DNA from: Lachnospiraceae bacterium
GTDB taxonomy: Bacteria > Bacillota > Clostridia > Lachnospirales > Lachnospiraceae
NCBI GenBank assembly: GCA_029067205.1
Contig: JAIEEY010000382.1
Span: 1-34,933, forward strand
Length of the DNA stretch: 34,933 bases
Direction: 5' to 3'
A program made the translations under genes and the position numbers. The notes under the pieces were generated by a model. It ran no database searches and was not told the origin of the DNA. It saw only the letters and a list, made by a program, of their open reading frames with translations. Shown one piece after another: positions 1 to 34,933 of this stretch. Positions within the stretch are counted from its first letter, which is position 1. Each line of letters begins with the position of its first letter.

Positions 1-369
1 CTTCTCAGTATATAGAAAAACATTTTTCTTGAAATAATTCAGATCTTCTTCTACAAGACATATTAGTTTACTCAACTCACTAATTTGACTGGTCTGTTCC
101 ATCTCATAATACTCTTGCTCTGAAATACATAAACAAAATATACAAGTAATATTCTTATCCATATCCACCTGATATATTTCTGTGTTCTTTTTTATAGTGC
201 TAAAAATTTCTACTGTTTTCTCCTTTAACTCAATTAATTGTTTCTTATCACTTAGGAAAAAGAATAAATAATATGAATTAAAATCTTTCTTTACAAACAA
301 AGTATCATATTCCATATATCTGAAATTCAAAGATCCTTCTCCTGTAATCGATTCTATAAATTTACGCAT
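1..369 (-). CDS. Probable ABC-3C system middle component (partial, 3' end outside window)
   Basis: An open frame of 123 codons starts with ATG at 369 and runs off the left edge. It begins MRKFIESITGEGSLNFRYME and continues with an aromatic-rich segment (YYLFFFLSDKKQLIELK). The start is preceded by GAGGT about nine bases upstream, and the gene begins 27 bases after the stop of the preceding gene, so the two are probably co-transcribed. In ABC-three-component systems the effector/CTD protein is followed by a small middle component and then an SbcC-like ABC ATPase, and this gene is in the middle-component position. The identification rests mostly on that context plus a general resemblance to small middle-component proteins. 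No catalytic motif is visible. The expected ABC ATPase would lie beyond position 1. Confidence 0.5.
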   Translation of the reverse strand, partial: MRKFIESITGEGSLNFRYMEYDTLFVKKDFNSYYLFFFLSDKKQLIELKEKTVEIFSTIKKNTEIYQVDMDKNITCIFCLCISEQEYYEMEQTSQISELSKLICLVEEDLNYFKKNVFLYTEK

Positions 370-396
370 AAATCTTACCTCTATTCTAATCTAATA

Positions 397-1980
397 TTAT
401 GAAAACTGCCCTATAATCTCTTTAGCAGTTACAAATCTTGGCTTCTTTGGATTGCAAATGCTATGGTGATTAACATCACTATCCATTTTTGTTTTATTGC
501 TAATAAATTTTTCCTCTATTTCAACATAGTCATAATCCCACACTGATCCTTCTGATGATAAATCAACAGTAATCAACTCATCTGCCTCAAAAATTGGACT
601 GACTAATTCTGCATTATTATTTATTCCTCTGGTTATATTCTCTACTGCAATTTCGCTATTCTTTCCCTCGATTGCAGTTAGAAACGCATTATTATTTTGA
701 TTATTAACAATAACTTTCGTCTTATCATTTGCATTTATAAAATCAATATTTGAAACATTTTTTAATATTTCAAAAGCAGATTCCTGCATTCCCTGTGTTC
801 TTAACAATTTCATAAGACAATCCCGATCATCAATACTTTTATCGCAATCAGGATTATAATGAAAACACATTCTAACAAATTCTTCATCCGATAAATTTAC
901 TTTTTCGTACTCATCTTTATATATTTTGCATTCGTAGTTATTTGTTTTTTCACACTGATGCTTGCATACCGTTCTACAATATTGAGATAGAATTTCTTCA
1001 TATCCTCTACGCAATGCCAAAATATTAGCTTCCCGCTCATATATGGAAATACTTAAATCCAGAATATCAAACAAATCTCCAAACGAAATCTCTGCCTTAA
1101 TAATCCCGCCCTTTTGTATTGCATTATGCCTTTGCAAAACATGATTTCTCATATAATGCAACAATCGATCTGCTATATACTCATATTGCCCTTTGGAAAT
1201 ATATTTATCATTATTTTTATATCGTCTTACCTGCTCAACAATCTTATTGAAAAGTTCTTTTCCCTCACAATACAATTTCTTGCTATCATATGGAAACAAC
1301 ATAACCTTTTCATCTATATAATCAATTGCCAATTTGTTTTCTAAATATTCCAATAATTCTTTTAGCTTATCCTTTACTAGATCATACTTCTTATCATTAC
1401 ATGATTTAACTACCCCATCGATCAACTTTTTATAATAAGTTCGATTTAATTTTATAGGTTCATTCTTCATTATTCCACCTATTTTGTTATAAAAATTCTC
1501 TCTTTCATTCTCTTCAATATAATTGCCAATAAACACTTTGATACTGTTATAAAAATCATTTATACATTTTGCCCAACTTGACAATTGTTGATCGATCGTA
1601 TTATTGTCTTCCTTCACTCGGCTGCTGATATGTAAAAATGCCTCTGGGTTCCCTAAGCTTTTCATTTTCCAAAAGCCTTTTTCGAGCATTAATTGAATTA
1701 ATGGGTTCCTATAATCACAAATGCTGTTATCTTTCTGATTTTTTACTTGATGAATTGAAAGATATTGTTTTTGTTTTCCATCGTCTTTTACAACAGCTAT
1801 GTCTTCGCTCTTTTCTACTTCCAACCAGTATTCTGACTTGATTACCTCTTTCGACAGCCCATTCTCTATAAGATCACAAATTTTACATACTGCCAAATAA
1901 ATTGCAACTTCACCTTGATATATAAACCCACTCCATGTTGGTGTAGCGTCATGAATAAAGATATTTTCATCTTTTGCCAA
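397..1980 (-). CDS. ABC-three-component (ABC-3C) system protein with N-terminal restriction-endonuclease-like domain
   Basis: A 527-residue protein. The N-terminus reads ATPTWSGFIYQGEVAIYLAV (residues 12-31). It is followed by E54/E56, E59-D60 (SEDIAVV) and HQVKNQ (Q78, K80), an E...ED...QxK pattern of the PD-(D/E)XK nuclease superfamily as found in the CTD-bearing proteins of ABC-3C conflict systems. A Cys-rich stretch near residues 340-400 (several C and H residues around CRTVCKHQC and CDKSIDDRDC) may bind metal. The C-terminal third should be the domain that couples to the ABC ATPase. Translation must start at TTG 1978-1980, because there is no in-frame ATG for about 100 codons; AAGGAG lies about 11 bases upstream. 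The gene is AT-rich like its neighbours. The next gene fits the middle component. By family knowledge such systems sense invading nucleoprotein and degrade nucleic acid. Confident in the family, less so in the chemistry. Confidence 0.75.
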   Translation of the reverse strand: MAKDENIFIHDATPTWSGFIYQGEVAIYLAVCKICDLIENGLSKEVIKSEYWLEVEKSEDIAVVKDDGKQKQYLSIHQVKNQKDNSICDYRNPLIQLMLEKGFWKMKSLGNPEAFLHISSRVKEDNNTIDQQLSSWAKCINDFYNSIKVFIGNYIEENERENFYNKIGGIMKNEPIKLNRTYYKKLIDGVVKSCNDKKYDLVKDKLKELLEYLENKLAIDYIDEKVMLFPYDSKKLYCEGKELFNKIVEQVRRYKNNDKYISKGQYEYIADRLLHYMRNHVLQRHNAIQKGGIIKAEISFGDLFDILDLSISIYEREANILALRRGYEEILSQYCRTVCKHQCEKTNNYECKIYKDEYEKVNLSDEEFVRMCFHYNPDCDKSIDDRDCLMKLLRTQGMQESAFEILKNVSNIDFINANDKTKVIVNNQNNNAFLTAIEGKNSEIAVENITRGINNNAELVSPIFEADELITVDLSSEGSVWDYDYVEIEEKFISNKTKMDSDVNHHSICNPKKPRFVTAKEIIGQFS

Positions 1981-2039
1981 CCTTATCTCATCTCCTTAGT
2001 TTTACATTTACCACTTTAAAAACTTTACTAATTTTCTGC

Positions 2040-2067
2040 CTTATCCAACATAAAAAACATTTGTCAA
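2040..2067 (-). promoter_or_regulatory. Possible promoter for the ABC-3C genes
   Basis: On the minus strand TTGACA (2062-2067) is followed after 16 bases by GATAAG (2040-2045). The -35 is perfect and the -10 matches four of six bases. It lies in the 157-base gap between the nuclease-like gene and the ABC-3C gene, so the ABC-3C module may be transcribed on its own as well as with the genes upstream. Confidence 0.35.
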
Positions 2068-2137
2068 ATCTGGCTATGACTCTCCAATTTTGCCCATTTT
2101 GTCATTGAAGAGCCTCTTAATCGCAAAAGTATTATAA

Positions 2138-2836
2138 TCATTTCTCTATTGCTTTTTCTTTTAAATCTTCTAATAAAAACCGAGAAAAAATATTATCCTT
2201 TTTTCTAACATATTTATTATGATTCTTTTTATATTTATCAATTAGTACAGATGTGTGTATATATTTCATATTATAGGTACATTCACTAGATCTTGTTGCA
2301 GGAACAACTTCGTTCAGATTACTGTCACTTATTGCTAATAATCCAATACCCGTTTTTCTTAACAGAGACAGATTGACAAGTTTGATATTGTCCACTGGCA
2401 ATGCTAAATATGAATAATCTGAAAATAACAAATATCTCTGTGCCTGAATTAATCCATTTTTCCAATCACTTATCTTTGCCTCAACCGCAACTGTAATCCC
2501 TAACTGTACATTTCTAATACTATTCGTAACTCTGACCACCTCTTTGTTGAGTGCAACTAAATTCATACCAGCCAATTGCAAAACATATTTTTTTATTCTT
2601 TCGATGGTAAATAAAAATTTTTCTTTTATTTCTTTTAATGTAGTTTTCTTTTTTATATCAATAAAATCCCAAATAGAAAATAAATAATAATCATCCAAAC
2701 ATTTCATTCTCCTATTTCCCCCTAAGTTAAATGATATATCTGGAATGCCAATACCCATTCTGATTTCATTCGCATAACATATTCCATGACAATATAAATA
2801 TTTGTTCATAGAATTAACAATCTCTGCTTCTAACAT
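2138..2836 (-). CDS. PD-(D/E)XK nuclease-like protein overlapping the kinase gene
   Basis: A 232-residue protein read from ATG 2836, which has AGAGG eight bases upstream. An ATG 42 bases earlier has no ribosome binding site. Candidate nuclease residues are D33 (in GIGIPDISF) and E119-A-K121 (in VAVEAKISDWKNG), followed by a QAQRY helix and a hydrophobic strand (YSYLALP). This D...ExK plus Q-rich helix layout is typical of restriction-endonuclease folds. A lysine-rich helical insertion (residues 62-85) separates the two motifs. The start overlaps the end of the kinase gene by seven bases, so the two are probably translationally coupled and work together. The basic C-terminus (KYKKNHNKYVRKK) could contact nucleic acid. 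I do not recognise a named family. Nuclease activity is inferred from the motif pattern only. Confidence 0.6.
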   Translation of the reverse strand: MLEAEIVNSMNKYLYCHGICYANEIRMGIGIPDISFNLGGNRRMKCLDDYYLFSIWDFIDIKKKTTLKEIKEKFLFTIERIKKYVLQLAGMNLVALNKEVVRVTNSIRNVQLGITVAVEAKISDWKNGLIQAQRYLLFSDYSYLALPVDNIKLVNLSLLRKTGIGLLAISDSNLNEVVPATRSSECTYNMKYIHTSVLIDKYKKNHNKYVRKKDNIFSRFLLEDLKEKAIEK

Positions 2837-4887
2837 TCTTCCATCCTCTTTTGCAATCTTTCTATTACTTCTAACCATGTTTTTAGAAATTTGTAATCAT
2901 CATCTTTAAAAATCGGTTTCAGATTTTTGTAATAATTTATTGCATTTTTAACACGTTCCTTTACATAATCTGCTCTCTCATCCACAGTTGAGATACTCCT
3001 GAGCAACTGTATCTCTTCGTTCCTTCGATACAGGAAATGTCTCTTTGTCAACTGATCATTCATAAGTAATGCTGGATCAATTCCATTACAATAAGGACAA
3101 TGGCATATTATATCCTTACCAACTTCGGAATGCAATAATTGTTGTATTCTAATTGGATTTTTTCGGTCAACCGATACCGTTTTTAAAAGCTCTGGCATAT
3201 AATATCTAATAGGCATATTAAATGGTTTTTCGCTGGCATCCTTATATAAATCTTCATAAAATGATTCAAACCTTGCTACCCCTGATTCAAACGCATATAA
3301 ACCAAACGCAAGAAGTATAAGCCCAAATGTTCCTATTCTTCCAGCTATAACAGGCTTATTTGTCGATTTTTGTAAATCAAGCAGTGCAGTCGCATAATTA
3401 TATAGTTGTGATACGTTAGAATTTTCATTAATACAATCAACATATATCCAATACATATCACAATTCAATCCAGATAACACATTCAAAAAATACTCTCGTT
3501 CTTTTCTATCTGTAAGAATATCTGCTTTGATGCAAAAACCTCCTACTAATTTCCCATCGAATTTTAATAAATCCAAATAAGATTTTGTTTCTTCTAGTAA
3601 CTTTACATCCAGTGAAAACCAATTTTCATTTATATCCATCTTGATTTTTACCATATTTGAATTATTACTCATATGAAATGGAGCGACAATATTTTTTATA
3701 CCATGTTTTAATTGTTCATCAACAACCTTCTTTACATATTCTTTTTTAGTCTCATAATCCTCTAAATCTTCCAATTGTAATCGTTCCAATTGCTTTGGTG
3801 CATAGGGCAACATTGCAAGTCCTTTAACTTCTGCATATGTGTCATATGCCAATCGCATAGTTGCCGGATCTATGATAATATTAATATTATTGCTTTTCAC
3901 AAACTTTAATAAATTCTTTTGTCTGTCTTGATGATTAATTGGGAAAATTACATTCTCCACCATAAACCCATCTTTATAAAACTGTTCAAATACAGACTTA
4001 TCATCAAATAACCTTACGTAAAAAGAGGGCATAAACTGTTTTGCAATATTCTTTGCTGCAACATTATCTTTTTTGATGTATTCTCTAATATCTTGTATAT
4101 TGTTCGGTCGCTTATAATTTTCTTTTTGCAACAATGTCATGACCAAGTTATCAATACCGTTGTTTATCGTTGGAATAAAAAATCTAATTGAGATTGGCGG
4201 TTCGACTTTAATCTTGTAATATAATTCCTCCCTTGAACTCACTGCTCCATAAGGAGTATTAGCAGTTAATAATTTAAATAATATTACTCCCATTGCATAA
4301 TAATCAGAACGATAATCTATATTTTTGCTATCGCTTATTTGTTCCGGTGACATATACAATGGGGTTCCTAATTGATCACCTGTATTTGTAATAGATGTAT
4401 AATCTATTAATTTAGACAGACCGAAATCTAGTATCTTAATATTGCCATTTTCTAACAGATAAATATTAGCAGGTTTTAAATCTCTATGAATTAAATTCTG
4501 TGAATGGATTGACTCTATACCATATAAAATCTGACTAAAAATTCTTATAGCCTCTTCCATTTCAACCTTTCTGCTTCTCATAACAGTTTCCAAATCCTGT
4601 CCTTCGACAAAATCCATAACCACATATATGTATTCCCATCCATTATCTACAAATGTACCATCATCTATATAGCCTGCAACATAATCGCTGTGAACCTTTT
4701 TAAGTGCCTCGATTTCCCTTGTAATTCTATTATCTTCACCCTTTGCAAATTCGGAAAAGACATAATCCATTGCAAAAATCTTCATAGCGTATGTACAATT
4801 ATCTTTTTGACATTTGTAAACAGTTCCAAAAGAACCTTTACCTTTAAATTCTATTATCTCATAACCATTAATCTCTTTACCAATCAT
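2830..4887 (-). CDS. Ser/Thr protein kinase fused to a TIM-barrel-like domain with CxCxxC...H motif
   Basis: A 685-residue protein starting at ATG 4887, chosen because GAGG lies nine bases upstream; an ATG at 4902 lacks a good site. Residues 1-270 form a complete Hanks-type kinase: glycine loop GKGSFG (16-21), K36, HRDLKPAN (134-141), DFG (154-156) and a GTPLYMSPEQ activation segment, so it should be active. Residues of about 290-600 alternate short hydrophobic strands (NIIIDP, NIVAPFH, MYWIYVD, PVIAGRIGTFG) with helices, suggesting a TIM barrel. A CxCxxC (595-600) with H617 follows, an arrangement like the zinc site of tRNA-guanine transglycosylases, although no canonical nucleophilic Asp is evident. 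No membrane segment is seen, so it is cytoplasmic. It sits between pglX and a nuclease-like gene in a BREX island. BREX type 2 also uses a kinase (PglW), but this one does not look like PglW. The kinase call is firm; the C-terminal call is a hypothesis. Confidence 0.85.
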   Translation of the reverse strand: MIGKEINGYEIIEFKGKGSFGTVYKCQKDNCTYAMKIFAMDYVFSEFAKGEDNRITREIEALKKVHSDYVAGYIDDGTFVDNGWEYIYVVMDFVEGQDLETVMRSRKVEMEEAIRIFSQILYGIESIHSQNLIHRDLKPANIYLLENGNIKILDFGLSKLIDYTSITNTGDQLGTPLYMSPEQISDSKNIDYRSDYYAMGVILFKLLTANTPYGAVSSREELYYKIKVEPPISIRFFIPTINNGIDNLVMTLLQKENYKRPNNIQDIREYIKKDNVAAKNIAKQFMPSFYVRLFDDKSVFEQFYKDGFMVENVIFPINHQDRQKNLLKFVKSNNINIIIDPATMRLAYDTYAEVKGLAMLPYAPKQLERLQLEDLEDYETKKEYVKKVVDEQLKHGIKNIVAPFHMSNNSNMVKIKMDINENWFSLDVKLLEETKSYLDLLKFDGKLVGGFCIKADILTDRKEREYFLNVLSGLNCDMYWIYVDCINENSNVSQLYNYATALLDLQKSTNKPVIAGRIGTFGLILLAFGLYAFESGVARFESFYEDLYKDASEKPFNMPIRYYMPELLKTVSVDRKNPIRIQQLLHSEVGKDIICHCPYCNGIDPALLMNDQLTKRHFLYRRNEEIQLLRSISTVDERADYVKERVKNAINYYKNLKPIFKDDDYKFLKTWLEVIERLQKRMEEC

Positions 4888-4938
4888 ACTTTCTTCCCTC
4901 ATTAACTTTAAGTGTCCAATGTAGACTTCCTCTAAATT

Positions 4939-7900
4939 CTATATCTTTGCCAGTACTTGATACTTCTTTCCATCTTTTGCAGTCTGCACTTTCTCATAGT
5001 TTACCTTAACTCCATCATCCAAATCAAGTTCTATCCGTGATAGTGCCAAATGTCCAATCTTTTCATCGTAATCATGACACTCTTTTAGCTGTCTCTGCAA
5101 CTTTTCTTTTCGCTTTGCTGCAGCTCCCACTTCCCGACTATTTGTGCTGTGATCTATCATATCCTGCATACGACCAATTTCAGACTCATAAATCCTCTGC
5201 ATGCGGTGCAGATAATCAACACGCAAATTTCCAACAGTATCCGCATTATACCGATGTAGATAAATCAGTGCCTTAAACCCGTTCTGTTTTCCACTGTCAA
5301 AGAGCCAGTATATAGGTCTCTTGCCAGAACCAGTAACAGAATATGTCGTGCAGTGATCCTTAAAGAAATCATTTACAAAATAGTTACGTATGATTTCTCT
5401 TGATGTGTCACCTTTGTTTTTGAGTGCTGATGCTATAAAGTCCAGGTTCCGCTCTAAAGTGTCTTTCCCATATACCTTCTTTAACCAACTACAGAATAGA
5501 CCAAGAATATCATCCTCAAAGTATTCCTCATCTGTAATGGGAATGATGTTATCCTTGTCAGGAATAAATGTATTGTATCTACTATTGTCCCAATCACCAC
5601 CAGCATACGCAAGTCCCTCAACATCAAGGGAATAACGTCCAAACATACAGCCAACTGCATAGGAGATCAGGCTCTTGATATCTCTCTGTAAATCAGCCTT
5701 GCGAACTGTAACATCCTTATCCTCAACTTCTGGTGTTAGTTCACCCTGCAAGCCATATATGTCAATGAAGATACGGTTTAGTTCTTCCTCGTTTATTTTT
5801 AATTGATTGAAACGAATATCACATTCATTTTCCCACCAGAAAAATGAATCCTCTATACGATAGAACCACTCTCCTTTATTCTCCCTCTCTTTTGATTTTT
5901 TCTTCAACCTAATCAATGGATGCTGTTCAAAATTCCATGAAGTTTCAAAGGAGTCCCAGTCTTCTCTTGAAATTAAAATACACTCGTTTACTCTATTTGT
6001 AACACTTTCAAATATTTCGTCAGAAATAAGAACGGGAATTCTTGCCAAGTCTCCCGATTGTAGTGTTGCAGTAGGATTCAACATCTCTGCAAATTTTTGA
6101 ATAACCTTTGAATTAAGAACACCCAATGTGTAAGGAATATCTTTGCTTTTAGGAAAGCAAACACCTGACGCACTTTCAAAGAAATAACCTTTTGGCATTA
6201 TGCGGAAAGAAGAAGCGCCAATAGTAACACGTGACCAAGAAACGCCTTCTTCAAAGAGTTTTTCTGCATTTCGTATCGTTTGACGCCCTTCTGCCTTTAT
6301 ATTACGTCCATCATCTTCCCAATCAATGTAATAATCTTGATTACCATACCATTTACGAAACGCCCCACCTTTTAAACATTTAAACCACTTTTTCTTATTA
6401 TGTATTACTTCAAACCATAGTCGTAAAAACAGATCATTGTTTCCTGTAGTAGACCCCTGTTTGGGAGGAGCAAACGTCCCTAATGGTTTTCCATTAACGA
6501 ACGCTTCTATTACTGCAGGACTTGCCCAGTATGCAATAGGACTACCCGGAATCTTTCTAAATCCTTCTTGTTTTGCAAAGTAAATTCCTTTACCTTGCAG
6601 GAACACTTTTTCACGTTCGTCCACACTTTGTACATCGCCTTGCTTAATAAACAGACGACGATAATGCCCTTTATAATCATGAATACTATCGCGCATAATT
6701 ATAAAGGATGTAGTACCAAAGTCTGAGCCAAAAATCCCTCTTCCGGGTTGTATCAAGCTAATAATAGTACTAAAATCCATAAGGTTTTCACGCAATCGCT
6801 CATAAGTAGATAAGAACATCCATACTGGAATGTTAATCATTGTCATTAACCCATTAAGTTTGAGCATTAAAAGGGTTTTCTCCATACAGACTGTACTCAT
6901 ATCTGCCTTACTGTTAGGATAGTACTTTTTTACAAAATCATTTATCGGCTCATCCAGTTTACTCGCATTTGCATACGGCGGATTCGTTGCAACCACTTCA
7001 TACTTCCTTGCCATCACCTCGCCAATATCAATCAGCATTTGCAATCTCTTCTGTGTCTGCTCAATCCCTACCGCATCCAACGTCATCTGCCCACCAACAC
7101 CAGCACTTTCTGCAAACCGCCTCAGCAAATCCCAATCATAATCCGCAACATTCAAAATGGAACCATACTCCTTGGCATCCTTAAATGTATCAAGCAAGCC
7201 TCCAATCTGGTTCAATGCATCATTTTTCTCCACCTCATTGAAACCCACACCAAAGTATGTGAGCTGCTGCCTATTGATATGATTACTCTCCTGTATGGAA
7301 TACACATGACAAACAGTGTCTGCTGAAAGAATCCGGCGATTATACTGTCTTGCTTTCATCATTACAGCGAAATACGCCATCTGATATGCCCTATCGTCGA
7401 TATCCAAACCATAGAGATTATTTTCAAGGATGTTCTTGGCAGCATCCCTCTGGGAATATCCGACAGACTCATAGATCTGCATCAACACGTCAAATGCATA
7501 GACAAGAATATGTCCACTGCCCATACAAGGATCGATAAAATGGATATCCTCTGGATTCAGTTTCGCATATTCTTTATGTATTTCATCAAGTTTTACCTGA
7601 ACTTCTGGCTCCTGCTCTGCCTCCTCCAGATAATATTTCCACTTGGATTTCAGCAGATCATTCGGATGCCCTTCTACCCACAGACGTCCAAGACTATTTT
7701 CCACCATATAACGCACAATCCAATCCGGTGTAAAAAGTTGTGTTACCGCAGGAATCTCTTCTTTTGTAATCTTTCCGTTTTTTGAAAATGCTTCATTTTT
7801 CGGCTCGGTATTGTAATACTGATACAGCCAGCCAATAATCTCTACCTGACCACCTTTTTCGATGTTGAAATCATCCTCCGAAATATCGTTGACCAGATGA

Positions 7901-8517
7901 TAAACGACTCCTTCCTTATCAATCACAGAGATATTTAACAAAAGTTCCGTATAATCCGCTGTTTTTTCAAAAAGCGCCGGAAGTTTTTCATTTAATGCGT
8001 TGCATTGTTTGATAAACAGCAAGCGAAAGCACTCATCCAGATTATTTTCATTCTTTAATCTGACAATTTCCTGCTTTTCCTTATCTGTAAAAATCAAATC
8101 GGCATCAAACGGGGTAGTCACAAGATCTGGTTCCATCTTACCACTATCAGAGGACAGTACACGGATATGAGACGGAAGATAGTCGTTAATCTCCATAAAT
8201 CGAACTGCAATCAGACGGTTAAACCAAGTGTATGCAACACCTTCTGTAATGTACTTATAAGCAGTTTTATAGTTTGTCTCATTTGCTTTCTGATTGATGA
8301 CATCTACAAGACTTTTACGCTGTCTGACAGCCTCTCCCGTAATAGCATACGGCTGTGCAGTTCCAATATCATAGAACTCCGTTTCTTTCGTCGACTGCGG
8401 CAATGCAGGACGTATCCCATCAGCTGTTATGCCCATAAGTCCTGCTCTGTACTGTATATCTGCAATCAGTTTGTTTCTCGCCCAGATTGCAAAGTTCTTG
8501 ATTGCGGTTTTATTCAT
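4939..8517 (-). CDS. pglX: BREX-1 adenine-specific DNA methyltransferase PglX
   Basis: A 1192-residue protein that transfers methyl groups to adenine N6 in the host BREX recognition sequence, marking self DNA. The start ATG 8517 (MNKTAIKNFAIWARNKL) has AAGGAG eight bases upstream; the frame is open further upstream but overlaps the preceding gene without a binding site. SAM-binding motif I is DPCMGSGH (329-336) and the catalytic motif IV is NPPY (512-515). The N-terminal part (FNRLIAVRFMEIN, and LYQYYN before FTPDWIVRYMVENSLG) is the usual PglX pre-methyltransferase region, and the long C-terminal half would hold target recognition. Length fits the family (about 1150-1250). It lies 23 bases after the PtuB-like gene instead of directly after brxC. 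No frameshift is seen, so it should be functional. Confidence 0.95.
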   Translation of the reverse strand: MNKTAIKNFAIWARNKLIADIQYRAGLMGITADGIRPALPQSTKETEFYDIGTAQPYAITGEAVRQRKSLVDVINQKANETNYKTAYKYITEGVAYTWFNRLIAVRFMEINDYLPSHIRVLSSDSGKMEPDLVTTPFDADLIFTDKEKQEIVRLKNENNLDECFRLLFIKQCNALNEKLPALFEKTADYTELLLNISVIDKEGVVYHLVNDISEDDFNIEKGGQVEIIGWLYQYYNTEPKNEAFSKNGKITKEEIPAVTQLFTPDWIVRYMVENSLGRLWVEGHPNDLLKSKWKYYLEEAEQEPEVQVKLDEIHKEYAKLNPEDIHFIDPCMGSGHILVYAFDVLMQIYESVGYSQRDAAKNILENNLYGLDIDDRAYQMAYFAVMMKARQYNRRILSADTVCHVYSIQESNHINRQQLTYFGVGFNEVEKNDALNQIGGLLDTFKDAKEYGSILNVADYDWDLLRRFAESAGVGGQMTLDAVGIEQTQKRLQMLIDIGEVMARKYEVVATNPPYANASKLDEPINDFVKKYYPNSKADMSTVCMEKTLLMLKLNGLMTMINIPVWMFLSTYERLRENLMDFSTIISLIQPGRGIFGSDFGTTSFIIMRDSIHDYKGHYRRLFIKQGDVQSVDEREKVFLQGKGIYFAKQEGFRKIPGSPIAYWASPAVIEAFVNGKPLGTFAPPKQGSTTGNNDLFLRLWFEVIHNKKKWFKCLKGGAFRKWYGNQDYYIDWEDDGRNIKAEGRQTIRNAEKLFEEGVSWSRVTIGASSFRIMPKGYFFESASGVCFPKSKDIPYTLGVLNSKVIQKFAEMLNPTATLQSGDLARIPVLISDEIFESVTNRVNECILISREDWDSFETSWNFEQHPLIRLKKKSKERENKGEWFYRIEDSFFWWENECDIRFNQLKINEEELNRIFIDIYGLQGELTPEVEDKDVTVRKADLQRDIKSLISYAVGCMFGRYSLDVEGLAYAGGDWDNSRYNTFIPDKDNIIPITDEEYFEDDILGLFCSWLKKVYGKDTLERNLDFIASALKNKGDTSREIIRNYFVNDFFKDHCTTYSVTGSGKRPIYWLFDSGKQNGFKALIYLHRYNADTVGNLRVDYLHRMQRIYESEIGRMQDMIDHSTNSREVGAAAKRKEKLQRQLKECHDYDEKIGHLALSRIELDLDDGVKVNYEKVQTAKDGKKYQVLAKI

Positions 8518-8540
8518 ATTCTTACTCCTTTGTATTGGTT

Positions 8541-8903
8541 CTATGCCAATGCCATTACCATTGTTTGCAAATACCAAATTAAAATTCCTACATACGGCGT
8601 TTTGGGATCTCTTTCCTCCCTGAAAGCATTCAACATTTCCGTACAATAACTATGTAAATGTTCTTCTTCTACCTTCCCAATGTCATCGATCAATGCATCT
8701 AAAGCTGCTCTCCGCTCTGCGATCAAAGGTGCAGATACACAGTTTAGATTTAATGTATTCGCTAAATCAAACTGCACATCTGAATCCGTTGCGTCAATTC
8801 TGCCATCTAACGTATAAAAAATTGTCGAAAGTCCGCTTAATATGGGATCTTCTCTCAATTCTTTTAATCCCTCGGGCTCGATTCCTTTTTTTACCTCAAT
8901 CAT
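8541..8903 (-). CDS. PtuB-like partner protein apparently lacking its HNH core
   Basis: A 120-residue protein whose ATG follows the stop of the ATPase gene with no gap (TAA-ATG), so the two are coupled. The N-terminus MIEVKKGIEPEGLKELRE resembles the start of PtuB/TIGR02646-type HNH proteins. The remainder (STIFYTLDGRIDATD, then LNLNC and LIAERRAALDAL, and PYVGILIWYL near the end) resembles the portion that normally follows the HNH domain. The expected central block with the CxxC and H-N-H residues, roughly 80-120 residues, is absent. This looks like an in-frame internal deletion between about residues 20 and 26. Only two cysteines remain. Full-length relatives cut nucleic acid with PtuA; this protein could at most be a structural partner or a remnant. 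The family assignment is from memory of the consensus and needs alignment. Confidence 0.6.
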   Translation of the reverse strand: MIEVKKGIEPEGLKELREDPILSGLSTIFYTLDGRIDATDSDVQFDLANTLNLNCVSAPLIAERRAALDALIDDIGKVEEEHLHSYCTEMLNAFREERDPKTPYVGILIWYLQTMVMALA

Positions 8904-10214
8904 TTATTTCTGTCCTCCCCGGATTCTCTCCAGCTTTAGTTTTACTCTATCGGCGGCAACTTCTTTATCATGGTAATTCCTCTGCCCATCAATTTCATCC
9001 AAAACCTTTTCTGCCACATCGTATTGCCCATCATTCAGCAGCAAATAGAATTGACTGAAAAGATTAGCAATGACAGGATCGCGATCCGATACACCCATAA
9101 TATCTTTCAAAATGGAATTTACATCATTTCCAAAAATTTCGGCACCTGCATCCAGCACCTCATAATCCTTTAATATAACAAGGTTCTCGCTCTTTGCACT
9201 ACTGATGACTGCCGGCGCATGAGTTGTGACAATAAACTGAACTCTCGGAAAAATCTCCTGCAAATCTCCAAGAATGCGATGCTGCCATGCAGGGTGCAGA
9301 TGCAAATCCACTTCATCGATCAAAATGACCCCATTCGTTTCATCAATTACAGCTGTTTTTAGTTGCGGATTTAATACAGCCATCCGATAGGCAATATCCG
9401 CAATTAGACTAATAGTGCTTTTATATCCATCACTCATCTGTGACAATGGAATGCTCATACGAACTCCATCCTCATTAACATAATGGCATTCAATCTCATT
9501 CGTATCCAGATTATAATCAAAAGCCACACCATGATACCCTGTAATGCGTTCATAACAAATCGCCATTGCTCTACAAACAACTGCTAGTTCCATGAACTCT
9601 CCCAATCCTTCTGCACTCTTTTGTATTCTTTGGATTGTCTTCTTTTTAAACCAACTCATCATCAGTTTAATGTTCGCCGTTCCATCCAGACTGTCAATAT
9701 AGCCATTTGTTTTTGTGTTATCCTTAAAAGTATCTGTTTTCTTTTCTCTATGGTAGTCCCACAAACGTCCAGTGCCATAATATGCAATGATAGGAAGTAC
9801 CAGTGCTGCATCCCCATTCCGTAGACGTTCTTGGTAGCCCTTTGCAATATCCGTCATCGCTTTCGCATCTTTCCTGACTGTAATGCCGTTTTCTCCATTT
9901 AAAGCTCTTTTCCATGTGATCGTTTGTCCATCTATATCACCCCTAGCAGTTATTTCAACCGGATACTGCGGTTGGACATCTTCAGACTCTCCCATCAAAT
10001 ATGCTTTTAATCTGACATCCTTTTTATAGATGCTTAGACCAACCTGTCCATCCAAACCTGTAAACATTGTTCCCAGAGAGACAGCCAACCCTTCAAGAAT
10101 AGAAGTTTTTCCGGAACCATTATCCCCGACAATTACCGTTAGTTTCTCATGGAAATTTACCTCGATATCTTCAAAGCATCTATAATTTTTTAGCGCTATC
10201 CACTTAATAATCAT
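8904..10214 (-). CDS. AAA/ABC-type ATPase, PtuA-like (Septu/retron-effector family)
   Basis: A 436-residue ATPase with RecF/SMC-like order: Walker A GDNGSGKT (30-37), a signature-like LSQMSDGYKS near residue 270, and Walker B VILIDEVDLHLHPAWQ near residue 305, followed by an IVTTHAPAVI switch segment. The start was set at ATG 10214 (MIIKWIALKNYRCF), which has GGAG nine bases upstream; an ATG five codons earlier is less well served. A small PtuB-like gene follows directly. The pair is placed between brxC and pglX, an interruption of the usual BREX order. In the Septu system PtuA binds or senses nucleotides and works with an HNH nuclease. OLD-type or other overcoming-lysogeny ATPases are alternatives, but no Toprim domain is present. 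Confidence 0.8.
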   Translation of the reverse strand: MIIKWIALKNYRCFEDIEVNFHEKLTVIVGDNGSGKTSILEGLAVSLGTMFTGLDGQVGLSIYKKDVRLKAYLMGESEDVQPQYPVEITARGDIDGQTITWKRALNGENGITVRKDAKAMTDIAKGYQERLRNGDAALVLPIIAYYGTGRLWDYHREKKTDTFKDNTKTNGYIDSLDGTANIKLMMSWFKKKTIQRIQKSAEGLGEFMELAVVCRAMAICYERITGYHGVAFDYNLDTNEIECHYVNEDGVRMSIPLSQMSDGYKSTISLIADIAYRMAVLNPQLKTAVIDETNGVILIDEVDLHLHPAWQHRILGDLQEIFPRVQFIVTTHAPAVISSAKSENLVILKDYEVLDAGAEIFGNDVNSILKDIMGVSDRDPVIANLFSQFYLLLNDGQYDVAEKVLDEIDGQRNYHDKEVAADRVKLKLERIRGGQK

Positions 10215-10304
10215 TTTATTTCTCTCCATTTCACTGCTTCTATCCTTATTTTTACCAAATACTCCTTTATAAACAATCTAAATGAAACATTCCTGATTTC
10301 CCTA

Positions 10305-13300
10305 TCAAAACTCCACATTTACAATATCATTTCCATCCAGTTCTTCCAGCAATGACTTTCGAAGCTGATTTACACATTTCTCAACATCCTCCGCGCTCTC
10401 TATCCGCCACGATGATGTATGAGTAATATTCTTTATGGTGACATTCTTTGTTTTCTTAATCGGAACTTTTACAACAATGTCAACAGACCCGCCATCCGGA
10501 GTCCTCTTTTTTTCTTCCTCTTCTGCCCTTTTTCTTATCATTTCGGCGTCCATGGCATCCATTTCATTCAAAAGACGGATTTTCAACGCCTCTGCTTTAT
10601 CTGCATAGCTTCTGAGGACTGAAACATTGTTGCACGTTCCGGCTCCGTCGCTGATTTCAAGGAAGAGTTCAATATACTTCTGTCTCTTCTCTGTTGCATA
10701 AGCTTTCGCATCAACGACCTCCACGACTCTGTCTTTTGCCGCTTCAATAGACTGCATTACCGGCGCCAAGGCTGATTCCAACACTTTTGAATATGCGTCC
10801 ATAAATTTCTTACGAAGGTCAGGAAGCTGCGGGATATCCCTATAGGGCATATCCTTTTTCACGATTGACCTCATTTGCTCAACAATTCTTTCAAGCTCTT
10901 CATCTACAATATAAGTCTTACTATCATCATAAATCGCAAGCATATCGAATGCTCTCATAAAAATCTGCTGCTGCTCCCCGCCAAAGAAAGACTTGACAGG
11001 CTCATAGTCTTCAGCATAGTCAAGAAAATCATCCTGATGGTGTGAAACATACTCATAAAATTCTTTTGGTTCAGAAATCTGCACCACAGCAAGCAATAAT
11101 TTCTTACCCTCATCGATCACTTTCTTTCCCGGATATGTATATTGCTGGTAATTGCTTTCCAACTTTTCCATTTCAAATATACGTTTCTGTGCATAATTCT
11201 GAAAATTGCGCATGCCAGTATCTTCATCTTCTGATACCAGAGATGTTCCAAACAATTCCTTTATGACTTTCTGTACCGCTTTCTTATCCTTTTCAGATAC
11301 CCGGATTCTCACTTCCATCAAAAGCTTATCTACATACTGTTTCTTGGTAATATAATCTACAATCTCATCACCAGATTTATTCATCCGTGTCACGATTGCC
11401 CCATTTACGGTAAAAGTCAAGTCACCACGTCCAAACAGTCTTGCTATAAGCCAATATATATCATCCTCGACAAACCCGTAAGGCGCACGCATAAAGCGGT
11501 CTTTTATTGTTTTCATGGAAGTCTTGATATGAATATCCGTATTTCCCTTGATATAATTCAACACATCATCAAGCGCATGGACGTTTGGTTCTGTCGCTTC
11601 ATCAAGGTTCAAACACATCTGATTGTTCGGCTGAAACATCTTACGAACAGACACTTCATCCATTGCAACATCGATATAAGACAACTTGTGGTAAACGGTC
11701 TGCACAAGACGACCGATCGCTTCATTGATGCGCCCTGTCACTTCCTTTGCAGACAGATGGGCTGCGTCACCATTTACATAGATTGTTGCTTCTTTCAATC
11801 CTTCTGTCAGATAAAGCTTTGCATTCGCATTGCGTTCTCGCATTTCCACGCGCTTTGCTTCTTTGATTGTCTCATATTTCGTCAGCTGTGTTGAAGTACC
11901 CAGCCGTAGGAACTTCTCAATTTTCAGATAAGTCATCAACTCATCAAGAAACGCAGAATCATTTGGCAAAAGCACAAGTACTTCTCTCCCTGTCCCTGAC
12001 ATCATGCGAAGAGTTGCATCATCATTGCCGCCCTCGTACCACGGGGTCAGAATGCGCAGTCCTATATCATAGTTCTGGTTGGATTTATATGGTCTGTCGT
12101 CCACCGTTTGATTAAATGGGAACGTATATCGACCATGAAACACAGCATTACCAGCAGGTGCAGGATAACGATACCGCTTATCAGAAAAAATATCCTCAAA
12201 AATCATTTCTGATACTTTGTTAATAACCTCTGCCATCTCCACATTCTGGTTGTTAATCTCACGGTTGATTTCCTGTTCTTCATCTGTAAGGAACACATAG
12301 ATACTTCCATTTTTTTGAATAAGCATCTGCTGTTGAAGCGTTTTTAATGCTGCCTCAACTTTATCCTTCAAAACGATACGATCCTCATCAATATTGCTGA
12401 TCATAAGGCTTGTAATATTATCCATATTTGCCTCAATCTCAAGTATGTACTTAATCATAAAGAGAGTTTTCAATACATTGATTGCAAATACATCAGAAGT
12501 CTTTTTCTCTGAATTGATCTTGCTGTTATCATAGGCGCGAATAATAACACTTCTATGACTATGATCAAGAAAGTTCTCCAAAGCGTCATAGAAGCGATAA
12601 AACGGCACGATTGCGCCCTCGGACTCGTCCATGATTTTAACAGCTGATTCCTTAAAGAGCGCAAGCATGGAACGCTCTCCCTCAGACAAATGCTTACCAG
12701 ATGCGCCATGGGTGCGAATGGAAGTCAACACACTCGCAAGAAGATTAAACTGATATGGTACGAACGGATAACATAACGCAAAATCATATTCATCTGTATA
12801 AATTTTCTTTTCCACACCATCGTTGAATACAATAAGGTTCTTGATAATCGTTGCTTTCTGCTCATAAAGAAGTCTCAATGTCTGCGCACCGGTATCATTC
12901 TTCTCCAATATCCTCTTTTTAATAACTTCATCCACATTCGCGGAAGACAGTGCAAGTCTTGTCGCAAATCGCCCCTGAATCTTAGAGAAGTCATTACCCT
13001 TCACTTTCATAATGGAATCTACATCCTGCTGACTTGTCACTACAACCCATGCTTTCCCCTTACATTCCTTGGAAAGTTCCTCTCTTACAGTCTGAAGATT
13101 CAGCATCAGGTTAGAATCATCACCAATATACTGCCCCACTTCATCCACCATGAATACAACATGATGATTCTCACCTTTCTGATCAATATATGCTTTTACA
13201 CGCTTTGCAAAATCCTCAATGCTGATCCGATAAGTTTCCGCTGCCTTCTCACACCAATTCCTTGCAGCCACCTCACTCATAAACTCAATCTTTACAAGTG

Positions 13301-13934
13301 CTTCGACCACATCATCCTGAATAAAATCAAATTTGTGACGTGACTTCTCCCACTCAGAGCCGTATACATCCGCAAACGCTTCCCTAAATGCCTCATATTT
13401 ACCTACATCGTTGAGCTGGCTTTCCAAATCTGCAAGATGCGGCATGCTTCCACAAAAACCTCTCATCTCATTAAATACTTTTAAGAACACATTGACAATT
13501 GCATCCTTATTCTGCTTACTATTGCTGTCACTTTTGGAATCAATGTTAAAAAGCACCACATCCGTCGGTGTCTCCGCAGCTAATTTCATGTCCGCCAAAA
13601 CGAATGCATCCGATATTTTGTGATCCTCTTCAAAGAAATCAATTGCCCTCTTTCCATCAATTTCCTTATTCGCTAGAATATAGGACAGTATTTTCAAAAA
13701 GTGGGATTTACCACTTCCAAAGAAACCAGATATCCATACACCTATTTCATTTGTATTTCCTACAATACCCTTCTTATATGCTTCAAAAAACTCTGCAAAA
13801 TGCTTTTGCAGTTCTCTGGTAACCACATATTCTTCAAGTTCCTGCAAGACTCCGGTTTCCTCGCCCTGACCTACAATAATGACACCCTGAATCTCCCGGT
13901 CTATCGGTTTGGAAAACATTTCCTTAATCTGCAT
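10305..13934 (-). CDS. brxC: BREX system P-loop ATPase BrxC
   Basis: A 1209-residue ATPase of the BrxC/PglY family (DUF6079-like), essential in BREX and acting in the cytoplasm with PglX, PglZ and BrxB. The N-terminus MQIKEMFSKPIDREIQGVII is characteristic. Walker A is GFFGSGKS (70-77) and Walker B is VVFMVDEVGQYIG near residue 265. The long C-terminal half contains helical and coiled-coil-like stretches, including a basic segment KRAEEEEKKR near residue 1140. AGGAGG lies seven bases before the ATG, and that Shine-Dalgarno overlaps the brxB stop codon region, so translation is tightly linked. Length matches BREX type 1 BrxC (about 1200). Followed by a 90-base gap before the embedded ATPase gene. 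Confidence 0.95.
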   Translation of the reverse strand: MQIKEMFSKPIDREIQGVIIVGQGEETGVLQELEEYVVTRELQKHFAEFFEAYKKGIVGNTNEIGVWISGFFGSGKSHFLKILSYILANKEIDGKRAIDFFEEDHKISDAFVLADMKLAAETPTDVVLFNIDSKSDSNSKQNKDAIVNVFLKVFNEMRGFCGSMPHLADLESQLNDVGKYEAFREAFADVYGSEWEKSRHKFDFIQDDVVEALVKIEFMSEVAARNWCEKAAETYRISIEDFAKRVKAYIDQKGENHHVVFMVDEVGQYIGDDSNLMLNLQTVREELSKECKGKAWVVVTSQQDVDSIMKVKGNDFSKIQGRFATRLALSSANVDEVIKKRILEKNDTGAQTLRLLYEQKATIIKNLIVFNDGVEKKIYTDEYDFALCYPFVPYQFNLLASVLTSIRTHGASGKHLSEGERSMLALFKESAVKIMDESEGAIVPFYRFYDALENFLDHSHRSVIIRAYDNSKINSEKKTSDVFAINVLKTLFMIKYILEIEANMDNITSLMISNIDEDRIVLKDKVEAALKTLQQQMLIQKNGSIYVFLTDEEQEINREINNQNVEMAEVINKVSEMIFEDIFSDKRYRYPAPAGNAVFHGRYTFPFNQTVDDRPYKSNQNYDIGLRILTPWYEGGNDDATLRMMSGTGREVLVLLPNDSAFLDELMTYLKIEKFLRLGTSTQLTKYETIKEAKRVEMRERNANAKLYLTEGLKEATIYVNGDAAHLSAKEVTGRINEAIGRLVQTVYHKLSYIDVAMDEVSVRKMFQPNNQMCLNLDEATEPNVHALDDVLNYIKGNTDIHIKTSMKTIKDRFMRAPYGFVEDDIYWLIARLFGRGDLTFTVNGAIVTRMNKSGDEIVDYITKKQYVDKLLMEVRIRVSEKDKKAVQKVIKELFGTSLVSEDEDTGMRNFQNYAQKRIFEMEKLESNYQQYTYPGKKVIDEGKKLLLAVVQISEPKEFYEYVSHHQDDFLDYAEDYEPVKSFFGGEQQQIFMRAFDMLAIYDDSKTYIVDEELERIVEQMRSIVKKDMPYRDIPQLPDLRKKFMDAYSKVLESALAPVMQSIEAAKDRVVEVVDAKAYATEKRQKYIELFLEISDGAGTCNNVSVLRSYADKAEALKIRLLNEMDAMDAEMIRKRAEEEEKKRTPDGGSVDIVVKVPIKKTKNVTIKNITHTSSWRIESAEDVEKCVNQLRKSLLEELDGNDIVNVEF

Positions 13935-13945
13935 AATGAATCCTC

Positions 13946-14524
13946 CTACTTTACCAGCTTAAAAGCCCTGTAATAATTGTCATCTTTTATCTCGTTAAAC
14001 AGAATCAATTCCTGCTCGTTATAGATTCCTGGAAAGAACATCACAACCGGAACCCTCACAAACGCCTGATGTAAATTATTGAGCACTTTATGGGAACGCA
14101 AAATAGGAAAGCATTTTCCAACTCCCGTCAGAAAAACCACTGCATTTTCTGGTGTGTTATCCTTGATATACTGCACGATATAACTGTCATCATCATTGAT
14201 TTTCATTGCGTTACTGACCGCTTTGGCAATGCGTTCCAACCCCTTTTTCTTCTCGAACTTATAGCAATCCTCCAAGAAATTATTTTCATCAAGAAAGTCA
14301 ATGATGATATCATACAGATCAAACACCACCAAATCAAATCCCTCACTGCCCTTCGTATTCTTGTTCTGCATATACTTGATTCGCTCCCGGACCTCCAACT
14401 CTCTCTCCGGTGGATAATCGAATATCCAATAATTCACTTCATTTGCCCGGCCACTGCTTTGCCTAAATGCAGGTTTACGGATTGCTTCCTCCATTTTGTC
14501 GAGACGTTCTTTTAAATCAGCCAT
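13946..14524 (-). CDS. brxB: BREX protein BrxB (DUF1788)
   Basis: A 192-residue protein of the DUF1788 family, a small cytoplasmic BREX component of unknown biochemical role. The YWIFDYPPERELEVRERI segment (about residues 32-49) and the later VVFLTGVGKCFPILRSHKVL and MFFPGIYNEQELILF segments are typical. Start and stop codons of brxB and brxA overlap by one base (TAATG), an arrangement for translational coupling. Length agrees with the family (about 190-200). Confidence 0.93.
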   Translation of the reverse strand: MADLKERLDKMEEAIRKPAFRQSSGRANEVNYWIFDYPPERELEVRERIKYMQNKNTKGSEGFDLVVFDLYDIIIDFLDENNFLEDCYKFEKKKGLERIAKAVSNAMKINDDDSYIVQYIKDNTPENAVVFLTGVGKCFPILRSHKVLNNLHQAFVRVPVVMFFPGIYNEQELILFNEIKDDNYYRAFKLVK

Positions 14525-15132
14525 TATCTGATTCCCTCCAATGCTTTGGCTATCTGTCCATATCCATAATCTTCTAACCAGTGTTTCAATGCCGGATCGA
14601 GAATTGGCTTTAATAGATTGCGTTCTGTCCCCCTTGTCTTATCATCAAGAAGACCAGCCTCATAAAGCTGTGACTTATAACTCCTGCCAAGTCTCTGCAG
14701 TGTCTGATCTGTCCACTTTGCAACTATTTCATCCTGCGCCTGCTTATTCTTAAAAAAAATGCGAATGTCTGCATCCGCAAGCACACCCGTTCCAATAATC
14801 ATCTTTTCCCTGACAACCTCATACATAAAGTCGAAAAACAATGTATCATGGGCAAAGCTGCCCGTCAGTGCATATAATTTCTGTGTTGCTATATCACTAT
14901 CCATAAAAAGCGGATAAAAGCTCGAATCAAGATTCTTTATTCTCGCAGTTAAAGTGGATTGAATCATTGCTGCCCTTGCTGGTGTTGATGCGCCAAATAT
15001 ATTTTCCTGGGCGCTGAGTGCTTTTATTTCATCAAACGTTCTTCCCTGCGCCAGAAGCCAAACCTCCTTGCGAAACTCCATAAACCACAAGGCAAACTTT
15101 ACGGCTCCTGCACTGTATTTATTTCTGTTCAA
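14524..15132 (-). CDS. brxA: BREX protein BrxA (DUF1819)
   Basis: A 202-residue protein of the DUF1819/BrxA inner-membrane-annotated family, now known as a small helical DNA-binding-type BREX component. Recognisable segments are KYSAGAVKFALWFMEFRKEV near the N-terminus, RIKNLDSSFYPLFMDSDI, and the FDFMYEVVREK motif in mid-protein. The start is TTG (15130-15132), with GGGG nine bases upstream overlapping the end of the regulator gene. No hydrophobic segment long enough to span a membrane is seen. First BREX core gene of the operon, directly after the small XRE gene and overlapping brxB. Confidence 0.92.
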   Translation of the reverse strand: MNRNKYSAGAVKFALWFMEFRKEVWLLAQGRTFDEIKALSAQENIFGASTPARAAMIQSTLTARIKNLDSSFYPLFMDSDIATQKLYALTGSFAHDTLFFDFMYEVVREKMIIGTGVLADADIRIFFKNKQAQDEIVAKWTDQTLQRLGRSYKSQLYEAGLLDDKTRGTERNLLKPILDPALKHWLEDYGYGQIAKALEGIR

Positions 15133-15136
15133 TTAA

Positions 15137-15322
15137 CTATTCCCCGTCTTTCTCTGGAACCATTTCCATAATGTCCCCAACATCACACTGCAAATATTCA
15201 CAGATACGTTTGAGTACATCTATAGAGACATCTTCATTTCTACCCATCTTTGCCAAAGTGTTTGGACTCATCCTGGCTGCCTCAAATAAATCCATCTTCT
15301 TCATGTCCTTGTGAATCAACAA
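15137..15322 (-). CDS. Small XRE-type HTH regulator, 5' end uncertain or lost
   Basis: A 61-residue Cro/CI-type DNA-binding protein: KDMKKMDLFEAARMSPNTLA followed by KMGRNEDVSIDVLKRICEYL forms the helix-turn-helix. It is probably the island's autoregulator because it is the first gene of the BREX transcript. Relatives usually begin with about ten more residues (a YNKLWKLLIDKD-like start). Here the upstream in-frame codons still read IYNKQWKL, but an in-frame TGA sits at 15344-15346 and no ATG or GTG start precedes it. The only starts left are TTG codons at 15322 or 15319 with no clear Shine-Dalgarno. The lost start coincides with the edge of a hairpin (15341-15371). The gene may be poorly translated or broken at its 5' end. 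Confidence 0.7.
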   Translation of the reverse strand: MLIHKDMKKMDLFEAARMSPNTLAKMGRNEDVSIDVLKRICEYLQCDVGDIMEMVPEKDGE

Positions 15323-15340
15323 TTTCCATTGCTTATTATA

Positions 15341-15371
15341 TATTCACGGTAAATAAAATTTGCCGTGAGTA
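15341..15371. repeat. Hairpin H1 at the 5' edge of the regulator gene
   Basis: Inverted repeat with 14-base arms (15341-15354 and 15358-15371) around a 3-base loop; all pairs form if two G-U pairs are allowed on one strand. It overlaps the sequence where the regulator's original start would be expected. Part of a run of four hairpins that fills the leader of the defence operon. Confidence 0.6.
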
Positions 15372-15378
15372 TTGCGCC

Positions 15379-15432
15379 AGCCGCAGCCGCGAAGCGGCAT
15401 ATTTCCTTATGCGCATTGCGTATTGGCGGCTG
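15379..15432. repeat. Hairpin H2 with nested GC stem
   Basis: Outer arms CAGCCGC (15379-15385) and GCGGCTG (15426-15432) enclose a small stem GCCGC-GAA-GCGGC (15386-15398). The segment is much more GC-rich than the genes on either side. Confidence 0.55.
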
Positions 15433-15444
15433 TGTGCATCACTT

Positions 15445-15480
15445 TATACTGAGCGGTCAGTCTTTTTGACCGCCAGTATA
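15445..15480. repeat. Hairpin H3 in the defence-operon leader
   Basis: Arms TATACTG-a-GCGGTCA (15445-15459) and TGACCGC-CAGTATA (15467-15480) form a 14-base-pair stem with a single bulged A and a 7-base loop. It is not followed by a clear T-run on either strand, so it is not an obvious intrinsic terminator. Confidence 0.6.
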
Positions 15481-15484
15481 ACTT

Positions 15485-15541
15485 AGGAACTGTTCAGAAA
15501 TAACATGTGCAGCTTGCGCAGAATATTTCTGAACAGTTCCT
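15485..15541. repeat. Perfect 17-bp inverted repeat H4, member of a dispersed palindromic family
   Basis: AGGAACTGTTCAGAAAT (15485-15501) and its exact complement (15525-15541) flank a 23-base loop containing a nested TGTGC-AGCTT-GCGCA. A related palindrome with a similar loop occurs at 23331-23380 in front of ldh. The pair suggests a short mobile or REP-like palindromic element. Confidence 0.65.
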
Positions 15542-15617
15542 TACTTTCATAATGTAATTCCTCACTTGCTCTTTGGCTTTAAAACTCATAACAGACTGTT
15601 ACGATAATATGTCTAAA

Positions 15618-15646
15618 ATTATATCACTGATATATAACACATTCAA
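15618..15646 (-). promoter_or_regulatory. Probable promoter of the BREX/defence operon
   Basis: On the minus strand TTGAAT (15641-15646) is separated by 17 bases from a perfect TATAAT (15618-15623). Transcription would begin near 15610 and pass through the four hairpins before the XRE gene. The 407-base gap between the regulator and mutY holds this promoter, a second one just upstream and the hairpin cluster. Confidence 0.6.
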
Positions 15647-15663
15647 TAATTTAATTATACATA

Positions 15664-15692
15664 TCTATAAATTGATTATATCTGAATCTCAA
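15664..15692 (-). promoter_or_regulatory. Second possible promoter of the defence operon
   Basis: TTGAGA (15687-15692), 17 bases, then TATAGA (15664-15669) on the minus strand, within a very AT-rich stretch. It could equally be a chance match in AT-rich DNA, but it lies in tandem with the stronger site at 15618-15646. Confidence 0.4.
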
Positions 15693-15729
15693 AATTAACC
15701 GATAGGAGCTGTAGGAAAATATATCCCCC

Positions 15730-16797
15730 TCAGGTGATGCACGCAGACCGATAAACCTTCTTGAATGCAGTTGGAAGCGCAATCTCATTTTCCAGCTGCG
15801 TGGCTGTCACCCATGTAATCTCATCATCGTTACCCTCATTTTCACAGATAACGATCCAGTACGTCATATGCCATTCTATATGGGTAAAAACATGTTTTAA
15901 CTGTTTTTTACTATTCACAGGTGTCTTGACTTCCTTAACCGCAAGCGCTTTCTCTGCGAGCCATTGCCTGACCCGCTGTTCATCCAGGGTTCCGTCAATG
16001 TTAGGCAGTTCCCACATGCCCGACAGAATCCCCTTGTCATCCCGTTTCCGAAGGGCAGTCTTACCCTGAAACTGCAAGATCAGCACCGTCTTCTGCTCAA
16101 CTTTGCGGGGAATTTTCTTTTTCTTCACCGGATACTGCAGCTGTGTCCCGCTGCCGTAAGCCCTACACAATGAATTTAGCGGACACTCCCCGCATCTGGG
16201 TTCTCCGTTTGGCACACACACCACCGCCCCCAGCTCCATAAGGCTCTGCGTGAAATCTCCCCGCCCTTCTGATGGATATATCCTTTCCAATTCCTCCGTA
16301 ACCTGACCGCGGAACTTCGCATCCAAAATATCATGACTGTCCTGTGTCAGTCTCGTGATCACGCGCAGAACATTCCCGTCGACTGCCGCCTTTGCCTTTT
16401 CAAAAGCAATTGACGAAATTGCGCCTGCTGTATATGCGCCAATCCCCGGTAATGCAAGGATTTCCTCAAATTCTTCCGGAAAGTTCCCCTGATGCTGCGC
16501 ACAGATCACCTGCGCCGCTTTCTTGAGATTCCGCGCGCGCGAATAATACCCCAATCCTTCCCACAGCTTAAACAACTCCTCATCCTCACATGCCGCAAGC
16601 GATGCAATCGTGGGAAAACGCTTCATAAACCGTTCATAGTACGGGATCACCGTCTCCACCCGCGTCTGCTGCAGCATAATCTCCGACACCCACACGCGAT
16701 ACGCCTCCCTGTTCTCCCTCCACGGAAGGCATCTGCTGTTTTTATGATACCAGTCCAACAGCGGTTCGACAATTTTTTCTAACAGATTATTCTCCAT
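15730..16797 (-). CDS. mutY: A/G-specific adenine DNA glycosylase MutY
   Basis: A 355-residue DNA repair enzyme that removes adenine mispaired with 8-oxoguanine. The N-terminal LPWRENREAYRVWVSEIMLQ contains the catalytic Glu. The helix-hairpin-helix is LPGIGAYTAGAI, followed by the catalytic Asp in AVDGNVLRVITRL. The 4Fe-4S site is C-x7-C-x2-C-x5-C (around CGECPLNSLC). The C-terminal part is a NUDIX-like 8-oxoG recognition domain (LSGMWELPN). The start ATG 16797 has GGAG nine bases upstream; an ATG five codons earlier has GGAG only two bases away. The frame is open to 16911, but that would run into the upstream spacer and the divergent regulator's promoter. No hairpin terminator is obvious after the stop. 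Confidence 0.95.
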   Translation of the reverse strand: MENNLLEKIVEPLLDWYHKNSRCLPWRENREAYRVWVSEIMLQQTRVETVIPYYERFMKRFPTIASLAACEDEELFKLWEGLGYYSRARNLKKAAQVICAQHQGNFPEEFEEILALPGIGAYTAGAISSIAFEKAKAAVDGNVLRVITRLTQDSHDILDAKFRGQVTEELERIYPSEGRGDFTQSLMELGAVVCVPNGEPRCGECPLNSLCRAYGSGTQLQYPVKKKKIPRKVEQKTVLILQFQGKTALRKRDDKGILSGMWELPNIDGTLDEQRVRQWLAEKALAVKEVKTPVNSKKQLKHVFTHIEWHMTYWIVICENEGNDDEITWVTATQLENEIALPTAFKKVYRSACIT

Positions 16798-16929
16798 GAC
16801 CTTTTTCTCCATTTCTCCATAATTCCATCTTGTCCCGTTTTTACAACCCTTTTCAAATTGTTTATCCTTTAAAATGGATATTGTTAGGTTGTAAAAGTGA
16901 TACAGTTTCACAGAAAGAAGGTTTTAGTT

Positions 16930-17184
16930 ATGCCCAAGCCAAAGACAAGCTCTGGCGAAAAAAATCTGATCAGCAAACGTTTGATTGCGCTGAGAAAAGA
17001 ACATTACCTCTCTCAGCGGGATTTATCCAGCAAACTGCAGCTTGCCGGGTACGACATGGACAAAAATGTCATTACCCGCATAGAGACAAACAAGCGATAT
17101 GTGACAGATATCGAAATCCGGGCTCTGGCACATATCTTTGGCGTCACATGTGATTATCTGATCGAGGGTGAAAAGACGGAGTAG
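16930..17184 (+). CDS. XRE-family transcriptional regulator
   Basis: An 84-residue DNA-binding protein starting at ATG 16930 (MPKPKTSSGEKNLISKRL), with GAAGG ten bases upstream. The HTH runs from KRLIALRKEHYLSQRDLSSK to VITRIETNKRYVTDIEIRAL, ending in the IFGVTCDYLIEGE tail that is typical of small Cro/CI proteins of Clostridia. Transcribed divergently from mutY, and separated from the GNAT gene by a bidirectional terminator. Its target is unknown. Confidence 0.88.
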   Translation: MPKPKTSSGEKNLISKRLIALRKEHYLSQRDLSSKLQLAGYDMDKNVITRIETNKRYVTDIEIRALAHIFGVTCDYLIEGEKTE

Positions 17185-17185
17185 C

Positions 17186-17213
17186 AAAAAGGGGACGAAC
17201 GGTCCCCTTTTTG
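17186..17213. terminator. Bidirectional intrinsic terminator
   Basis: AAAAAGGGGAC (17186-17196), a 5-base loop, then GTCCCCTTTTT (17202-17212): a perfect 11-base stem giving a T-run on both strands. It ends both the XRE gene (plus) and the GNAT gene (minus), which meet here. Confidence 0.9.
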
Positions 17214-17690
17214 TTATATTTTTAAGATCTTTTCCAATCCGAATTTCTGCGTCACCAGTCCGCAGCTTTCATAAAACATTCTGGCGCTCTCATTGCATGC
17301 CCACACGTTCAAGGTGACATTATAACAGCCTTGCTCTTTCGCATAATTCAGCACATGTTCATACAATGTCTTCCCGATATGCTGCCCCCTCCTGCCCTCA
17401 TCAACACACAAGTCATCGATATACAGCGTCCTGATATCTGTCAGGATATTGTCACCTGTATGCTGCTGAAATACGCAGAACGCATAACCCAGCACATTGT
17501 CCAGCTCATCAACCCCGACAAAAATCGGTCTCGTATCATCGTGGATCAATGTTTTCAACTCTTCATCCGTATACTTTTTCGTATTCCCCTTAAACAAATC
17601 CGGTCTGCCCTTGTGATGTACCATCAACACCTGACAAAGCAGACTGTTGATTCCGTCCATATCTTTCTCCTGTGCACGTCTTATATTCAT
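17214..17690 (-). CDS. GNAT family N-acetyltransferase
   Basis: A 158-residue acetyl-CoA-dependent acetyltransferase of unknown substrate. The beta4 strand and motif A read LYIDDLCVDEGRRGQHIGKT, with the R-R-G-Q-H-I-G-K acetyl-CoA loop. It is followed by NVWACNESARMFYESCGL, the C-terminal motif B signature. The start ATG 17690 (MNIRRAQEKDMDG) has AAGGAG nine bases upstream; the open frame extends six codons further to a TTG without a site. Stand-alone gene ending at the shared terminator. Confidence 0.9.
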   Translation of the reverse strand: MNIRRAQEKDMDGINSLLCQVLMVHHKGRPDLFKGNTKKYTDEELKTLIHDDTRPIFVGVDELDNVLGYAFCVFQQHTGDNILTDIRTLYIDDLCVDEGRRGQHIGKTLYEHVLNYAKEQGCYNVTLNVWACNESARMFYESCGLVTQKFGLEKILKI

Positions 17691-17723
17691 TATCGCCTTC
17701 TCCTTCAAAATGAGTAAAATTAC

Positions 17724-17752
17724 TTGTCATATTTCTTTCATCCTATTATAAT
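17724..17752 (+). promoter_or_regulatory. Promoter of the MATE transporter gene
   Basis: TTGTCA (17724-17729), 17 bases, then perfect TATAAT (17747-17752), about 60 bases before the MATE start codon. A good sigma-A-type promoter. Confidence 0.65.
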
Positions 17753-17814
17753 ACACAATGGATTGTTTCGCAAACACATACACAATTTATTTTATAGAAA
17801 GGACTGGTCATCTT

Positions 17815-19143
17815 ATGAACAAAAGTATGAACAAAGATTTAACTGTGGGAAATCCACAGACCGTACTCTGGAAATTCTGTCTCCCGATGTTTGGCAGCAT
17901 CATCTTCCAGCAGCTCTACAACATCGCGGACAGCCTTGTCGCCGGCAAATTTATCGGTGAAAATGCACTTGCCGCCGTCGGCAACAGCTACAATGTCACA
18001 CTCATCTTTATCGCGTTTGCCTTCGGCTGCAATATTGGCTGTTCCGTCATTGTATCCCAGTTTTTCGGTGCAAAAGATTACTGCCGCATGAAAACTGCCG
18101 TCTACACAACCCTGATTTCGAGCTCTGTATTATGTGCATTGCTGATGCTTCTGGGCTTCCTGTTCTGCGATCCACTGCTGGCACAGATGAAAACCCAGCC
18201 CGAGATCATGGCAGATTCCGCCCTCTACATGGACATTTACATACTGGGGCTTCCGTTCCTGTTCTTCTACAATATAGCAACTGGAATCTTCTCTGCACTC
18301 GGCGACTCGAAGACACCCTTTTACTTCCTCGCATTCTCGTCAACCTCCAATATCGCGGTTGATATTCTCTTCGTAAAATGTCTTGACATGGGCATCGCAG
18401 GCGTCGCGTGGGCGACCTTTCTGTGCCAGGGGATCAGCTGCATCCTTTCGATCTTATTGATCTTAAAAAGGCTCGCAGCGATCCAGACAGACAAAAAAGC
18501 AGAGCTGTTCTCATCAGCCCTGCTTAAAAAACTTGCAGTGATCGCCATACCAAGCATCCTGCAGCAGTCCTTTATCTCTGTCGGAAATATCTTTATCCAG
18601 AGTGTCATCAACAGCTTTGGAATCAGCGTCACTGCCGGATATTCCGCTGCTGTAAAACTCAACAATCTGGTGATTACGTCCTTCACCACACTCGGAAACG
18701 GCGTATCAAACTTTACCGCGCAAAATATCGGTGCCGGTATTCCGGACAGAGTAAAGAGCGGTCTGCGTGCCGGACTCAAACTGGTCTGGTGCATCTGTGT
18801 TCCGATCGTGCTCCTGTATGTCTGTTTTGGACAATATTTGCTCTTGTTATTCATGGATTCAACCTCCGCCGAGGCTTTGCTTACCGGAAAGCAGTTTCTG
18901 TGGATTCTGTCTCCTTTTTACTTCATAGTATCGGCAAAACTTGTGACAGACGGGGTACTTCGAGGTGCCGGTGCCATGAAAGCGTTTATGGCAGCCACCT
19001 TCACCGACTTGATTCTCCGTGTCATCCTCGCTTTTGGTTTCTCAGGTCTGTTTGGTTCCATCGGTATCTGGTGTGCATGGCCAATTGGCTGGACCATTGC
19101 GACCGGTATGTCTGTGTATTTCTATAAACAAATGAAATATTAG
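17815..19143 (+). CDS. MATE family efflux transporter
   Basis: A 442-residue inner-membrane antiporter of the multidrug and toxic compound extrusion family, with about 12 hydrophobic segments. The N-terminal GNPQTVLWKFCLPMFGSIIF, then the IADSLVAGKFIGENALAAVG segment and the second-half repeat (GNGVSNFTAQNIGAG), are typical of the DinF/NorM-like branch in Clostridia. ATG 17815 was chosen as start because GAAAGGA lies about 11 bases upstream; an upstream ATG at 17758 would sit almost on the promoter. Drug or metabolite substrate unknown. It converges on the feoB cluster, with only four bases between the stop codons. Confidence 0.93.
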   Translation: MNKSMNKDLTVGNPQTVLWKFCLPMFGSIIFQQLYNIADSLVAGKFIGENALAAVGNSYNVTLIFIAFAFGCNIGCSVIVSQFFGAKDYCRMKTAVYTTLISSSVLCALLMLLGFLFCDPLLAQMKTQPEIMADSALYMDIYILGLPFLFFYNIATGIFSALGDSKTPFYFLAFSSTSNIAVDILFVKCLDMGIAGVAWATFLCQGISCILSILLILKRLAAIQTDKKAELFSSALLKKLAVIAIPSILQQSFISVGNIFIQSVINSFGISVTAGYSAAVKLNNLVITSFTTLGNGVSNFTAQNIGAGIPDRVKSGLRAGLKLVWCICVPIVLLYVCFGQYLLLLFMDSTSAEALLTGKQFLWILSPFYFIVSAKLVTDGVLRGAGAMKAFMAATFTDLILRVILAFGFSGLFGSIGIWCAWPIGWTIATGMSVYFYKQMKY

Positions 19144-19147
19144 TACA

Positions 19148-19282
19148 TCAATGACATCCCTTGCATTTGCTGCAGTCGCCACCGCACTGCAGCGATTTTC
19201 CGCTTTTCTTGTCACGAACCATACTGCGCACAGCCAGACCTATGACTGCAAGCAGCATCGCCAAAGTAATCGCTGTTCCCAT
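19148..19282 (-). CDS. FeoB-associated Cys-rich membrane peptide
   Basis: A 44-residue protein: one hydrophobic helix (ITLAMLLAVIGLAVRSMV), a basic linker, then CGGDCSKCKGCH at the end. This is the single-span, Cys-rich peptide that commonly follows feoB in Firmicutes and may help deliver or sense iron. The start ATG 19282 has AAGGGGGG upstream. It begins 26 bases after the feoB stop and is probably in the feoB transcript. Confidence 0.85.
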   Translation of the reverse strand: MGTAITLAMLLAVIGLAVRSMVRDKKSGKSLQCGGDCSKCKGCH

Positions 19283-19308
19283 AAATACCCCCCTTTCAGG
19301 AAAAAGAG

Positions 19309-21465
19309 CTATTTGGCAAGCATTTTTCCACCGCCATTGAATTTCAGTGTTGTACTCTCTTTGTATGGTCTGACAAGCAGATAGATAAATGCCAGCACAA
19401 ACAGAAATGCGATCGCTGTGCCAATGCCAAATACACCTGATGTAACCAGTGTGCCAATCTGGTAAATACACATGGAAACGATGTAGGCAAGACCACACTG
19501 ATAACCGATTGCAAACCAGAACCACTTTACATTGTTCATTTCCCGCTTAATAGCGCCCATTGCTGCAAAACAAGGTGCACACAGCAAGTTAAATACCAAG
19601 AATCCATACGCTGCGACTGGTGTCATTACTGCTGCAAGATTTCCCCAGATCTCCGCTCCGTCCTCTGCAACCTCCGCAAAGCCAAACAGCATACCAAATG
19701 TCGCTACAACATTCTCCTTCGCAATCAGACCTGTGACGGCTGCAACAGCCATCTTCCAGCCTTCGCCGCCCTGTGTCCAGCCGAGCGGTGCAAAAATCCA
19801 TGCAATACCGCTGCCGATCTTTGCAAGAATACTCTCGTTTAGCTCCTCAACCATTCCAAAGCCTTCCTCTGCCCTTCCGAAGCTCATCAGGAACCACAGA
19901 ACGATTGTCGATAACAAAATGATCGTCCCCGCCTTCTTAATAAATGACCAGCCGCGCTCCCACATGCTCCTGAGCACATTGCCCACTGTCGGCATGTGGT
20001 AGGCAGGAAGCTCCATGACAAACGGTGCCGGATCCCCTGCAAACATCTTTGTCTTCTTTAAAATAATACCAGAACAGATAATCGCCGCAATACCTACGAA
20101 ATAAGCACTCCAGGCCACCCAGCCCGCGTTGTCAAAAAACGCGCCTGCGATCAATGCGATGATCGGCAGTTTCGCCCCGCACGGAACAAATGTCGTTGTC
20201 ATGATCGTCATCTTGCGATCCCTGTCATTCTCAATCGTCCTTGATGCCATGACACCCGGAACACCACAGCCGGAACCGATCAGCATCGGGATAAATGATT
20301 TCCCTGAAAGACCAAATTTGCGGAAAATCCTGTCCATGATGAACGCCACACGTGCCATATATCCGCATGCTTCCAGAAATGCGAGGAATATGAACAACAC
20401 TAACATCTGAGGCACAAAGCCAAGCACGGCACCGACACCTGCCACGATACCGTCAAGAATCAATCCTGACAGCCAGTCTGCACATCCGATTGCCTCAAGC
20501 CCGCCCTCGATCGCCGGCGGTATGATTTCTCCAAACAAAACATCATTCGTCCAGTCTGTCACCCATGTCCCCACAGTCGTGACAGATATATAATATACCA
20601 AGAACATCACCACTGCAAAGATTGGCAGCGCGAGCCATCTGTTCGTGACAATCTGGTCAATCTTATCCGACACTGTCATTTTATTCCTGTTCTTTTTGGT
20701 GATACAATCATTGATGATTCCCGAAATATACACATACCTTTCATTCGTAATGATACTCTCCGTGTCGTCATCAAAGGCATCTTCCAATGCCTTGATTTCA
20801 CTGGTTACATCGGGAATATTGCTCATAAGGTTTGCAATCTTATCGTCTTTCTCCAAAAGTTTGATTGCAAAGAACCTCTTCTGTTCCTGCGGAATCTCTG
20901 AGTCGAGCTTATCCTCAACCGCGCCGATGATCTTCTCCGCCTTTTCGTCAAATGTATGGACAGGAAGCGCTGCCCTTTTCTTTGCTGCCGCAACAGCTTT
21001 GCTGACTGCCTCGTCCACTCCTGTGCCTTTCAATGCAGAGATTTCTACCACCTCACATCCAAGCTTTTTAGAAAGCTTATCGATATGTGCCTTATCCCCA
21101 TTTTTCTCTAGGATATCCGCCATATTGACTGCCATGACAACCGGGATCCCAAGCTCCATCAGCTGTGTCGACAGATAGAGATTTCTCTCGATATTGGTAC
21201 CATCCACAATGTTCAGGATCGCGTCTGGTCTCTCGCCGATCAGATAATTTCTGGCCACGACCTCCTCCAGCGTATAGGGTGACAGGGAATAAATACCTGG
21301 TAGATCCATAATGACTACTTCCTTATTCCCTTTCCATTTACCCTCCTTTTTCTCAACTGTTACACCTGGCCAGTTTCCCACAAACTGATTGGAACCTGTC
21401 AGTGCATTGAACAGTGTGGTCTTACCGCAGTTTGGATTACCCGCTAGTGCTATTTTAACTGACAT
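19309..21465 (-). CDS. feoB: Ferrous iron transport protein B
   Basis: A 718-residue GTP-gated Fe(II) transporter of the inner membrane. The N-terminal G domain has G1 GNPNCGKT (9-16), switch I GNWPGVTVEKKEG, G3 DLPGIYSL and G4 NMAD, followed by a GDI-like helical segment. From about residue 275 a polytopic membrane domain carries the two FeoB repeats, with IGSGCGVPGV and FVPCGAKLPI motifs whose cysteines are characteristic. Length is normal for the family. An own promoter lies at 21536-21565 next to an operator-like palindrome. Downstream is the Cys-rich peptide gene; upstream are two feoA genes. Confidence 0.97.
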   Translation of the reverse strand: MSVKIALAGNPNCGKTTLFNALTGSNQFVGNWPGVTVEKKEGKWKGNKEVVIMDLPGIYSLSPYTLEEVVARNYLIGERPDAILNIVDGTNIERNLYLSTQLMELGIPVVMAVNMADILEKNGDKAHIDKLSKKLGCEVVEISALKGTGVDEAVSKAVAAAKKRAALPVHTFDEKAEKIIGAVEDKLDSEIPQEQKRFFAIKLLEKDDKIANLMSNIPDVTSEIKALEDAFDDDTESIITNERYVYISGIINDCITKKNRNKMTVSDKIDQIVTNRWLALPIFAVVMFLVYYISVTTVGTWVTDWTNDVLFGEIIPPAIEGGLEAIGCADWLSGLILDGIVAGVGAVLGFVPQMLVLFIFLAFLEACGYMARVAFIMDRIFRKFGLSGKSFIPMLIGSGCGVPGVMASRTIENDRDRKMTIMTTTFVPCGAKLPIIALIAGAFFDNAGWVAWSAYFVGIAAIICSGIILKKTKMFAGDPAPFVMELPAYHMPTVGNVLRSMWERGWSFIKKAGTIILLSTIVLWFLMSFGRAEEGFGMVEELNESILAKIGSGIAWIFAPLGWTQGGEGWKMAVAAVTGLIAKENVVATFGMLFGFAEVAEDGAEIWGNLAAVMTPVAAYGFLVFNLLCAPCFAAMGAIKREMNNVKWFWFAIGYQCGLAYIVSMCIYQIGTLVTSGVFGIGTAIAFLFVLAFIYLLVRPYKESTTLKFNGGGKMLAK

Positions 21466-21535
21466 ACTTTACCCCTTTCTCCTGTACAGGATAAAACCTG
21501 TAACCGTTTTGTTTGTTGTTGCTACTCATTATTTT

Positions 21536-21565
21536 ATTATACTCATTTTAATTAGTTTGTGCTAA
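21536..21565 (-). promoter_or_regulatory. Promoter and operator-like palindrome in front of feoB
   Basis: Minus-strand TTAGCA (21560-21565) is followed after 18 bases by TATAAT (21536-21541). The palindrome TTAG-N6-CTAA (21552-21565) overlaps the -35. The same 14-base pattern, identical at 11 positions, covers the promoter in front of the first feoA gene (22225-22238). It is probably the site of an iron-responsive repressor, perhaps of the DtxR/IdeR type. Confidence 0.55.
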
Positions 21566-21580
21566 CTCATTGGCAAAAAA

Positions 21581-21802
21581 TTATTCTACGACAATCATCT
21601 CCGCATCAGCTTTCCTTAGAGACAGCTCATACCCCCTGACAGTCACTTCCACCGGATCTCCCAGCGGTGCTACCTTGCGCACAAAGACCTCCACGCCCTT
21701 TGTGATGCCCATATCCATGATCCTTCTCTTGACAGGTCCCTCACCGTTAAGCTTAGACACTTTCACCGTCTGTCCGCACTGTACTTCCTTTAGCGTTCTC
21801 AT
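21581..21802 (-). CDS. feoA: FeoA family protein (second copy)
   Basis: A 73-residue cytoplasmic SH3-like protein that assists FeoB. It carries the MRTLKEVQCGQTVKVSKLNG start, the VKRRIMDMGITKGVEVFV core (the R-MDMG-T-G motif) and ends in LRKADAEMIVVE. AAGGGGG lies in front of the start. It is second in the feoA-feoA-feoB order, 115 bases before feoB, with an extra promoter between the two. Confidence 0.93.
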   Translation of the reverse strand: MRTLKEVQCGQTVKVSKLNGEGPVKRRIMDMGITKGVEVFVRKVAPLGDPVEVTVRGYELSLRKADAEMIVVE

Positions 21803-21816
21803 TTTCTATACCCCCT

Positions 21817-21834
21817 TGCGTGCTTCGGCACGCA
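21817..21834. repeat. Small UUCG-type hairpin before feoA
   Basis: TGCGTGC-TTCG-GCACGCA stem-loop immediately upstream of the ribosome binding site of the second feoA gene; it may set the level of translation or stabilise the message end. Confidence 0.5.
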
Positions 21835-21845
21835 TACCAATCAAT

Positions 21846-21872
21846 AGTTTGAAAGTGGTCTCCTTTCAAACT
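21846..21872. repeat. Hairpin between the two feoA genes
   Basis: Arms AGTTTGAAAG (21846-21855) and CTTTCAAACT (21863-21872) with a 7-base loop. On the minus strand the 5' arm and loop contain AAAGGAG, but no proper reading frame with a start at usual spacing follows. Confidence 0.5.
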
Positions 21873-21918
21873 TATACTGCTCACTTCCAACATGTTTCTT
21901 CGAATAGCCGCCAGGCAG

Positions 21919-22128
21919 CTAAACGACAATCTTATTTGCCATATCCCTTCCAATAGCAACCCTGGAATCTTTTACATTGACAATCATGCTTCCGTTGATA
22001 TCAGATATCACTGTAATAATTCCGCCAACCACAAACCCGAGCTTCTCAAGAAACTGTCTCGTTTCCTCTTTTCCGCCCACTTTCTTAATTTCCATTTTCT
22101 CACCAACATTCGCCATACTCAACGGCAT
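21919..22128 (-). CDS. feoA: FeoA family protein (first copy)
   Basis: A 69-residue FeoA-like protein starting at ATG 22128 (MPLSMANVGEKMEIKKVGG), with GAGGAG nine bases upstream. The core is TRQFLEKLGFVVGGIITVIS, ending in VAIGRDMANKIVV. The second copy differs substantially in sequence, so this is an old paralogue pair and not a recent duplication. First gene of the iron-uptake operon, under the promoter at 22227-22255. Confidence 0.92.
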   Translation of the reverse strand: MPLSMANVGEKMEIKKVGGKEETRQFLEKLGFVVGGIITVISDINGSMIVNVKDSRVAIGRDMANKIVV

Positions 22129-22223
22129 GCACTCATCTCCTCTTCTCATTTACAGACCTGTGTATCCATTGGTATACAAATCTGTTTTGCGTGTGACACT
22201 TTTATTAATGTATCCTTACATTT

Positions 22224-22255
22224 GTTAGTATACGCTAACATACATTAGTTGTCAA
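22224..22255 (-). promoter_or_regulatory. Strong promoter with overlapping operator for the feo operon
   Basis: On the minus strand TTGACA (22250-22255), 17 bases, TATACT (22227-22232). The 16-base palindrome GTTAG-N6-CTAAC (22224-22239) covers the -10, and an additional CTAA-N6-TTAG lies in the spacer. This layout would let a bound repressor block RNA polymerase when iron is sufficient. The same half-sites recur in front of feoB. Confidence 0.7.
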
Positions 22256-22288
22256 CACCTAAATATGATTTATTTATAATATTTAACC

Positions 22289-22330
22289 AAAAAAGCACAT
22301 TTTGCAACTTCTGTCACAAAACGTGCTTCT
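22289..22330 (-). terminator. Intrinsic terminator of ldh
   Basis: Arms AAGCACATTTTG (22293-22304) and CAAAACGTGCTT (22317-22328), one mismatch, followed on the minus strand by a run of six T (22287-22294 region). It lies just after the ldh stop. Confidence 0.75.
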
Positions 22331-22345
22331 TTTATTTCACCATAA

Positions 22346-23302
22346 CTATATGTCAAGTTCCCTGATCACTGTCGCAAGCGTATCAGCCGACTGCTTCAGC
22401 TTCGCCTGCTCCTCTTCATTCAAGGAAATCGGCACCCTGGTCTGTATGCCGTCCTCACCCAGCACAGCAGGCATACTCAGCGCAATCCCCTCGATACCAT
22501 ACTCCCCGTGTATCATGCGCGATATCGGCAGAATAGACCGCTCATTCCGCACGACTGCCTCGCAGATTCGCCTTACTGACATGGCAATACCATAGTAAGT
22601 TGCCCTCTTTTTGGAGATGATCTCATAGGCACAGTTCTTGACCTCCGCCGCGATCCGTTCCATGGACTCCTCATGCTGGAAATGCCCTCTCAGCTCACAG
22701 AAATCATTCAATGGCACACCAGATACATTCGCACTGCTCCACGCAGCAATCTCACTGTCCCCATGCTCACCGATAATAAAAGCGTGAACGCTCTTGCTGT
22801 CCACATCGAGATGTTCGCCCAGCTTGTATTTGAGTCTCGCACTGTCAAGCACTGTACCCGAACCAATCACCCTGTCCTCCGGCATATTGCTGAGCTTGCA
22901 CGCCACATAAGTCAGGATATCGACCGGATTGGATACAATCAACAATATTCCCTTATAATTCCTGCTCGCGATCTCCGGGATAATACTCTTGTAAATACCT
23001 ACATTCTTGTGCACCAGGTCAAGCCTTGTCTCGTCCGGTTTCTGGTTTGCCCCCGCTGTGATAATGACAATCGACGCATCCACAATGTCATCATAACCGC
23101 CCGCATAGATATCCACATGACCGATAAACGGGATGCCATGCGCGATGTCAAGCGCCTCTCCCTCCGCCTTGTCATGGTCTGCATCAATCAGTACCATCTC
23201 CGAAAACAGTCCGCTCTGCATCAGGCAGAATGCCGTCGCCGCCCCCACAAAACCGCAGCCCACAATCGCAACCTTTCTCTTGTTGATCACTACATCATTC
23301 AT
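22346..23302 (-). CDS. ldh: L-lactate dehydrogenase
   Basis: A 318-residue cytoplasmic NAD-dependent enzyme reducing pyruvate to L-lactate during fermentation. The Rossmann loop is VGCGFVGAATA. The substrate-specificity loop GANQKPDETR has Gln87, which marks lactate instead of malate dehydrogenase, and the catalytic Arg93. D153 and R156 (LDSARLKY) and H180 (EHGDSE) complete the active site. AAGGAGG lies in front of the ATG. A promoter-like sequence lies upstream at 23389-23417, with a palindromic element between it and the gene. A terminator follows. Confidence 0.95.
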   Translation of the reverse strand: MNDVVINKRKVAIVGCGFVGAATAFCLMQSGLFSEMVLIDADHDKAEGEALDIAHGIPFIGHVDIYAGGYDDIVDASIVIITAGANQKPDETRLDLVHKNVGIYKSIIPEIASRNYKGILLIVSNPVDILTYVACKLSNMPEDRVIGSGTVLDSARLKYKLGEHLDVDSKSVHAFIIGEHGDSEIAAWSSANVSGVPLNDFCELRGHFQHEESMERIAAEVKNCAYEIISKKRATYYGIAMSVRRICEAVVRNERSILPISRMIHGEYGIEGIALSMPAVLGEDGIQTRVPISLNEEEQAKLKQSADTLATVIRELDI

Positions 23303-23330
23303 ACTCTAAGTCCTCCTTGCTTTTCAACGA

Positions 23331-23380
23331 TTCAGAACAGTATTTTCGCAGAAGCTAATGCACAACCCTGTTCTGAACAG
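23331..23380. repeat. Palindromic element in the ldh leader, related to the one at 15485-15541
   Basis: TTCAGAACAG (23331-23340) and CTGTTCTGAA (23368-23377) flank a loop with TCGCAGAAGCTAATGCACA. The first element read on the minus strand contains CTGCGCAAGCTGCACA in the same loop position and the same TTCTGAACAG arm. So the window holds two diverged copies of one short palindromic family. Confidence 0.55.
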
Positions 23381-23388
23381 CCGCTTTC

Positions 23389-23417
23389 ATTATTTTATAT
23401 ATTTCCCTTTTTGGCAA
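23389..23417 (-). promoter_or_regulatory. Probable ldh promoter
   Basis: TTGCCA (23412-23417), 17 bases, AATAAT (23389-23394) on the minus strand. The transcript would include the palindromic element before the ldh start. Confidence 0.45.
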
Positions 23418-23476
23418 TATAATTCACAACTTCCATAAACATCATCATGATATCATTTCAAAAACAGCTCCTAAAG

Positions 23477-23890
23477 TCACACTGCAAACCCGTTCGAAGT
23501 CATATGCGCAACCTGGTTTCCAAGTTCATCGCTGATCGTCACCTCATAATAACAGGTCTTTCTTCCCTCTTTGATCTTCCTGGCCACCGCGATCAGCTTA
23601 CTTCCTTTTGCCCTTCCCAGAAAACTGATCGAAGCATTCAGGGATACCTGTGGGGTTTTGTTCCAGTTGGAAGCCACCGCGAAGGCAAAATCTGCCAGCG
23701 TAAAAATCGCCCCTCCCATGACAGCCCCCAAAGCATTGCGGTGTGTATCATTTAATACCATGGAACACTTTGCGTATCCTTCATCGATCTCATCGATCAC
23801 TGCCCCGTTCACCGTCGCAAAACGGTCATGTGAAAATCTCTCCCGCACTTCGTCAATCGTCATTATCGTATTCTCATTTGTCTCCTGCAT
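23477..23890 (-). CDS. PaaI-family hotdog thioesterase
   Basis: A 137-residue hotdog-fold acyl-CoA thioesterase. The NALGAVMGGAIFTLADFAFA segment is the hotdog helix with the HN..G...GG..F.LAD signature of the PaaI/YdiI group (H-R-N here, with the catalytic Asp of LAD). It is followed by VSLNASISFLGRAKGSKLIA. AGGAGG sits before ATG 23890. Substrate unknown; phenylacetyl- or other aryl-CoA esters are typical for relatives. Single gene. Confidence 0.85.
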   Translation of the reverse strand: MQETNENTIMTIDEVRERFSHDRFATVNGAVIDEIDEGYAKCSMVLNDTHRNALGAVMGGAIFTLADFAFAVASNWNKTPQVSLNASISFLGRAKGSKLIAVARKIKEGRKTCYYEVTISDELGNQVAHMTSNGFAV

Positions 23891-23934
23891 AGCCCCTCCT
23901 CATATATTTTTGCATTTGTGTATGCATCTATAAT

Positions 23935-23960
23935 GAAAGCATGGCACTAAACCATGCTTC
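23935..23960 (-). terminator. Possible terminator after the unknown gene at 24052
   Basis: AAGCATGG (23937-23944) and CCATGCTT (23952-23959) form an 8-base-pair stem with a 7-base loop. The minus-strand T-run is weak (TTTCATT), so this is a tentative call. Confidence 0.4.
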
Positions 23961-23974
23961 CATGCAATATCCAT

Positions 23975-24052
23975 TTACTTTACTACCATTCCCAACGTTC
24001 CCATAATGTATGCAATCTCTCTGTTCACAGCCTCTGTCGTCACGCCAGACAT
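23975..24052 (-). CDS. Possible 25-residue peptide, translationally coupled (tentative)
   Basis: The stop codon of the preceding gene overlaps an ATG (TAATG at 24050-24054). This opens a 25-codon frame, MSGVTTEAVNREIAYIMGTL plus five residues, ending at TAA 23975-23977, fifteen bases before a hairpin. The peptide has a plausible amphipathic helix and natural-looking composition. It may be a real small protein, a C-terminal extension reached by frameshifting, or the remnant of a longer gene. Too short to be sure. Confidence 0.25.
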   Translation of the reverse strand: MSGVTTEAVNREIAYIMGTLGMVVK

Positions 24053-24516
24053 TAATATTCCAATGGCTTTCTGATCTCCATCAGTTCTTTCAGCTTCAGC
24101 AGGAGCGCAAGATACACTCCATTCTGCACACCTTCCGCCCAGACAGCACCCTTCACGTCACCGCGGAGCACATATTTTGACAAAATATCTCCCAAGACGG
24201 TTATCTCCTGCAAAGAACAGGCACTGATCACGCGAAGCTCATCCGCCGCCGTCTTAATGCGGTATCGTGAAAGAGTATACACATAATTCCTATTAATAAA
24301 ATCCGTCTTCTTAACTTCCTTAACAAAACTAAGCAGCGTTGAATCATAGGTAGGAACCGCCATAGAATTCTTTTCAATCCCCTCGCCGCTATAAATACCT
24401 GTTGCCTTCGTGCCGCTTTTCTCCTGAAGCCATGACAGATACCGCATCAACCGCGCCACGTCATCCTTATAACAAATGATAATTTCGTCCCTCGAAAGCC
24501 TCAAACTGTCCTGCAT
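24052..24516 (-). CDS. Hypothetical protein
   Basis: A 154-residue soluble protein that I do not recognise. It starts MQDSLRLSRDEIIICYKDD and has no signal peptide or membrane segment. The middle contains YVYTLSRYRIKTAADELRVI, and the C-terminus is a leucine-rich helix (YLALLLKLKELMEIRKPLEY). The mix of predicted strands and helices suggests a compact single domain. ATG 24516 is preceded by GGGAGGAACG, a reasonable binding site. Flanked by a thioesterase and a divergent VanZ gene, with no functional clue from context. Confidence 0.7.
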   Translation of the reverse strand: MQDSLRLSRDEIIICYKDDVARLMRYLSWLQEKSGTKATGIYSGEGIEKNSMAVPTYDSTLLSFVKEVKKTDFINRNYVYTLSRYRIKTAADELRVISACSLQEITVLGDILSKYVLRGDVKGAVWAEGVQNGVYLALLLKLKELMEIRKPLEY

Positions 24517-24635
24517 ACGCGTTCCTCCCTATATCCTATTTTCCACAATTCTTTATTCTATTCTAACATAAAACAAAAAAATGTACAGTCATTCTTTCCA
24601 AATTTTGTTTTTCGATAAACTTTATAAAAAATTAA

Positions 24636-24665
24636 TTGCCTATTCCTATGCCTTCTAGTTATGAT
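24636..24665 (+). promoter_or_regulatory. Possible promoter of the VanZ-like gene
   Basis: TTGCCT (24636-24641), 18 bases, TATGAT (24660-24665), about 30 bases before the VanZ start codon. The 177-base intergenic region is otherwise AT-rich without further recognisable signals. Confidence 0.4.
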
Positions 24666-24693
24666 AAAAATATCTTTTTACAGGAGAATGACT

Positions 24694-25227
24694 ATGACAT
24701 TTAAAAAATTTGTGAAAACGTTACTGCGTTTTATCCTAAAACCGTTATCTTTTATCCCTGCACTATTGATGATGTATATCATCTTTTCCTTTTCGGCACA
24801 GGACGGCACTACTAGCGCCAACCAAAGCTACAAGATATCCTACAAAGCCGTGTCCATCGCTGACCGTGCACTCGACCTGCAGCTGACGGACAAGCAGATC
24901 TCACGCTGTATCCGCAAGATACACTTCTATGTGCGGAAGATTGCACATTTCACGGAATACTTCCTGCTCGCAGTTACCGTAGCATTTCCTCTGTATGTGT
25001 ATGGCATACGCGGAATCTGGCTGGTCATCGCCGGAGGAATTCTCTGTGTCGGCTTTGCCGCACTCGATGAACTTCACCAATACTTTGTCGGCGGACGCAG
25101 CTGCTCAGTGCGCGATGTGATCATTGACAGCGGTGGTTCTCTGATCGGTATCTTAATTGTGAGAGTTTTTGGATATATCGGAAGAAAGACAATCTTTGAA
25201 CCACTGAGCAGTAAACACCAATCATAA
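24694..25227 (+). CDS. VanZ-like membrane protein
   Basis: A 177-residue protein with four hydrophobic segments and the VanZ signature RKIAHFTEYFLLAV near the middle. This is followed by DELHQYFVGGRSCSVRDVII and DSGGSLIGI (conserved E, H, R, D and D residues). Relatives of VanZ confer low-level teicoplanin tolerance in enterococcal clusters, but most genomic copies have unknown function. ATG 24694 (MTFKKFVK) was chosen because GGAG lies eight bases upstream; an ATG two codons earlier is only two bases from it. Single gene ending before an intrinsic terminator. Confidence 0.9.
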   Translation: MTFKKFVKTLLRFILKPLSFIPALLMMYIIFSFSAQDGTTSANQSYKISYKAVSIADRALDLQLTDKQISRCIRKIHFYVRKIAHFTEYFLLAVTVAFPLYVYGIRGIWLVIAGGILCVGFAALDELHQYFVGGRSCSVRDVIIDSGGSLIGILIVRVFGYIGRKTIFEPLSSKHQS

Positions 25228-25282
25228 ATTGATGCTCCTTCAATCTTATATTGCGAAGCCGTTACATTCTGGCTAATATATT

Positions 25283-25303
25283 ACTATATTTTTACAATAT
25301 AGT
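25283..25303. repeat. Short AT-rich hairpin
   Basis: ACTATATT-TTTAC-AATATAGT, a perfect 8-base-pair palindrome in the 228-base non-coding gap after the VanZ gene. Nothing else but the terminator at 25405 was seen in that gap. Confidence 0.35.
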
Positions 25304-25404
25304 TATAGAAAAAAGGCTTGTTTCATTGTATAGTTATATTATGTTTAGCAGAGATGTTAGACTTGCTAATTAGCAATTCCGGAAGAATTCCCCTTTTACA
25401 CAAC

Positions 25405-25435
25405 AGGAAGCCTGAGTAATCAGGCTTCTTTGTTT
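25405..25435 (+). terminator. Intrinsic terminator
   Basis: GAAGCCTGA-GTAA-TCAGGCTTC (25407-25428) followed by TTTGTTTG on the plus strand. It terminates plus-strand transcription from the VanZ gene, 180 bases downstream, before it meets the esterase gene on the other strand. Confidence 0.8.
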
Positions 25436-25455
25436 GTATGATTCCTTATTTATAA

Positions 25456-26286
25456 TTACAATTTTACAAAGTTATACTTCAACCAGTTTTTGCACAAATC
25501 AATCCACTGCTCGCACTGCGGTTCAATCTCCATACCATCTCTCATCGCAGTCTCTTTCGTCGCAAGCGCATATCCATGCCCGCCATGCGGAAACACGTGG
25601 TACTCGAAATTCACCCCCGCCTTTCTGAGTGCAGACGCAAACAGCAGCGAATTTTCAAGCGGCACTGTGCCATCCTCAATCGTATGCCACATAAAAACCG
25701 GCGGCACCTTGTCTGTCACCTGGTTTTCCAGACTCAGCTCTTTCTCCAGCTCATCACTCGCCTTTTCACCCATCAGATTCTCAAAACTTCCTCTGTGTGC
25801 AAAAACTCCAGATGTAATGACCGGATAAGCAAGTATCATTCCGTTGGGCTGATAACTCGTTCTCGGCATCTGCATCTCTTTTTCAAGCCACTCTTTGTCC
25901 CAGAAACAGCCAAGGCTTGCTGCGAGATGTCCGCCTGCCGAAAAGCCTGCGACCAATATTTTATCCGAATCAATCGCATACTGATCTGCGTGCTCCCTGA
26001 TGTACGCCACAGACCATGCCAGTTCCTTCAGCGCCTGAGGGTACCGGGCACCCTGCTTCGAGATATCGTACCAAAGCACTGCCGCATGACATCCCGCCGT
26101 GAGAAAATGGAACGCGACTGGCTCCCCCTCCCTGACAGACACATGCTCATACCCGCCGCCCGGGCAGACCAAAACCATCGGACGCCTGCGCTCCCCATAA
26201 GTATCAGGATAATCCTCCTGTATGTAAAGTGACAACGTCGCCTGCACTGTACCGCCAGCTGCTACCTGAATCTTCTCGTATTTCAT
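25456..26286 (-). CDS. Alpha/beta hydrolase, acetylesterase-like
   Basis: A 276-residue cytoplasmic serine esterase of the BD-FAE/acetyl-xylan-esterase type. The oxyanion-hole loop is LVCPGGGYEHVS, the nucleophile elbow is GFSAGG, the acidic residue lies in WHTIEDGTVPLENSL, and the catalytic His is in FPHGGHGYALA. No signal peptide is present. Relatives deacetylate imported xylo-oligosaccharides or other acyl esters. Single gene with GGAAAGGG before the start. Confidence 0.92.
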   Translation of the reverse strand: MKYEKIQVAAGGTVQATLSLYIQEDYPDTYGERRRPMVLVCPGGGYEHVSVREGEPVAFHFLTAGCHAAVLWYDISKQGARYPQALKELAWSVAYIREHADQYAIDSDKILVAGFSAGGHLAASLGCFWDKEWLEKEMQMPRTSYQPNGMILAYPVITSGVFAHRGSFENLMGEKASDELEKELSLENQVTDKVPPVFMWHTIEDGTVPLENSLLFASALRKAGVNFEYHVFPHGGHGYALATKETAMRDGMEIEPQCEQWIDLCKNWLKYNFVKL

Positions 26287-26307
26287 ACCAATCCTAACCC
26301 TTTCCTT

Positions 26308-26751
26308 TTATTCCGCCCGTTCATATTCTACCTTTTCTTTTTTCATCTGGTACAGATCAACCACTCTCTGCACACGCTGCCTGACTACATTCTCCTGAAA
26401 CGGTTTCTGTATATAGTCTGCAACATCATACTCACATGCCCTGTGGATATTTTTGTCATCTACATTGGAGCTTATGAGTATCACTGGCACCGTTCGAAGC
26501 GCTGTCTCTTTCATATATTTCAGCACCGCAAAACCGTCACATACCGGCATGACAATATCAAGCAGCACTGCTGCCACATCATCGCGCTTTTCCCCCAGGA
26601 CCTCTATTGCTCCCCTGCCGTCCTGACACTCTACAATCTCATATTCTTCCTCAAAGATACTTCTTAAAACATATCTGTTGACGGCTTTGTCATCAACGAT
26701 TAACATTTTCGGTTTCTGAATCTGTGGTTCCCTTTTTCTCTTCATCTGCAA
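26308..26751 (-). CDS. Stand-alone response-regulator receiver protein
   Basis: A 147-residue protein made of one CheY-like domain: the acidic pair in MLIVDDKAVNR, the phospho-acceptor Asp in VLLDIVMP, Ser in VILISS and Lys in YIQKPF are all present, so it can be phosphorylated. There is no output domain; a basic N-terminus (KRKREPQIQKPK) precedes the receiver. The start is probably TTG 26749-26751, because GAGG is seven bases upstream, instead of the ATG two codons later at 13 bases. It lies 28 bases after sigH and is probably co-transcribed. No histidine kinase is nearby. Confidence 0.85.
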   Translation of the reverse strand: MQMKRKREPQIQKPKMLIVDDKAVNRYVLRSIFEEEYEIVECQDGRGAIEVLGEKRDDVAAVLLDIVMPVCDGFAVLKYMKETALRTVPVILISSNVDDKNIHRACEYDVADYIQKPFQENVVRQRVQRVVDLYQMKKEKVEYERAE

Positions 26752-26779
26752 ATCACATCCTCAAATGTCTGTTATAGTA

Positions 26780-27406
26780 TTATCCTTTTTGATCTACTGC
26801 TTTCCTGAGCTTTGCCTTCAATCTCTGTAGTGCATTGTCTGTGGATTTGACATCTCTTGACAACACTCTCGCAATCTGTGAATAACTCATTCCTGTTATA
26901 TACAAGTCAAGCACCTGCTTCTCAAAACTGCTCAGCTCCTTCTCAATAATTGCCTCGATGTCTGCTACATTTTCCCTGTCGATCATGAGCTGCTCTGGAT
27001 TCGTCTCCACTGCAGACGCGATCACATTGACAAGCTCCGTGCTGTTCCCGTCACTCTCAACCTCCGCCATGTCAGCATAGAGTGAGATATATGTATTGAG
27101 CGGGGTATGTTTTTCCCTGCGCGACGCCTGTACTGCATTATACATCTGACGCGATATGCACAGATCCGCAAACGTATAAAAACTGGCATCACGTCCCGGA
27201 TCGTAATCCCGTACTGCCTTAAAGAGCCCGATCATGCCCTCCTGTATCAAGTCATCATTGTCCGCTCCGAGAATATACATGGATTTCGCCTTTTTCCGAA
27301 CCAGATTCTTGTACTTATCCATAATATAGTCCGTGATCTGGCGCTCCCCACTCCTCAGCCTGTCGATCAGCTCTTCGTCCGTAAGTCCTTCGTACATATC
27401 TGACAT
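26780..27406 (-). CDS. sigH: RNA polymerase sporulation sigma factor SigH
   Basis: A 208-residue sigma-70 family factor of the SigH group, which starts the sporulation programme in Clostridia and Bacilli. Region 2 is visible as LIQEGMIGLFKAVRDYDPGR and FYTFADLCISRQMYNA. Region 4 is SSFEKQVLDLYITGMSYSQI followed by an HTH. The start ATG 27406 has GGAGG six bases upstream; an ATG seven codons earlier is less well spaced. Located after rlmB as in B. subtilis, except that rae1/yacP, usually between them, is absent. Confidence 0.93.
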   Translation of the reverse strand: MSDMYEGLTDEELIDRLRSGERQITDYIMDKYKNLVRKKAKSMYILGADNDDLIQEGMIGLFKAVRDYDPGRDASFYTFADLCISRQMYNAVQASRREKHTPLNTYISLYADMAEVESDGNSTELVNVIASAVETNPEQLMIDRENVADIEAIIEKELSSFEKQVLDLYITGMSYSQIARVLSRDVKSTDNALQRLKAKLRKAVDQKG

Positions 27407-27456
27407 ACCAAACCTCCATGCTTCCATGCCGTCTTCAGCCTCAATAACGCGGCTGC

Positions 27457-28233
27457 CTATGAAGAACGCTGTCTGACAATCTCATACGCAAGCACACCTG
27501 CCGCAACAGAGGCATTCAGGGAATCAATGTCCCCCCGCATCGGAATTGATGCCACCAAGTCACATTTCTCCCTGACAAGCCTTCCCACACCGTCTCCTTC
27601 GCTCCCGATGACAAGTCCGATTGGTCCGGTGAGGTCAAGCTGGTACATCGTCGTGCCATCCATATCCGCACAGACAAACCACAGCCCTTCCTTTTTTAGC
27701 TCCTCCATAGTCTTCCCGAGATTCGTAACCCTTGCAACGGGTGTATAGTTCAATGCCCCCGCCGATGTCCTGGCAACCGCAGCAGTCAGTCCCACTGCCC
27801 TGTTCTTTGGAATGATGACGCCATGTGCCCCCGCGAGGTTTGCCGTCCTGATAATTGCTCCCAGGTTGTGCGGATCCTCTATATTATCCAGTAAAATGAT
27901 AAAAGGCGCTTCCTCCTTTGCGCGGGCTGCTGCCAGGATATCCGCAACTTCCGCATACTCATATGCCGCTGCATACGCGATCACTCCCTGATGTTTTCCT
28001 GTTTCGCTGAGCTGGTCAAGCCGTTCTTTTGCCACAAACCTGATCATGGTTCCGTGCTTTTTTGCCTCCCGCTTGATCGTCTGTACCGGTCCGTCCTGTG
28101 CACCGTCCAAAATAAAAAGCTTGTCAATCGGTTTTCCCGCGCGGAATGCTTCTATCACTGCATTTCTTCCCTCTATTATCATTTCACCCGCGGACTCCAT
28201 CAGCGGTTCTTTCTCAAATGCCTCGTCTCTCAT
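27457..28233 (-). CDS. rlmB: 23S rRNA (guanosine-2'-O)-methyltransferase RlmB
   Basis: A 258-residue SPOUT-class enzyme that methylates the 2'-O of a conserved guanosine in the 23S rRNA peptidyl-transferase loop (G2251 in E. coli numbering). The N-terminal RNA-binding domain contains EGRNAVIEAFRAGKPIDKLF. The trefoil-knot motifs are LDNIEDPHNLGAIIRTA, LVIGSEGDGVGRLVREKCD and IPMRGDIDSLNASVAAGVLA. AAAGGAG precedes the ATG. Part of the cysS-mrnC-rlmB-sigH cluster, separated from mrnC here by one unknown gene. Confidence 0.95.
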   Translation of the reverse strand: MRDEAFEKEPLMESAGEMIIEGRNAVIEAFRAGKPIDKLFILDGAQDGPVQTIKREAKKHGTMIRFVAKERLDQLSETGKHQGVIAYAAAYEYAEVADILAAARAKEEAPFIILLDNIEDPHNLGAIIRTANLAGAHGVIIPKNRAVGLTAAVARTSAGALNYTPVARVTNLGKTMEELKKEGLWFVCADMDGTTMYQLDLTGPIGLVIGSEGDGVGRLVREKCDLVASIPMRGDIDSLNASVAAGVLAYEIVRQRSS

Positions 28234-28275
28234 GTAAATCGCAGCTCCTTTGCCCTTTTTATTTCTCCCTTTCCC

Positions 28276-29028
28276 TTAATCCACCAGCACCACCCGATTC
28301 CTCGCCGGGAAATGAATGTTCAATCCCATCTTCCACAGATCAAAATAACCCTGGAAAGGATTTTCCTGTTCCGTCTCGAACATAGACCATTGGAGATAAT
28401 AGGACAGATCATAGTCGCAATTGATATGGTACAGCGCCTCAGACATCAGCCCAATATCCTCACACCCCTTTCGGTAAGGCAGATCAAGACACCAATCCCC
28501 CATATCCACATCCGGTACATCTTCTCCGATATCTCCATGTGCCCACGCCTGATGAACTTTCTCCTCAAAATCCCGCCCCTCCTTGCCAGAAAGAAACTCA
28601 ATTTGAGCATCCTCGTCCAAGGGGGCATCTTCTTCGAACTCCTCCACAAAAATGCGGTTGATTGCCTTGATATAGGTTCGGGCGGCATCAATGGCAGCCT
28701 GCCTGTCATTCTCCGAGAAATGTGCGAAGAAATATCCAGCATACCCCGTCTGTCCATCGGGCAGCTGAATCTCCGCTGTATCCTTGCTGGTCTCATCAAT
28801 CTCCAACAAGCCTTGAAGCATATCCAGCCCTGGCTGTCCGTAAAGGGCAAAAATAGGCCGCAAGTGTTCCAACTCGCCGCCTCGCAGATCCTGGAACAGG
28901 AAAGGCGGCACTGCCTCTTGTTCCAGATCGTACTCATGTTCCCCAAAGATATCCAACAGTACCGGGTCTTGTTCAATAATCTCTGTCCATCTGTCGGGAA
29001 GGTATTTCCGGCATTCTTCTATGGTCAT
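28276..29028 (-). CDS. Hypothetical acidic protein inserted in the cysS-sigH cluster
   Basis: A 250-residue soluble, strongly acidic protein that I do not recognise. It has no signal peptide or membrane segment. Segments worth searching are PPFLFQDLRGGELEHLRPIF near residue 42, an EEFEEDAPLDEDAQIEFLSG stretch in mid-protein, DWCLDLPYRKGCEDIGLMSE and the C-terminal FPARNRVVLVD. The ATG has AGGAGG eight bases upstream, so it is well translated. A longer frame on the opposite strand (27991-29058) also covers rlmB and is rejected. The gene breaks the conserved mrnC-rlmB adjacency. Its composition is like the neighbours. Possibly an acquired immunity or stress-type protein, but this is only a guess from length and acidity. 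Confidence 0.75.
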   Translation of the reverse strand: MTIEECRKYLPDRWTEIIEQDPVLLDIFGEHEYDLEQEAVPPFLFQDLRGGELEHLRPIFALYGQPGLDMLQGLLEIDETSKDTAEIQLPDGQTGYAGYFFAHFSENDRQAAIDAARTYIKAINRIFVEEFEEDAPLDEDAQIEFLSGKEGRDFEEKVHQAWAHGDIGEDVPDVDMGDWCLDLPYRKGCEDIGLMSEALYHINCDYDLSYYLQWSMFETEQENPFQGYFDLWKMGLNIHFPARNRVVLVD

Positions 29029-29087
29029 AAATCAAACCTCCTGTCTGTAAAAATATGAAATACATCTCTGACACAAGCCGTGTTTCC

Positions 29088-29552
29088 TTACAGTTCAATG
29101 TGCGCCATCTCCAGCGCCTGCTTAACCAGTTGTGTTATCCTCACTATATCATCCCGCAGGAAAAGATATCCACAGAGCGCCTCAAACCCCGTCGCCTTGC
29201 GGTAATCTGCAAGACTTGCATTCTTCGCAGTCGAATGAAGCTTTGTATTCTTCCCGCGCCTGTAGATGTCCTGCTCTTCTTCTGTCAGATACCCATACAC
29301 TGCGTCGATCATTTTCGCCTGCGTCTGTGCACATACTACCTTTGTCGTGTGCTTATGCAATGTATTGGCAGCCCTTTGACCTTTTTCCACAATCAATGTC
29401 CTTATGATCATCTCAAACACTGCATCGCCAATATATGCAAGCGTAAGCGGTGAGTATGTCCTGATATCAACCGTCCCACCGCCAAATGTTCTGTGAATCT
29501 GCGTGAGCATGGTGGCTCCGTCTATGTCTTTTCTCTCTATGCTTTCTTCCAT
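29088..29552 (-). CDS. mrnC: Mini-ribonuclease 3
   Basis: A 154-residue RNase III-like enzyme without a dsRNA-binding domain, which matures the 23S rRNA ends in Firmicutes. The catalytic helix SPLTLAYIGDAVFEMIIR is conserved, as is SLADYRKATGFEALCGYLF near the C-terminus. It overlaps the end of cysS by 16 bases if the first ATG is used; ATG 29510 (MLTQIHR), with GGAG five bases upstream, is an alternative giving 140 residues. Confidence 0.92.
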   Translation of the reverse strand: MEESIERKDIDGATMLTQIHRTFGGGTVDIRTYSPLTLAYIGDAVFEMIIRTLIVEKGQRAANTLHKHTTKVVCAQTQAKMIDAVYGYLTEEEQDIYRRGKNTKLHSTAKNASLADYRKATGFEALCGYLFLRDDIVRITQLVKQALEMAHIEL

Positions 29553-30958
29553 TTCACACCCTCGCGTGTATCCTCCAGAACGATTCCTTTCTCCAGCAGT
29601 TCGTTTCGAATTGCATCAGCCCGCGCAAAGTCCTTTTCCTTCTTTGCCGCCTTTCTCTCCTCGATCCTGGCAAGCACATAGCTCTCCAGCTCCGCGTCCA
29701 CGCCATTGTCAGCTTCCCTTGCAGCATGCGCTGTCGTCAGATTTAATGATAAAACCTCATCAAAGCTCTCCGCAAGTGCATATTTCGTTGCGTCCGGCAT
29801 GTCGTCCTTAAGCATATCGTACAATACAGTAATTGCCATGGACGAGTTCAGGTCATCGCACAAAGCAGCCTCGAACTTTTCCCTGTAAGAATCAAATTTT
29901 GTCTTGTCAACTTCACCGTTCCTGTCAAGCGTTCCTATCTTCTTTACAAGCTTATCATAGGCGGCTCCCATATTGTCAAGCACTTCGTAGGAAAACTCAA
30001 GTGGTTTGCGGTAGTGGGACTGCAGACAAAACAGACGGTATACAATCGGATCATACCCCTTTGACTCAAGCAGGGATACTGTCAGGAAATCTCCCTTTGA
30101 TTTGCTCATCTTCCCTGACTTGTCATTTAAGTGGTGCACATGAAACCAGTAATTACACCACTTATGCCCCAGATACGACTCACTCTGCGCAATCTCATTG
30201 GTGTGATGCGGGAAAATATTGTCCACACCGCCGCAGTGGATATCCATATACTCACCGAGGTGCTTCATACTGATGCAGGAGCACTCAATATGCCATCCTG
30301 GATAACCCACGCCCCACGGACTGTCCCATTTCAATTCCTGGTCGTCAAACTTGGACTTGGTAAACCACAGCACAAAGTCGCTCTTGTTCCGCTTATTTGC
30401 ATCCTCGTCCACATCATCGCGCACACCGACTAACAGTTCTTTCTCACTCTGGCTGGAAAATACATAGTACTCATCAAGCTTTGAGGTATCGAAATAAATG
30501 TTTCCGCCGCTCTCATATGCGTAATCCTTTTTGATCAACGTGTCAATCATATGGATAAACTCAGAAATACAGTTCGTGGCAGGCTCCACCACGTCAGGCG
30601 TCTTGATATTTAATTTGCCGCAGTCACTGAAAAAAGCATCTGTGTAGAACCTGGCAATCTCCATCACAGTCTTATGCTCCCTCTTTGCGCCTTTGAGCAT
30701 CTTATCCTCACCTGTGTCGGCATCACTCGAGAGATGCCCCACATCCGTGATATTCATGACGCGTTTGACGTCGTATCCCACATAACGGAGCGCTTTCTCC
30801 AGCAAATCCTCCATAATATAACTCCGCAGATTTCCGATATGTGCATAGTGATACACTGTAGGTCCACAGGTATACATTGCCACTTTGCCATCCTCATTTG
30901 GGATAAAAGGCTCCACCTTCCTCGTCAGTGTATTGTAAAAGGACACTTTGTTCTCCAT
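29537..30958 (-). CDS. cysS: Cysteinyl-tRNA synthetase
   Basis: A 473-residue class I aminoacyl-tRNA synthetase charging tRNA-Cys. The Cys of YTCGPTVY, with HIECSC further on, binds the zinc. The HIGH motif appears as HIGN (residues 40-43), and KMSKS is in SGKMSKSKGDFLTV. Length is normal. No T-box leader was seen upstream, and it follows cysE by four bases, so cysteine synthesis and charging genes are transcribed together. Confidence 0.97.
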   Translation of the reverse strand: MENKVSFYNTLTRKVEPFIPNEDGKVAMYTCGPTVYHYAHIGNLRSYIMEDLLEKALRYVGYDVKRVMNITDVGHLSSDADTGEDKMLKGAKREHKTVMEIARFYTDAFFSDCGKLNIKTPDVVEPATNCISEFIHMIDTLIKKDYAYESGGNIYFDTSKLDEYYVFSSQSEKELLVGVRDDVDEDANKRNKSDFVLWFTKSKFDDQELKWDSPWGVGYPGWHIECSCISMKHLGEYMDIHCGGVDNIFPHHTNEIAQSESYLGHKWCNYWFHVHHLNDKSGKMSKSKGDFLTVSLLESKGYDPIVYRLFCLQSHYRKPLEFSYEVLDNMGAAYDKLVKKIGTLDRNGEVDKTKFDSYREKFEAALCDDLNSSMAITVLYDMLKDDMPDATKYALAESFDEVLSLNLTTAHAAREADNGVDAELESYVLARIEERKAAKKEKDFARADAIRNELLEKGIVLEDTREGVKWKKA

Positions 30959-30962
30959 TTTT

Positions 30963-31631
30963 TCATAACCCCCTCTTCAACTGCTTGATCTGCCGTTCCA
31001 GCTCTAAGATACGGTTGGTCATCTCACTGTTTGCGTACTGCAGATTCCTGATATCCTCATTGACAGGATCGGGAAGATCCACCTGGTTCAACTCCTCGCG
31101 CACAAGCTTCTGGTTATTGCGCCGCACCACTCTCCCGGGCACACCAACCACTGTGCAGTTTGGAGGAACCTCCTCAATCACGACGCTCCCAGCCCCTATC
31201 TTGGAATTCTCGCCAACCTTAAACGAGCCAATGATCTTGGCACCGGCACTGATCATCACATTGTCACCGATCGTCGGGTGACGCTTGCCATGTTCTTTAC
31301 CTGTACCGCCAAGCGTCACTCCCTGATAAATCGTAACATTATTACCTACCACTGCCGTCTCACCGATGATCACACCATTTCCATGGTCTATAAAAAAATT
31401 TTCACCAATCTCCGCACCGGGATGTATCTCGATACCTGTCTTTCTGACCGCGCGCTGGGAAATCCACCTGGCAAGGAAATAATGTCCGCTCTTGTACAGC
31501 TTATGTGCTACCCGATAATGCAGCATCACCTTAAAGCTTGGGTACAAAAAGACCTCCATGTTGGAATGAATCGCCGGATCGCGCTCCCTTATGACCCTTA
31601 TCTCATTTTTAATATTTTTAATGAATCCCAT
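30963..31631 (-). CDS. cysE: Serine O-acetyltransferase
   Basis: A 222-residue enzyme forming O-acetylserine for cysteine synthesis. The N-terminal helical part (RERDPAIHSNMEVFLYPSFK) precedes a left-handed beta helix of hexapeptide repeats: HPGAEIGENFFIDHGNGVII with the catalytic Asp-His, then GVTLGGTGKEHGKRHPTIGD. The start ATG 31631 has GGAGG six bases upstream. A C-terminal coiled-coil-like stretch (LQYANSEMTNRILELERQIK) extends past the usual end and may mediate complex formation. Confidence 0.95.
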   Translation of the reverse strand: MGFIKNIKNEIRVIRERDPAIHSNMEVFLYPSFKVMLHYRVAHKLYKSGHYFLARWISQRAVRKTGIEIHPGAEIGENFFIDHGNGVIIGETAVVGNNVTIYQGVTLGGTGKEHGKRHPTIGDNVMISAGAKIIGSFKVGENSKIGAGSVVIEEVPPNCTVVGVPGRVVRRNNQKLVREELNQVDLPDPVNEDIRNLQYANSEMTNRILELERQIKQLKRGL

Positions 31632-31665
31632 CTTGTGCCTCCATCGAGACGTTTCTAGTATATTA

Positions 31666-32388
31666 TTATTCAAGACTTACTGCTGTGTTGAGTGCGATTT
31701 CCATCATCTGGGTAAAAGAGTTCTGGCGCTCCTCAGCTGTTGTCGCCTCCCCCGTCACCAGACTGTCTGAGACTGTAAACATCGCAAGTGCATTCTTCCC
31801 GCATCTTGCCGCATTCATGTACAGAGCCGCAGCCTCCATCTCCACACAGAGGACACCCATCTTCTGCCATCCTTTATCGGCTGCTTCATCGTCATTGTAA
31901 AACACGTCTGACGACAGGATATTTCCAACATGATAGCGTGCTCCTGCCTGCTCCGCCTGCGCGATCGCCTCCTTTAACAGCGCATAACTCGCAATCGGGG
32001 CAAATGTGCCATTAAGTCCGTACTGGCTTGCATAGTTGGAATTCGTACACGCTCCCATGCCAAATACGATATCACGAATCTTTACCTTCTCCTGCATCGC
32101 GCCTGTCGAGCCAATTCGCATAATATTCTCCACATCAAAGAAATGAAAAAGCTCATACGAATAAATCCCAATCGTGGGCATCCCCATACCGCTTGCCATC
32201 ACGCTGACCTTCGTCCCTTTATAGGTTCCTGTGTATCCCTGTATGCCCCTGATATTGTTGACAAGAACCGCATTCTCCAGAAAATTTTCAGCGATAAACT
32301 TTGAGCGAAGCGGATCCCCGGGCATCAGCACAGTCTTCCCAAAAGCATCCTTCTCTGCATTGATATGTGGTGTTGTGACAAGTGACAT
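31666..32388 (-). CDS. deoD: Purine nucleoside phosphorylase, DeoD type
   Basis: A 240-residue hexameric-type phosphorylase that splits purine ribo- and deoxyribonucleosides with phosphate. It has VLMPGDPLRSKFIAENFLEN (phosphate-binding GDPLR) and GMGMPTIGIYSYELF. MEAAALY comes before the catalytic Asp in SDSLVTGEATTAEERQ. GGGAGG precedes the start. It lies between the Eis-like gene and cysE; not part of the standard cluster in B. subtilis, so probably inserted in this lineage. Confidence 0.96.
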   Translation of the reverse strand: MSLVTTPHINAEKDAFGKTVLMPGDPLRSKFIAENFLENAVLVNNIRGIQGYTGTYKGTKVSVMASGMGMPTIGIYSYELFHFFDVENIMRIGSTGAMQEKVKIRDIVFGMGACTNSNYASQYGLNGTFAPIASYALLKEAIAQAEQAGARYHVGNILSSDVFYNDDEAADKGWQKMGVLCVEMEAAALYMNAARCGKNALAMFTVSDSLVTGEATTAEERQNSFTQMMEIALNTAVSLE

Positions 32389-32418
32389 ACTGCATCCCTC
32401 CCATATTTTCTTTTCATT

Positions 32419-33594
32419 TTAATACATTTCATTTATAAATGCCGGACCTGCCAGGTATATACTATCAAATTTCGCATTTTGTTTCAACTTCATATACTCA
32501 AAAATAAATGCGGTAAACTCGCCAATCGTGGTCGTAACCTCCGGGCGCATGGAAGAATCTGTTTCCTGATCAGTCACTGGTTCTTCCACGCGTTCCATGC
32601 GGCTTCCCCCTTCATCAATATACCAGATGAAAAGTCCGTCATTCTCTGCTATCACTGGATCTTTGAGCCGAATTGCAATCGTTATCCTGCCATCTCCTGC
32701 AACATGTCTCAACATTTCGGGCATATTTACAATCCTCGCCATAACAGTGGGCTTTCTCCCTTTCTCTGTCAAAAGATAACAATCCTTGTCAAAGTCCTGA
32801 TCGAATACAACCTCCCTGATACTGTCAGACGCAGCATTCGTGCAGGCAAAAAAACCTTTTCGGATTCCATTCTCCATAACCTGAAACAGGTTTCCACCAC
32901 TATCCAGCAGTTTTTTCTGTACCTGTTCATAATACGATGCACTTCTGATTGTAAAAAATCCATATTGCCTGCAAAGCCTCGCATTGGCAAAATGTGCAAG
33001 GGAAAGCATATCCTCCCGGGCAACTGCCTGGAGTGTCATGTTGGGAATATCCAGGGAGACCGTTTCTCCCCCTGCCGCCCGCCCTAACATTTCTTCCGAG
33101 ACGGTTTCCGTATTCAAAACATAGTGAGGTCTGTCATAAATGTATTGAAATCCGAATTTCCCCAAAAATTCTGCCTTTGATGCGAAATTGTCCGATTCCG
33201 GGAAGCTTTCAGTAATCCCTTCCACAAGACAAACAGGAACGCGCATCTGATTCTGATATGCAAGTGCACCTGAGATCAGCTTTCCTACCAACTCCTCAGT
33301 GTGATATCCCCTTTCTGTGGATACCGCACTAATCCAGTCTGTCTCCACACGCACTATATCCGCCATAGATGAAAGGCGTCCTGCACTTACATTCGGTGGA
33401 TTTCTGCGTATTGCCGCGACGCGGGGCACAAGCTCCAGCACAGACTGTATCCCGTCACTCTGCATCGAAAAAACAATGCGTTTATCAGCCTCCTCATGCT
33501 GAACAACGATATCACATTCTCTCCTGATTTTATCTATTATAGTTCTCTCAGTTTCCCTCTCTCCGACTATTTGATCCATATTATTACAATCCAA
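32419..33594 (-). CDS. Eis-like GNAT protein with C-terminal SCP2-like domain
   Basis: A 391-residue protein with the layout of the Eis acetyltransferases. The GNAT-like part holds ADIVRVETDWISAVSTERGY, then FLGKFGFQYIYDRPHYVLN, then a central GNAT-like fold. A sterol-carrier-like domain comes near the end (PTVMARIVNMPEMLRHVAGD and PVIAENDGLFIWYIDEGG). The usual acetyl-CoA loop R-x-x-G-x-G/A reads STERGYHTEEL and is degenerate, so activity is uncertain. The N-terminal 60 residues are diverged. The first start, TTG 33592-33594, has AAAGGG upstream; ATG 33579 is possible but less supported. Eis enzymes acetylate aminoglycosides or other amines. Confidence 0.6.
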   Translation of the reverse strand: MDCNNMDQIVGERETERTIIDKIRRECDIVVQHEEADKRIVFSMQSDGIQSVLELVPRVAAIRRNPPNVSAGRLSSMADIVRVETDWISAVSTERGYHTEELVGKLISGALAYQNQMRVPVCLVEGITESFPESDNFASKAEFLGKFGFQYIYDRPHYVLNTETVSEEMLGRAAGGETVSLDIPNMTLQAVAREDMLSLAHFANARLCRQYGFFTIRSASYYEQVQKKLLDSGGNLFQVMENGIRKGFFACTNAASDSIREVVFDQDFDKDCYLLTEKGRKPTVMARIVNMPEMLRHVAGDGRITIAIRLKDPVIAENDGLFIWYIDEGGSRMERVEEPVTDQETDSSMRPEVTTTIGEFTAFIFEYMKLKQNAKFDSIYLAGPAFINEMY

Positions 33595-33612
33595 CCATCT
33601 TCCCTTTATACA

Positions 33613-34158
33613 TCAGTGCGTTAGAGCGCTGCACCCCGGACAGTCCTCACAGGAACGCGTGCCAGTCTCCATTGTTGCCATCTCCCTCGGACTTGTGAGC
33701 ATGCAGATTGCCTGTGCAGAGATTCCCTTTCCCTCACCTGTAAATCCAAGTCCCTCCTCCGTCGTCGCCTTGACATTGACCTGATCCGCACTGATTCCCA
33801 GCACCTTGGCAATATTCTCCTGCATCTGGTCGATATAAGGACGCATTTTGGGCACCTGTGCAACGATCGTCGCATCGATATTCTCAACAAAGAACATATT
33901 TTCTTCCAGCAGTTTCCCTACCTTTTCCAGCAGTATCATGCTCGAAATCCCTTTGTATGCCGGATCTGTATCAGGAAAGTGCTTTCCGATATCACCAAGC
34001 GCTGCCGCACCCAGCAGCGCATCCGCTACCGCGTGCAGCAGTACATCCGCATCGGAATGCCCCAAAAGTCCCAATTCGTATGGTATTGTCACCCCTCCCA
34101 TGACGAGAGGGCGTCCCTCCACAAGACGATGTACATCATATCCCATTCCTATTCTCAT
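33613..34158 (-). CDS. ispF: 2-C-methyl-D-erythritol 2,4-cyclodiphosphate synthase with Cys-rich tail
   Basis: A 181-residue enzyme of the MEP isoprenoid pathway. The metal ligands are in MGYDVHRL (D8, H10) and [12 protein letters not shown] (H42), and the [20 protein letters not shown] region closes the active site. The family domain ends near residue 155. A 26-residue tail follows, ending in [14 protein letters not shown], with three cysteines (CxxCxxC, residues 170-176). Typical IspF is about 157-160 residues, so the tail is an addition. The hydrophilic tail could bind metal. Confidence 0.95.
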
Positions 34159-34214
34159 TCCAGTCTCCTATTGTATCGTAAACGACAAAAGTATTTTCCG
34201 TTATCTGTTTCCAA

Positions 34215-34933
34215 TCATTTTGCAGGTACTACTAACCTATCATATCCACCGAGGAGCTCCAGTACGATATCAAAAAGCTTATCACAGTCGCCCTCCCTGA
34301 CACCTTCCATATTAAGCGGCATCTGCGGATCATGAAGCGACATGCGCAGCAGCAGCCAGCCCTTCACTTCATCCGTATCAAAAGTGATACGAATACCCTC
34401 ATAGGAATTCGGCGCAATGTGATATCCTCTCGCCTTTGCCCTCTCCTCAAAAGTATTCAAAGCATCTTTGCCATATGACTTGAAATCCTCACCCTGTATC
34501 TTGAAACGGTACTCTCTCTCCTCAAAACCCTTCTCCAATTTCTCTATAAAGACCGCGAGCGACTTGTTCTCCTTTGCCGCCTTTGCGAGTGCAATCAACA
34601 GCTTCACCGCCATATAGGCGCCGTCATCCAGGAAATAATTCTCACTGAGCGCACCATGACCAGAAGTCTCGATCGCCAGCGGCGATACGACTCCCTCCTT
34701 GTTCAGACGGATCGACTCATTGATCACATTCTTGTAACCCCTCATGTATCTGTGGTGCTTCATGCCAATACCCTCGATAAAGCGCGTCAGCCTGTCGCTG
34801 GTAACGGAATCCGTCACAATGGTACCACCAGGATAATCCTCCGCAATGACCGCAGCCATCATCGCAATGATCGCATCCCTGTTCACCTCGTCGCCATTTG
34901 GAAGCACTGCTGACATTCTGTCCACATCCGTAT
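34215..34933 (-). CDS. Phosphohexomutase (phosphomannomutase/phosphoglucomutase family), partial
   Basis: The C-terminal 239 residues of an alpha-D-phosphohexomutase; the start is outside the right edge. At the edge the frame reads TDVDRMSAV, the Mg-binding D-x-D-x-D loop. It then continues through the sugar-binding loop region (SPLAIETSGHGALSENYFLD, with the E-T-S-G-H-G motif). The last domain runs NSYEGIRITFDTDEVKGWLL, with the phosphate-binding R-x-S (LRMSLHDPQMPLNMEG). The catalytic Ser is outside the window. A role in interconverting glucose or mannose phosphates is expected; the sugar cannot be told from this part. Confidence 0.9.
   Translation of the reverse strand, partial: TDVDRMSAVLPNGDEVNRDAIIAMMAAVIAEDYPGGTIVTDSVTSDRLTRFIEGIGMKHHRYMRGYKNVINESIRLNKEGVVSPLAIETSGHGALSENYFLDDGAYMAVKLLIALAKAAKENKSLAVFIEKLEKGFEEREYRFKIQGEDFKSYGKDALNTFEERAKARGYHIAPNSYEGIRITFDTDEVKGWLLLRMSLHDPQMPLNMEGVREGDCDKLFDIVLELLGGYDRLVVPAK

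Follow-up and report, generated by a model that had tools for sequence, protein, structure and literature searches.

Introduction

The barrel of DpdA, which is of the tRNA-guanine transglycosylase (TGT) type, is presumably linked to DNA conflict, and in this we take DpdA to be like the domain described here (T). Stk2 is, as we assume, another Hanks-type defence kinase to which the kinase described here (K) can be likened. In the accessible text on BRC systems, which are related to BREX, a TGT homologue is proposed to modify DNA and stands beside HerA/FtsK, PglZ and DUF6079 (PMC12839542). Nuclease-protease pairs, in the accessible description, are a two-gene unit of a nuclease and its activator that has been acquired by several unrelated immune systems (PMC12799240). 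In the freely accessible text of the literature, including PMC12839542, PMC13092281, PMC9122126, PMC12799240 and PMC12458937, we found no description of a kinase-TGT fusion or of a trio of K, T and a nuclease-like partner (N); subscription papers and supplements lie outside this scope, and a prior mention is possible.

In this study, we analysed a stretch of 34,933 nt from a Lachnospiraceae bacterium (GCA_029067205.1, contig JAIEEY010000382.1, positions 1-34,933), hereafter the window, in which K and T are joined in one gene next to N. We propose that the kinase-T gene and N are the fused form of a modular three-part anti-invader (defence) system made of T, K and N, a reading to which we give an even chance.

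Results

A kinase-T fusion gene and its kinase domain

The features of the locus are listed in Table 1. The open reading frame 2830-4902 on the minus strand encodes 690 aa, and the ATG at 4887, which yields the 685-aa protein, agrees with the starts of homologues. The Pfam Pkinase match covers residues 15-267 of the 690-aa frame. Conservation was assessed in 43 kinase rows, representing 38 distinct loci and five duplicates. The results showed that the HRD Asp, Lys and Asn, the DFG Asp and the APE Glu were kept in all 43 rows and the VAIK Lys in 42, while the glycine loop was looser, with GxGx(F/Y/A)G in 28 of the 43 rows; the window has a glycine loop. Judged by its VAIK Lys, HRD and DFG residues, K is a kinase of the Hanks type, and the complete kinase read from the DNA in the original prediction was borne out. 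C-terminal of the kinase domain, no named domain appeared among the matches listed from Pfam, PADLOC and NCBIfam; this part, first put at about 300 residues, proved to be about 400 residues long.

Table 1. Features of the locus in the window. A3 is an alignment of 30 T domains, the window included; A3 number + 281 = 685-aa number.
Feature	Position	Strand	Basis
Kinase-T fusion gene	2830..4887	(-)	685 aa from ATG at 4887; reading frame open to 4902
Hanks-type Ser/Thr kinase domain (K), catalytic residues present	4102..4860	(-)	Pfam PF00069 E 3e-48; HRD/DFG residues
T: predicted TGT-fold (beta/alpha)8 barrel with C-terminal helices	2833..4044	(-)	AlphaFold2 pLDDT 88.7; Foldseek PDB top ten all TGT
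Asp340 (685-aa numbering; D59 in A3), end of beta3, place of TGT D102	3868..3870	(-)	Strand order; 47/47 T sequences
Zinc-type motif C595-x-C597-x2-C600 ... H617	3037..3105	(-)	30/30 in A3; 31/32 fused sequences
N: partner gene, 232 aa, PD-(D/E)xK nuclease-like	2138..2836	(-)	pLDDT 93.1; Foldseek best 3dnx E 1.3e-4; active-site residues
Predicted winged-helix insertion inside N	2528..2689	(-)	Helix/strand pattern of model; MarR-type winged helices among Foldseek matches with E >0.001
pglX, BREX-1 methyltransferase, directly upstream of kinase-T, same strand	4939..8646	(-)	NCBIfam NF033452 1396.8 bits, cut-off 500
brxC, brxB, brxA, BREX-1 locus	10305..15132	(-)	

A predicted nuclease is paired with the fused gene

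The start of N (ATG at 2836) overlaps the stop codon of kinase-T (2832-2830). N has no Pfam family. The Foldseek search with its model gave 3dnx as the sole match below 0.001, and many winged helices matched more weakly. Over 47 sequences, E133, K135 and Q145 were present in all 47, E17 in 46, D47 in 45 and Y149 in 37. We take D...ExK, with a Glu in the first helix and a Gln after ExK, to be the PD-(D/E)xK pattern, and we predict N to be a nuclease of this type that carries a winged helix as an insertion. Neither this partner gene nor the wider three-gene family was part of the original prediction.

We then recorded the position of N at the 32 fused loci of the genome_contigs scan, which had been found with T alone. 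N adjoined the fused gene in 31 of them; at the sole locus without N (L037) the contig end cuts the locus, and L023 and L030 are cut within N. N was convergent to the fused gene, on the opposite strand, in L005, L035, L038 and L039, and convergent to K-T or T also in L084, L085, L097, L126 and L127.

Distribution and unfused relatives

The T domain turned up in 4 of 295 genomes of the order when searched as a protein, and in 2 of 398 phylum genomes when searched as a profile, the genome of the window being included in both counts. In further searches, the T profile matched 11 of 299 phylum genomes (one, G402, was not confirmed on inspection) and 4 of 247 genomes in the phylum to which L017 belongs, with the centre counted, and N profiles matched 14 of the 299 phylum genomes, several of them weakly, and four viral contigs. 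The 32 genome_contigs loci came from Bacillota, Bacteroidota, Chlorobiota, Ignavibacteriota, Moraniibacteriota, Aminicenantes and one archaeal bin, as named in the record titles, mostly of metagenome bins. The full set of 34 fused loci consists of the window, L005 and L008-L039.

In a wider family, the nuclease, the kinase and T are separate neighbouring genes, which occur in Archaea, several bacterial phyla and on plasmids. Separate N, K and T genes were found in L085, L098-L101, L119 (with a short T), L120 (a haloarchaeal plasmid), L121 (a Polaromonas plasmid), L127 and L128, and the plasmid carriers of the module are Priestia, Kocuria, Polaromonas and Natribaculum. The contig of L085 is viral and has a primase-helicase near the locus (Zn_Ribbon_Prim, D5_N), a setting reminiscent of P4-type satellites; the three-gene set of L085 had no match in phage records (searched with the T protein) or E. 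coli genomes (searched with DNA). The fused gene itself had no relatives in the phages or viral contigs searched, save a broken remnant on a viral contig (L083) that was reached through N.

We assembled a set of 47 T sequences, leaving out L102 and L119 (short T) and L118 (a weak match in which T was not found on inspection). Among its 15 unfused members, 13 had N and 10 had K as a neighbour; of these loci, six plus L115 and L116 had first been found with N. Among the unfused confirmed T matches that came from the two T searches of genomes (G326, G376, G455, G499, G504, G525, G547, G565, G848, G852 and G881), N was adjacent in 10 of 11, the miss being G376, on a contig of 4,753 bases. In L115 and L116, two genomes of one family, a SIR2-like protein stands where K would be. 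These neighbours matched Pfam SIR2_2 with 24.9 bits (cut-off 24.5) and 20.7 bits (below the cut-off) and PADLOC SIR2 models with 8e-6 and 4e-7, and the L116 protein matched a PDB sirtuin with 4.9e-4 over 48 residues. In the T tree, the fused forms require two changes, L097 standing apart, though the deep joins are unsure and the branches long. A 148-aa ORF in the place of the kinase in L126 was called PIN-like by eye, from what we take to be the PIN-domain motif; neither PDB nor PADLOC searches bore out this candidate, which was rejected.

N and K-T could also form a toxin-antitoxin-like pair, in which K-T would check a toxic nuclease N by binding or phosphorylation, and the pair would be kept for the stability of mobile elements or restriction loci, not for immunity. 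The overlap of the two genes, the occurrence of the module on plasmids and the strict pairing of N with the fused gene are all in keeping with such a pair. However, in nine loci N runs convergently towards K-T or T, a gene order unusual for a toxin-antitoxin operon, and a SIR2-like protein can replace the kinase. We regard this explanation as unlikely, if still worth serious thought.

T is predicted to adopt the fold of tRNA-guanine transglycosylases

We modelled T with AlphaFold2 from the A3 alignment. L036 (gene split in two ORFs), L037 (gene cut by the contig end) and L028 (a near copy of L027) had been left out of this alignment. The model reached a mean pLDDT of 88.7 and a pTM of 0.89, and showed eight barrel strands followed by three long C-terminal helices. 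In a Foldseek search against 350,542 PDB chains, ranks 1-10 were all tRNA-guanine transglycosylases (E 1.7e-5 to 1.2e-4), with TM scores normalised to the query of 0.49-0.54 and 10-12% identity. Galactanases followed at rank 11 (E 1.2e-4) and then aldolases, indicating that TGTs come first for T with other barrels close behind. On this model, T is a TIM barrel whose nearest solved structures are TGTs, and the TGT fold call is right. A BFVD search gave six matches below 0.001, each an uncharacterised or unnamed protein of a phage, and a Mycobacterium phage TGT at rank 17 (E 0.03).

By sequence profile, T had no relevant PDB or Pfam match, and PF01702 gave none. We then aligned A3 with 30 TGTs using hhalign. 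The results showed that 53 columns of the zinc region aligned, in which the three Cys and the His paired with those of TGT, at P 0.036 and a probability of 1.4%. The corresponding value for T and phage DpdA was P 0.21; since the known pair of TGT and DpdA reached only 0.057 at such depth, this failure says little. The profile evidence for a relation to TGT is weak, so the fold of T rests on the model.

The original prediction had described a TIM-barrel-like domain of transglycosylase type, and had staked itself on the fold being a TIM barrel and on the Cys and His residues being conserved among homologues; the predicted fold and the conservation agreed with both. It had also placed the GRIGTFGLILLAFGLYAFESG segment at the second ribose-contact region of TGTs, which was roughly right, as the segment covers beta7-beta8 of the predicted barrel.

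The predicted barrel of T keeps an Asp and, by strand order, lacks one at the nucleophile place

Besides the three Cys and the His, the invariant columns of A3 include D59, P60, T62, L65, Y67, P122, H124 and W142. The motif CHCPYC occupies residues 595-600 and the His is residue 617 (685-aa numbering), exactly as first read. Since these four residues were invariant in all 30 A3 sequences, at identities down to 22%, the motif is not due to chance. In the wider set, 34 of 47 T sequences had the three Cys and 13 had none, 31 had His at H124, and the Asp was kept throughout. In the T tree, all 34 zinc-bearing rows fell among the 36 rows on one side of the midpoint. The absence of the Cys from 13 sequences in which the Asp stays indicates that the zinc site belongs to one side of the tree.

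For TGT we take the numbering and roles to be D102 after beta3 and the nucleophile D280 after beta8. The end of beta8 in T is A3 residue 253, which therefore corresponds to D280 by strand order, not by superposition. Over the 47 T sequences, this position, so placed, held S in 17, E in 10, A in 9, T in 7, I in 2 and G in 2, and Asp in none. With the nucleophile place never Asp, T is probably unable to perform the covalent TGT step in this model, and active DpdA-type chemistry is unlikely. The initial suspicion that the domain senses and does not catalyse was thereby strengthened, whereas a DpdA-like role in DNA modification was not supported. We rejected an identity of T with DpdA, as by strand order the nucleophile is missing; the profile match to phage DpdA, in a comparison that is weak at this depth, was no better than that to TGT.

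T might still be a working enzyme that uses its invariant Asp and near-invariant His for base exchange or removal on DNA or tRNA, as a DpdA-like marking enzyme or a glycosylase effector. The conservation is like that of an active site: the Asp in 47 of 47 sequences, the His (H336 in A3) in 44 of 47, including sequences that lack the Cys, and Tyr67 in 45 of 47. Dpd and BRC defence systems, in the accessible text, include TGTs (PMC12839542). Against this, the nucleophile place, set by strand order, lacks Asp in every sequence, and no preQ0 or Dpd gene was found among the ten window proteins scanned (397-16911; Pfam, PADLOC and NCBIfam listings). We consider a catalytic T improbable.

The module recurs beside restriction systems

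We then surveyed the neighbours of the 34 fused loci. A restriction, BREX or DISARM methyltransferase lay within 10 kb in at least 12 of 34, a lower bound because the scan covered part of the neighbours. The window is one of these 12, through its BREX-1 methyltransferase. MmeI-type enzymes stood directly upstream in L009, L027, L028, L030, L032 and L034, five of which are close relatives. In L017 the module sits between the type III mod and res genes, inside the operon, with gaps of a few bases. An N6/N4 methyltransferase was near L005, L016 and L035, type III-like in L005 and L035, and L039 had DISARM DrmD nearby together with a PglX-like fragment. Doubtful among the 12 are the L039 fragment, which has no Pfam match, and the L016 methyltransferase, which was read with stops. 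Where two ORFs shared more than 60 bases, the neighbour lists keep the longer one; the L005 methyltransferase, dropped by this rule, was taken from its annotation. AbiE genes precede the module in L013 and L014, though in L013 AbiEi scored below the Pfam cut-off.

We compared these counts with an expectation from the density of PF20473 and PF01555 matches in 24 genomes, a control that leaves the general clustering of defence genes outside. A methyltransferase was seen within 10 kb in 10 of 24 loci versus 0.71 expected and, with the five close relatives collapsed, in 6 of 20 versus 0.59. Within 1 kb, a methyltransferase domain match was seen in 7 of 24 versus 0.13 expected, and in 3 of 20 collapsed lineages versus 0.11. 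The pglX gene of the window adjoins kinase-T, yet its domain match is 2.4 kb off.

Many fused loci had no recognised defence gene near, among the neighbours scanned and on contigs that are often short, which would suit a passenger of defence islands with another job, such as regulation or stress signalling. The excess within 1 kb, the place of the module inside the mod-res operon and its position directly after MmeI-type enzymes in six loci speak against a mere passenger, a reading that we find a shade more improbable than a catalytic T. A BREX-specific component, the split counterpart of the kinase-nuclease protein PglW, was rejected as very improbable: kinase and nuclease do adjoin pglX, and nuclease and kinases are joined in PglW in the accessible text of PMC12839542, but the PglW model covers the kinase domain only (43 bits, cut-off 990) and, decisive for the most part, only one of the 34 fused loci, the window, was recognised as BREX in a comparison with the BREX proteins of the window, many contigs being short; a specific link to BREX is not supported.

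Discussion

We return to the proposal of a defence system built from T, K and N. T as a sensor, with K or SIR2 and N as the output, is the reading suggested by the invariant Asp without a nucleophile, the catalytic residues of the kinase, the complete nuclease motifs and the finding that a SIR2-like protein can stand in for K. The fold, the motifs, the linkage, the proximity to restriction genes and the SIR2-like swap (two loci) are drawn from prediction and conservation, and we infer defence, sensing by T, its ligand, the order of events, and the activity and substrate of N. The pocket of T, with its invariant Asp and, in this branch of the family, its zinc site, would bind a nucleobase or nucleic acid, a ligand that may signal an infection, or that the restriction system next to the module has failed. 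Binding would release the kinase, which would phosphorylate host or phage proteins, N, or both, and N would cut DNA. An activation of N by K is our proposal.

More specifically, T may be a pseudo-transglycosylase receptor for altered guanines, for example the 7-deazaguanines by which some phages shield their DNA from restriction. This is a long shot; if true, phages that escape cutting by restriction would be just the ones to set off the module, which would then form a backup line beside the restriction system, acting by way of a kinase (or SIR2) and a nuclease.

A TGT-like base-enzyme fold that lacks its nucleophile and is fused to a kinase would add a new class to the known immune receptors. 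With its small size (two genes when fused), its spread over both Bacteria and Archaea and its repeated placement near BREX, type IIG, type III and DISARM systems, the module could account for the backing-up of restriction systems. If confirmed, the replacement of K by a SIR2-like protein offers a direct way to separate sensor from effector.

With bacterial TGT (PF01702), T shares the eight-stranded barrel, the Asp after beta3 and CxCx2C...H after beta8. T differs in having no Asp at the nucleophile place and no PF01702 match, in its fusion to a kinase, and in the distance from the last Cys to the His, which is 16-17 residues in T versus 25 in the TGT compared. Ten phage-type DpdA sequences, unlike nearly all fused forms of T, are without CxCx2C and have a D-S-G/S motif. 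PD-T4-6, MAD6 and PglW are, like K, Hanks-type kinases in defence loci, but among the PADLOC matches listed (25 of 34) the match stops with the kinase domain, and these proteins are without T and N; T and N had marginal scores only among the PADLOC matches listed. The best Foldseek match of N, 3dnx (SPO1766), differs from it in that the inserted winged helix is a feature of N. For the BRC TGT, the accessible text mentions no kinase fusion (PMC12839542). Compared with the nuclease-protease pairs as described in accessible text (PMC12799240), the module has a kinase and a predicted TGT-fold barrel in place of the protease, and a predicted PD-(D/E)xK nuclease in place of the MBL nuclease.

The BREX locus of the window and its source genome

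The BREX locus of the window carries three inserted defence-type units, because the kinase-nuclease pair is followed by an ABC-3C CTD1/LmuA-like gene. A BREX-type PglZ is encoded on a separate contig of the source genome (C248), and this region is perhaps the continuation of the BREX locus. The two ORFs upstream of this PglZ (449 and 173 aa) matched no PADLOC model. A search for canonical tRNA-guanine transglycosylase (TGT; PF01702) returned no match in the source genome, the only one of the 31 genomes searched with this result; its assembly is rated 97.9% complete.

Viral relatives and unfused loci

One viral contig ends in a broken remnant of the fused kinase-barrel gene together with its nuclease. 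Among the viral structures in BFVD, one phage, Myoviridae sp. ctgXL3, supplies both the sixth-ranked match of the TGT-fold domain and a 7-cyano-7-deazaguanine synthase at rank 28 (A0A8S5QQE4 and A0A8S5QS09). In L126, the 148-aa ORF found in place of the kinase looks PIN-like by eye. In L121, a Polaromonas plasmid with separate nuclease, kinase and barrel genes, the ORF after this set marginally matched a CARF-PD-(D/E)xK model (E 1.4e-4).

Coordinates of the features in the window and in related loci
Feature	Sequence	Position	Strand	Placement
Septu-like PtuA + PtuB genes	Window	8541-10229	-	Between brxC and pglX
ABC-3C CTD1/LmuA-like gene	Window	397-1980	-	After kinase-nuclease pair
BREX-type PglZ	C248 (L131)	5058-7571		
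Fused gene remnant + nuclease	L083	5240-6596		Contig end
148-aa ORF	L126	6724-7170		In the kinase's expected place, between barrel and convergent nuclease genes
ORF	L121	7450-8523		After nuclease-kinase-barrel set
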